From a virus: a stretch of DNA of 36,990 nucleotides. The notes beneath the pieces were generated by a model. The model did no database searches, had not been told where the DNA came from, and was given only the letters and a program-made list of their open reading frames with translations. The stretch is from the IMG/VR virus record IMGVR_UViG_3300049447_000017, positions 1 to 36,990 of that record. One strand, given 5' to 3'. The translations under genes were made by a program, and so were the position numbers. Of the stretch, positions 1 to 36,990 are shown piece by piece. Within the stretch, counting starts at the first letter, position 1. Every line of letters begins with the position of its first letter.

Positions 1-66
1 TTCTGCTAGCGTTTCTAATTCTGGGAACCGTAGAAGCGGTAACTGTATTCAAGAGAGGAGGTCGCC

Positions 67-312
67 ATGGAAAATAGCAATAGTAGCGAGATGCCGTGGT
101 GGCAACATCTTCGTAAGCTGTTCCTCGCCTACCTTGCCTTCGCGATTGCCGGAGGAGTGCTTACGTTTTTTGTGTTTCTCGTAGGGAAGCCCGCAGTAGG
201 TTTTTTCTTGGGTCTAGCTATTGGATTGCCAGCCGGACTGTTCGGTGCTCGCTTTTTGTCGAATAGGGGATTTCCCGGGCGGCGTTTTCTGGGCCCCCTG
301 CTAAGTCGTTAA
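67..312 (+). CDS. small two-span membrane protein, unknown function
   Basis: An 81-residue protein preceded by a very strong Shine-Dalgarno sequence (AGAGGAGG, 66 or so, just before the ATG). Two hydrophobic stretches lie at about residues 17-40 and 42-60, separated by a short basic turn (GKP), so a two-pass inner-membrane hairpin is likely. The tail is short and basic. The C-terminal codons run through a copy of the 12-mer TTTCCCGGGCGG (271-282) that recurs in the att region further right. G+C is clearly lower than in the genes after 1040. I recognise no family. It may be host DNA beyond a prophage end or a phage gene next to attP. Confidence 0.6.
   Translation: MENSNSSEMPWWQHLRKLFLAYLAFAIAGGVLTFFVFLVGKPAVGFFLGLAIGLPAGLFGARFLSNRGFPGRRFLGPLLSR
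271..282 (+). repeat. single copy of the TTTCCCGGGCGG 12-mer
   Basis: This copy sits inside the end of the small membrane-protein gene, preceded by GGGGA. It matches the 12-mer that occurs as tandem pairs at 759-782 and 946-969. I noticed no copy in the rest of the window by eye. Confidence 0.6.
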
Positions 313-353
313 TCTTCATTGCCGGGTCATGTGGGCGGCGCTCGCGTGATTTT

Positions 354-734
354 TCACGTAGGGGCTGTGCCGGCCACCTCCGCTAAGCGCAGCGCGCGCT
401 CCAGATCGGAAATCAGTTGGCGGCCGAGATCGCGCCGTTGCGCGCCTCTGGCCTGCTCCCACCGGGAGAACGTTTCGACGATGCCTCTGATGGCGTTGGT
501 CAGATCGAGATCGTTCGCCTCGGTCACCCCGGCCACCTGCCTGTCGCGAAGACCACGCTCGCGGCAAAGGCTCTCGATCTGCTCTCTGTTATATCGTTCG
601 CCATTCGGCCCGTCCAAGCGGGTCGTCGTCTTACTGGCAACAACGAGCGCATCCTCGATGGACTCAAATTCTTTGGTCCAGAACACGGGCGTCATATCTG
701 GTTGGGTCGTTAGGAAAAAGAGCTTCCACTTCAT
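354..734 (-). CDS. hypothetical protein, 126 aa
   Basis: I place the start at the ATG at 734 (MKWKLFFLTT), which has an AGAAGG ribosome site about ten bases upstream. The open frame continues up to 791, but that extra part is a proline/glycine/lysine string made by the tandem 12-mer repeat and is probably not translated. The protein is mixed alpha/beta in character, with a charged C-terminal half (SRWEQARGAQRRDLGRQLIS) likely to be helical. No family recognised. It lies on the strand opposite its neighbours, in the low-G+C stretch, and may be a host gene downstream of the tRNA or an attP-flanking phage gene. Confidence 0.5.
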   Translation of the reverse strand: MKWKLFFLTTQPDMTPVFWTKEFESIEDALVVASKTTTRLDGPNGERYNREQIESLCRERGLRDRQVAGVTEANDLDLTNAIRGIVETFSRWEQARGAQRRDLGRQLISDLERALRLAEVAGTAPT

Positions 735-753
735 CGGTTTTGGCCTTCTGGTT

Positions 754-788
754 GGGGGTTTCCCGGGCGGTTTCCCGGGCGGTGGTTT
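754..788 (+). repeat. 35-bp direct repeat, left copy (tandem 12-mers)
   Basis: This stretch is identical over 35 bases to 941-975. Each copy holds two back-to-back TTTCCCGGGCGG units, preceded by a G-run and followed by TGGTTT. The two copies flank the tRNA-Thr remnant at distances of 31 and 74 bases. Tandem short repeats on both arms of an attachment core are what tyrosine integrases use as arm-type sites, so that is my inferred role. Confidence 0.7.
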
Positions 789-819
789 CACAGCGGTGTT
801 GCTAAGTCATTGATCTGGA

Positions 820-866
820 TGGTGCTGCCGGCACGGATCGAACATGCGACCTCCTCCTTACCAAGG
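820..866 (-). other. tRNA-Thr(GGT) 3' remnant, probable attachment-site core
   Basis: Read on the minus strand, this holds everything of a tRNA from the end of the 5' anticodon stem to the encoded CCA. The loop TTGGTAA (858-864) carries anticodon GGT. It is followed by stem GGAGG, a five-base variable loop AGGTC, a perfect T-arm GCATG/TTCGATC/CGTGC (831-847), the acceptor strand CGGCAGC (824-830) and ACCA. The 5' strand of the anticodon stem is degraded (TCCCC opposite GGAGG), and no D-arm or 5' acceptor follows to the right, so this is not a functional tRNA. Such 3' tRNA pieces are the usual identity core of phages that integrate into tRNA genes. The orientation would put host DNA at low coordinates and phage at high coordinates if this is a prophage end. 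Confidence 0.8.
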
Positions 867-940
867 GGACGGACACCGAAAATATTCAACATATTCAGTG
901 CCGATTGTCTCTGTTTGTTCGCGTTCGCCCGTGTTTGAAC

Positions 941-975
941 GGGGGTTTCCCGGGCGGTTTCCCGGGCGGTGGTTT
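941..975 (+). repeat. 35-bp direct repeat, right copy (tandem 12-mers)
   Basis: Exact second copy of 754-788, again with two adjacent TTTCCCGGGCGG units. It lies in the intergenic stretch between the tRNA remnant and the first phage gene. Between the remnant and this repeat (870-940) there is only AT-rich sequence without a recognisable gene. Confidence 0.7.
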
Positions 976-987
976 TGCCAGGGGGGG

Positions 988-1021
988 CTGTGACTAGAGG
1001 CCGTTTTTGTTCTAGTCACAG
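988..1021. promoter_or_regulatory. 11-bp inverted repeat upstream of the first plus-strand gene
   Basis: CTGTGACTAGA (988-998) is matched perfectly by TCTAGTCACAG (1011-1021), with a 12-base spacer that contains TTTTT. It ends 18 bases before the ATG at 1040. It could be an operator for a phage regulator, an excisionase/integration-factor site, or an RNA hairpin in the leader. There is no T-run after the second arm, so a plus-strand terminator is unlikely. No convincing -10/-35 pair was found around it. Confidence 0.5.
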
Positions 1022-1039
1022 GGCAAAGGGGGGCCGACC

Positions 1040-1519
1040 ATGACCCATCACAAAGCGCTGCACGATCTCATCAAGCAGGCCGCCGAGGCGAGTGGCCAGC
1101 TGTTCAAGATGAAGGGCCGCATCGTGCCGATCTTCGACGTGCTCACGGCGGCCGGCGAGCGGGTGATCTTGCCGGCGCCACCCGGCGACAAGGACAGCTC
1201 GCTCGCGATCGCGCGCGCCTACTTCGAGCTGCGCAACGTGGTGAGCCTCGTGTTCATCAACGAGGCGTGGCTGCTCGATGCCGTGACCGCGGCGGACAGA
1301 GAGGCCGCCGCCCGCGAGGGCCTGGCCGCGCATCCCAGGCGGATCGAGGTGGTGATGTATGTGGCCGAAGACGAGACCGGCCACGTGCAAGGCCACCGCC
1401 CCATCATCCGGCCACGCCATGGCAAAGCCAGGCTCGGCCCGCTGAAGATCAACGCGGACGGCGGGACCTATGAAGGCCGCTTCATCGGGCTGTTGCCAGC
1501 CCGCGGCACGCGGCAGTAG
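1040..1519 (+). CDS. hypothetical phage protein, 159 aa
   Basis: First gene of the high-G+C plus-strand block, with a purine-rich ribosome site (AAAGGGGGG) before the ATG. The protein looks globular with alternating alpha and beta segments. There are hydrophobic strands near residues 58-72 (LRNVVSLVFINEAWLLDAV) and 97-105, and a glycine-containing basic C-terminal part. No signal peptide, membrane span or metal motif is visible. No family recognised. The gene just downstream starts after a gap of 34 bases, so the two are probably co-transcribed. Confidence 0.75.
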   Translation: MTHHKALHDLIKQAAEASGQLFKMKGRIVPIFDVLTAAGERVILPAPPGDKDSSLAIARAYFELRNVVSLVFINEAWLLDAVTAADREAAAREGLAAHPRRIEVVMYVAEDETGHVQGHRPIIRPRHGKARLGPLKINADGGTYEGRFIGLLPARGTRQ

Positions 1520-1553
1520 GCTCGTTCGGCTCGTTCACTTAACGAGGTGCCCC

Positions 1554-1748
1554 ATGAAACTCACCCGACGCGACCTCGACTTTCTCAAGCAGCTCAGCGT
1601 CGGCTGGTGTCCGCGCTGGAAAGACATTGGGGCCATCGGGCTCCGGATGTGTGAGGGCCAGCTCGTCTATTGCGCGGACAACTATTGCTACCTCACCGAC
1701 CTCGGCCGCGATTCGCTGGAGCGCGCCCAGCTCGCCCGGCTGATATGA
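1554..1748 (+). CDS. small hypothetical protein, 64 aa, winged-helix-like
   Basis: Start chosen at the ATG at 1554, which has an ACGAGGTG ribosome site. The frame is open further upstream, but that part overlaps the preceding gene without a ribosome site. The protein begins with a helix of alternating charge (MKLTRRDLDFLKQL) and ends with YLTDLGRDSLERAQ, a pattern common at the wing and last helix of very small winged-helix proteins. This resemblance is weak and is only a suggestion. Three cysteines are present but not in a paired metal motif. The stop overlaps the next start (ATGA). Confidence 0.65.
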   Translation: MKLTRRDLDFLKQLSVGWCPRWKDIGAIGLRMCEGQLVYCADNYCYLTDLGRDSLERAQLARLI

Positions 1749-2164
1749 GCGCGCTCTTCATCGGCGCGCGCGAAAGGGCCCTGATCGTCACCGCGATCGA
1801 GCGGGCGCGGGACAAGGCACTGCCGCTCACCGTGGTCCGCAAGCTGGCCTTTGCCGCGGACAAGCCCACCATGACGCTGGCGGATCGGCCGGCCGGCTTC
1901 AAAAGGCCGCAGGCAGAGATCGTCGAGCTGCCCGTCGGCTACCGGGCGAACATCAGCTTTGAGGAGCAACCGGCCGGGCTGTGCCGGCATCTCTCGGTGT
2001 CGATCAACCGGCCGGGATTCCTGCCGAGCCATGAAGCCTTTGTGATGATTGCCCTGGCCTTCGGGTTTACAGCCGAAGCCCCCGGTCAGGTCTGGATCGA
2101 GGAATTCCGGCCCGGGCAAAGCGCCGTCAATATGGTGCAGCGCGACGAACCCACAGGTTGTTAA
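1745..2164 (+). CDS. hypothetical protein, 139 aa
   Basis: Starts at the ATG at 1745, which overlaps the preceding TGA by four bases, so translation is likely coupled. The N-terminal third is helical and basic (RERALIVTAIERARDKA). The middle contains a beta-rich region with ELPVGYRANISFEEQPAG and a conserved-looking CRHLSVSINRPGFLPSHEA stretch, followed by a hydrophobic strand. No catalytic motif recognised and no family assigned. The gene ends in an AT-rich stretch that leads into the promoter of the XRE regulator, so it probably closes the first short transcription unit. Confidence 0.7.
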   Translation: MSALFIGARERALIVTAIERARDKALPLTVVRKLAFAADKPTMTLADRPAGFKRPQAEIVELPVGYRANISFEEQPAGLCRHLSVSINRPGFLPSHEAFVMIALAFGFTAEAPGQVWIEEFRPGQSAVNMVQRDEPTGC

Positions 2165-2192
2165 ATTTTTTACCATCCAATGAAAGCCCCGC

Positions 2193-2220
2193 TTGCGCAG
2201 AGATAGCGGACGTGTATAGT
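2193..2220 (+). promoter_or_regulatory. candidate promoter of the XRE regulator
   Basis: A good -10 (TATAGT, 2215-2220) lies 16 bases after a weak -35 (TTGCGC, 2193-2198). Transcription would start about 2226-2228, at or next to the ATG at 2228, so the message would be leaderless. The upstream stretch 2160-2180 is AT-rich. Confidence 0.5.
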
Positions 2221-2227
2221 TTCGCTC

Positions 2228-2728
2228 ATGCAACGCACCCTCCCCCACCCACGCCACCAGAAATTCGCCGAGCAAAAACTCGCCGAGAAACAACAACTCA
2301 AACCCGCGCACTCGCCCGCTGCGCCCGCCGACGAAGGCCGGCGCTCGCGGCCGGCCGGCGTCGATGTCCTCGTCGGCGCGAAGCTGCGCGCGGTACGCGT
2401 CAAGCGCGGTCTGAGCCAGGAAAAGCTCGGCAGCCTGCTCGGCGTCACCTTCCAGCAAGTCCAGAAATACGAGAAGGGCTCGAACTCGATCGCCGCCAGC
2501 CGCATTCCCGCGGTGTGTGAGGCGTTGCAGATCAAGCCCGCCGATCTGTTTGATGACGTCGTCGAGAGTTTGATGGCCGGTCAGGAGGAGGGGCACTTGA
2601 TCAGCCCCATGGCGTGGAGGATCGCGCTCGCGGCTGACCGGATGGCGCCGGGCATGCGCGCGGTCTTGGTGAGCGTCATCAAGGCGCTCGACCATTCGCT
2701 CGACGAAGAGGTTGTTGCTGCGGGGTAG
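2228..2728 (+). CDS. XRE-family helix-turn-helix regulator (possible phage repressor)
   Basis: A 166-residue protein. Residues 1-44 are rich in Gln, Lys and Pro and likely disordered. Residues 46-109 form a standard five-helix XRE/Cro-CI DNA-binding domain, with the recognition region LSQEKLGSLLGVTFQQVQKY followed by EKG. The remaining 57 residues are helical and may dimerise. No LexA-type peptidase motif is present, so RecA-stimulated self-cleavage is not expected. No ribosome site precedes the ATG, and the promoter -10 ends eight bases upstream, which suggests a leaderless message as known for lambda cI from PRM. A terminator follows. It could be the lysogeny repressor, but it is not divergent from an obvious cro-like gene, so this is inference. 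Confidence 0.85.
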   Translation: MQRTLPHPRHQKFAEQKLAEKQQLKPAHSPAAPADEGRRSRPAGVDVLVGAKLRAVRVKRGLSQEKLGSLLGVTFQQVQKYEKGSNSIAASRIPAVCEALQIKPADLFDDVVESLMAGQEEGHLISPMAWRIALAADRMAPGMRAVLVSVIKALDHSLDEEVVAAG

Positions 2729-2756
2729 GGCGAGAGGGCCTTCGCTCAGCATGATG

Positions 2757-2788
2757 GCCCTCGGTCAGGACCCCGGGGGCTTTTTTTT
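2757..2788 (+). terminator. intrinsic terminator after the XRE gene
   Basis: Stem GCCCTCGG/CCGGGGGC (2757-2764 and 2773-2780, one G-U pair) with an eight-base loop, followed by eight T (2781-2788). A second stem, GAGGGCC (2734-2740) with GGCCCTC (2756-2762), uses the same left arm and cannot form together with the terminator stem. This is an antiterminator-like arrangement. Confidence 0.8.
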
Positions 2789-2815
2789 GACCAGCGGAAA
2801 GAAGGGGATTCTCCG

Positions 2816-3517
2816 ATGCTGCAAACGAACGGCGAGGCTCACGCGATTATCACCACCAAGACCGGACAGCTGCCCAGGGCGACGAAGGACCGCGAGACCT
2901 ATATCGGCATCAAGGTCAATCGCACTGGCGCACACGCGAAATATCTGCGCGTCGTGTTCACCGTGCCCAGGACGATGCTCGCCCGGATCGGCAACCCGGC
3001 GCGCGTCACCATCCGCGGCACGCCCCGCAACGGTTACCTGATTCTGGCCGGTGACGACTGCACGCCATCGATAGCTGAGAACTGCGCAAACGCTTATCTC
3101 TACGTGTCGGCCGAGCGGGCCAGGCTGGAGGGCGGGGAGCGCGGCCCGATCTGGATGCGGGCCGAGGTCGAGGACCGCAAGCGCATCCGGGTGCCGTCAC
3201 TGCCGGTGGAATGGATCGGGGGCGCCTATGAGGAGGGCAAGCGGACCATGGCGGTGTCACGAACAGCTGGCGATGATCCGATCCGCTGCGAGCCCTCGCA
3301 GGCGAAGCCCCTCAACGGTTCGCCGACGGTGCCACTCCCGAAACCAACACCCAGCTATCAGCTCCCCGAGGGCATGAACATCGCCGACGCGCAGGTCTTG
3401 CTCGGGCGAAAGCTCGACGAGGCGCGCGCGATCGTGCGCGAGGTGGAAAAGCGCACCGGGCTGCGCTTCACGCTCACTCGCAACTTCGTCTTGGTGGTCG
3501 ATCTCAGTGGTCGATGA
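2816..3517 (+). CDS. hypothetical protein, 233 aa
   Basis: First gene of the long plus-strand operon, with a GAAGGGG ribosome site. Residues 12-100 look beta-rich (YIGIKVNRTGAHAKYLRVVF and VTIRGTPRNGYLILAG) and resemble a small barrel or DNA-binding fold. Residues 140-185 are proline-rich and probably a linker. The C-terminal 50 residues form a helix plus strand (DAQVLLGRKLDEARAIVREV). I do not recognise the family. A two-domain protein that binds nucleic acid would fit but is not shown. The terminator just upstream and the absence of a clear promoter between them mean expression depends on read-through or a promoter I cannot see. Confidence 0.75.
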   Translation: MLQTNGEAHAIITTKTGQLPRATKDRETYIGIKVNRTGAHAKYLRVVFTVPRTMLARIGNPARVTIRGTPRNGYLILAGDDCTPSIAENCANAYLYVSAERARLEGGERGPIWMRAEVEDRKRIRVPSLPVEWIGGAYEEGKRTMAVSRTAGDDPIRCEPSQAKPLNGSPTVPLPKPTPSYQLPEGMNIADAQVLLGRKLDEARAIVREVEKRTGLRFTLTRNFVLVVDLSGR

Positions 3518-3762
3518 CGAAGAAGGTAGCCCTTCTCTCGCGGGTCGATCGGATGATCATCCGGCAGGTCGCCACCGCTTTCGTTTACTCTGGTCACCCG
3601 TTCAAGGTGGCCCTGCGAGACCGCGCCCGCGCTAACGCACTCGCCCGGCGCCAGCTGCTCAAGGCACACGACGGCATCGCCTTCACCCCGACACGGCGCG
3701 GCTTGCGGAGCTATCATGCGCAGGTCGGAAGGAGGCGCCGATGGCCGACGAGCCGCTCGTGA
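3514..3762 (+). CDS. small basic hypothetical protein, 82 aa
   Basis: The ATG overlaps the preceding TGA by four bases. The protein is strongly basic, with helices around residues 8-25 and 34-52 and the ending FTPTRRGLRSYHAQ. That order (helices, then a short strand and a 'TptRRGL' turn) is reminiscent of tiny winged-helix proteins in phage early operons, but I can only call it similar in pattern. The last fifteen codons overlap the following 35-residue gene in another frame, so the exact end of its folded part is uncertain. Confidence 0.6.
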   Translation: MTKKVALLSRVDRMIIRQVATAFVYSGHPFKVALRDRARANALARRQLLKAHDGIAFTPTRRGLRSYHAQVGRRRRWPTSRS

Positions 3763-3848
3763 TGTGGACGGTCTTGGCCCGCGACGGACTTGTCTGCCTG
3801 GCGCGCCGGCCGGAAGACGACCCGGTTATTGTGGAGACCTGGCTATGA
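3741..3848 (+). CDS. microprotein, 35 aa
   Basis: A short frame starting MADEPLVMWTVLARDG and ending ETWL. It has one of the best ribosome sites in this block (GGAAGGAGG, spacing six). Its stop overlaps the next ATG in an ATGA junction, as for almost all genes here, which supports it being translated. It overlaps the end of the preceding gene by 22 bases. The peptide reads like a short beta-hairpin plus an acidic tail. No function is assigned. Confidence 0.55.
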   Translation: MADEPLVMWTVLARDGLVCLARRPEDDPVIVETWL

Positions 3849-4066
3849 CCTGTTATGGCTTCGTGTTGGCGCCGTGCTTCGGCTGCAACAACCCCTTCAC
3901 CTTCAACCCGATGCTGGTGCCGAGCGTCACGGTCGAGGGGACGCGGCGCCCGATCTGTCAGTCGTGTGTCACGCGGGTCAATCCGTCGCGGAAGAAGAAC
4001 GGCCTGGAGCCGATCGTGCCGCTGCCTGGCGCCTATGAGGTCTTCGAGGACGGGGAGCTTGCGTGA
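3845..4066 (+). CDS. small zinc-ribbon-like protein, 73 aa
   Basis: Begins MTCYGFVLAPCFGCNNPFTF. Cysteine pairs CFGC (residues 11-14) and CQSC (40-43) are spaced like the two knuckles of a zinc ribbon, with TFNPMLVPSVTV between them as the beta part. The sequence NPSRKKNG after the second pair is basic. Small phage zinc ribbons of this type often bind nucleic acid or proteins; the target cannot be read from the sequence. The start overlaps the preceding stop and the stop overlaps the next start, so it is part of the coupled operon. Confidence 0.7.
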   Translation: MTCYGFVLAPCFGCNNPFTFNPMLVPSVTVEGTRRPICQSCVTRVNPSRKKNGLEPIVPLPGAYEVFEDGELA

Positions 4067-4626
4067 TGCGTCAATGCGGCGACTGTCAGCTCTGTTGCAA
4101 GCTCCTGCCGATGCACGACGGCGCGACCGTCGCCGGCCGCAAGATGAAGGGCTCGATCGACAAGCCGGCGGGCGCGCGCTGTCCGTATCAGCGCCATCAC
4201 GTCGGCTGCACCATCTATGCGCGCCGGCCGTACTGCTGCCAGGTCTGGAATTGCCGCTGGCTGGTCAATGACGACACCGCCGATCTGCCGCGGCCGGATC
4301 GGTGCCACTACGTCATCGACATCATGCCGGACATGATCCGCATGGTGCCGAACGACGGCAGCCCGGCCAAGGATGTCATGTGCATCCAAGTGTGGGTCGA
4401 CCCGGACTATCGCGACGCCCATCGTGATCCGGCCTTGCGCCGCTACCTCGCCCGCCGCGCCGAGAAAGAGCACATGCCCGCCATCATCCGCTGGAACGAG
4501 GGCCTCGGCATGGTGCTGTTCGCCCCGAGCTTGAGCGAGAACGGCGAATGGAATGAGCGGGTGAGCCAGGTGTCGCCGGACTTCAAGGGGCTACACGAGC
4601 GGCTTGAGGAGGGCTTGCGGCGATGA
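4066..4626 (+). CDS. YkgJ-like cysteine-cluster protein
   Basis: A 186-residue protein from the ATG at 4066 (TGATG junction with the previous stop; an in-frame GTG at 4063 is possible). The N-terminus has the hallmark CGDCQLCCKLLP, followed by CPYQ, then CTIYARRPYCCQVWNC. This is the eight-cysteine pattern of the YkgJ/UPF0153 family, thought to bind zinc or an iron-sulfur cluster. The family's biochemical role is not settled; the name refers to the cysteine pattern only. The C-terminal 100 residues are a phage-type extension with a second strand-rich region (DMIRMVPNDGSPAKDVMCIQ). Similar genes occur in many tailed phages. Confidence 0.8.
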   Translation: MRQCGDCQLCCKLLPMHDGATVAGRKMKGSIDKPAGARCPYQRHHVGCTIYARRPYCCQVWNCRWLVNDDTADLPRPDRCHYVIDIMPDMIRMVPNDGSPAKDVMCIQVWVDPDYRDAHRDPALRRYLARRAEKEHMPAIIRWNEGLGMVLFAPSLSENGEWNERVSQVSPDFKGLHERLEEGLRR

Positions 4627-4952
4627 CCGGCTACACCATCAACAGCGACGGCTCGATCACCTGCCATCAGTGCGGCATGACCAGCTGGAATAAAGAGGAC
4701 GCGACGCAGCACTATTGCGCCAAGTGCAAAGTCTTTCACGACGAGCCTGGTGATCCGCACTACATCGGCATCCCGTCCTTCGAGCTGCTCGACGCGCTCA
4801 AGCTGCCGCTTCTCTTTCATGCCGGCGGCCCGTGGGACGCGAAGCGGCGCGCCGAATGGTTTCGCATCACCGGCTGCCTCGAAGCGACGTCACGCGTGAT
4901 GTGCGACCACATCCGCTCGGCGAAGGCCATGCATTTTGGAGTCGACGCATGA
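4623..4952 (+). CDS. zinc-ribbon-like protein, 109 aa
   Basis: Starts in an ATGA overlap with the YkgJ-like gene. Residues 14-17 (CHQC) and 32-35 (CAKC), with an HY before and FHDE after the second pair, form a clear N-terminal zinc ribbon. The ribbon is followed by about 70 residues with two likely helices (SFELLDALKLPLLFH and CLEATSRVMCDHIRSAKA). Domain order suggests a ribbon that docks on nucleic acid or a partner, but nothing further can be said. The function is unknown. Confidence 0.7.
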   Translation: MTGYTINSDGSITCHQCGMTSWNKEDATQHYCAKCKVFHDEPGDPHYIGIPSFELLDALKLPLLFHAGGPWDAKRRAEWFRITGCLEATSRVMCDHIRSAKAMHFGVDA

Positions 4953-5002
4953 AGCTCAGCGAACCAAAACAGCGCGTCATCACCGGACTGGCCTGGCCGT
5001 GA
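4949..5002 (+). CDS. possible 17-residue coupling ORF
   Basis: ATG overlapping the preceding stop (ATGA) and a TGA overlapping the next GTG (GTGA). The encoded peptide, MKLSEPKQRVITGLAWP, is too short to judge as a protein. It may exist only to carry ribosomes onto the next gene. Confidence 0.3.
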   Translation: MKLSEPKQRVITGLAWP

Positions 5003-5100
5003 GCGATCGGCTGTTCTACACGATCGTCATTGCCACCGTGGGGATAGCGCTCGGATGCGGGGCCGTGCTCGTGCTGATGGTCTTGGGGTTTCCGAGGTGA
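4999..5100 (+). CDS. single-span membrane microprotein, 33 aa
   Basis: Reads from GTG at 4999 to TGA at 5100. It begins with MSDRLFYTIV (GTG read as Met), continues as a hydrophobic, glycine/valine-rich segment of about 22 residues, and ends FPR. A single transmembrane helix with a short basic end is likely. Start and stop are both in GTGA overlaps with neighbours, which supports translation. It belongs to a set of one-span microproteins in this phage (also 7942-8034, 27400-27522 and 30588-30674). Confidence 0.5.
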   Translation: MSDRLFYTIVIATVGIALGCGAVLVLMVLGFPR

Positions 5101-5450
5101 ACTTCGATCTCGTCCGCCCGTGCGGCGACTGTCCGTTCCGATCTGACAAGCGGGCCTACCTGCAGCCCGAGCGCGTGCGAGAAATCCTCGGCGGCGGCAA
5201 GGGCCGGCAGCATTGGCCGGCGTGCTCGTTCCCCTGCCACAAGACGATCATCTATCACGGCCACCGCGCCACCATCCCGCCGACCGCGCAGCAATGCGCG
5301 GGCGTGATGATCATCCTGCATCGTGAGCGCCGCTGGAACGACGCGATGCAGATCGCGCAGCGCCTTGGACTATGGGACCCGGGCCGGCTCGATCTCAACG
5401 CGCCGGTGCATGAGAGCACACAGGCCGCGATCGAGGCACAGACATGGTGA
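5097..5450 (+). CDS. DUF6283-like cysteine motif protein
   Basis: A 117-residue protein from GTG 5097, overlapping the preceding stop. The N-terminus has the motif RPCGDCPFRSD, then PERVREIL, a central FPCHKT and QQCAGVMIILHR. The order CxxCPFR, CH, CAG is what I know from a phage family of unknown function (DUF6283). The four conserved Cys/His positions probably form a metal or iron-sulfur site. No enzymatic activity can be inferred. The assignment is by motif memory and should be treated as likely, not certain. Confidence 0.65.
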   Translation: MNFDLVRPCGDCPFRSDKRAYLQPERVREILGGGKGRQHWPACSFPCHKTIIYHGHRATIPPTAQQCAGVMIILHRERRWNDAMQIAQRLGLWDPGRLDLNAPVHESTQAAIEAQTW

Positions 5451-5722
5451 CGATGAATGAGCAGCTCCGCTCCGTGCTCTCGCACCGGAGCATCAAGGAC
5501 AAGATCGCGGTCGCGTGCGACTGCCGGCTGTGTCCGGTCGGCGATCTCGCCCTCGTGAGCGAGCTGGTGCGCGAGGGCTATCTCGTCTTCGTCGACCGCA
5601 CCACGCTGCCGGTGCTGGCGGTCGTGGGCGAGGAGATGATCATGGGGGTGATCGTCGATGTCTATCAGCTGACGCCGTCGGGCATCGCGCTCTGCGAGCA
5701 ATTCGGGATCAAGCAGGTATGA
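5444..5722 (+). CDS. hypothetical protein, 92 aa, CDCRLC motif
   Basis: Starts seven bases before the previous stop. The protein has an N-terminal helix, the cysteine-rich turn CDCRLC (residues 25-30), then two hydrophobic strands (EGYLVFVDRTTLPVLAVVG) and the ending YQLTPSGIALCEQFGI. The 'LTPsGialceqfGi' ending resembles the last helix and turn of very small winged-helix proteins. The clustered cysteines could hold a metal together with the C-terminal Cys. No family recognised. Confidence 0.65.
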   Translation: MVTMNEQLRSVLSHRSIKDKIAVACDCRLCPVGDLALVSELVREGYLVFVDRTTLPVLAVVGEEMIMGVIVDVYQLTPSGIALCEQFGIKQV

Positions 5723-5973
5723 ACATCCACAAATGGACAATGCCGGGGCGCCCGATGTGCCGATGGTGCGGTCGCGATCTGCGCACAATCGGCGAGGACT
5801 ACATCGCCATCCGCGGGTTTTTCTGCACCCAAGCATGCGCGATGGACCTCGGCTCGCTAGCGGCGATGGAGCCGCACCGCCTCACCGGCCCTGGATACAA
5901 ACAAAAGGCCAAGCAACAACGGGCCAAGCAACGACGGGAGGCGCGACGTCATGGTCACGCGCGCACAGATTGA
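5719..5973 (+). CDS. treble-clef-like CxxC protein, 84 aa
   Basis: Starts at ATG 5719 in an ATGA overlap. The sequence MCRWCGRDLRTIGEDYIAI, then FFCTQACAMD, puts two cysteine pairs (CRWC and CTQAC) about 20 residues apart, with a beta turn between. This is like short treble-clef or FCS-type fingers. The C-terminal 30 residues are strongly basic (QKAKQQRAKQRREARRHGHA) and should bind nucleic acid non-specifically. The end overlaps the next gene by 23 bases. Confidence 0.65.
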   Translation: MNIHKWTMPGRPMCRWCGRDLRTIGEDYIAIRGFFCTQACAMDLGSLAAMEPHRLTGPGYKQKAKQQRAKQRREARRHGHARTD

Positions 5974-6235
5974 GGCCGAAGCCGCGCTCATTCAGCAGCT
6001 CATCCAGGATGCGAAGCCGATGGTCAAGCTCTTCACCGTCGCGACGGTGCCGCCGGAGCTGGCGCAAGCCTGGCTGCAACACCTGCGCGACTTCGACACC
6101 GCGCATCCCGGTTGCCACTTCGAGGTCATGGCCGACCTGCCCGACAAGCCACTGATGGAGATCGTGGACATGCTGCGCGTCAATCCGAGCTTGGACTTCA
6201 CCACCGTCTTCAGTCGCAAAGAGTCCAGCAAGTGA
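5951..6235 (+). CDS. hypothetical protein, 94 aa
   Basis: GGGAGGCG lies before the ATG at 5951. The protein is alpha/beta: a long N-terminal helix (RAQIEAEAALIQQLIQDA), a strand (MVKLFTVATVPP), a second helix (LAQAWLQHLRDFDTA) and a strand (CHFEVMADLP), ending in DFTTVFSRK. The next gene has a related look (FEVMADL versus VDVEFMIIVV), so both may bind each other, but that is speculation. No family recognised. Confidence 0.65.
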   Translation: MVTRAQIEAEAALIQQLIQDAKPMVKLFTVATVPPELAQAWLQHLRDFDTAHPGCHFEVMADLPDKPLMEIVDMLRVNPSLDFTTVFSRKESSK

Positions 6236-6693
6236 TAGACTTCGACCGCCTCCACGTGATCCTCGACGAGACCACGGTCGAGTACCGCAAGGACCCGACC
6301 GTCACGCAGCGCATGGAAGGCCGCGTCGCGGTGACCGAGATGTTCTTCATGCCGCACATCAACGAAGCGTTCGCGCGCGCCGATCTCGTCAAGGTCGACG
6401 TCGAGTTCATGATCATCGTGGTCGACAAGGCGAAGGCCGAGCAACACAAGGACGAGCTGCTCGCCATCCTCGCGACCTACCCGCAGCCGGACCGCCTGGA
6501 GGCCGGTCCGTCCTACATCGAGCTTGGTGGCGTGATCGGTGACCAAGGCTTGGCCTTGCGGCTGCTCGCGCTTGGCCAGGGCTTGGGGTTGTGGACGGTG
6601 ATCACGCCCGCGCTCTTCGGCGTGTCGGGCCCGGAGGCGCGCGCGATGGCCGGCCAAGGGATGGTGATGATGTCGCCGGGTTTCCGGCCATGA
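6232..6693 (+). CDS. hypothetical protein, 153 aa
   Basis: Starts with GTG at 6232, four bases overlapping the preceding stop. The N-terminal two thirds alternate strands and helices (FDRLHVILDETTVEYRKD, EMFFMPHINEAFA, VKVDVEFMIIVVDKAKAEQH). The last third is a hydrophobic helix-rich region with many Gly and Leu (GDQGLALRLLALGQGLGLW) that may touch a membrane or form a core. No motif points to an enzyme. No family recognised. It lies in the coupled early operon. Confidence 0.65.
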   Translation: MIDFDRLHVILDETTVEYRKDPTVTQRMEGRVAVTEMFFMPHINEAFARADLVKVDVEFMIIVVDKAKAEQHKDELLAILATYPQPDRLEAGPSYIELGGVIGDQGLALRLLALGQGLGLWTVITPALFGVSGPEARAMAGQGMVMMSPGFRP

Positions 6694-7208
6694 CGGACAT
6701 TCCCTCCCGCCTGGCACGCCGGCCGCTCGATCCCCGCGGCTTTGTGATCCCCTATTCGCAATTCATCGACGCCGACGGCAAGCCGAACTTCCGCATCATG
6801 GACGACGGGCGCGTGCGCGAGTGCCTGCGGCGGCGGCTGTGCAGCCTATGCGGTGAGCCCATGGGCCGGCATATCTTCTTCATCGGCGGGCCGCTCTGTG
6901 TTGCGAACGGGATGTTTCATGATCCGGCGATGCACAAGGAGTGCGCCGAGTATGCGCTGCAAGCCTGCCCGCATCTGGCGCGCAGCAAGGGCCGCTATGG
7001 CCCGGTGCCCGACAGCATCCCAGGCGGCGCCCGGCTGATCGTCGGCGTGATGGGGTCGGACCAGAAGGCCGAGCGCTTCGCCATCATGCACACCAGCGAC
7101 TACAGCGCGACCCGCACCGCCGACGGGATGCCGCTGATCATCGCGAAGCGCCCATGGCTCGATGTCGCCTACTGGCGCGACGGCCAACCGATCGGAGAGA
7201 GCCCATGA
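6690..7208 (+). CDS. hypothetical Cys-rich protein, 172 aa
   Basis: ATG 6690 overlaps the preceding TGA. After about 50 residues comes CSLCGEPMG, followed by a hydrophobic stretch GRHIFFIGGPLC, then GMFHDPAMHKECAEYALQACPHL. The order CxxC, C, H, H, C, C resembles a cross-brace metal-binding fold that holds about 60 residues. The C-terminal half is beta-rich (ARLIVGVMGSD). This type of early-phage protein is common in phages of high-G+C Proteobacteria, but its function is unknown to me. Confidence 0.65.
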   Translation: MTDIPSRLARRPLDPRGFVIPYSQFIDADGKPNFRIMDDGRVRECLRRRLCSLCGEPMGRHIFFIGGPLCVANGMFHDPAMHKECAEYALQACPHLARSKGRYGPVPDSIPGGARLIVGVMGSDQKAERFAIMHTSDYSATRTADGMPLIIAKRPWLDVAYWRDGQPIGESP

Positions 7209-7552
7209 GCGAGCCCCCAACCCCGCTCGACTTCATCGCGGGCGAGATCGCACGCCGCATCGCGGTGGCGGTCCTCGGGCGCCCCACTGTGCACATCGAG
7301 CGGATCGCGAAGGAGGCCGCCGGAGCGGTCTTGACCGAATGGTTCGCCAAGGTCGGCAAGCACACCTATCCAAGCAAGCACGGGCCTGGCGCCGATCCAT
7401 GGGCCGCCAACGCCTGGGCGATCATCGATCAAATCCCGCCCGGCGTCATTCCGCAGAACTGGCGATTCCTGCTCGGCGGGCTCGTGGCCGGCGCACTGTC
7501 TGAATGCTACCAGCTCGGCAAGGAAGATAAGGGACCTCCCACCAGCCATTGA
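7205..7552 (+). CDS. hypothetical protein, 115 aa
   Basis: ATG 7205 lies in an ATGA overlap. The protein is mostly helical: FIAGEIARRIAVAVL, a second helix ERIAKEAAGAVLTEWFAKV, a loop rich in His/Gly/Pro, and a third, more hydrophobic helix WRFLLGGLVAGALSECYQL near the C-terminus. That third helix could be membrane-associated or the core of a bundle. No motif is recognised. Confidence 0.6.
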   Translation: MSEPPTPLDFIAGEIARRIAVAVLGRPTVHIERIAKEAAGAVLTEWFAKVGKHTYPSKHGPGADPWAANAWAIIDQIPPGVIPQNWRFLLGGLVAGALSECYQLGKEDKGPPTSH

Positions 7553-7560
7553 GGCACACC

Positions 7561-7926
7561 ATGCGCGGCACAATCCTGATCATCGAGCCCGGCAAGACGT
7601 CGTCGAAAAAGTGCGCGGAGATCAACGGCGAGCCGACGCTCGACAAGCTCAAGGAGGCGATCGGCGGCGGCTATATCGAGAGAGTTCCAGGTTTCGATTC
7701 GGTCGTGATCGACAATCGCAAGCGCAAATGCGTCGCGTTCGGCGACGAGGACGGCAAGAGCAAAGGGATGATGGTGAACGCCGCGGCGACCGGACTATGG
7801 CACCATGCGTTGCTGGCCCGCGGCCACCCCGGCCTGGTCGTCGCCGCCACCGGCGAGATCGCGGATTTTCTGGTCGGCCCGATCGCGCTCGTCTATGGTG
7901 ACGACGAATTCATGCGGAGCCTCTGA
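7561..7926 (+). CDS. DUF3846-like protein, 121 aa
   Basis: I use ATG 7561; TTG 7549 is also in frame and would overlap the previous stop. The sequence follows the DUF3846 pattern: an initial strand (TILIIEPGK), helix and GG (LDKLKEAIGGGYIERVPG), a strand with an asparagine-rich turn (VVIDNRKRKCVAFGDE), a long middle helix (NAAATGLWHHALLA) and a final strand with 'FLVGPIALVYGDDE'. The family is widespread in phages and Actinobacteria, and its role is not known. Confidence 0.6.
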   Translation: MRGTILIIEPGKTSSKKCAEINGEPTLDKLKEAIGGGYIERVPGFDSVVIDNRKRKCVAFGDEDGKSKGMMVNAAATGLWHHALLARGHPGLVVAATGEIADFLVGPIALVYGDDEFMRSL

Positions 7927-7941
7927 GGGGGAGAGAGCCTT

Positions 7942-8034
7942 TTGGCCACCGAAATGGATGGGTTTCAAAAGATCATCGTCATTGTCCTGTTGAGCCTCGT
8001 GGCGTTCATCTTCATGTTCTCGTGTTCGCTATGA
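7942..8034 (+). CDS. single-span membrane microprotein, 30 aa
   Basis: From TTG 7942 (or ATG 7954), with GGGGAGAGAG upstream. The segment IIVIVLLSLVAFIFMF is one clear transmembrane helix, and the peptide ends SCSL. The stop overlaps the next ATG in an ATGA junction, which favours real translation. Function unknown; small one-span phage proteins can act on host membrane enzymes. Confidence 0.5.
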   Translation: MATEMDGFQKIIVIVLLSLVAFIFMFSCSL

Positions 8035-8267
8035 GGCTCAAGCGCGGCGCCTTCCAAGCCGGCACCAGCACCCCGCGCGGGCTCACGCGCATGGGCCGCG
8101 GCGGCCTGCATGACCACAAGGTCGTCGCGGTGCCGACGTTCGAATGGCTGGCGCGCGACGGCCAGGGCATGTCGAGATGCACCCGCTGCAACACCCGCTT
8201 CGAATCGACTGCGCTCGGTCTCCGCACCCACATCCGCACCCAGCGGCACCAGAAAGGTGAGCCATGA
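8031..8267 (+). CDS. C2H2-like single zinc-finger protein, 78 aa
   Basis: ATG 8031 overlaps the preceding stop. Residues 49-72 hold CTRCNTRFESTALGLRTH followed by IRTQRH. The spacing C-x2-C-x13-H-x5-H, with an aromatic and a leucine between, is that of a C2H2 finger. The first half is basic and glycine-rich. C2H2 fingers are rare in bacteria outside Ros/MucR regulators of alphaproteobacteria, so this may be a Ros-like or a phage-specific nucleic-acid finger. The core matches the finger geometry, but I cannot see a Ros family signature elsewhere. Confidence 0.7.
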   Translation: MRLKRGAFQAGTSTPRGLTRMGRGGLHDHKVVAVPTFEWLARDGQGMSRCTRCNTRFESTALGLRTHIRTQRHQKGEP

Positions 8268-8431
8268 GCGAGGTTGATTCGAGCTGCTACGACACCGCCG
8301 TGCGCTTTCTCAAGAAGGTCAAGGGTGCCACCGCCGAGGACATGCAGGAGCTTGCCGAGGCGATCCAAAAACTGTGCGAGGAATTCTGCGGTGGCCTCGC
8401 CGCTGACGAAGCCGGCGAGAAAGACATCTAA
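8264..8431 (+). CDS. acidic helical small protein, 55 aa
   Basis: Starts in an ATGA overlap. Composition is acidic and helical (YDTAVRFLKKVKG, AEDMQELAEAIQKLCEEF), ending in LAADEAGEKDI. It has three cysteines. The small acidic helical character resembles phage inhibitors that mimic DNA or bind host enzymes, but there is no direct evidence. No family recognised. Confidence 0.55.
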   Translation: MSEVDSSCYDTAVRFLKKVKGATAEDMQELAEAIQKLCEEFCGGLAADEAGEKDI

Positions 8432-8441
8432 GGGGGGATGG

Positions 8442-8753
8442 ATGGCCGACCATGCATTTCTAGTGCAGCTCTCGAAGAAGCTGACCGACGAAGGCAAGCT
8501 GATCGAGGCCGGCTTCGTCGGGCTTCGGCTTGCTGGTTTCAAAGCGAACGCGACACCCGAAGAACTCAACGACGCGCGGATCGTGTTCTTCGCGGGTGCG
8601 TCGCATCTGTTCTCCAGCATCATGACGATCTTGGCGCCCGGCACCGAGCCGACCGACAAAGACCTCGACCGCATGAGCAAAATCCACGAGGAGCTGGAGC
8701 GCTTCCTCAAGGACTTCAAGCTACGCTACGGCACGACGCTCGGATCGGCGTGA
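8442..8753 (+). CDS. hypothetical helical protein, 103 aa
   Basis: Starts at ATG 8442 after an AGGGGGG site. The protein is helix-rich: FLVQLSKKLTDEGKLIEAGFVGLRL, a loop NATPEEL, a hydrophobic helix NDARIVFFAGASHLFSSIMT and a terminal basic helix LERFLKDFKLRYG. The middle pattern (TPEELNDARIVFFAG) is the kind seen in phage proteins of unknown role. No function is assigned. Confidence 0.6.
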   Translation: MADHAFLVQLSKKLTDEGKLIEAGFVGLRLAGFKANATPEELNDARIVFFAGASHLFSSIMTILAPGTEPTDKDLDRMSKIHEELERFLKDFKLRYGTTLGSA

Positions 8754-9178
8754 TGGTCGCGCTCTCGTTCAAGGAAATGTTCGTCGACCCGATCCGCGTC
8801 GGGCTTGACTGGGGCCCCGACGTCGATGTGATCGGCATGGAGCCGAAGCGCCAGACGATCCGAGCGAACGGCAAGCGGCGCCCGCCGCGACCGGGCGAGA
8901 CGCTGCAACTCTATTGCGGTATGCGCACCAAGAAGTGCTTCAAGATCGGCGACGCGCGCTGCACCAAGGTCGAGCCGATCGTGCTCGAATTCTACGCGAC
9001 GGGGTGGCGCGTGCGGATTATGATCAACGGTCGGCGCCTCCTGTGGCCAAAGACCGAGCGCTTTGCACGCGCCGACGGCTTCGCCTCGCTCAATGACTTC
9101 ATCTCCTTCTGGCTCGCGGTGCATGGCGCACCGCCGCGCTGGACCGGCAACGTGATCTATTGGGAGCCGCTGACATGA
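8753..9178 (+). CDS. ASCH-domain-like protein, 141 aa
   Basis: ATG 8753 in a TGATG junction. The middle carries KRQTIRANGKR, then PGETLQLYCGMRTKKCFKIGD, then ARCTKVEPI. That is the ASCH-fold signature: an initial basic TIR segment, a GxxLxLYxGxRTK strand, and a following strand. ASCH domains bind RNA or nucleosides, and the fold is related to PUA. Phage examples lie among early genes and may alter host RNA metabolism. The C-terminal 50 residues add a helix-rich end (FASLNDFISFWLAVHGAPP). Function remains inferred from the fold only. Confidence 0.6.
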   Translation: MVALSFKEMFVDPIRVGLDWGPDVDVIGMEPKRQTIRANGKRRPPRPGETLQLYCGMRTKKCFKIGDARCTKVEPIVLEFYATGWRVRIMINGRRLLWPKTERFARADGFASLNDFISFWLAVHGAPPRWTGNVIYWEPLT

Positions 9179-9399
9179 GAGATGAGATGACAGAAGAGCT
9201 GCTCGCCAAGCTGCGCGCCGCCGGCTGGCGAGTCGCCTGCCATAACGACTACCGGCAGAACGGCGTCGCCATGACGTTCTGGCTGATGACACACGAGTGC
9301 GGCGTCTACGTGATGGGCGAGGCCGAGACCGACATCGAGGCGTTGCGCATCATCGAGGCGCAGGCGGCGAGGAAGGTGCGGCTCACGTGGGCTCCATGA
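9175..9399 (+). CDS. hypothetical protein, 74 aa, last plus-strand gene
   Basis: Overlaps the previous stop by four bases. A helical N-terminus (MTEELLAKLRAAGW) is followed by two strands (VACHNDYRQ, AMTFWLMTHE) and a C-terminal helix (EALRIIEAQAARK). No family recognised. It is the last gene of the early operon. Its end overlaps the end of the convergent minus-strand gene by 17 bases. Confidence 0.6.
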   Translation: MRDEMTEELLAKLRAAGWRVACHNDYRQNGVAMTFWLMTHECGVYVMGEAETDIEALRIIEAQAARKVRLTWAP

Positions 9400-9895
9400 C
9401 CGCCACGCGATCCGCCCAGCCGACTATCTCTGGCGGCGCCGGCTGCGGCCACTCCCATCCGATAGCGCCGCCCCTCCATAGCATCGGCCGCAACAGCCTC
9501 TTCGCGGCGATCTCGGCCTCCACCTCCTGCATCGATGCGAAAAATCGGATCGGTGCACTGGTCGGGCAGTCGATGCTTCGCTCCGTCCCCGTGTGCGCAT
9601 AGACGATGCCATTGCCGGCGAAGAGAGTCTCGTACAGCGCGAACAGATTGGCGACGTTTCCCTCGTTCTCGAAGATTGCTCGGCGCTCGCACGCGACCGA
9701 ATAGCCGATATCACCTTCCGTCGCGGGCTGGTGGACGATGCCATGGTCGAGCTGGAGCGGCTCGGTCAAGCCCATGAGCGCGAGCGCCGCATTGATATCG
9801 TTCGCGCGGATGAACGCGATCTTGCGCTCGGCCGGCACGACCGTCGCAAACACCAAGGTGTCATAGCCGGCCTTCGACTTGTGATAGCTGTTCAT
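9383..9895 (-). CDS. hypothetical protein, 170 aa
   Basis: Starts at ATG 9895, with AAGGAGAG eight bases upstream; the frame extends to 9919 without support. The protein is mixed: an N-terminal strand (YDTLVFATVVP), a helix (DINAALALMG), and a middle segment with RRAIFENEG and FALYETLFAG. The last third is tryptophan- and proline-rich. No motif recognised. It lies just past the strong minus-strand terminator at 9928-9956, so expression needs read-through or a promoter not visible. It overlaps the last early gene tail to tail. Confidence 0.6.
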   Translation of the reverse strand: MNSYHKSKAGYDTLVFATVVPAERKIAFIRANDINAALALMGLTEPLQLDHGIVHQPATEGDIGYSVACERRAIFENEGNVANLFALYETLFAGNGIVYAHTGTERSIDCPTSAPIRFFASMQEVEAEIAAKRLLRPMLWRGGAIGWEWPQPAPPEIVGWADRVAVMEPT

Positions 9896-9927
9896 GTGGG
9901 TCTCTCCTTCGCTTCGCACCGTACAAC

Positions 9928-9956
9928 AAAAAAAGCCCCGGCGGTGAAGCCGGGGC
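9928..9956 (-). terminator. intrinsic terminator of the late operon (minus strand)
   Basis: Perfect eight-base stem GCCCCGGC/GCCGGGGC with a six-base loop (9935-9956), followed on the minus strand by seven T (9934-9928). It lies downstream of the papain-like gene and should end transcripts from the late operon. Confidence 0.85.
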
Positions 9957-9994
9957 AGAATCCATTGAGGGTAGTCCGTGCAGGTGTGTTGTTA

Positions 9995-10669
9995 TCACGC
10001 CTTCAGTTTCAATTCCATAGCGGTGCAGGCTTCGCCGTCCTGCGACAGGAGCCAGGCGAGCGCCTGGAACGAGAGCCAGGCGCGGCCACCGTCTTCCCAG
10101 GTGTGGCCCCAGCTGTTGAGGACGCGGACCGCACCGCGGCCGTGCGGGGACGCGCGCAGCCGGTTGGCGCCGACCAACAGATAGGCGTGGCCGCCGGCCA
10201 CCTTGCCGCCGATGTCGTCGATGAAGCCGGCATGATCCGCCGCGAACATGCCCTCGGTCCAGATCGTGCCCATGACCACGGGCCCGACCGTCAGCAGATG
10301 ATCGATGATCGGATCGACGGTGAACGCCCAGTTGTAGGTGCTGACATAGCCGCGCAGCTGCAGCGCCTTGAACAGGCCACGCACGCTCGACCCCTCGTAA
10401 TCCTCGCCCGGCCATTCGTCTTGCTGCTGGGCGAAGTGATAGAGATCGGTCGGGCTGAATGCCGGCCGGTTGCTGGTCGGGAACGCGGTGAGCCAGCCAT
10501 AACCGGAATAGCCGACGCATTGCGACGTGGCGCCCTGGTCGAGCACCTCGGGCGCCGTCCAGTAGCGTTGCGCGCGGATCGCCGCCTCCGGTCGGGGCTG
10601 CAGCAGAAACTTGTGATCGCGGTCGTCCTTGCTCACCAGGCGACCGAGCGCAGCCATCGGGCTTACCAT
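9995..10669 (-). CDS. papain-like (C1) cysteine peptidase
   Basis: A 224-residue protein with a near-consensus ribosome site (AAGGAGGT). It has the three papain landmarks in order: VLDQGATSQCVGYSG, with the probable nucleophile Cys51 after an oxyanion Gln at 45; GGHAYLLVG, with His161; and VLNSWGHTWEDGGRAWLSF, with Asn185. There is no signal peptide and no visible propeptide, so it resembles short cytoplasmic or phage C1-type peptidases. It lies at the end of the lysis block, beside the coiled-coil and holin-like genes. Cleavage of a peptide cross-link during lysis, or processing of a virion or host protein, are both possible. The family call is firm and the substrate is unknown. Confidence 0.85.
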   Translation of the reverse strand: MVSPMAALGRLVSKDDRDHKFLLQPRPEAAIRAQRYWTAPEVLDQGATSQCVGYSGYGWLTAFPTSNRPAFSPTDLYHFAQQQDEWPGEDYEGSSVRGLFKALQLRGYVSTYNWAFTVDPIIDHLLTVGPVVMGTIWTEGMFAADHAGFIDDIGGKVAGGHAYLLVGANRLRASPHGRGAVRVLNSWGHTWEDGGRAWLSFQALAWLLSQDGEACTAMELKLKA

Positions 10670-10680
10670 TTGAAACCTCC

Positions 10681-11631
10681 TTACCGTGCCGGCCCGTTGG
10701 CCACGACGACGGGCTTATTGAGCGAGATCACCACGGCGCTCACCGACGCGATGGTCGAGACGATCGCGAAGAAACCGAGCAGCGCCGCGACAGCCATGCC
10801 CATCCCGTGTGACTGACCGGTGCCGGTGTCGCGCGACCTGGCGAGGTCGGAGACCGTGCTCGTGAGTGATCGCATCTGCTCGGTCAACGCCGGATCACTT
10901 ACGCTCGTTCTTCCCTCGCCGCGATCGAGCCGCGACCCGAGCGCTTGCATGTTGGCTTTGAGATCGTTGATCTGCAGCTCGGTGCTCTTGCGCACCTCGG
11001 CGAGCAGCTCGCGGCCTTGCGTCAACAGCGCCGTGAAGTTGGCTTCCATCTTGTTGGTGGCGGCCGTGTTGCTGTCCTGCGTCGCCGCGGCGGATTCCTT
11101 CTGCGCCGAGAGGCCGACCGACACCGCCTTGTCTTTCTCGGCGAACTTGTCGTTGATGCTGGCGAACTGTTGCGTCGTGACGTCGGCGAGGCTCTTGATC
11201 CGCTCGTTCACCACATCGACCGCGCCTTCGATCTTCTCGGCGTGGACTTCCTTGAGCTGCTTAACCTCGTTGCGTACAAAGTCCGGCACCTTGTCGTTAG
11301 AGGTCTGAAGCAGGATGATCGCCTTGTCCATGGCGTCGATCCTGGAACGAACACCAGCAAGCCTCTCGTCCAGGACGGCGATCTTCCCATCGACGTTTGC
11401 GGTAGTAAGCTCCCGCAGATTGAGGATGGCGCGGTCGACCACGGTCGGCACCCGCACATAGTCGTCGTGCAGGAGTTTGGTCGCGTTGTCGCGATCCTCG
11501 AAGCGCGTTTCGATGCCTTTGAACCGCGGCTCAAGCCTTTCGAACAAGCCCGCGATCGCGTTGTCGACGACCTCGATCGTGCGCAGCGTCGAGTCCGGAT
11601 TCGGCACGGTCCGCGCTTTCTCCATCGCCAT
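10681..11631 (-). CDS. coiled-coil protein with C-terminal membrane anchor
   Basis: A 316-residue protein with GGGGAGGTGA before the ATG. Residues 20-255 are almost entirely heptad-patterned helix rich in Asp, Lys, Asn and Ala. They are followed by a Ser/Thr linker and one hydrophobic segment at about 278-303 (GMAVAALLGFFAIVSTIASV), then a short tail. The topology is that of a tail-anchored coiled coil. Its position between peptidase and holin candidates suggests a role in lysis or in organising the envelope. It could also be a virion or superinfection-exclusion protein. I see no spanin lipobox or catalytic motif. Confidence 0.7.
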   Translation of the reverse strand: MAMEKARTVPNPDSTLRTIEVVDNAIAGLFERLEPRFKGIETRFEDRDNATKLLHDDYVRVPTVVDRAILNLRELTTANVDGKIAVLDERLAGVRSRIDAMDKAIILLQTSNDKVPDFVRNEVKQLKEVHAEKIEGAVDVVNERIKSLADVTTQQFASINDKFAEKDKAVSVGLSAQKESAAATQDSNTAATNKMEANFTALLTQGRELLAEVRKSTELQINDLKANMQALGSRLDRGEGRTSVSDPALTEQMRSLTSTVSDLARSRDTGTGQSHGMGMAVAALLGFFAIVSTIASVSAVVISLNKPVVVANGPAR

Positions 11632-11637
11632 GACACG

Positions 11638-12270
11638 TCACCTCCCCAGCATGGCCGCGACCTTCCCCGCGACCTTTTCAATCAAGCTTTGGTCGGGGTC
11701 GCCGTTCCCGCCGGACGTGGTTGCCTTGATGGCGGCGACCTTCTCCTGGCTGCGCCCGATGCCGAACACGCCGATGACGCCGAACCTCATCGCATAATAC
11801 CAGGTCAAAAACCCCTGGAACTGCATGATAGCGGTGAGCGTCTGGAAATCGCCGGTCCACACTTCGTGTGCAAACACGACGGCCATGCACGTGCACTCGG
11901 CCAAAAGCTCATATGCGAAAAGCGGGCGCCAGGCGCGCGAGAAGATGCCCCACCAGCCGACCTCTTCGCTGCCGCCGATCAGCTCGGCGCGCATGGTGGC
12001 GCCGACCTCGGTGGCCGAGACCTTGGAGACCTCGGCTTGCGCGTTGATGGCGGCGACCGTCTCGGCTTCCGCACTCTTGAGTTTCTGGATCGCGACCTCG
12101 GGCGCCATGCCGTCGATCGTCATCGCGATCGAGCCCGGGTCGGTGCCAGGTGCGCCGATCGCGCGCGCAATGATGGCGGCGATCGCGCCACCGAACGGCC
12201 CACCGAGCGCGGTGCCAAGCACCGGCAGGCCGAGCGCAATGAGCTTCTTGGTCAGGTCGGTCCAATCCAT
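11638..12270 (-). CDS. 3-TM holin-like protein
   Basis: The 210-residue product starts at ATG 12270 with GAGAGGCG upstream. It has an N-terminal glycine/alanine-rich hydrophobic segment (LGLPVLGTALGGPFGGAIAA), a charged helical middle (SAEAETVAAINAQAEVSKVS), then WRPLFAYELLAECTCMAVVF and FLTWYYAMRFGVIGVFGIGR as two further spans. It ends with a basic, glycine-rich tail. This matches the general shape of 3-TM holins seen in phages and gene-transfer agents of alphaproteobacteria. Its neighbours, an endolysin upstream and a peptidase downstream in transcription order, support a membrane-permeabilising role. The assignment is by topology and context. Confidence 0.7.
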   Translation of the reverse strand: MDWTDLTKKLIALGLPVLGTALGGPFGGAIAAIIARAIGAPGTDPGSIAMTIDGMAPEVAIQKLKSAEAETVAAINAQAEVSKVSATEVGATMRAELIGGSEEVGWWGIFSRAWRPLFAYELLAECTCMAVVFAHEVWTGDFQTLTAIMQFQGFLTWYYAMRFGVIGVFGIGRSQEKVAAIKATTSGGNGDPDQSLIEKVAGKVAAMLGR

Positions 12271-12297
12271 GGGTGTCGCCTCTCTTTCATTGTTGCT

Positions 12298-12347
12298 GGC
12301 GCGCGCAGACCGAGCCCGAGGCTTCGAAAAGCCCGGCTGCGCGCGCC
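12298..12347 (-). promoter_or_regulatory. long GC-rich hairpin between endolysin and holin-like genes
   Basis: GGCGCGCGCAG (12298-12308) pairs perfectly with CTGCGCGCGCC (12337-12347). No T-run follows on the minus strand. It may protect the upstream message end or moderate holin translation. Confidence 0.45.
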
Positions 12348-12376
12348 CACCCGTCATCGTGGAGGTGGCGGGTGTT

Positions 12377-13750
12377 TCAGGTCTCGCTGGTCACCGTGCC
12401 GGTGGTGCCGTCGCTCACCGCGATCGCTTGTTGCGTCGGCAGCGGGACGCCGTGCGGCCACCAGTAGCCGGTGATGCGCTGGCGATCGTGGAAGGAGCGC
12501 TTGACCTCGTCGTTCTCGTTGGCGCCGATGCCGCGCACGCCCTTCGAGTTCTCGCCGTCGTAGAGGAAGACGTGGCCCTGCCCGGTGGTCGGCGAGCCGC
12601 GCCACATGGTCACGATCGCGCCGAGCGCGGGCGCCATCAGCTTCACGAAGTTCGCATTCTTCTCGAAGCTGCGGGCGGCCGGCGAGCGCGAGCCTTGCAC
12701 GCCCGTGGTTTCCAGATCGTAGTTGATCCAGATCGCGCAGTAAGGATCGCCGAGGTGTCCGGTCTTGGCGCCCGCGATGAACTTCTCGATGCCCTGGTTG
12801 TTGCCGGTCTCCTTCCAGCCGATCCACTTCTCCGCTTCGACGTACCAGGGCGGCGCCTTGCCGTACTTCTTTTCCGGCGCCGGCAGGAGCGGCGGCCGTT
12901 CACGGTGCGCATCGGCGGCATTGAGTTCGGCGATGGTGGCGAAGCCGACCTCGCCGTCCGGATCGAGATTGCGCACACTCTGGAAGTCGCGCACCGCCTT
13001 GTCGGTCACGTCGCCGAAGTCGCCGTCGAGCACGATGTCGGTGTAACCGATCACCGAGAGCCGCTTCTGGAGCGCGAGCACGTCGGCGCCCTTGGGGACG
13101 CCAAGCTTGAGGATGCGCAGGAAGACGAGCGGCGGCACAGCGACCGGACCAGGCCGGCCGAAGATTGCGTAGATGAGCCGCAGCCACCACGGTTCGAACG
13201 GTGGCACCGGCGGCGGCTCGGTCGGCGGTACGGGCACCGGGATCGCGGGTGCCGTGACGCCGGAGACCTGCGTGCGGCCGAAGCCGAAGCCGAAGAGAAT
13301 CTGCTCATCGCTCCAGGGCGGCACGCGGCCGGCCTCATAGCGAAACATCGCCTTGGCAAACTTCAGAAGCGTGACGTCGTCGCCGTAGAGCTTGATCTCG
13401 GTGTCGCCGGCAAGGCCGGTCCAGGTGGCGACCTGTTTGACGTAGGCCGAATAATCCTGCCCCCCGCCATAGCGGTTGATGATCCCGGCGACGGTGATGA
13501 TTCCAGAAGTGCGATAGCGCCGCATCAGGTCCCACCACACCGCGACGCCTTGCTCCGGCGTCTCGAAGATGGTCGAGCGATTGCCGGGCGTCGTCTCCTG
13601 CTCGGCGACATAACCCGGATAGGTGCGCTCCCACGAGGCACCGTTGACCGCGCCCGGATTGTTGAAGCGGATCGAGACCGGCGCGCCAGTCTTGTCGGTC
13701 GGTCCCAGGCAGAAGAAACCGCCGGGCACAAGCGCTCTATAGTTTGGCAT
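12377..13750 (-). CDS. three-domain endolysin (TIGR02594-like C-terminal domain)
   Basis: Starts at ATG 13750 with GGAGGA upstream. Residues 20-160 hold the RFNNPGAVNGASW motif, seen in phage proteins of the structural/virion lytic type. Residues 165-205 are a proline-rich linker with a short hydrophobic patch. Residues 210-280 look like a peptidoglycan-binding repeat (VLALQKRLSVIGYTDIVLDG and DKAVRDFQ). Residues 295-435 follow the TIGR02594 pattern: PPWYVEAEKWIGWKETG, the probable nucleophile Cys338 in DPYCAIWINYDLE, and GHVFLYDG with His393, ending ITGYWWPHG. This is an NlpC/P60-like cell-wall hydrolase family. The gene is followed by the holin candidate, so it is the most likely endolysin. 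No signal peptide is seen. Confidence 0.85.
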   Translation of the reverse strand: MPNYRALVPGGFFCLGPTDKTGAPVSIRFNNPGAVNGASWERTYPGYVAEQETTPGNRSTIFETPEQGVAVWWDLMRRYRTSGIITVAGIINRYGGGQDYSAYVKQVATWTGLAGDTEIKLYGDDVTLLKFAKAMFRYEAGRVPPWSDEQILFGFGFGRTQVSGVTAPAIPVPVPPTEPPPVPPFEPWWLRLIYAIFGRPGPVAVPPLVFLRILKLGVPKGADVLALQKRLSVIGYTDIVLDGDFGDVTDKAVRDFQSVRNLDPDGEVGFATIAELNAADAHRERPPLLPAPEKKYGKAPPWYVEAEKWIGWKETGNNQGIEKFIAGAKTGHLGDPYCAIWINYDLETTGVQGSRSPAARSFEKNANFVKLMAPALGAIVTMWRGSPTTGQGHVFLYDGENSKGVRGIGANENDEVKRSFHDRQRITGYWWPHGVPLPTQQAIAVSDGTTGTVTSET

Positions 13751-13979
13751 TGAGGAAGTCCTCCATCGCTTGCTCGTCACTGTCGCGCTCCGCTCCCACG
13801 GTGGTCATGACATCGGCGCGCGGCGGCCACGGCCGGCGGCAGAAGTCGACCTCTGCGCCGTTGGGGAGCCGCACGCCACATAGAACGGGATAGTCGGCGC
13901 GTTCGATCCAGTGCGCGATCTCGTCTTGCACCAGCGGCCGGATGCCGACCGGGACGTTGTTGATGAATTTGAATCCCAT
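13737..13979 (-). CDS. small hypothetical protein, 80 aa
   Basis: ATG 13979 directly follows the TAG of the preceding BppU-like gene, with no gap. The protein has an initial strand, FKFINNVPVGIRPLVQDE, two cysteines in CGVRLPNGAEVDFCRRPW and an acidic C-terminus (DSDEQAMEDFLNAKL). Its end overlaps the endolysin start by 14 bases. No family recognised. The close fit between fibre-type and lysis genes suggests a structural accessory or a chaperone, but this is only context. Confidence 0.6.
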   Translation of the reverse strand: MGFKFINNVPVGIRPLVQDEIAHWIERADYPVLCGVRLPNGAEVDFCRRPWPPRADVMTTVGAERDSDEQAMEDFLNAKL

Positions 13980-14399
13980 CTAGGAGCCACCCGAGATGCC
14001 GCCCGAGACCGATTGCGCGAGCTTGCGCAGCACCTCGATGCGCCCGCGGAATTGCGTGAGCACCTTGTCGCCGACTTCGACCGTCAGCTCGTCGACATAG
14101 AAGCCGACCGGCAGCGGTCCGCTTTTCTGCGCGGGAACGGTGATGAAACACTCGCCGGCAATGAGGTCGCCGCTCACATCCTCGGTGAGCGCGATGCCGT
14201 TACCGACGGTCAATTCGAGCACGTTGACGTTGGCCGAATTGTTAAGCCGCCAGATGATCACGGCGCCGGCAAGGTTGATCTTGTTGCCGTCGCCATCCTC
14301 GACGCTCGCCGCGATCTCCCAGGTGTCGCCGGCATAGAATTGCTGCGGCGGGTGTGCGGTCACCTCGCCGGGATGGAGCTGGAGGAAGGCGGTGGTCAT
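13980..14399 (-). CDS. BppU-like baseplate/fibre protein A, 139 aa
   Basis: Beta-rich with the pattern FYAGDTWEIAASVEDGDGN, then GAVIIWRLNNSANVNVLELTV, FITVPAQKSGPLPVGFYVDE and LTQFRGRIEVL. This resembles the N-terminal domain of BppU-type upper-baseplate proteins: a binding strand, 'GD' turn, residues linking strands, and a final 'G.i.v'. A second protein of the same kind lies at 23410-23796, so the two are probably paralogues with different partners. Its start overlaps the preceding gene's stop (ATGA) and it ends flush with the next start. Confidence 0.6.
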   Translation of the reverse strand: MTTAFLQLHPGEVTAHPPQQFYAGDTWEIAASVEDGDGNKINLAGAVIIWRLNNSANVNVLELTVGNGIALTEDVSGDLIAGECFITVPAQKSGPLPVGFYVDELTVEVGDKVLTQFRGRIEVLRKLAQSVSGGISGGS

Positions 14400-16810
14400 T
14401 GGCCTCTACCCTTTCCTGCGCGGCCGGCGATGGCGGCCCGGCCACTCTTGCCGACCGTCCGCGGCGGGCCGCTTCGCGTGTGGCGCAAGCGGTGGTCGAC
14501 GAAGTGCAGCAACGGCCGCCCGAGCACGGGCGCGCCGACGATGAGCGCCATCCCGCCCACCTCCGGGGTGCCCAGCGCAGGCGAGCCCGTGGCGAGGCCG
14601 CTGGCTGCGAAAACGTGCTTCTGCCCTGTCAGGGGAGCGCCCAGCGCCGGGGACGCAACGGTGAGCCCACCGGTGGCGAGTGCGAACTGGCGGGTGAACA
14701 CCGGAGTCCCGAGCACCGGCGACCCGGTCGCCAGGTTGGTCGCGGTCAGGACGTGCTTCTGCCCGAGCACCGCCGGACCAAGGACCGGCGAGCCAAGAGC
14801 GGGCGGCACCGCCACCCACACGCCGACCACGGTAAACAGCGGCGTGCCAAGGACGGGGGACCCGACAGTCTTGCCGGCGGCCACCGGCGAGAGCAGGCTC
14901 GGCGTCCCCAGAATGGGCGACCCGACAGTCTTGCCGGCGGCCACCGGCGACAGCACGTTCGGCGTCCCTAGAACGGGCGACCCGACAGTCTTGCCGGCGG
15001 CCACCGGCGACAGCACGTTCGGCGTCCCTAGAACGGGCGACCCGACGGTGAGATTCGTGGCCTTGGTGTTGACGAGGTTCGGCGTGCCGATGACCGGCGA
15101 GCCGGTCGCCAGGTTCGTCCCCACGAACACATGCGCCTGGGTGATCGCGGGTGCGCCAAGAACGGGCGAGCCAACGGCGAGGTTGGTCGCCGCGAGCGGG
15201 ACCACGATCGTGAGCGTCGCGGGGCCGAGGACCGGCGAGCCAACGGTGAGGTTGGCGGCCTTGGTGTTGACCAGGTTCGGCGCGCCGAGAACAGGCGAGC
15301 CGGTCGCCAGGTTGGCGGCCTGGGTGTTGATGAGGTTCGGCGCGCCGATGACGGGCGACGAGACGGTGAGCGCGGTGGCGGTGAGCGCGGCGGGACCGAC
15401 GGCATCGGGCGCACCGATCGCTCCTTCGCCAACGAAAGAGCTTCCCGATCCGATAACAATCCCGGGCCCGATCGTATCGGCAACAACAATCGTAGTTCGG
15501 AGCACGACAGCGATGAGCGCGCCGTCGTCGACCTGATCGAGCGCGGTAATGCCGACAATCGTGTTGCCGGTTGGATCGCCGGTCGCCCACGCACCGTCTG
15601 ACGCGCTACCAGTGTAGCGGGCAAGCTCAGAAAGCTCGGTGAGGTTCGACCAGGTAGTGACCGTGCCTTCGACGTTGCCGAAGAACGGCGCCCACGCGAC
15701 GATCTTGTCGCCAGTCTGCGCCGTCAACGATGGCAGAGTCCACGGCAGGGTGCCCGCTGACTCGTTTGTGAAATCGGAGTCACGCGCGGGGCTCGTGGGA
15801 TCGACGTTGCCCCAGAACGTAACTGAGATCAGCAGCGGCCATGTGCCGTCTGGAGTCGTGATATTCCATTTGAACGTGCCAGCCCCGATATCGGGGTTGC
15901 CTAACCAGCACAGGACGCCTTGCCAAGCGGAGGCGTTGTTGTCGCCGGCTTGGAAGCCCATGGCCGTGTCCACGCCACCTTTGGTGAACGTGTACGAACC
16001 CGAGGAAAACCGGCCGGATACGCCCGGCGAGTTACTCAACCCAACGACAATGCACGTCGTGCCGGCCGGGACGGTGATGGCCTGCGAACCGGTGGCGGTA
16101 ACGGGATTAGGCCCTTCGATGCGTAGGACCGAGCCAACCTGGAAGATACCTAGATTCGCTTTGATCTCGATCGCGGCTTGGGCGACACCTGCAAGAGCAA
16201 CGCCCACAACCAGATCGTTGAAGGAAGTCGATGTCGATATCGAACCAGTGCGCGACTGAGTTTGAACGCCAAGATCGGGACTCGATGCAAATCGACTCGA
16301 CCAGCCGGTGCCGGTCGTGATCGTGTTGCCGACGCCGTCGGCCAACCCCGCGCTCAAGACTTCTGAGGTCGTTGCCGGGGCCGCGTCTAGCGTCGTGGTG
16401 AATGGCGAGCTGCCAGTGGCGTCGATTCCTGAACTCTTCGCTCCGACCGGACTAACAGGATCATGGCCGATGTAGTTAAAGGCGTGCAGGATATAGCGGT
16501 AGATATTGTCGGAACCGGAGTCGACCGTCAGCGTCATGCTGGCGCCGACTCCATTAACCGGCGCCGTGTACCACGCGACAGTGTCCGCGCCGTCGTTAAG
16601 CGACTCGGCGATATTTCGCCGCGTCCAAGTCAGCCCCCCACCCGAGAGCGTCAGATTAGCCGCGACGGCAGTGTTGGCCGTGTTCTCAACAAAGACCGCG
16701 ACAGCGAGAAGAGAGTTGGTAGCAGGGGTGAACGCTGTCGTCGTAAAAGCGCCGGTCCCAAAGTTGGCGCTGGAACCAAACGCTCCAATATCAGTCCGGA
16801 TAAGCGCCAT
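14396..16810 (-). CDS. large fibre/adhesin with 14 GSPVLGxP-type repeats
   Basis: An 804-residue protein; the start overlaps the preceding stop (TAATG). Residues 1-490 look like two beta-sandwich regions with Ig or jelly-roll character (for example ATNSLLAVAVFVENTANTA and WNITTPDGTWPLLISVTFWG). Residues 500-765 hold 14 copies of a 15-22-residue unit built around GSPVLG[TAP]P (variants SSPVIGAP, GSPILGTP, ASPALGAP, GAPVLGRP). Three adjacent copies are nearly identical at the DNA level. The end, GRPLLHFVDHRLRHT, is shared with the 93-residue protein at 18289-18570. This is most likely a surface-exposed tail fibre or adhesin with a variable number of stalk repeats. There is no known enzyme domain. 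Confidence 0.75.
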   Translation of the reverse strand: MALIRTDIGAFGSSANFGTGAFTTTAFTPATNSLLAVAVFVENTANTAVAANLTLSGGGLTWTRRNIAESLNDGADTVAWYTAPVNGVGASMTLTVDSGSDNIYRYILHAFNYIGHDPVSPVGAKSSGIDATGSSPFTTTLDAAPATTSEVLSAGLADGVGNTITTGTGWSSRFASSPDLGVQTQSRTGSISTSTSFNDLVVGVALAGVAQAAIEIKANLGIFQVGSVLRIEGPNPVTATGSQAITVPAGTTCIVVGLSNSPGVSGRFSSGSYTFTKGGVDTAMGFQAGDNNASAWQGVLCWLGNPDIGAGTFKWNITTPDGTWPLLISVTFWGNVDPTSPARDSDFTNESAGTLPWTLPSLTAQTGDKIVAWAPFFGNVEGTVTTWSNLTELSELARYTGSASDGAWATGDPTGNTIVGITALDQVDDGALIAVVLRTTIVVADTIGPGIVIGSGSSFVGEGAIGAPDAVGPAALTATALTVSSPVIGAPNLINTQAANLATGSPVLGAPNLVNTKAANLTVGSPVLGPATLTIVVPLAATNLAVGSPVLGAPAITQAHVFVGTNLATGSPVIGTPNLVNTKATNLTVGSPVLGTPNVLSPVAAGKTVGSPVLGTPNVLSPVAAGKTVGSPILGTPSLLSPVAAGKTVGSPVLGTPLFTVVGVWVAVPPALGSPVLGPAVLGQKHVLTATNLATGSPVLGTPVFTRQFALATGGLTVASPALGAPLTGQKHVFAASGLATGSPALGTPEVGGMALIVGAPVLGRPLLHFVDHRLRHTRSGPPRTVGKSGRAAIAGRAGKGRGQ
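14861..15040. repeat. three 60-bp tandem repeats inside the fibre gene
   Basis: Period exactly 60 bases (20 codons). The copies start at 14861, 14921 and 14981. The second and third are identical base for base; the first differs at a few positions. They code for the SPVLGTPNVLSPVAAGKTVG unit. Identity of two copies shows a recent duplication by slippage or unequal exchange. Other repeat copies left and right are divergent. Confidence 0.85.
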
Positions 16811-17277
16811 TAGGCTATCGAGGCGATCAGCGTATCCAGCAGCGGTCGTAACGCCGCCAGGTCGGCCGGCGTGAACAGACGGTCTTGGGTCCGGCCAGAG
16901 TTATCAGTCGCGAAGGTCTCGGCCAGAAGAAAGCTGCCTGTTCCTTTTGGGAAGTTGGTAATGATCCAGGACACTACTGCGTCCATCGCCGCGACCATTG
17001 TATTGAACTCTACCGTGACATCACGGGCCGGATTGTTGATCTGCAACCGGGCGTACTCGACAATGCCTCCAGTGTTGGCGGCTCCCATTAACGTCAGGCG
17101 AGCATCCGCTAGGTAAGTTGCATATCCCTTGATCACAGACGAACCGGCGCCAGGATTGAGCGCTAACGCATTCAAGGTTACCGCGCGATCTCTGACGTTT
17201 CTGGCTGCCACACGCGCGCTATTCCAGGCGCGTGACACGTCCGTCTGTACAACTCCTTCGAAAGCCGGAAACGGCAT
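16810..17277 (-). CDS. hypothetical protein of the fibre cluster, 155 aa
   Basis: Start ATG 17277, with AAAGGGAG upstream. The product is helix-rich: SRAWNSARVAARNVRDRAVTLN, then GAGSSVIKGYATYLADARLTL, a long middle helix MVAAMDAVVSWIITNFP and the final TPADLAALRPLLDTLIASI. It carries no obvious motif. G+C in this gene and the next is lower than in the baseplate genes, so it may be a recent acquisition. A helper or capping partner for the neighbouring fibre is possible. The function is unknown. Confidence 0.65.
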   Translation of the reverse strand: MPFPAFEGVVQTDVSRAWNSARVAARNVRDRAVTLNALALNPGAGSSVIKGYATYLADARLTLMGAANTGGIVEYARLQINNPARDVTVEFNTMVAAMDAVVSWIITNFPKGTGSFLLAETFATDNSGRTQDRLFTPADLAALRPLLDTLIASIA

Positions 17278-17289
17278 TGATTACTCCCT

Positions 17290-18225
17290 TTAGCTCCAAC
17301 GCCCTTGCGAGACCGCGTTCACATCACCGATCCGTTCAAAAATCAGATACGAACCGATAGCTAGAACCGAAGCCGCCGCCACAGCCATCGTCGTTGAGGG
17401 GATCAGCGTCCCACCTGTCGTCACCTCGAAGGTGCCATTGATCAGAACTTGCAAAGCAGCATTGACCACACCCGTCACGATCGAAGCTGGAGAGGTGGAC
17501 GTTACCATTGTGCTGCCGCTCTTAGCCGCCGCGGTGCCTGTCGCTCCATCAATACCAACAGCGTCCCACAGCCAAGACCCCACCGTAGCCGTGCCAGCAC
17601 CGAGCAGATTAATGAGTCGGTTACTGGCTGCCACGTTTTCCATTGCGCTGAAGCTCAAGAGACCTTTCACTCGGTACGTGCCAGTTGGCAACGTCAACGT
17701 GCCGCCGGCGGGCGAGGTGAAGATCGCTTGCGAGGATGTGTTTGACGTGTATGTGCGCGTCGCGTCCGCGCGGATGTATGCCGGATCGGGCGGACGGATC
17801 ACCCGAAGGTCGGTGATTTGGTTCGTCGCGATCGTCGTGTCGGCCGCGGGGACGTAGACCACCGCAAGCGCCACGTCGTTGGCCGTCAATGCCGGCGGCT
17901 TGGGAGTGGCGCCAGGCGTGCCGGCGCGCACCGCGATTGCACCCGCGCTCGTGATCACCACGATGTCGAGACGTGGGTTCGTCGCGTCGGCCGTCGTGAT
18001 AGTGCCGTTCGCACCGGTGACGTCGAACCACCCGCGATTAGAACACGCGACGCCGGCTGCGACCGCCACCGTCATGTTCGGCGAGCCTTGCGCCGTCACC
18101 GCAAGGCCGCTGATCACATGATCAATCCCCTGTAGCGCATCGATCAGGACGTCGAGATACTCCTGAAAGAGGATGCTCTGCAGGTCGTTCGCGCCTTCGC
18201 CTTTGTCGGGCAGACTAAAGGGCAT
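17290..18225 (-). CDS. tail-fibre-like protein, 311 aa
   Basis: The ATG at 18225 has GGAGAGC upstream. The N-terminal 110 residues (EYLDVLIDALQGIDHVISGL, then AVAAGVACSNRGWFDVTGANG and RLDIVVITSAGAIAVRAGT) follow the pattern of tail-fibre attachment regions that open with a helix and a 'v.aG.a...g' beta segment. The rest is beta-rich with a repeated 'tsasaiftspaGgtltLptGtYrv' kind of jelly-roll core and a hydrophobic strand near the end (TMAVAAASVLAIGSYLIF). It may bind a host receptor directly. No catalytic motif seen. Confidence 0.65.
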   Translation of the reverse strand: MPFSLPDKGEGANDLQSILFQEYLDVLIDALQGIDHVISGLAVTAQGSPNMTVAVAAGVACSNRGWFDVTGANGTITTADATNPRLDIVVITSAGAIAVRAGTPGATPKPPALTANDVALAVVYVPAADTTIATNQITDLRVIRPPDPAYIRADATRTYTSNTSSQAIFTSPAGGTLTLPTGTYRVKGLLSFSAMENVAASNRLINLLGAGTATVGSWLWDAVGIDGATGTAAAKSGSTMVTSTSPASIVTGVVNAALQVLINGTFEVTTGGTLIPSTTMAVAAASVLAIGSYLIFERIGDVNAVSQGRWS

Positions 18226-18238
18226 ATGCTCTCCATCG

Positions 18239-18256
18239 CCCGCGCGCGAGCGCGGG
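18239..18256. promoter_or_regulatory. short GC hairpin in the gap between fibre genes
   Basis: CCCGCGC/GCGCGGG with a four-base loop (18239-18256), in the 63-base gap between 18225 and 18289. No T-run follows. This may be a structure that slows RNA decay. Confidence 0.35.
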
Positions 18257-18288
18257 ACGCCAACGGCTCGAAGATTTTGGTGGCTTAG

Positions 18289-18570
18289 TTACCCCGGCTG
18301 ATGGCCGGCGACGTTGCTGCGGTTGCTGCGGCCGGTGATGTCGGTGCGGCTGCCGCTGCCGGTGACGCTGGAGTGACCAGGCCCGCCAACGATGCCGCGC
18401 TCGTTCTGGCCTTGCGTGTGGCGGAAGCGGCGATCGACGAAATGGAAGAACGGCCGCCCGAGCACCGGGCCGGTGATGTCGGAGGCCGCGACCATCTTGT
18501 GCAGCTGCCCGAGGGCCGGCGCCGCCAGGACGGGCGAGCTGGTCGCCAGGTTGGCCGCGGCGAGGTCCAT
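18289..18570 (-). CDS. short GSPVLGxP-family protein, 93 aa
   Basis: Starts at ATG 18570, six bases after the stop of the upstream enzyme. The protein opens DLAAANLATSSPVLAAPALG, one degenerate repeat of the large fibre's type, and continues with DITGPVLGRPFFHFVDRRFRHTQ. That is the same end as the large fibre's GRPLLHFVDHRLRHT. The matching DNA, about 18405-18465, is also clearly similar to about 14500-14526 and its neighbourhood. The remaining 35 residues are a Ser/Gly/Asn-rich tail. It looks like a shrunken copy, or a separate exchangeable end piece, of the fibre cassette. Confidence 0.65.
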   Translation of the reverse strand: MDLAAANLATSSPVLAAPALGQLHKMVAASDITGPVLGRPFFHFVDRRFRHTQGQNERGIVGGPGHSSVTGSGSRTDITGRSNRSNVAGHQPG

Positions 18571-18575
18571 ATGAT

Positions 18576-20411
18576 CTATTCGGCCGCGGCGGCGGACGCC
18601 CCGTGCTCGGTGAATCCCTCCAGCGCCTTCGAGACGTCGGCGATGACGCTCGCCCAGTCGCGGAAGGCCGGCTGCCGGAAGATCGACATCGACGGATACC
18701 AGATGGTCTCCGAGCCTTTCAGCCCCCAGCGCCAGTCGGGATCGAACGAAAGCAGAAGCCACACCGGCACATCCATGGCGCCGGCCAGATGCGCGATCGA
18801 GGTGTCGACCGTGATCACGAGATCGAGCGAGGCGATCGCCGCCGCGGTGTCGGCGAAGCTTTCGAACTGTCCGTCTTGCGCCAGGTTGAGGAATGGACCG
18901 AAGCGGCGGCCGATCGGCTCCAAGAGCTCCCGCGGCACATCGCGGGTGAACGGCCGCTCGCTCCTTGGCGAGCCGCGGTCGCAGATGCCGATCTTGGTGT
19001 AGCCGAGCTGGCGATTGCGCCAGTTGGCGGTCAACGTGTCGTCGGCGAAGAGATATGGGCCGACCATGCGCATCATCGCCTCATCGGCACCAAGCGCGGC
19101 CGGCGTCGAGGGGAGCGAGCAATGCAGCTTGTAGGCGGGGAGCGAGCGGCCCATGCGGTAGAGGCCAGCCGGCGACAGGAATGACTCGTGGAATAGTTCG
19201 AACAGCTCAGGCGCGACTTCGAGGATCGCGTTGGGCGCACGCAGCCGCACGTGCTTGAAGAAGCGCGCGAACATGATGCCGTCGCCGAAGCCTTGTTCGT
19301 TCCAAATGAGGACCGGCGCCTCGGTCATCTCGCCTTCCCACTTCGGCACCGGATGCACGCGCTGGCCGCCGAACAGGTGCTTGTTGCGCTGGCCATAGCG
19401 CAGCTCGTAGGCCGGCCAGCCCTCTTTCCAGTTGCCGCGCTGCAAGGCCATCAGCCCTTTGATGGCGTGTGTCGGCTTGTGCTCCGGATCGCGCCGGAGA
19501 TTTTCCGCGATCAGCGCGGTCGCTTCGCCCTCGCGCTGCATCAGGTTTTGGTAGTGCGCCATCATCAGCCGGCCGGTGAGATCGTCCGGGTTGCGCGCGA
19601 CGCCGCGGGCATAGCGGGTGATCTCGCGGTCGAACATCTCGTCGTCGTCGCGGATGTCGGCCACCTCATCGAGCTGCACCACCTCGATGCCTTTTTCCTC
19701 GGGGACGCACACCATCATCAACGAGGCGATGGCCGCGAAAATATTCTTCTTCTCGCCGCGGAAATTCTGCGGGTTGAACAGCGGCGGCCGGTGCCAAAAG
19801 AGCCGGTAGCCCATATCGATGATGGCACCGATCAGCGCGGCCGACTTGTCCTCGCGGTCGTTCTCGACGTAGAGGATCGGCCGGCAGCGCTTGATGGTCT
19901 CGGCGGCGCCCTGGATGATCTCCAGCTCGCAGCCTTCGGCGTCGATCTTGAGAAAGTGCAGCGTGTCGAGCTTGAGATTGTCGATCGGCTCCCGGCGCAC
20001 CCATTGCCCGCCGCTGCCGATCTCGACCCGGCCATAGTTCTTGTGCGGTAGCTCGGCCAAGCGCGGTATGCGCGTCGAGCCGTAGTGACAGCCGGCCGCC
20101 ATCTCCTTCACCTCGACGAACGCGCAGTCGTTGTGCGCCAGGTTGAGGCGCAGCAGCTCGGCGTTGTCGAGGCTCGGTTCATAGACGATCAGCTTGCCGG
20201 TCGGCCCGATGATCTTGGCCATCGGCACGGTGAGCGCGCCGATGTTGGCGCCGACCTCGATCGCAACCTGGCCGGCGCGCAACACCTTCTGAAAGACGAG
20301 AACTTCCTGCTCGCTGTACTCGCCATATCTGGCGAGGCTCGCGCCCACGAACTCGTCGCCCTTGTAGAAGCGAAACGCGCCGTGCCGCGCGTTGACCACG
20401 TCGGTCTGCAT
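18576..20411 (-). CDS. FkbM methyltransferase - TPR - GT9/GT41-like glycosyltransferase fusion
   Basis: A 611-residue protein with GGGAGAGG before the ATG. Residues 45-235 are an FkbM-type SAM-dependent methyltransferase: motif I VAIEVGANIGALTV (49-62), VYEPS (77-81) and the FkbM mark FLKIDAEGCELEIIQGA (153-169). Residues 262-345 read as tetratricopeptide repeats. Residues 365-600 resemble TPR-linked glycosyltransferases: VLIWNEQGFGDGIMFARF (367-384), then DLVITVDTSIAHLAGAMD (530-547) and DPDWRWGLKGSETIWYPS (558-575). FkbM enzymes methylate sugar hydroxyls, so this could place and cap a sugar on the phage's own fibre or on a host surface glycan. It is embedded in the fibre operon. The domains are clear; the substrate is not known. 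Confidence 0.85.
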   Translation of the reverse strand: MQTDVVNARHGAFRFYKGDEFVGASLARYGEYSEQEVLVFQKVLRAGQVAIEVGANIGALTVPMAKIIGPTGKLIVYEPSLDNAELLRLNLAHNDCAFVEVKEMAAGCHYGSTRIPRLAELPHKNYGRVEIGSGGQWVRREPIDNLKLDTLHFLKIDAEGCELEIIQGAAETIKRCRPILYVENDREDKSAALIGAIIDMGYRLFWHRPPLFNPQNFRGEKKNIFAAIASLMMVCVPEEKGIEVVQLDEVADIRDDDEMFDREITRYARGVARNPDDLTGRLMMAHYQNLMQREGEATALIAENLRRDPEHKPTHAIKGLMALQRGNWKEGWPAYELRYGQRNKHLFGGQRVHPVPKWEGEMTEAPVLIWNEQGFGDGIMFARFFKHVRLRAPNAILEVAPELFELFHESFLSPAGLYRMGRSLPAYKLHCSLPSTPAALGADEAMMRMVGPYLFADDTLTANWRNRQLGYTKIGICDRGSPRSERPFTRDVPRELLEPIGRRFGPFLNLAQDGQFESFADTAAAIASLDLVITVDTSIAHLAGAMDVPVWLLLSFDPDWRWGLKGSETIWYPSMSIFRQPAFRDWASVIADVSKALEGFTEHGASAAAAE

Positions 20412-20434
20412 TGGAAGCCTCTCCCGTTCCGATT

Positions 20435-20809
20435 TTACTGGTTCGGGATTCTAATGTCGAACGACGCGAGCGTAAACGTGTTGCCGGCGGTCACGACCTG
20501 CGCGGCCGAGAGCGAGCCGTGCGCGAGCAGCGCCGTCGTGTTCACGATCGCCCACCAGTTGGCGGTGCCCGACGTTGTGATGGTGCCGTCGGTGATCGCC
20601 ACCGAGGAGACCTTGCGGCCGTTGGGGGAGCCCGCCGCCGGGGAGCCGAACACCGAGCCCGCCGCGAATGACTTGAAGCCCAGGAGGAACGTGGTGGTGG
20701 CCTGGACGTAGGTGGTCGGCTCGGTGTTGCAGATGTCGACAAACGTCGGTTCGACGTCGAGCACGTTCAAGCCGAAATCGAGCACGCGGTCTTCCAAGCT
20801 TGCAGGCAT
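20435..20809 (-). CDS. hypothetical fibre-cluster protein, 124 aa
   Basis: Start ATG 20809 with CCGGAGGTT upstream; the frame extends to 20854 without a ribosome site. The N-terminal part is helical (MPASLEDRVLDFGLNVLD), followed by DICNTEPTTYVQATTTFLLG. Then comes a region GSVFGSPAAGSPNGRKVSS, loosely like the fibre repeat, and a beta-strand part WWAIVNTTALLAHGSLS. It may be a fibre tip or connector. The similarity to the GSPVLGxP family is weak and is noted only as a possibility. Confidence 0.6.
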   Translation of the reverse strand: MPASLEDRVLDFGLNVLDVEPTFVDICNTEPTTYVQATTTFLLGFKSFAAGSVFGSPAAGSPNGRKVSSVAITDGTITTSGTANWWAIVNTTALLAHGSLSAAQVVTAGNTFTLASFDIRIPNQ

Positions 20810-20845
20810 AGCAACCTCCGGGGGTGATGGGACACAACGCCGCGG

Positions 20846-20866
20846 CCCCCGCACGGTGTGCGGGGG
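20846..20866 (-). promoter_or_regulatory. strong hairpin upstream of the 124-aa gene
   Basis: CCCCCGCAC (20846-20854) pairs with GTGCGGGGG (20858-20866) around a three-base loop. No T-run follows on the minus strand, so it is not a classical terminator. It sits between the SNase-like gene and the 20809 start and could pause polymerase or stabilise RNA. Confidence 0.5.
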
Positions 20867-20890
20867 AGTCTCGGCTTCAAAGGGAGTTCT

Positions 20891-21325
20891 TTAGGGGGTC
20901 GGGTGGACCAGCGAGATGTCGGCGGCCTCGATGATGACGAGGTGCTCCGCGATCGGCCCGCGGATCACCTTGTCGAAGCCCGACGCTTTGAGCGTGGCGA
21001 TGAGGTCGATAAAGCGGCCTGGCTCGATCTCCAGGAACGGCCAACCGGCGACCCGATTGTAGACCGCGACGGTGTCGTGATCGCTGCGCAGATAGAACTC
21101 GGGCCCGTAGCGATTGAACAGATTGCGCACGAATTCGGTCGCGACCTTGCCGAGCGGATCGGCCTGCACGCCCCGGCTCTCATAGACGTCCACGTCGATG
21201 AACCGGATGTGCTGCACCCAGGTGATCTTGAAGCCGAGATCGATCATGGCGACGATCGTGTCGCCGTCGATCACCCGCTCCAGCGTGGCCTTGTAGAGAT
21301 AGATGGATTGCGAGACCTTGATCAT
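20891..21325 (-). CDS. SNase-like (thermonuclease-fold) protein, 144 aa
   Basis: Starts at ATG 21325, whose ATGA overlaps the previous stop. The segment TLERVIDGDTIVAMIDLGF, then VQHIRFIDVDVYESRG, matches the staphylococcal-nuclease pattern: a GDT turn after the first strand, an iR..d.d.yE motif with Arg, Asp and Glu at the catalytic positions, and a later YNRVAGWP in place of the third Arg region. In SNase the Arg, Asp and Glu bind calcium and the phosphate. The protein is shorter than secreted nucleases and lacks a signal peptide. Its position in the fibre cluster, rather than near DNA-metabolism genes, is odd. Nuclease activity is inferred from the motif only. Confidence 0.7.
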   Translation of the reverse strand: MIKVSQSIYLYKATLERVIDGDTIVAMIDLGFKITWVQHIRFIDVDVYESRGVQADPLGKVATEFVRNLFNRYGPEFYLRSDHDTVAVYNRVAGWPFLEIEPGRFIDLIATLKASGFDKVIRGPIAEHLVIIEAADISLVHPTP

Positions 21326-21906
21326 CGGGCTTCCACCTTGGTGACAATACCGACGAAGTTGTCCTGCACGTTCCACGTGTCGGGCGGCGTGGCGAGATTC
21401 CAGGTCAAGACCGATTGCCGGTACCACATCCGGCAATTGCTCACCGTCCCATAGCGGAAGTCCTTTTGTCCGGCCCCGTTGGGGGCCCCCGGGATATCCA
21501 TGACGACGACGAGCTTGTCGCTCGTGCTCACGACCTGCGGCAGCTCGAACCAATCGGTGAGGATCGTTGCCGGATAGGCGGCCGTGCCGGGAATGCCCGG
21601 AATCTCAACCGGCGTCCCGACCGTGAAATATTCCTTGCTGGAGTCGTCGCCGAAGCCTCCCTGCCCTCCTCCCTGCGCGGCCTGCGCCTGGAAGCCGATG
21701 CGGGTCACCTCCATCGAGGCGCGGAAGGTGAAGCGGAATTGCCGGCCGCCCACGGCGAGCGGTGTCAAGACCTGCCGGAGCGAATAGTTAATGTATCCGC
21801 TCAGAAGGCTGTTCGTGATCGCCACGCTCTCGAACGCCGTCGCGCCGCCGCCCGCGCTGTACGCGCCAGGCGCGGTCGGCGGGATGGCGCAGAGCCCGGG
21901 GATCAT
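21322..21906 (-). CDS. hypothetical virion-type protein, 194 aa
   Basis: Starts at ATG 21906, which overlaps the stop of the 50-residue protein (ATGA). It is beta-rich with alternating hydrophobic strands (ESVAITNSLLSGYINYSLRQ, FRFTFRASMEVTRIGFQ, PATILTDWFELPQVV, DKLVVVMDIPGAP), and its Gly-rich loop contains AAQGGGQGGFGDD. The general character is that of a fibre tip or carbohydrate-binding beta sandwich. No family recognised. Its stop overlaps the next gene's start. Confidence 0.6.
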   Translation of the reverse strand: MIPGLCAIPPTAPGAYSAGGGATAFESVAITNSLLSGYINYSLRQVLTPLAVGGRQFRFTFRASMEVTRIGFQAQAAQGGGQGGFGDDSSKEYFTVGTPVEIPGIPGTAAYPATILTDWFELPQVVSTSDKLVVVMDIPGAPNGAGQKDFRYGTVSNCRMWYRQSVLTWNLATPPDTWNVQDNFVGIVTKVEAR

Positions 21907-22055
21907 GCTGGCCCATCCTGAAACAGCGCCGGCAGCGCGGCGGCGACCTGGCGCGCGCGCAGCTCGGCTTCGGGCACCTCGATCGGGAAGCGCGTCTTGG
22001 CCCGGCCGGCGAGGATAGCCGCGGCGATGCGGGCGATGAACGCGTCCTTGCTCAT
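21903..22055 (-). CDS. small helical protein, 50 aa
   Basis: A tightly coupled small gene: its ATG overlaps the fibre gene's stop and its stop overlaps the next ATG. Sequence: MSKDAFIARIAAAILAGRA, then KTRFPIEVPEAELRARQVAA and LPALFQDGPA. It is mostly helical, with a Pro-rich centre. No function assigned. Very short proteins between fibre genes are often fibre-assembly helpers, but this one shows no direct evidence. Confidence 0.5.
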   Translation of the reverse strand: MSKDAFIARIAAAILAGRAKTRFPIEVPEAELRARQVAAALPALFQDGPA

Positions 22056-23413
22056 GGCGTCGCCCGCACGCCCTTGAAGGCCATGCCGATGCGGACCTCG
22101 CTGCCCGATCGCACGTGGTAGTAGAGCGAGCTTGTCCGGTTCGCGACCAAATCGATCGCGGGCGCGAGACCACCGTCGAAGGTGTAGCCGGCCGCGAAGG
22201 CGAGCGTCTTGGCGCCCGCACCGGGTTCCGTCACGTCGATGAAGCCCGACTGCCCGACCTTGGGATTGGTCGGGAAGCCGAGGATGCGATTCGCGGTAAG
22301 CGTCACCGAGAAATTGAAGCCGGCATTGAAATCGACGGCGATCGTCGCCGCATCGGTCAACGGGACATAGGCTTGCGCGTCGAAGGCAACCTTCGGGGTG
22401 AGGAATTTCTGATCGGCGCCGGAACGCAAATCGCCGATCGCCGCCTTGAGCGTCGCATCGACAAGACCCCAGGTGACCACATTGAGCAGCGCCAGGCTGC
22501 CGAGCCCGAGATGCGCGCGCAGCGTCGTCACGTTGAAGGGCGCATAGACCGTCGAGAGCGCAGCGAGAAGGCTCTGCACGAAGGCGGTGGTCGCGATCTG
22601 GGTGCTGTTGGTGCCGCCGCTTGGCGTTGGCGCGGTTGGCGTGCCGGTGAACGCCGGGCTCGCCAGCGGCGCTACGTTCGCGCGGTTGACTTTGACCTCG
22701 AAGGTGACGGGATCGATGATGATGCCGTCGCCGCCGAAATAGAGCCCGATCTGCGCCTGCGCTGGCGGCATCAGAAGCTCGACCGCGTAGGCTTGCAGCG
22801 TCATGGTCTCGGTGCCGTTGGCGAGCTGCGCGGTGATGCAAAGGTCGGTGCTGGCCGCGGCCGTATCGACCGACGAGGTGACGACCGCGCCGGTCGACGT
22901 GCCATAGGAGTCGAGATCGGTCGGCCCACCGACCTGGCTGTTGGCTGCGCCGCGGTTCTCGATCTCGACCACCGAGCGCACGACGCCGACGGTGGTGACG
23001 ACCCGCGACTGATAGATCGTGCCAGACATCCCGCCGAAGCGGGTCCGGATCGTCTTGTTGTTGGCCGAGCTGGTGACCGTCCAGAGCGTGGTGATCCGGA
23101 GCCGACCTTGGGCGCCCATGTAGCCGGCCGGGATGGCGATGGTGGCGAGCGCGGTCTCGGTGGTGTTGCCGGTTTTCGAGGCCAGGATGGCATTCGCCGC
23201 GAGCACCTTATTCGTGGTGTCGCCCGGGATGCCGCGCGTGCCGGTGAGCCCGGTGAAGCCCTGGAGGCCCTGCGGCCCTGGCCCGCCTGGCACCCCCGGC
23301 CGGCCAGCCGGGCCTTGCGCTGCCGCCTTGAGGGTGGCCGGCTGAGCGATGTCATTGCGCACCAATTCCAGGCGCGGCTTGCCGGCGGTCAATGAAAAGC
23401 GCGCTCCGCTCAT
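22052..23413 (-). CDS. collagen-like tail fibre, 453 aa
   Basis: Starts at ATG 23413. After a 32-residue head comes a collagen-like Gly-X-Y run of about ten triplets (GPAGRPGVPGGPGPQGLQG and onward to GIPG, residues 34-64). Beta-rich domains follow. Near residue 270 lies SPAFTGTPTAPTPSGGTN followed by STQIATTAFV, the well-known repeat that links phage tail-fibre segments. The C-terminal part (SLYYHVRSGSEVRIGMAFKG) is like a fibre end. It is most probably a trimeric side or tip fibre that binds a host surface molecule. The ends overlap both neighbours by four bases. Confidence 0.8.
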   Translation of the reverse strand: MSGARFSLTAGKPRLELVRNDIAQPATLKAAAQGPAGRPGVPGGPGPQGLQGFTGLTGTRGIPGDTTNKVLAANAILASKTGNTTETALATIAIPAGYMGAQGRLRITTLWTVTSSANNKTIRTRFGGMSGTIYQSRVVTTVGVVRSVVEIENRGAANSQVGGPTDLDSYGTSTGAVVTSSVDTAAASTDLCITAQLANGTETMTLQAYAVELLMPPAQAQIGLYFGGDGIIIDPVTFEVKVNRANVAPLASPAFTGTPTAPTPSGGTNSTQIATTAFVQSLLAALSTVYAPFNVTTLRAHLGLGSLALLNVVTWGLVDATLKAAIGDLRSGADQKFLTPKVAFDAQAYVPLTDAATIAVDFNAGFNFSVTLTANRILGFPTNPKVGQSGFIDVTEPGAGAKTLAFAAGYTFDGGLAPAIDLVANRTSSLYYHVRSGSEVRIGMAFKGVRATP

Positions 23414-23796
23414 CGGCTCACTCCCTCGACCACGATGACCTTGCCCTCCCACATCCGCTCGGCGAAGCCGTTAGGATCGGTGCGCACGAGGTCGCCGAAG
23501 TAGTCGCCCGCGTGCAGCCGCTTCAATTTCGCTCGCGTGATGGTGACGGTGAACTCCCCGCCAGCGGCGTTGGTGATCTCGATGCCGTCGCCGGTCTCGA
23601 CCGTGACGACCGCGGTATTGTCGGCCTCGGTCTTGCGGATTTGCAGCTTGAAGGTCGAGTCGGTGATGTCGAGCGGTTGGATGTTCTCGGGATCGCCGCT
23701 CACCGGCGTGTAGTCGACGAGATACTCCAGCGGGACCGACCAGTCCTCGTTCTTGGCAATATTCATCGTGCCGGAGAAAAACGCGGGGCCGGGCAT
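23410..23796 (-). CDS. BppU-like baseplate/fibre protein B, 128 aa
   Basis: Starts at ATG 23796. Pattern: FSGTMNIAKNEDWSVPLEYL, then IQPLDITDSTFKLQIRKTEA, VTVETGDGIEITNAAGGEFT and LHAGDYFGDLVRTDPNG. This is the BppU N-terminal type: a 'W.vpl.y' opening, 'lDitg.....q.R', 'gdGi.i...GG.f.v' and 'aG.Y..Dl'. It differs in detail from the 13980-14399 protein but has the same layout. It lies directly between a tail-fibre gene and the collagen-like fibre, so it probably joins them to the baseplate. Confidence 0.65.
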   Translation of the reverse strand: MPGPAFFSGTMNIAKNEDWSVPLEYLVDYTPVSGDPENIQPLDITDSTFKLQIRKTEADNTAVVTVETGDGIEITNAAGGEFTVTITRAKLKRLHAGDYFGDLVRTDPNGFAERMWEGKVIVVEGVSR

Positions 23797-23804
23797 GTGC
23801 GCCT

Positions 23805-24977
23805 CTACCAGATGAGGATCGCGGCACCGGACTCGCCGGTGCATTCGATGTAGTCGTCAAAGACGCCATCGGACGACTGGCCGTCCCCGCCACCGCGGCC
23901 ATAGATGCCATTGGAGCGATTGATCACGCCGCCGGTCCCCACTCCCGGTCGGCCAGGGGACGGGTCGGTGTCGCCGGGAGGATCGGGGAAGCAACCACGG
24001 CCGCCCGTGCACGAGCAGACCGCCGGCCCGGTGGCCGGCCCGAAGGTCGATTGCTGGCCAAAGGTGTTCTTCCAGTTGACCGCGTTATAGAGGATGTTGC
24101 CGGTCGAGGGTGTGACGGGTGGCGGAGCGCCGGCACCGATCGCAACTCGCATCAGCGTTCCGGGCACGACCGGGAACATGCCCTCGACGTAGCCGCCATC
24201 GCCGCCTTTGATGAAGTTGCCCTCGCAGCCGATGCCGCCGCCGGTGAAGTTAAAGAGGCTGACGCAGTTGCTGATCGTGCCCGAGCCACTCGCCGACCAC
24301 TCGACGCCGGGGCCGCCGCCTGCCCACAAGCGCAGCCACACCTTGAGCACGCCGGCCGGGACGGGCCAGTCGAAGGTGCCGGCGACCTCCCAGGCGGCGA
24401 TGCCCTGGAATCCATTGAATTGGTTCGTGATGTAGTTGACGACGTTGCCGCCGCCGCCGGAGACTGGCGGCGAGCCGCCGGAGACCGCCGCCTGGATCGC
24501 GGCGGCGATGTTCGGGTTGAGCAGCTGAAACTTGTTGTCGACATAGACCAGCTTGGCGATGCCGCCAGCCGACATGTCGCCGGCTGTCAGCGGCGAGCCG
24601 TCGACGCGCACGATGTCGCGGAAACCCGGTCCGCAATCGATTTCAGACTCGCCGGTGTTGGTGTGCGCGACCTTGATGCGGACGACGAAGCCGTTGTTAT
24701 AGGCGTCGAGCGACGGATCGAACGAGCAAACGAGATGGTTGGTCGTGCCGGTGTCGATTGCGAAGTTGACCTTTTGGGTCCGGATCGCCTTGAGCAGCTG
24801 GTGGAGGTCGGCCTCGCTCGGAGCGAGCCCCGACTTCTCGATCATATGCACGATCTCGCGCATCGGATGCTCGAACGCAGCCGCAGGCGGAATCGAGCCG
24901 GCGAGGCCAATCGACGGATTGCCGTTGATGTAGGGCGCGTCGAGATCGGGGATGCCGTAAGGTTGGATATAACGCAC
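23805..24977 (-). CDS. tail-fibre/collar protein, 390 aa
   Basis: I place the start at GTG 24977, which has GGAGGA nine or ten bases upstream; the ORF is open to 25088 but lacks another supported start. The protein opens RYIQPYGIPDLDAPYINGNP, then SIPPAAAFEHPMREIVHMIE and LAPSEADLHQLLKAIR. This pattern is standard for the N-terminal domain of tail-fibre proteins of Rhizobiales-type phages. The middle is beta-rich, and the last 200 residues are glycine-rich with several short Gly loops and cysteines (CSCTGGRGC). It lies immediately downstream of the gp48-like gene, in the gp49 position of Mu, and so should attach to the baseplate. Confidence 0.75.
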   Translation of the reverse strand: MRYIQPYGIPDLDAPYINGNPSIGLAGSIPPAAAFEHPMREIVHMIEKSGLAPSEADLHQLLKAIRTQKVNFAIDTGTTNHLVCSFDPSLDAYNNGFVVRIKVAHTNTGESEIDCGPGFRDIVRVDGSPLTAGDMSAGGIAKLVYVDNKFQLLNPNIAAAIQAAVSGGSPPVSGGGGNVVNYITNQFNGFQGIAAWEVAGTFDWPVPAGVLKVWLRLWAGGGPGVEWSASGSGTISNCVSLFNFTGGGIGCEGNFIKGGDGGYVEGMFPVVPGTLMRVAIGAGAPPPVTPSTGNILYNAVNWKNTFGQQSTFGPATGPAVCSCTGGRGCFPDPPGDTDPSPGRPGVGTGGVINRSNGIYGRGGGDGQSSDGVFDDYIECTGESGAAILIW

Positions 24978-24994
24978 GACTCGCGTCCTCCGTT

Positions 24995-25777
24995 TTAAGG
25001 TGTGCCCTGCAGTGGCCCGCCAAAGCGCAGATATGTGTAATCGAACACAAGCTGGGTCTGCGCCGGCTTCCACCGGTTCAGCAGGCATTCAAGATCGTCG
25101 GCGAGCCCGATGCGCAGATGCGGATCGATTCCCGCCTGCCCGCTGCTCGCGCGAAACCAGGTGAGCCGGGCGAGCGCGACGCGCACCGACCAATAGAAGC
25201 GCATCTCCGGCGCGCCGATTTCCCAGCGATAGTCGAAGTTGTCGCCGGAGACCGGCGGCCTCGCATTGACCGTCCCGCCGTCCGGATCGCCCGAGACCGG
25301 CTGCCTTCCCTCCGGATAGAAAATCTCGCCCCACTCGCCGCGGGTGTCGCCGACGCGCGAGAGCCCGGCCATGAACGGCGACCATTCCTTGATCGTGATC
25401 TCGTGCCCGACCTGATGCATGACGTCGATGAAGAAGGCGCGGCTTTGCGCGCCGATCATCGTCATCTTCTGCACCAAGATGCGCTGCCGATCGGCAACGC
25501 TGATCGGCTCCAGGAAGCACGGATCGGGCAGCCCCCAGGCGCGCTCCCAGTCTTCCAGCAGCTCGATGGTCGAGCGCGGGTCGCTCTCGCGCTCCAGGAG
25601 GTCGGCGGCGCGGCCGTCGACATAGCCCCAGATTTGCGCGAGCCCGCGCACCACTTTCATGAGCAGCCGCTCGCGCTCGCGCGGCCAGGCCGGGCCGGTC
25701 GGCAACAGATTGCCGAGCGCCTCGGCGTAGTCGTCGCCGCCGCGGCGGACGTGACGATTGTGCAAGGTCGTCGTCAT
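24995..25777 (-). CDS. Mu gp48-like / DUF2313 baseplate protein
   Basis: A 260-residue product from ATG 25777, in an ATGA overlap with gp47/J. N-terminal segments YAEALGNLLPTGPAWPRE and LLERESDPRSTIELLEDWER, then LGLPDPC with a downstream RQRILVQKMTMIGAQSRAFF, form the DUF2313 (YmfQ/gp48) pattern: 'LLP.G.aw..e' and 'ELL..WE...GLP'. This family closes the wedge and connects the baseplate to fibres. The C-terminal 100 residues are less conserved and probably face the fibre (RPPVSGDNFDYRWEIGAP). Role inferred from Mu order and family pattern. Confidence 0.8.
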   Translation of the reverse strand: MTTTLHNRHVRRGGDDYAEALGNLLPTGPAWPRERERLLMKVVRGLAQIWGYVDGRAADLLERESDPRSTIELLEDWERAWGLPDPCFLEPISVADRQRILVQKMTMIGAQSRAFFIDVMHQVGHEITIKEWSPFMAGLSRVGDTRGEWGEIFYPEGRQPVSGDPDGGTVNARPPVSGDNFDYRWEIGAPEMRFYWSVRVALARLTWFRASSGQAGIDPHLRIGLADDLECLLNRWKPAQTQLVFDYTYLRFGGPLQGTP

Positions 25778-26847
25778 AGGTAGTCGATGCTTCCAAGCAT
25801 TGGCAGATGACCGGGAGACGGCATCACCGTATTCTCGAAGGTGAGATCGTGGTGATCCTCGCCGGTGGCGATCGAGATCGCTTCGCCGACCCAGCTGGCA
25901 TAGATCGTCTGCCCGGGCTTGGCCTTCTCGTCGAACATCGTGAGAAGCGCAAACGCGATGCGCTGGCGCACGGTCGCCGTGTCGATGGTCAGATTCGAGA
26001 TCGCGACATCGACGAAGAACGGCAGCGGCGCGACCACGAAACAGTCCTTGACCGCAACCGGGCGGACCTTGTCGAGATAGGAGGTCACCGCCGTGATGTC
26101 GTCGTCGTTCGGCAGGCCGTTGTCCTGCCAGCGCAGATCGTCGCACATGAATCGAATGGTCACGGTGCCGATGCCCATCTCGTTGGGCGCGCACCAGGCG
26201 CGGGTGACGCCGGGCACGGCAAGCGCCCATAACTCGTAGTCGGTCTTGCAGCCGCCCATCGGCGGCTCCTGGATGCGCTTCAAAACGCGCATGCGCAGAT
26301 CGGCGTCGTTCTCCTCGTCGGAGCCGCCGGTCAGCTCGGCGACCGTCGCGCTCGTGTCGAGGCCGACGATCGGAATGGCCGCGGCCACCGTCTCGCCGGT
26401 GTCGAGATTGCCGGCGGCGCCGCCGTCGAGCGCGCGCACCGCAACCGGCGTTACGTCGGCGCCGAGGATCACCTCTTCGAGGGTCTCATACTCGACATTG
26501 TTGCCGCCCGCGAACTTGGTGCCGGCCGGGATCACGGTGGTGGCGGTGCCGGTGAGTTCGATCGAGCCCTCGGCGAAGGTCGCGCCCTTGCGGCCCTTGC
26601 TGGCATCGGAATTGAGCAACCAGATTTGCCCGTGCCGGTCGAGCCATTCCTGCTCGGCGGTGTCGGGCAGCAATTGCAAGGCAAGCCAGTCGATATAGCG
26701 CAGCGTCAGATGCGCGAGCGCGCCCATCGCGTCCGACATCACACGCAGGACGCTGTTGGCGACCATCGCCGCGCCCGAGAGCGCGGTCGAGACGTTGTCG
26801 CGCGTCAGCTCGCGCACCTGCCGCAAGGTCGGGGTAGTCCAGGGCAT
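25774..26847 (-). CDS. baseplate J family protein (Mu gp47-like)
   Basis: Starts at ATG 26847 with GAGGACG upstream. The 357-residue protein has the baseplate-J pattern: RYIDWLALQLLPDTAEQEWLDRHGQ near residue 50, then an 'l.G.....v.iPaGt.f....g..Y.T' region (TGTATTVIPAGTKFAG), AAGNLDTGETV, GGSDEENDADLRMRVLKRIQEPP, and a final TMFDEKAKPGQTIYASWVGEA. These proteins form the wedge triangles of contractile baseplates. It lies between gp46 and gp48 as in Mu. Confidence 0.9.
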   Translation of the reverse strand: MPWTTPTLRQVRELTRDNVSTALSGAAMVANSVLRVMSDAMGALAHLTLRYIDWLALQLLPDTAEQEWLDRHGQIWLLNSDASKGRKGATFAEGSIELTGTATTVIPAGTKFAGGNNVEYETLEEVILGADVTPVAVRALDGGAAGNLDTGETVAAAIPIVGLDTSATVAELTGGSDEENDADLRMRVLKRIQEPPMGGCKTDYELWALAVPGVTRAWCAPNEMGIGTVTIRFMCDDLRWQDNGLPNDDDITAVTSYLDKVRPVAVKDCFVVAPLPFFVDVAISNLTIDTATVRQRIAFALLTMFDEKAKPGQTIYASWVGEAISIATGEDHHDLTFENTVMPSPGHLPMLGSIDYL

Positions 26848-26854
26848 CACGTCC

Positions 26855-27403
26855 TCATGTGGTCGGTACGGCCATGTTGCTGGTATTGAGCGCGTGCTCG
26901 ATGGCCGCTTCACGCGCCTGGTCTTGCCAGAAGAGTTGATAACGCAGCTCCACCGCCACCAACGGGCCGCGATAGAGCACCGCCATCACATCGATGCGCT
27001 CGCGCGTGACCAGCTCGGCGACGACGTCGACCCGCGATGCGATGCGGCGCTCGATGAAGGGGCGCAGCGCCTCGCGTACATAGAACTCGGCGCGCGCGAT
27101 GGTGGCGCCCTCGATCGATTCCGGCCCGGTGATCTTGGCCCGGGTGAGGAGCCAGGTGCGCGAGCCGATCGGCCAGCCGCCCCAGATCGCCTCGGCGTCG
27201 AAATCGCCCCACCAGCCGCGGCGGTCATTACTGTCAAGGTCGGGCAACACGTCGTCGACCTGCGCGAGCCGGTCGGTGCCGAGCGCCACGATCACCGCGG
27301 TCGCGAGCTGCTGCGTTTCGTCGAGCATGCCGAGCGGCTTGAGAAACCAGTCGAGCGTTATCTCGAACGGCGTCTTGATCTGGACGATGCGGATGTCGGT
27401 CAT
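26855..27403 (-). CDS. Mu gp46-like baseplate protein, 182 aa
   Basis: Starts at ATG 27403, coupled by ATGA to the 40-residue membrane microprotein. The pattern DQLAQVDDVLPDLDSNDRRGWWGD is not present exactly, but RLAQVDDVLPDLDSNDRRGW followed by GSRTWLL and AEFYVREALRPFI matches the gp46 family ('...D.RGwwgD.......GSrlWLL.r.K...........a..ya.eaL.....'). This is a baseplate wedge component, W-like in T4 terms. Order relative to gp45 and gp47 is as in Mu, apart from the inserted FTR1 and microprotein genes upstream. No ribosome site is evident, so coupling is likely required. Confidence 0.85.
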   Translation of the reverse strand: MTDIRIVQIKTPFEITLDWFLKPLGMLDETQQLATAVIVALGTDRLAQVDDVLPDLDSNDRRGWWGDFDAEAIWGGWPIGSRTWLLTRAKITGPESIEGATIARAEFYVREALRPFIERRIASRVDVVAELVTRERIDVMAVLYRGPLVAVELRYQLFWQDQAREAAIEHALNTSNMAVPTT

Positions 27404-27522
27404 GGGGTGCCCAACACGATGAGGACATAACCGGCGAGGAGGAGGCAGAGGCCGGTGATGAACAAGGCTATGCGCTCGGGGCGCGACAGCTTGCGCCCGC
27501 TCGGCGTGCGCGGATCGATCAC
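27400..27522 (-). CDS. single-span membrane microprotein, 40 aa, between FTR1 and gp46
   Basis: GTG at 27522 overlaps the FTR1 stop (GTGA) and the stop overlaps the gp46 ATG (ATGA). After a basic N-terminus (DPRTPSGRKLSRPERIA) comes LFITGLCLLLAGYVLIVLG, one transmembrane helix, then TP. It may be a companion of the permease or only a translational bridge. The double overlap means it is a designed part of the operon, not chance. Confidence 0.65.
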   Translation of the reverse strand: MIDPRTPSGRKLSRPERIALFITGLCLLLAGYVLIVLGTP

Positions 27523-28118
27523 AGCGCCTCCCAGACGAAGAAACCGGCCTGGAAGATCAAGAAGACTGACGAGAACGCGAAGATCAGGCGGATCGGCAAT
27601 TGCGCGGCGACCAGGCGCAACAAGAAAAAGACCCCGATGAGCGCCAGGGCGGCGAGCGCGATGCCGGTGAAGATGGCGCTCGTCCAGCCGCCCGCGTTGA
27701 TGCTGAGCGCTTCGGTGAACAAGAGAAGCTCGAATGCCTCGCGCGCCACCACCAGAAACGTGAGCATGAAGAGCGCCACCGGTCGACCGCCGGTTGAAAG
27801 CACGCGCCGCTTGATGACGTCTTCCTTCTTGGTACCCAGAAAGCGGAAGAGGAGAAGCCCGCGCGCGACATAGAGCATGAGCGCCGCTGCGACCAGGAGG
27901 ATCGCCTTGTCGGCGAATTCGCTGTGCAACCCCGCGAGCCCGACGGACAGCCCTAGAACGATATTAATCGAAACGCCGGCCACGGCCCCGCTGTGGATCG
28001 GCAAGAGGCTCGCCGCCGGGTTGGTCTGCCGCGCGACCCTCGCCACGGTGATGACGATCAGCAAAACCTCGATGCCTTCGCGCAGGAAGATCACAAATGC
28101 GGCCACGACGATTTCCAT
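27519..28118 (-). CDS. FTR1/EfeU-type iron permease homologue
   Basis: A 199-residue membrane protein starting at ATG 28118, one base after the stop of the upstream gene. It has about six or seven hydrophobic helices. The two glutamate motifs of the FTR1 family are present: FLREGIEVLL (residues 11-20, REGIE) and VAREAFELLL (124-133, REAFE), in helices 1 and 4. In yeast Ftr1p and bacterial EfeU these REXXE motifs carry ferric iron through the membrane. The length is shorter than bacterial EfeU (about 270), mainly at the C-terminus. It lacks a partner EfeO/EfeB gene here. Iron transport is inferred from the motif; its place in a tail operon is unexpected. Confidence 0.85.
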   Translation of the reverse strand: MEIVVAAFVIFLREGIEVLLIVITVARVARQTNPAASLLPIHSGAVAGVSINIVLGLSVGLAGLHSEFADKAILLVAAALMLYVARGLLLFRFLGTKKEDVIKRRVLSTGGRPVALFMLTFLVVAREAFELLLFTEALSINAGGWTSAIFTGIALAALALIGVFFLLRLVAAQLPIRLIFAFSSVFLIFQAGFFVWEAL

Positions 28119-28119
28119 G

Positions 28120-30213
28120 CTACCTCGACAGGCAGATGCCTTCTGGTGAGGCAAACGCCGGATGAACCCATTTGTTTTCCGCGAGAAGCTGCTCGGCGCG
28201 CGAACCATCGGCGAAGATGCGATGCGCGATCCAGAGCCCCGGCATTGAATTTGCGAACGCATAGGGGACGACCCGCGGCAATTGCCGGCTGCGTTCGGCG
28301 AGATCGCGCACCGCCGCCGCGCGCAGCGTGACCAGGGACCGGTAGGTCATGGCGTCGTGCTCGTCGGCAACGTCTTCCTCGGCGGCCTCGAAGGCCACCG
28401 CGATGCGCTTGAGCGCAAAGAGCGCGTCGTCGCGGCTCTCGTAGGTGGTCGACGCCGTGAGCGCCGCCATCTGCACCAGGGTCAATTGCACGGTCAGGTG
28501 CGCCACCGCCTCGCCGGGGACGAACACCGGCATCTCTGCGAGCAGGCGCGCCCGCGCGGTCATGAAGCCCTCGAAGGTCGCGCCGGCCGCACGCGCCAGC
28601 GCCCAGGCTTCTGCCGCCTTGGGGCCGAGCGTGCCGTCGTTGATCAGGGTCTTGCCGTCCGCCCGGATGGCGCCGACGGCGCGGCGGAAGTCCCAGGCTG
28701 GCCGGCCGACCTGGCGCCCCGGCACCGCGCCGATGAGGGCATCGAGCGCCCGGTTGAGGATCGCGTCCGCTTCGGCGAGCTGCGACGAATGGGTCGGGAT
28801 CATCGCCCATGGGCCGAACGGATGCTTGAGACGCGGCCGTCCTATCTCCGGCGACGCGACCGCCACGCCCACGGCCCCGAAGCCGACCAGGCCGGGGATT
28901 TGGATGACCGGCGAACCGACCGTCAGGTTGGCCTTCAGGAGCGCGTGCTTCTGCGTGAACTCCGGAGACCCGATGTCGGGCGACCAGGACGGCATCAACG
29001 CGGTCAGATTGATCGAGTTCTTGGTGTAGGTCGGCGTTCCGAAGACCGGCGAGCCAACCGTCAGGCCGGTCGCAGTCAGCGCGACCGAGGACGACTCGGT
29101 CATCATGATCGGGCCGAAGGTGGCCGAGCCCGACGTGCCGCCGCGGATCACATAGTTGAGATCGTCGGTCGCCAGGAAGCTATCGTTGTTCGACGTGTCT
29201 TCGAACCAGCCGGTGCCAGTGATCGAGAGCTGCTGATTGGCGTCGGCGCCGTTCTTGCGAAGTCTGAGCGTGAACGCCGAGCCCATGCTGTACGACGAAA
29301 CATGCGCCCGCAGATTGCGCGCCTTGCCGGCGAAATGGTGCTTAATCTTCCATGGCGCTTCGGTCGTGGTCGGCGCGTGGGTGCCGAGTAGCGCCAAGAA
29401 ACGATCGGAGGCATTGAACGCGATCGCCCCGATGAGATGCGAGAAAATCTCGTTCTCGTTGGCGTCATAGTCGATGTGCGACGAAATCCAGAACTGCGTC
29501 GACGCAATCACGCTTTGGTTCGTCGTGCGAAGCGAGATGAGATCGCCATCGGCGAACGTGTCGGTGTGGCTGGTGTCCTCGAATGTGCCGGTGGTGTTGG
29601 CGGGGCATGTCGCGGTGATGTTGCCGTTGTTGACGTTCTTGCGAAGCGTCATCACCATCGAGCTGGTGCCGTCGCCGAAGACGTGAAACGCGACGTTCTT
29701 GATCGTGCCAGACGTGCGCATGAGCGCCTGGGCACTGGTCTCCGTGCTGCTTTGGTCCGTACCGGCGGCGCCGCCCGAGAGCGGGGAAAAGAACGTCCCT
29801 GTGTGCGGAAAGCAGAGCTGCGTCGCATAGGGCGAGTTGTGACCGCTCGATCCCTCCCAGACTGCTTTGAGCCAGTACCAGGTGGTTGTTCCGGTTTCAA
29901 CGTTCCGCGAACCGTGAAGGTCGCCAGCCGAGTAGCTGTCAGAGTGCGTCGTGTCGTAGACGATCTGCGCGGTGGTATCGGTGAAGCTGACCGTGAGATT
30001 GACCGGCGAACCGTTCTTGCGGTTCGTGTTCGATCGGCCGGTCCCGACGTTGTCCACCGAGCCGCCGAGATTCGACATCGTCCCGGCATTGCGCATCGTG
30101 ATTTGCGCAAAACCTTCGGTGACGAGACCGCCGAGGTCGCCCAAGTAATAAGTGAAGGCGGTCCCAGAAAACGGGCCTCCGGAATAGCCGCCGCCGATGA
30201 GTGCCTTGCCCAT
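28120..30213 (-). CDS. fibre-cassette fused to gp43 C-terminal part, 697 aa
   Basis: The N-terminal 360 residues are beta-rich, with a repeated 'F.DTS..D.f..gDl..l......s' element (TGTFEDTSHTDTFADGDLI and WFEDTSNNDSFLATDDLNY) as in some tail-surface proteins. Residues 375-450 carry degenerate GSPVFGTP, IGSPEF, GSPVIQIP and ASPEIGRP repeats, the motif of the large fibre at 14396. From about 460 to the end the sequence turns helical. It matches the C-terminal region of Mu gp43-type DNA-circularisation proteins: YESRDDALFALKRIAV, LRAAAVRDLAERSRQLPRVV, WIAHRIFADGSRAEQLLAEN and KWVHPAF. So the gene looks like a fibre cassette joined to the second half of gp43. It directly precedes the FTR1 gene. 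Confidence 0.7.
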   Translation of the reverse strand: MGKALIGGGYSGGPFSGTAFTYYLGDLGGLVTEGFAQITMRNAGTMSNLGGSVDNVGTGRSNTNRKNGSPVNLTVSFTDTTAQIVYDTTHSDSYSAGDLHGSRNVETGTTTWYWLKAVWEGSSGHNSPYATQLCFPHTGTFFSPLSGGAAGTDQSSTETSAQALMRTSGTIKNVAFHVFGDGTSSMVMTLRKNVNNGNITATCPANTTGTFEDTSHTDTFADGDLISLRTTNQSVIASTQFWISSHIDYDANENEIFSHLIGAIAFNASDRFLALLGTHAPTTTEAPWKIKHHFAGKARNLRAHVSSYSMGSAFTLRLRKNGADANQQLSITGTGWFEDTSNNDSFLATDDLNYVIRGGTSGSATFGPIMMTESSSVALTATGLTVGSPVFGTPTYTKNSINLTALMPSWSPDIGSPEFTQKHALLKANLTVGSPVIQIPGLVGFGAVGVAVASPEIGRPRLKHPFGPWAMIPTHSSQLAEADAILNRALDALIGAVPGRQVGRPAWDFRRAVGAIRADGKTLINDGTLGPKAAEAWALARAAGATFEGFMTARARLLAEMPVFVPGEAVAHLTVQLTLVQMAALTASTTYESRDDALFALKRIAVAFEAAEEDVADEHDAMTYRSLVTLRAAAVRDLAERSRQLPRVVPYAFANSMPGLWIAHRIFADGSRAEQLLAENKWVHPAFASPEGICLSR

Positions 30214-30216
30214 CGA

Positions 30217-30588
30217 TTATCCCTTCAAGACAACAAGCTCGGCCTGTTCATCAGAGGCGATCACTTCTCCCACGGGCACCTTTGGATTTGCGATCACCTC
30301 GTCGATCGCCTCCTTCGTCGCTCCTCTGATGACGAAGTTGTCCTGCGCGTCGTAGCTGACGCTCAGAGCCTCGCGATCGGCCCCGGCATCGACGAGCGCG
30401 CGCACCACCTCGTTCTTTTTTCGATTGTGCTTGAGCAATTGCTCGGCGAGCGCCGGCCCCGGAAGGTCCGCGTGCTTCTTGCACGTGCGCACCGCCACGA
30501 CATTGGTCAGCTGCTCGCCGACTGTCTCGAACTCGATGATGCAAGCACACGTATCCGGTGACCAGCGCGTGGCCATGGGCCGCTCCAT
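30217..30588 (-). CDS. hypothetical protein, 123 aa, Cys/His motif
   Basis: The start is ATG 30588 (TAATG junction) or ATG 30576, which has GGAG upstream. The protein begins RWSPDTCACIIEFETVG and has CKKHADLPG, giving Cys-x-Cys and Cys-x2-His pairs that could bind one metal. The rest is alpha/beta (EQLLKHNRKKNEVVRALVDA, VVALVDAGAD style). Genes with an 'RWSPDTC.C.iE' opening occur next to tail-fibre genes in phages of high-G+C hosts, but I do not know their role. It lies in the stretch that separates the two gp43 pieces. Confidence 0.6.
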   Translation of the reverse strand: MERPMATRWSPDTCACIIEFETVGEQLTNVVAVRTCKKHADLPGPALAEQLLKHNRKKNEVVRALVDAGADREALSVSYDAQDNFVIRGATKEAIDEVIANPKVPVGEVIASDEQAELVVLKG

Positions 30589-30674
30589 TAGTTGCGCCGA
30601 ATGAAATAGATAAAGGCACCGAGGACCACGACAGCCCCGAAGAGGAAGAGCACGAATTGCTGCGGCTCGCTCAT
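30588..30674 (-). CDS. single-span membrane microprotein, 28 aa
   Basis: ATG 30674 overlaps the stop of the gp43 N-terminal gene (ATGA) and the TAA overlaps the next ATG (TAATG). Sequence: MSEPQQFVLFLFGAVVVLGA, then FIYFIRRN. It is one hydrophobic helix with a basic C-terminal end. The tight overlaps on both sides suggest real translation. Together with the 40-residue protein at 27400 it is one of two membrane microproteins inside the tail operon. Confidence 0.6.
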   Translation of the reverse strand: MSEPQQFVLFLFGAVVVLGAFIYFIRRN

Positions 30675-31207
30675 GGCGTCAGCGTGCCGAAGCGCGCCAG
30701 CGTGTTGGCGAAGGAGGTGGCGCTTTGCGCGCTGGCCGCACTGACCGCGCTGTTGACCGCGCCGGTCGTGTTGGTGAACGCGATCTGGTTGGCCGGCCGG
30801 CCGTATTCAATGAAGCGCATCTCGACGGTGCAGTAGCCGCCGCGCTCGCGGTTCTCACTCATCGAGTAGCGTTCGCACACGACCATCAGCTCGGGCATGG
30901 TCGGATGGATCAGGAGGCCCGGGCCCTCCCGCTCCAGCGCGTCGCGCAGCCGATCGCGGCCGGTGCGGTAGTCCATCCCGAGCCGGCGATCGCCTTCGAT
31001 GAAGTAGCCGGTCAGGTCGAATTGAATCGTGCGCTTGCCCATGTCCTCGGCGTAGGGCTCGTCGCGCTTGGGATATTCGTGCATGGCGATGCGGCGGCCG
31101 GAGAGCCGCGCGCCGGTCTCGACATGGAACTGCGCATCGCGGAAGGTCGCGACCCGCAGCGCGAGCCGCCACTTGGCCGGCGAGCGTTCGCTGATCCAAG
31201 TGCCCAT
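30671..31207 (-). CDS. gp43-like DNA-circularisation protein, N-terminal part only
   Basis: A 178-residue product whose stop overlaps the next microprotein and whose start overlaps the gp45-like gene. It shows the DNA_circ_N pattern: FRDAQFHVETGARLSGRRIA, then MHEYPKRDEPYAEDMGKRTI, FDLTGYFIEGD, a basic DRLRDALEREGPGLLIHP and a final VEMRFIEYG. Normal family members are about 400-500 residues, with a C-terminal part that here appears in the 697-residue gene at 28120. The frame stops after a Ser/Ala-rich linker (ASAQSATSFANTLARFG). I read this as a split gene. It is still likely to fold as a baseplate-hub adaptor. Confidence 0.8.
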   Translation of the reverse strand: MGTWISERSPAKWRLALRVATFRDAQFHVETGARLSGRRIAMHEYPKRDEPYAEDMGKRTIQFDLTGYFIEGDRRLGMDYRTGRDRLRDALEREGPGLLIHPTMPELMVVCERYSMSENRERGGYCTVEMRFIEYGRPANQIAFTNTTGAVNSAVSAASAQSATSFANTLARFGTLTP

Positions 31208-31854
31208 CAGGCGTCCTCTTTCGGCCCGAACCAGTTGTGCGTCGTGCCCTCGGCTTTGATCACGCCGCCCTCGCTCTTGCTCAGGATGTCCTTGTCGGTC
31301 TTCAAGGTGATGCCATCCTTGTCGAGGCGGACCGAGGTCTTGTCGCCGAACTTGAGCGTGATGTGGTCCTTCTCGTGGATGATCGAGGTCTTCGGCGTGC
31401 GCTGCTCGCCGGCATCCTGGCCGTAGTCCTTCTCGCCGCGCGATTTGCCGTCGACCACCTCGCTCACGACCTTCTTGGTCGACGAGTGCACGATGGCGTC
31501 GCGCGTGATCATGGTCCGCTGACCCTGATCGTCGTAGAGCGCGACCTCGCCCGGCTTCATGTTCTTGAGCCGGTGCCGGCGGTCATCGATCATGAACGCG
31601 ACGGCGTGGCTTCGGTTGCCGCCGAGGAAGGCGACCAGCACCTCGGCGATGTGCGGGTCCTTCTCGTCTTTCTCCGGAAGCGGCACCGAGGTGAAGCCGT
31701 ATTGCTGGAAGCGCTCGACCTTGGTTTTTTTCTCCCCGAAGTGAAGGTCGACGTCGACCTCCTGCATCAGCTTGTCGTCCTTGGCCTTCTTCAGCGTCCC
31801 GCGCGTGAGCAGGAGAAACGCGCGGTTAGCGGCGTCGCGAACTGTCGAGCGCAT
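31207..31854 (-). CDS. Mu gp45-like baseplate spike/puncturing protein
   Basis: A 215-residue product with AGGAGAGG before ATG 31854. It has an OB-like opening (TKVERFQQYGFTSVPLP), a strand AEVLVAFLGGNRSHAVAFMI, then a beta-helix tip region: RSHAVAF, VALYDDQGQRTMITRDAIV, HITLKFGDKTSVRLDKDG and ITLKTDKDI. This is the layout of Mu gp45/pyocin spike proteins: an OB domain, then a triple-stranded beta-helix. A C-terminal metal site is not obvious. It lies between gp44 and gp43 in Mu order. Confidence 0.8.
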   Translation of the reverse strand: MRSTVRDAANRAFLLLTRGTLKKAKDDKLMQEVDVDLHFGEKKTKVERFQQYGFTSVPLPEKDEKDPHIAEVLVAFLGGNRSHAVAFMIDDRRHRLKNMKPGEVALYDDQGQRTMITRDAIVHSSTKKVVSEVVDGKSRGEKDYGQDAGEQRTPKTSIIHEKDHITLKFGDKTSVRLDKDGITLKTDKDILSKSEGGVIKAEGTTHNWFGPKEDA

Positions 31855-31865
31855 GTGAGCCTCTC

Positions 31866-32954
31866 CTAGAATTGCACACCGGCGCCGAAATAGAACGCCG
31901 GATTGACGCACGTCAGCTTGGTCATCGTGCCCCCCTCGTTCGTCTGCGTGAACGTGATCGCCTGCACGGCGAGATTCTCGGAGACCATCGCCGACGGCGA
32001 ATTGACATAGACCAGCTCGTCGGGCGCCGCCTGCCAGAGCCCGCCGCCGGGCTTGTGCCAGCCATAGACGTCGATCTCGGCGCTGATCTTGGTGACGTCG
32101 CGCCAGGCCATCTCGTAGTCGAGACGCATCTTCAATTCCTGCTGCAGGCGTTGCGGCCCGAGCGAGCGCTCCATCAGAAACAGATAAGGCTTGTAGCGCG
32201 TCGCGCTGCCCTTCTGACGAAGCTCCTGTTGCGCGACGTCGCGACCCCACTTCTGGTCGGTGCCCCACGCCTGCCCCATGGCGATGCCGGGGTTGATCAA
32301 TTCCATGTCGGTGATGACGACGCGCTCCGACTGGATGTTCTCGCCCTCGATCAGCGCCGCGCCGCTGCCGGCCTGGGCACCGCCGGACTCGCCACCGTAC
32401 AGGACGAAGTTGCCGGCGTTGTCGTCGCCGATGAAGGCGGCGGACCGGCGCGCCAGGCGCTCGATCATGTGGAACGGGGACTCGCCGGGCATCACCTGCG
32501 CATCCTCGAAGGGGATGTTCATCTTGCTGCTGTCGCCCTTGGTGACGACCTTGATGCCGTAGGGCTTGAGCAGCTCAGTCGCGATCTGGACGAGCGACTT
32601 GTCGCGGAATTGCCCCTTCTCGCCGAGCTTCGTGTGATCGATCGAGGTGCGCGTGGTGTCGCCCGGCAGGCTTTGCCCGACCAGGAGCACCGCATGACGC
32701 CCGGCGTCGAGCACGGTCTGCCGCTCGTAGATGTAGCCGGTGATCGCCAGCTCGCCGCCGAGATGCACTTGCGCCTGGTCGCCCGGCTTCAGTTGCAGCT
32801 TCGACATCGTGAGCGCGCCCGGCGACTGCTCGGAGACCGAGAACCGGAAGGTGCGAAAGATGCCCGGGAATTCCAGGTGCACCGTGACGCTTTCCCATTC
32901 GCGGTACTCGGCCCCGTTGACGGTGATGATGGCGGTCTCTTCTGGTTTCGGCAT
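31866..32954 (-). CDS. Mu gp44-like baseplate hub (late-control D family)
   Basis: A 362-residue protein whose start overlaps the tape-measure stop. N-terminal strand-rich region TVNGAEYREWESVTVHLEF, then the hub pattern FRFSVSEQSP, LQLKPGDQAQVHLGG and ELAITGYIYERQTV. The middle contains SLVQIATELLKPYGIKVV and MPGESPFHMIERLARRSAAF. The final region includes QQELKMRLDYEMAWRDVTK. This is the gpD/gp44/gp27-type hub that connects tail tube and spike. The order tape measure, gp44, gp45 corresponds to Mu if gp43 is placed as found here after gp45. Confidence 0.85.
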   Translation of the reverse strand: MPKPEETAIITVNGAEYREWESVTVHLEFPGIFRTFRFSVSEQSPGALTMSKLQLKPGDQAQVHLGGELAITGYIYERQTVLDAGRHAVLLVGQSLPGDTTRTSIDHTKLGEKGQFRDKSLVQIATELLKPYGIKVVTKGDSSKMNIPFEDAQVMPGESPFHMIERLARRSAAFIGDDNAGNFVLYGGESGGAQAGSGAALIEGENIQSERVVITDMELINPGIAMGQAWGTDQKWGRDVAQQELRQKGSATRYKPYLFLMERSLGPQRLQQELKMRLDYEMAWRDVTKISAEIDVYGWHKPGGGLWQAAPDELVYVNSPSAMVSENLAVQAITFTQTNEGGTMTKLTCVNPAFYFGAGVQF

Positions 32955-35146
32955 CAGTTGCCATCCCAGCGCTCGGAGAAGCTCGCGGGCGCCTCGGCGT
33001 CGGGCGTGGCGTGATCCATCTGCGTCGAGCGGTTGACCTGCGTCTTCTTGAACACGCCGTCGGCCTCGGCGCCGACCTTGGTGCCCTTCGGCGCGTTCAC
33101 GTCGACGGTGATGTTGGCGTTGCCTTCGATCTTGCCAGGCGCGCCCGAGGCGGCGCCGAGCGCCTTGTCGATGCGCTCATAGCTGAAGAGCCCGCCGGTC
33201 GGGAAGTTCTTCGGCGAATAGCCCATCTTGTCGGCGAGCGCAGACGAGATATCGATGCCTTTGCCGGTGCGCGGGTGCGGCCCGACGTCGGTCTGCTGTG
33301 TGACGAACTCGCGGCCGTCGGGCGTGCGCACCTTGAACCATTCGCCGACCGACTTGCGCGACGGGAGCGCGATGCCTTGCTGACTGTCCGGCACGCCGAG
33401 CACGTTGGAGCCCGCTTTATCGCCGCGATCAACCCAGCTGTGCTCCTTGCCCTGGAATTGCGAGAACCAACTCCCCTTCGCGACGCCGCTGGAATCGATG
33501 GCCGCGTTCGGAAATCGCTGCGAGCGCCGGCCCATCTGCTCGGGCGTGAAGCCGCGCGCCGACACGCCGCCGGACTGGAAGTGCATGCGGTCGTTCGGCG
33601 TGCCGGAGTTGAAATGACCGCCCCACGTGAATTTCTCGCCCGGGTAATTCTTCTCTTGATGCTGGCGCGCCGCGATCGCCATGTTCTCATAGATGCTCCA
33701 GCCGGGGACGTTGGGGCCGCCGAGGTAGGGCACCTTGTTGTTCTGCGGATCATAAATTTGGATGTCGATCGCGCGCCCGCTCGGATGCCATGGCGTGCCC
33801 GTGCCGCGCGAGTCGACGGACGAGATCACCTCGGCGCGGTAGCCCTCCGGCAGTGAGCGGCTCGCCTCTCGCACGGTGTCGACGAGCCAGGGCTGCGTCT
33901 GCACGCCGCCGCGCTGATAGCCGTGCGCGCCCGCCTCGCCGAGCCGGATGTCGCCACCAGCGGGCGGGATGGCGCCTTGCGTGCCAGGCACAACCGGCGG
34001 TGCCGCACCGCCGCCGGGCCCTCGGCCACCACCTGGGGCGGTGCCGCCACCGCCGGCCGGCGGGCCCTGCATGCCCGGCCAGGTGCCGAAGCGATCGCCG
34101 AACGGGGCAGCGCCGCCGCCTGGCGCACCACCGCCGCCGCCTAACCCTGGCCATGGATGCGTGCCGCCGGGACCGCCCTTGAACCATTCCCACAGACCAC
34201 CGCCGCCACCCCCCTCGCCGGTCTCACCAAGGATGAGCCGCTTGAACCATTTCGGCGTCACCAGGTCGATGCCGTCCATGAGCTTCTGCCACATGATCGG
34301 CATAGCGTTGGTGGCGTCCGTCATAATCTTGAGCATCGTGGTCACCCCGGGACCAACTTTGATCATCGTCGTGGTGTAGAAATTCTGCCACGCGACATCG
34401 AGTTCGTTGGTGAGGTCGGCCCACTCCTTGGTCTGCCTGGCGCTCACCGTGATCATGTCAGGGACCTTGGCGAGCTGGGCGAGGAAGTCGCCGGAGAGCT
34501 GCTTGGGGAAGCCCCACTCCTGCAACAGCATCGCGCGCGTCTGCGGGTCGAGCTTCTCAAGCTGGGTGAAGAACAGCTTGAGCGCGCCGATGTTGTCGGC
34601 CGGGTTAGCCCTCGTAAACGCAAGGATCGAATTGAAGAACGCGGTGCCGGCCGGGCCGTGGCTCCGCATTGTCTGCAGGAGATTTTGCGCCTCTCCGACG
34701 ATCGTGCCCTTCGGCCCGCCGGTCATCTGTTTCATGATGTCGGCGAAATGCGACAGCGAGTTTTGCATCTGGTCGGCGGTGACGCCGAGCCGCTGGCCGG
34801 CCATCTGCAACGCGTTCAAATCGTTGGCAGCGATCTTTGTTTGATCGGACAGGAGATGCAGGGCGACCGACGACGTCGTCAGATTGCGGAGCGAATAGAC
34901 GAGGCCGCCAATGACGCCGGCCGCGCTGATGCTGGTGATGCCGAAGCCTTCCAGCGTCGGCATCAATGCGTCCTTGATGCCGCTCGACGCCAGGCGCACA
35001 GCCTTATCGAGCTGCGATAGCTTATCGTTGGCCTCGCGCAAGCCAGGCCCGCGCGCGGTTTGTTCAAGCGCGTTTTGGAGCTTCTTCAGCTGCGGCGTGA
35101 ATTCATCCCGCAGCCTGGCCACCATTTCGAGCGGCGTTTCGGCCAT
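32954..35146 (-). CDS. tape-measure protein with wall-hydrolase-like C-terminal domains
   Basis: A 730-residue protein; ATG 35146 directly follows the TAG of the frameshifted chaperone. Residues 1-310 are helical with a central hydrophobic segment (LEGFGITSISAAGVIGGLVY, 65-84), the usual tape-measure core. Residues 311-400 are a Gly/Pro-rich linker. Residues 420-525 look like an M15-type peptidase: HPSGRAIDIQ (H454, D461), FTWGGHF and DRMHFQ (D519, H522). Residues 585-650 resemble an RlpA-like double-psi barrel: GIALPSRKSVGEWFKV, TPDGREFVTQQTDVGPHPRT and GIDISSALADKMGY. So the tape measure probably cuts peptidoglycan as the tail enters the cell. Domain calls rest on motif patterns. Confidence 0.8.
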   Translation of the reverse strand: MAETPLEMVARLRDEFTPQLKKLQNALEQTARGPGLREANDKLSQLDKAVRLASSGIKDALMPTLEGFGITSISAAGVIGGLVYSLRNLTTSSVALHLLSDQTKIAANDLNALQMAGQRLGVTADQMQNSLSHFADIMKQMTGGPKGTIVGEAQNLLQTMRSHGPAGTAFFNSILAFTRANPADNIGALKLFFTQLEKLDPQTRAMLLQEWGFPKQLSGDFLAQLAKVPDMITVSARQTKEWADLTNELDVAWQNFYTTTMIKVGPGVTTMLKIMTDATNAMPIMWQKLMDGIDLVTPKWFKRLILGETGEGGGGGGLWEWFKGGPGGTHPWPGLGGGGGAPGGGAAPFGDRFGTWPGMQGPPAGGGGTAPGGGRGPGGGAAPPVVPGTQGAIPPAGGDIRLGEAGAHGYQRGGVQTQPWLVDTVREASRSLPEGYRAEVISSVDSRGTGTPWHPSGRAIDIQIYDPQNNKVPYLGGPNVPGWSIYENMAIAARQHQEKNYPGEKFTWGGHFNSGTPNDRMHFQSGGVSARGFTPEQMGRRSQRFPNAAIDSSGVAKGSWFSQFQGKEHSWVDRGDKAGSNVLGVPDSQQGIALPSRKSVGEWFKVRTPDGREFVTQQTDVGPHPRTGKGIDISSALADKMGYSPKNFPTGGLFSYERIDKALGAASGAPGKIEGNANITVDVNAPKGTKVGAEADGVFKKTQVNRSTQMDHATPDAEAPASFSERWDGN

Positions 35147-35652
35147 CTATTCCTCGTCCGGTGGCGTGACCAGTTCAAGCAGGTGGTCGGTCATCACCAT
35201 GTGAAAGGAGATGGCCGACAGCGGCTCGCACAAGAACTCGTTGGGGTGGCGGTTGTAGAACTTCGCGAGCCGGTAGCAGGACAGGATTAACCCGTCCGCG
35301 CCGCCATCACCGGGACGAAAAAACGCGCGCTTAACTCAAAGGCGATGGTTTGCCAGTCGCGCGCGGTGAGCATCTTGATGGTGGACGGCGGCACGGCCGC
35401 CAGCGCCGACATCTGTTGCTCCATCGCCTGCTCGTTCATCGACAGATCGAGCCGGATCGGGTTGCCGCTGCGCACGATGTCGGCGCCGGTCGGCTCGCGG
35501 AAGGTCAGCTCGGTGATCTTCTCGCCGTGCGCGTCGACCGGCGGCCCGGTGAGCTTGAACTTGAATTCCTCGTTCGGCTTGGTCGGCGGCGCCGCGTCGG
35601 CCGGCTCGGGCTTGGTCTGGTCTCGATCGCGGCGGCGGGTAACGTCATCCAT
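35147..35652 (-). CDS. -1 frameshift product of the tail-assembly chaperone (gp41-like), 168 aa
   Basis: Translation of the chaperone can slip back by one base at T TTT TTC (35317-35323), ending instead at the TAG at 35147-35149. The first 112 residues are the same as the short product. The new tail is 56 residues (RPGDGGADGLILSCYRLAKF, then YNRHPNEFLCEPLSAISFHM and VMTDHLLELVTPPDEE). The second reading frame has no start codon of its own and no stop between slip site and end. Such frameshift pairs (lambda gpG/gpGT, P2 gpE/E') are conserved tail-assembly chaperones that bind the tape measure. The tape-measure gene follows immediately. Not shown experimentally here. Confidence 0.75.
35287..35652 (-). 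CDS. tail-assembly chaperone, unshifted product (gp41-like), 121 aa
   Basis: ATG 35652 has an AGAGAGAGG ribosome site. The protein starts with a charged, proline-rich arm (PEPADAAPPTKPNEEFKFKL), then has the pattern common in P2 gpE and Mu-like chaperones: GEKITELTFREPTGADIVRS, a helical LSMNEQAMEQQMSALA and TIKMLTARDWQTIAFELSAR. It ends MAARTG at 35287. It lies between the tail tube and tape-measure genes, the standard place for this family. The longer version arises by the -1 shift described above. Confidence 0.8.
   Translation of the reverse strand: MDDVTRRRDRDQTKPEPADAAPPTKPNEEFKFKLTGPPVDAHGEKITELTFREPTGADIVRSGNPIRLDLSMNEQAMEQQMSALAAVPPSTIKMLTARDWQTIAFELSARFFVPVMAARTG
35317..35323 (-). 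promoter_or_regulatory. slippery heptamer T TTT TTC for -1 frameshifting
   Basis: On the minus strand this reads T TTT TTC in the phase of the chaperone gene (codons CGT TTT TTC). This is a standard X XXY YYZ slippery heptamer. The -1 frame is open from here to the TAG at 35149-35147. A GC-rich stretch follows (RPGDGGADG codons) that could form stimulatory structure. Confidence 0.75.
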
Positions 35653-35678
35653 GGTGAAGCCTCTCTCTCGTTTCAGAT

Positions 35679-36038
35679 TTAGATTTCTTCGCAGGACGTG
35701 CCTTCCCAGCGCACCGGCACCTGGCCGTCCTTGGTGTTGCCCACGAGGCCGGAGCGACAGACCGCTTCCTTGAGCACATAGACGCGGCCGTTGAGCAGCT
35801 CGGCGGTGACGGTGACGTTGGTCATCGCTTCGAGGTCTTCGAGCGAGACATCGGGATGCAGCGAGATGTCGCCCTCGATGTAGGGCACGCGCGGCAGCTC
35901 GGTGTAGCCGTGCACGTAGTCCTGACCGGCGATCATGTTGCGCTCGACCGCGGACGGCGAGACGTTGAAGTTGCCACGCAAGGGAAGCTGGCCGCCGTCG
36001 ACCTTGAGGAAGGCCGTTCCGCCGATTTTCACACCCAT
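35679..36038 (-). CDS. tail tube protein (Mu gp40/gpM-like), 119 aa
   Basis: Starts at ATG 36038 in a TGATG overlap, with AGGAGAG six bases upstream; an in-frame GTG at 36041 is also possible. The pattern IGGTAFLKVDGGQLPLRGNF, then AVERNMIAGQDYVHGYTELP and VPYIEGDISLHPDVSLEDL, matches the Mu gpM tail-tube family ('G.ayi.vDG..l...G.....p....re...G.d.v.Gy.e.p..p.ieg.i'). Family length is about 118. It lies upstream of chaperone and tape measure as in Mu. The sheath gene should lie further right, beyond the glycan genes and outside the window. Confidence 0.85.
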   Translation of the reverse strand: MGVKIGGTAFLKVDGGQLPLRGNFNVSPSAVERNMIAGQDYVHGYTELPRVPYIEGDISLHPDVSLEDLEAMTNVTVTAELLNGRVYVLKEAVCRSGLVGNTKDGQVPVRWEGTSCEEI

Positions 36039-36814
36039 CACACTCTCCTATCGACTTGGTTGCTGATGTCCGTCATGCGCGCGCATGCGAAGCCGTTGCC
36101 CATCTCGTCGAGGCTGAATTGCTGCGCCATCAAGCTCGCCCACCAGGCGGCGCGGTCCGGCATCGCCGGATGCTCGAAATCGAAGTCTGTGCGCCCGACC
36201 GGCGCGGCCGGCGAGGTCGGCTCGACGAACACCGGCACGCCGGCAATCACCGCGTCGACCGCGACGTTGCTGGAATGCGTGACGAGCGCCCAGCAATTGC
36301 GCAGATGATCGAAGAGCGGGGTCGGGTCGCCCTTCGGGCGCACGATGACCGGCCGATCGGTGGCCGCGCGCAGGCGCGCCACGATGCCGGCAATCCATCG
36401 CGGGACCGGCAGGCCCATGGCCTTGCCGAAGTCGCGCCCGGGGAGCGCAAGCAGGATGTGCCGGCCTTCTCGGCGCCAGGGCCGCATGGCGATTTCGAGC
36501 TGCTCGCGGACCCGGGGCGGATCGCGCAACAGGATCGCCGCCATGCTGCGATAGGTGAAACGGTAATAGCCGTAGGCGCTGCCGCCCGCTGGTCGGTAGA
36601 AGCCGTTGTCGATCTGCCAGAACGGCCGGCCGGCATCGATCGCGGGCGGGATCGCGCGCAACGCGAGCCATGCCTGTCCCCACACCGCGAAGGGATCGGG
36701 GCCGGGCGGCGGGCTGCCCAGGGTCAGCCGGCCGCCGGTCCCCCGCGAGAGCTGCACCATGATGCGACTGGTCTTGCGCTCACGCTCGGGCGTGACGCAG
36801 CACCAGAGGGTCAT
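36038..36814 (-). CDS. GT-B-like/capsule-type glycosyltransferase-like protein, 258 aa
   Basis: Starts at ATG 36814 in an ATGA overlap with the FkbM gene. The N-terminal half contains WQIDNGFYRPAGGSAYGYYR and ILLALPGRDFGKAMGLPVPR. The C-terminal half contains RPVIVRPKGDPTPLFDHLRN, then CWALVTHSSNVAVDAVIAGV and PVFVEPTSPAAPVG. The latter resembles the donor-site region of GT-B-fold transferases, where 'THSS...dAl.aGvPV' is the characteristic step. It is coupled to an FkbM methyltransferase upstream and to the tail tube downstream. A sugar transfer to a phage or host surface component is a reasonable guess. No acceptor is known, and the family call is only moderately certain. Confidence 0.6.
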   Translation of the reverse strand: MTLWCCVTPERERKTSRIMVQLSRGTGGRLTLGSPPPGPDPFAVWGQAWLALRAIPPAIDAGRPFWQIDNGFYRPAGGSAYGYYRFTYRSMAAILLRDPPRVREQLEIAMRPWRREGRHILLALPGRDFGKAMGLPVPRWIAGIVARLRAATDRPVIVRPKGDPTPLFDHLRNCWALVTHSSNVAVDAVIAGVPVFVEPTSPAAPVGRTDFDFEHPAMPDRAAWWASLMAQQFSLDEMGNGFACARMTDISNQVDRRV

Positions 36815-36990
36815 TTCTTGAAGCGGAGACAGTAGTCGCCGGACCACTCAAATTCGAGAGTGGCGCCCCACGTCTGCAAAAGCTCGACGGCCTGCGTCAC
36901 GGCGAAGCCGTACCGGCCCGGCGTGCTTGGCTTTTGCTCGACGATCATCGTCGGGCGGCATCGCTTGATCGTTTGCTCGCCGCCGAGGAT
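36811..36990 (-). CDS. FkbM-type methyltransferase, C-terminal end only (cut by window edge)
   Basis: The last 59 residues of a gene that continues beyond 36990. They read ILGGEQTIKRCRPTMIVEQK, then PSTPGRYGFAVTQAVELLQT and WGATLEFEWSGDYCLRFKK. The 'G...TIKRCRP..ivE' block is the same as IQGAAETIKRCRPILYVEND in the fusion enzyme at 18576, so the two FkbM copies are related. The stop overlaps the next start. The active site lies outside the window. Confidence 0.75.
   Translation of the reverse strand: MLGGEQTIKRCRPTMIVEQKPSTPGRYGFAVTQAVELLQTWGATLEFEWSGDYCLRFKK

Follow-up and report, generated by a model that had tools for sequence, protein, structure and literature searches.

A tRNA-Thr(GGT) 3' Remnant Between Arm-Type Repeats as a Probable attP of a Contractile-Tailed Phage

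Gene Content of the Record

The window, i.e., the whole stretch of DNA analysed, is 36,990 nt long and comprises positions 1 to 36,990 of IMG/VR virus record IMGVR_UViG_3300049447_000017. Contractile-tail genes (fibre, baseplate, hub, tape measure, and tube) lie on the minus strand at 22052-36041. A repressor-like gene with a Cro/C1-type HTH is found on the plus strand at 2228-2728 and has homologues in relatives that carry integrases. The first early ORF, 1040-1519, has no relatives in viral contigs; just upstream, at 989-1020, is a perfect inverted repeat, TGTGACTAGA / TCTAGTCACA, the 10-bp halves of which are separated by 12 nt and which is operator- or terminator-like. Two small ORFs lie to the left of the feature described below. 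ORF 67-312 (plus strand) has the look of a membrane protein by eye and no family match, and for ORF 354-737 (minus strand) no relative turned up among 393 Hyphomicrobiales genomes or among viral contigs and plasmids. The G+C content is 56-58% across 1-1000 and mostly 60-69% beyond, as the first-pass annotation had it in describing a change from low G+C on the left to high on the right.

The scanned ORFs of the record include no genes for the head or for packaging, apart from weak matches to virion proteins at 17290-18225. In a relative, G029, genes for capsid, head protease, portal, and terminase are found beyond the homologous tail region. Thus, the contig is a fragment.

The tRNA-Thr(GGT) Remnant

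The minus strand from 866 to 820 reads CCTTGGTAAGGAGGAGGTCGCATGTTCGATCCGTGCCGGCAGCACCA. This segment covers about the last two thirds of a tRNA-Thr gene, from the anticodon loop through CCA, and the 5' half is absent. The T-arm (847-831) has all five pairs present. The other parts, read by eye, are as follows: the anticodon loop TTGGTAA at 864-858, with GGT at 862-860; the 3' strand of the anticodon stem at 857-853; the variable loop at 852-848; the 3' strand of the acceptor at 830-824; and A823 followed by CCA at 822-820. ARAGORN calls no complete tRNA anywhere in the window. Rfam, applied to 740-1040, gave chance matches alone, the fragment being internal; for a piece cut to 820-868, the Rfam tRNA model gave a 5'-truncated match (E 0.0096) of 20.6 bits, below the gathering score of 29. 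A scan for a T-arm, acceptor, and CCA had one match in the window and three places across all of the related-phage pieces, two of them beside integrases.

Host genomes contain the corresponding complete genes. A match to 796-880 is found in 103 of 150 Hyphomicrobiales genomes. Nearly all of these alignments begin at CCA itself or within a few bases of its outer side (query 21-25, window 816-820), most end about query 72 (window 867), and the similarity to host tRNA genes ends about the anticodon loop, 858-864. When the best 30 places were read through, almost every one was a complete tRNA-Thr(GGT) gene, GCTGCCGTAGCTCAG...CTCCCTTGGTAAGGGAGAGGTCG...CGGCAGCACCA. Thus, the minus-strand sequence, the paired T-arm, the truncated Rfam match, and the intact host homologues bear out the first-pass identification of a tRNA-Thr(GGT) 3' remnant without its 5' half.

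The annotation also proposed a search for a host tRNA-Thr ending in the same 47 bases. Homologous tRNA-Thr(GGT) genes do exist, the top identity to 820-866 in the sampled Hyphomicrobiales being 84%; a copy of the core with three or fewer mismatches is found in none of 397 Hyphomicrobiales genomes, and an exact 46-mer of the core is absent from the species genome collection and from viral contigs. Therefore, either the host is unsampled or the phage's tRNA copy has drifted. In addition, the phage A at position 41 would mispair with the anticodon stem of the sampled hosts, so that their tRNA would not be perfectly restored by integration.

Arm-Type Repeats and the Sequence Flanking CCA

Perfect 35-nt direct repeats bracket the remnant at 754-788 and 941-975, each with two 12-bp units. 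In the CCA-side array, two ACCGCCCGGGAA units are located on the minus strand at 783-772 and 771-760; in the anticodon-side array, they are at 970-959 and 958-947, again on the minus strand. Relative to the T-arm, the units lie at -123, -111, +64, and +76. At the level of sequence, arm-type repeats are present on either side of the core. Among the repeats listed, this pair is the only perfect direct repeat of at least 20 nt in the window outside a 60-nt tandem array in a tail ORF. The latter array, at 14859-15018, is within an 804-aa minus-strand ORF (14396-16810) among the tail genes.

The arm units are confined to the vicinity of the site, there being four exact units and one degenerate unit. 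The degenerate unit, GCCGCCCGGGAA at 283-272, is part of a second, degenerate copy of the arm unit and flank motif at 270-315, with TTAACGACTTAG at 312-301 and no tRNA remnant; this copy overlaps the end of ORF 67-312. The exact arm array has no match in viral contigs.

On the minus strand, CCA is followed by TCCAGA and then TCAATGACTTAGC; this flank, CCA-N6-TCAATGACTTA, fits the pattern CCA-N6-TCAANNNNTTA. The element TCAATGACTTAG, at 802-813 and 6 nt past CCA, is IHF-like (WATCAANNNNTTR), and we propose it as an H'-like bend site, its recognition by IHF being presumed. TCAANNNNTTR is the core of the IHF consensus, WATCAANNNNTTR. A λ-like H' IHF site would have this consensus between the attP core and the P' arm; in the window, gATCAATGACTTA, directly past the attP core, fits it by eye except at one position. 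An exact TCAATGACTTAGC is also found in a related phage record (L012, 19319) with no adjoining tRNA; an ARAGORN tmRNA call is about 0.9 kb away.

Integrase Genes and Related Phages

The first-pass annotation saw no integrase. That is indeed the case, as neither PF00589 nor PF00239 is detected in the 37 kb record, and tblastn with twelve integrases, divergent ones included, has no window match with E below 0.01.

Relatives were found via the baseplate gene at 25774-26913, which yielded 56 viral loci, several of them with homologues of the early genes at 1748-2164, 2228-2728, and 4063-4626. A cognate integrase gene, of which there is none in this incomplete record, is present in relatives G020, G029, and G030. 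In G020 and G029, it lies several kb to the left of the repressor-like gene. Most likely, the integrase gene of the window phage is located in the missing part of the genome.

G020, an IMG/VR record, is related in tail and early genes. Its integrase ORF (L132 1723-3024, PHROG integrase) ends just before a tRNA 3' remnant, the T-arm of which is at 3082. Direct arm repeats spaced by 12 bp lie on either side, with ACCACCGGAG at -101, -89, +112, +132, +144, and +153, parallel to the positions of the units in the window. G020 differs in that the remnant is tRNA-Pro by eye rather than tRNA-Thr, in that the tRNA runs the other way with respect to the early genes, in the adjacent integrase, and in the lack of a TCAANNNNTTA flank at +6. 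In G030, the tRNA remnant starts in the anticodon loop (CTCATAA), the integrase is just past the CCA side, and the flank is N6-TCAA..TTA, as in the window. The attP of Rhizobium phage phiU (AB004561) is annotated as a 'core sequence for lysogenization', with the integrase beside it. The phiU core is the 3' part of tRNA-Thr(GGT) from the same first base, CCTTGGTAAGG, and is 78.7% identical over 47 bases; in contrast to the window, the integrase adjoins the core on the anticodon side, the arm repeats differ, and there is no TCAATGACTTA flank. G020, G030, and phiU are separate cases of one layout.

The target of phage λ is different, being a non-tRNA site. In λ attP, arm-type sites flank the core, and bend sites separate the two (PMC4880445); at the level of sequence, the window, with its candidate bend site, has a similar arrangement. 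Two other systems are likened by description. In S. meliloti, tRNA-Thr(GGU) gene 010 is the target of nine elements, and the att sites include 23-47 bp of the tRNA 3' end plus a spacer of 6-17 bp (PMC11476347). The target tRNA and the spacer within the att site are alike; these elements are prophages and islands in known genomes, whereas the window would be a free attP, and the likeness is one of description. The Paracoccus prophage PD41, also of the Alphaproteobacteria, sits in tRNA-Thr(GGT) and has a tyrosine integrase, but it is annotated as a podovirus (PMC6536676).

In a close relative, G002, there is an apparently full-length tRNA-fMet among the structural genes (L162, about 5165-5241, minus strand). 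It was considered as a second remnant and dropped, since it reads as a full-length tRNA.

A Proposal for the Site and Its Alternatives

We suggest that 820-866 is very probably the attP identity core of a temperate phage with a contractile tail, the integration target of which is the 3' end of a tRNA-Thr(GGT) gene. The portion of the genome that the contig lacks would encode a tyrosine integrase, which would bind the 12-bp arm units at 754-788 and 941-975, as well as weak core sites near the anticodon loop. A protein that bends DNA, most probably IHF, would bind TCAATGACTTA at 803-813 and fold the arms onto the core. Strand exchange is expected in the anticodon loop, with TTGGTAA (858-864, minus strand), within CCTT-GGT-AAGG, as the likely overlap region, so that the 5' half of the host tRNA would be joined to the 3' half from the phage. 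In the presumed lysogen, a complete tRNA would be remade at one prophage end, and the displaced 3' piece would remain at the other. In this class of site, the shared att sequence extends beyond CCA, to about 801. The site predicts the chromosomal target, i.e., tRNA-Thr GGT, and the kind of integrase that is missing. It also predicts a host tRNA in which the 5' strand of the anticodon stem is able to pair with GGAGG.

A free attP is favoured because identical 35-nt arm arrays flank the core and because G020 shows the same arrangement. The tRNA segment is truncated where the intact host tRNA-Thr(GGT) genes continue, and the flank motif is found at either end of islands as well as next to tRNA remnants and integrases (see below); both count for this reading. 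Counted against it are the lack of an integrase, within 820 bp to the left or elsewhere in the record, when one is adjacent in G020, G030, and phiU; the lack of a host tRNA within three mismatches; the direction of the tRNA with respect to the early genes, which is the reverse of that in G020; and the mispairing A at position 41. The absence of an integrase means little because the contig is incomplete. A defective or satellite element that has kept attP, lost its own integrase, and relies on the enzyme of another element would account for the lack of an integrase in 37 kb. This is quite improbable: the contig also lacks the head and packaging genes that G029 has past the homologous tail region, and the integrases of G020 and G029 lie several kb to the left of the repressor-like gene.

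The first-pass annotation entertained host DNA to the left of 820. The window would then contain a prophage end (attR), with the host chromosome lying left of about 800, phage DNA on the right, and the displaced tRNA 3' piece between them. The lower G+C at 1-1000 agrees with this, the tRNA orientation is possible for it, and the flank motif is also present at the attR ends of islands. A prophage end is nonetheless unlikely because both arm arrays are present: rather than host sequence and an arm-free CCA side, the supposed host side contains both a perfect copy of the right arm array (754-788) and the fifth unit (272-283). In G020, too, arm repeats lie on both sides. ORF 354-737 is without a host match, although an unsampled host would give the same result. 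Least likely is a decayed tRNA carried by the phage, a pseudogene without a role in integration. Phages do carry tRNA genes, as does G002 with its apparent full tRNA-fMet, but the clean truncation in the anticodon loop, the intact T-arm and CCA, the arm repeats on either side, and the matching arrangement next to the integrases of G020 and G030 all argue against decay. The free attP reading thus agrees with the annotation in taking 820-866 as the identity segment of an attachment site and a tRNA-Thr(GGT) gene as the target, and with its remark that the flanking repeats fit a free attP, the repeats being real and arrayed on either side of the core.

A Possible Signature of tRNA Attachment Sites

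The flank motif is widespread. In 24 of 289 Alphaproteobacteria, TCAATGACTTAG is found after the CCA end of a tRNA, against 0 in the control. When the motif is relaxed inside to TCAANNNNTTR, matches are found in 171 of 199 Hyphomicrobiales genomes. Among the matches listed, there are 109 tRNA-like sites; exactly 6 nt separate CCA and TCAA in 85 of them, and TGAC is the commonest inner tetramer (23/109). When the spacing is fixed at 6 and the ending at TTA, 94 of 200 Pseudomonadota genomes have CCA-N6-TCAANNNNTTA after a tRNA 3' end, and none has a match to the reversed-pattern control.

By eye, about ten of 44 motif loci are remnants that break off close to the anticodon loop. Within 1.5 kb of 10 of the 44, there is an ORF or fragment of a tyrosine integrase, including L104, recognised weakly by Pfam, and L144, recognised solely by similarity to other integrases. 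An integrase homologue is detected by tblastn at 8 of the 44 motif loci versus 0 of 29 motif-less tRNA-Thr loci, a comparison that is biased, as the queries came partly from motif loci.

In genome G126, the motif is found at both ends of two probable islands, each with one intact tRNA and one remnant (tRNA-Asp and tRNA-Val). Bounded by the intact tRNA and the 3' remnant, they occupy about 483.6-528.2 kb of G126:C1 and about 41.7-62.5 kb of G126:C6, and the first has a divergent integrase, barely recognised by Pfam. The presence of the motif at both island ends led us to set aside the notion that TCAATGACTTAG is host sequence lying left of a prophage end.

We give about even chances to the proposal that CCA-N6-TCAANNNNTTA is a phylum-wide, position-locked signature of Pseudomonadota tRNA attachment sites, common to integrases that share only about 22-43% identity, and that it probably serves as a bend site of the IHF type at a set position from the end of the tRNA. 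Alternatively, it is possible that the motif is a native feature of tRNA trailers, unrelated to integration. If the proposal is true, the motif would record, behind ordinary tRNA genes, where elements have integrated or are integrated now, and would be an easily read tag for locating the ends of elements that follow tRNA genes when genomes are fragmentary. It would also raise the question of why a single bend site, at a constant spacing from the tRNA, has been kept by integrases that are only distantly related. The literature searched held no description of the flank motif, with none for TCAATGACTTAG and nothing relevant by title for CAATGACTTA. The kind of site is itself well known; the fixed-distance flank signature may be new.

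Finally, three copies of a tRNA 3' end plus motif, 20-27 kb apart and on one strand, are found in each of G272:C6 (649368, 673441, 698332) and G750:C1 (2622239, 2642682, 2670174), looking like tandem integrated elements.

Follow-up and report, generated by a model that had tools for sequence, protein, structure and literature searches.

The closest described relatives of the proteins reported here are the tail-tube initiators that form the centre piece of phage baseplates. In phage Mu, gp43 (PDB 9ki1), also called 'DNA circularization protein N', is a hexameric tail-tube initiator in which a tube-like barrel is followed by a flexible loop and by a helix-rich domain with a LysM module; this helix-rich domain, whose N-terminus lies near the tube, holds the wedges (PMC11915804). 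Milano gp25 has the same build, its middle helices occupying the wedge groove and the LysM module coming last (PDB 8fqc; PMC10811340), and both this protein and gp114 of phage 7-7-1 (PDB 9rku; PMC12796354) are known as one headless chain of 398 residues. Tube initiator and LysM protein are separate chains in A-1(L) (gp18 and gp16) and in T4 (gp53) (PMC10966104, PMC10811340), so that a two-chain solution is workable in contractile tails. Among deposited phages, separate N-only and C-only genes for gp43, in this order, also occur in Rhizobium phage PPF1 (gp17 and gp18), in Komagataeibacter phage phiKM1 (540 and 550) and in PHROGs 16855 and 17109. Our literature search found no paper describing a clade with a split gp43 or a fusion like the one presented below, which does not prove that none exists.

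We analyzed a viral stretch of 36,990 nucleotides (IMG/VR record IMGVR_UViG_3300049447_000017), hereafter the window. Its structural genes lie on the minus strand and are transcribed in the order tape measure (35146-32954), gp44 hub, gp45 spike, gp43N (31207-30671), a 28-aa membrane ORF, a 123-aa Cys/His ORF, a 697-aa ORF (30213-28120), an FTR1-like permease gene, a 40-aa membrane ORF, gp46, gp47 and a gp48-like gene, the latter labelled from gene position alone. The features of interest are the following.

31866..32954, minus strand: gp44 hub gene, now 5' of gp43N (Gp44-like_2nd, E 6e-16; phrog_177, E 1.5e-55)
31207..31854, minus strand: gp45 spike gene, adjoining gp43N upstream (Phage_Mu_Gp45, E 1e-12, on its 3' part)
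30671..31207, minus strand: gp43N, a 178-aa chain matching the tube-like barrel domain of the tail-tube initiator (DNA_circ_N, phrog_184 and PDB matches)
30588..30674, minus strand: ORF for a 28-aa membrane microprotein (TM), with an ATGA overlap with gp43N
30217..30588, minus strand: 123-aa Cys/His ORF (ORF list)
28120..30213, minus strand: 697-aa fusion of a head, a GSP linker and gp43C (single open frame; phrog_184 at the C end)
29074..30213, minus strand: head, residues 1-380, three tandem beta modules (internal repeats, AF2, Foldseek, homologues in viral contigs)
28819..29073, minus strand: linker, residues 381-465, GSPVxGxP repeats (repeat matches to an 804-aa protein of the window and to the fusion of the related contig L006)
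28120..28818, minus strand: gp43C, residues 466-697, predicted complete helix-rich domain with a LysM-like end (AF2 and Foldseek)
27519..28118, minus strand: FTR1-type iron permease gene, between gp43C and gp46 (FTR1 Pfam; two REXXE motifs)
27400..27522, minus strand: 40-aa membrane (TM) ORF, overlapping the FTR1 gene and gp46 (ORF list)

The start codon of gp45 was picked by comparison with L006. Inspection of the junctions revealed TGATG between gp45 and gp43N, ATGA between gp43N and the 28-aa ORF, TAATG between the 28-aa and 123-aa ORFs, a 3-nt gap before the 697-aa ORF and a 1-nt gap between the latter and the FTR1 gene. The tight stop/start overlaps and short gaps described in an earlier note on this DNA are thus all present, as are the fibre-like GSPVxGxP region, the 28-residue membrane protein and the Cys/His protein that it had placed between two halves of gp43. 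Two features had been overlooked. The FTR1-like and 40-aa TM genes (27400-28118) also separate the C half from gp46, and the gp43 pair sits after gp45, as in L006, instead of occupying the place between tape measure and gp44 that it has in Mu and in nearly all relatives. Two further observations concern the tail genes. The tape-measure protein (32954-35146, minus strand) contains an M15 peptidase-like stretch at residues 453-524 with a sub-threshold E of 2e-4, and a 611-aa protein (18576-20411, minus strand) combines an FkbM methyltransferase domain with a glycosyltransferase-9-like end.

The identity of the two gp43 pieces is well founded. The protein encoded at 30671-31207 comprises the N-terminal domain alone, with a DNA_circ_N match above the Pfam cut-off (E 8e-24) and a match to positions 4-158 of the 411 of phrog_184, whereas in the 697-residue protein the phrog_184 match covers residues 569-688 and profile positions 278-400 (E 1.5e-16). 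As complementary ends of one profile family are matched, the two ORFs hold complementary ends of gp43; stop codons lie between them, and the reading that they must function as two chains, one of which bears an extra beta module (the head region of the 697-aa chain), was borne out. Against the PDB, gp43N matched Mu gp43 (9ki1, E 6e-15), Milano gp25 (8fqc, E 8e-13) and, in that E range, the barrel of the 7-7-1 protein. When the entire 697 residues were modelled with AF2, gp43C alone was resolved: the last ~230 residues form a helix bundle predicted with high confidence save for the LysM end, pLDDT being mostly 88-98 over residues ~471-640 and 59-82 thereafter. In Foldseek the only PDB matches of this model below 1e-3 were three tube initiators, 8fqc (E 5e-6), 9rku (2e-5) and 9ki1 (2e-5), the Milano and 7-7-1 proteins providing the closest folds. 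Together with the phrog_184 match, this identifies the helix-rich and LysM-like part expected of gp43. According to the model, the C half is a complete domain and not a fragment. Since the PDB matches and the model fit the two-domain build of tube initiators, the cut lies at the natural loop; its site coincides with the domain boundary seen in the Mu and Milano structures. Compared with Mu gp43, the same two domains are thus found as two chains instead of one, with an extension of 465 aa (beta-rich head plus GSP linker) on the second. The likeness to A-1(L) is one of arrangement and does not imply homology: its LysM protein is small (~152 residues), whereas in the window LysM remains joined to the entire helix-rich domain, which bears the head.

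We consider it probable that gp43 was split long ago, that the pair of genes then moved, and that the C chain gained a linker and a swappable head displayed at the baseplate. The 697-aa ORF is a single open frame with a Shine-Dalgarno-like AAGGGA ahead of its ATG. A long N-terminal extension of gp43C was found only in the window, L006 and L010, and the full head fusion only in the first two, the extension of L010 being short and built from a third repeat type. The window and L006 are sisters (99*); they have the same gene order, a GSP linker in common and gp43C domains ~62% identical, and no similarity is detectable between their heads. A shared anchor and linker combined with unrelated beta-rich heads is what one sees when tips are exchanged on a conserved anchor. 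The linker, of ~85 residues, matches the L006 fusion as well as the repeats of the 804-aa protein (E 9e-14). That protein (14396-16810, minus strand), which has no Pfam match, is beta-rich at its N-terminus and contains GSPVLGTP many times over, the repeat also present in the linker.

The head of the window consists of three tandem modules, as judged from internal repeats, and the unrelated L006 head also displays three tandem repeats (z 8-14). Searched against Pfam and PHROGs, the window head gave no match even at E 10, and as a single-sequence query it retrieved no relatives from viral contigs. Viral contigs besides the window nevertheless encode modules of its type; most of the proteins concerned have ~400-740 residues and contain exactly three of them. 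With these homologues as alignment, AF2 gave a model of the head with a pTM of 0.84, and the solved structures placed closest to it by Foldseek include C1q/TNF trimers of the PDB, several of them engineered single-chain forms (E 8e-7 to 3e-5, with a low TM-score of 0.23-0.26 of the query). Its closest viral models in BFVD include minor tail, C1q and collagen-like proteins, several in a tail context. The module fold is likely a C1q/TNF-like jelly roll, whereas TM-scores this low leave a ring of the three modules tentative. In predicted module fold the window head resembles the C1q/TNF-like heads that minor tail and collagen-like proteins of phages carry, while no sequence family covers the window head. 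A phage family of three tandem jelly-roll-like modules can be recognized in L168-L182, among which L179 and L182 hold many more modules.

The alternative that deserves most attention is that the head is not displayed on gp43C, being cut off after translation or bypassed by an internal start of gp43C, and works elsewhere or in assembly. The head family is mostly a separate protein in other phages, and an in-frame ATG at codon 471 falls exactly at the start site of the stand-alone C genes. However, no Shine-Dalgarno-like sequence precedes this ATG and no start codon is kept at the site in L006, so one fused chain appears likelier than two products, and we set the internal start aside. Moreover, both phages retain the linker and the way it joins gp43C, while their heads differ. 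The position of the N-terminus of the Mu helix-rich domain counts against display, because the linker would have to thread between the wedges, and the head, with its 380 residues, might be removed by cleavage or have a role in assembly. On balance we judge this alternative unlikely, and we keep the displayed head as the preferred reading.

Extended upstream, the FTR1 ORF matches Pfam FTR1 above the cut-off (E 2e-11) and contains two REXXE motifs, REGIE and REAFE, as in the FTR1 family. An FTR1-type iron permease gene lies inside a phage baseplate operon and overlaps its neighbours. It has no relative in IMG/VR viral contigs and a single weak, partial match in phage records; the 123-aa ORF has no relative in either set, and the 28-aa ORF no family match in Pfam or PHROGs. 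L006 is devoid of the 28-aa, 123-aa and FTR1/40-aa genes, and the stop of its gp43C adjoins the start of gp46. Their insertion at gene borders probably took place in the lineage leading to the window, although they could instead have been lost from L006, and nothing seen at the locus links them to the hub. The scarcity of good phage relatives for FTR1 and the 123-aa ORF, added to the fact that no other copy from the same species was seen for this viral record, might evoke an assembly chimera with artefactual joins or a decaying prophage with dead genes. We hold this to be very improbable: gene order and type of fusion recur in L006, which is an independent contig, every frame is open and the genes are closely packed, and gp43C has retained the invariant residues of the family.

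We then consider the age of the split. Single-sequence searches with gp43N retrieved one locus each from viral and genome contigs, and alignment queries were required. Relatives from 167 sources were annotated with profiles built from these proteins: 132 had two gp43 ORFs, 30 had one and 5 were incomplete. After removal of redundancy, gp43 was encoded by two genes in 102 of 131 loci and by one in 29, counts that describe loci retrieved with queries near the window rather than all phages. In 100 of the 102 split loci no other mapped tail gene separated the N and C halves. Their commonest junction was a 4-base ATGA overlap (67 of 132, before redundancy removal), and 1-nt overlaps were also usual. 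In a tree of gp44, gp46 and gp47, every member of the window's clade has a split gene, and the single-gene loci fall on the other side. That side also includes phiKM1, with a separate split at a different point, beside the unsplit phiAP1. By these comparisons the split is old and widespread, and the two-gene form is the rule among the nearest relatives. Split genes are also observed in the more distant L004 (phiKM1, 7977-9307), L003 (PPF1, 8995-10087) and L087 (9992-11127). PPF1 and phiKM1 differ from the window by their canonical order and lack of insert, and the later cut of phiKM1, after 254 residues (254 + 189 aa), suggests separate splits.

A clade split throughout and a cut at a domain boundary indicate that the cassette was not the cause of the split. 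The earlier note had proposed that a mobile cassette landed in an intact gp43 and broke it in two, the reading being repaired afterwards; a cassette does sit between the halves and intact gp43 exists in more distant phages, but with 102 non-redundant split loci nearly all cassette-free, and with the halves plainly adjoining in L089 and L002, close to the rearranged lineages, we see almost no room for this scenario. There was no arrangement to repair, the cassette having entered a pre-existing gene border. The two-gene form as ancestral state in related phages, which that note had opposed to its own view, is essentially what we found.

The pair has also changed place. The canonical position of gp45 is downstream of gp43 and gp44, and nearly all relatives, split or unsplit, follow the order tape measure-43N-43C-44-45-46-47. 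The order tape measure-44-45-43N-43C-46 was observed in the window and L006 only. L010 probably shares it, because its 43C directly precedes gp46, the contig ending upstream. In L034 and L047 the order is 44-45-43N-tape measure-43C, the tape-measure gene lying between the gp43 halves (L034 8992-12782; L047 8965-12572). An AU test rejected one common displacement event for window/L006 and L034/L047 (p 2e-12), the tested group having been picked after the gene orders, not the tree, had been seen; it did not reject a single origin of window, L006 and L010 (p 0.58). On this test the L034/L047 rearrangement is independent of the window/L006 kind. Finally, gp44 is placed in other ways in L089 and L139.

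We propose the following history. In the ancestor of a large phage clade, as the comparison of loci shows, gp43 was cut at the loop, giving two overlapping genes whose translation was probably coupled. In the window's lineage the pair then moved behind gp45, and the freed N-terminus of the C chain, as the comparison with L006 shows, was extended with the GSP-repeat linker and a swappable head of three jelly-roll-like modules. The old split made such an N-terminal fusion possible without parting the tube domain from its partner, and on the comparison of loci the head is an addition made after the split, not its cause. In the particle, gp43N would form the first tube ring, and six gp43C domains would occupy the wedge grooves and, as in Mu and Milano, lock wedges and hub together. 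We infer that each gp43C would project one head through the linker, if flexible, to the baseplate surface as an adhesin. With a single anchor chain on each wedge there would be no fit for an ordinary trimeric fibre, but a trimer within one chain would be suitable. More tentatively, the split at the loop could have created a docking end beside the wedge for swappable single-chain-trimer adhesins. This would allow receptor binding at the baseplate core, away from the wedge-protein sites where fibres usually attach.

Mu, Milano and 7-7-1 build the tube initiator, a core part, from a single chain, and in the clade described here it is regularly made of two chains. A freed chain with exchangeable heads would show a rigid core protein becoming a site of adhesin capture. 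In addition, a natural two-piece gp43 would allow tube initiation, wedge locking and DNA circularization to be tested domain by domain.
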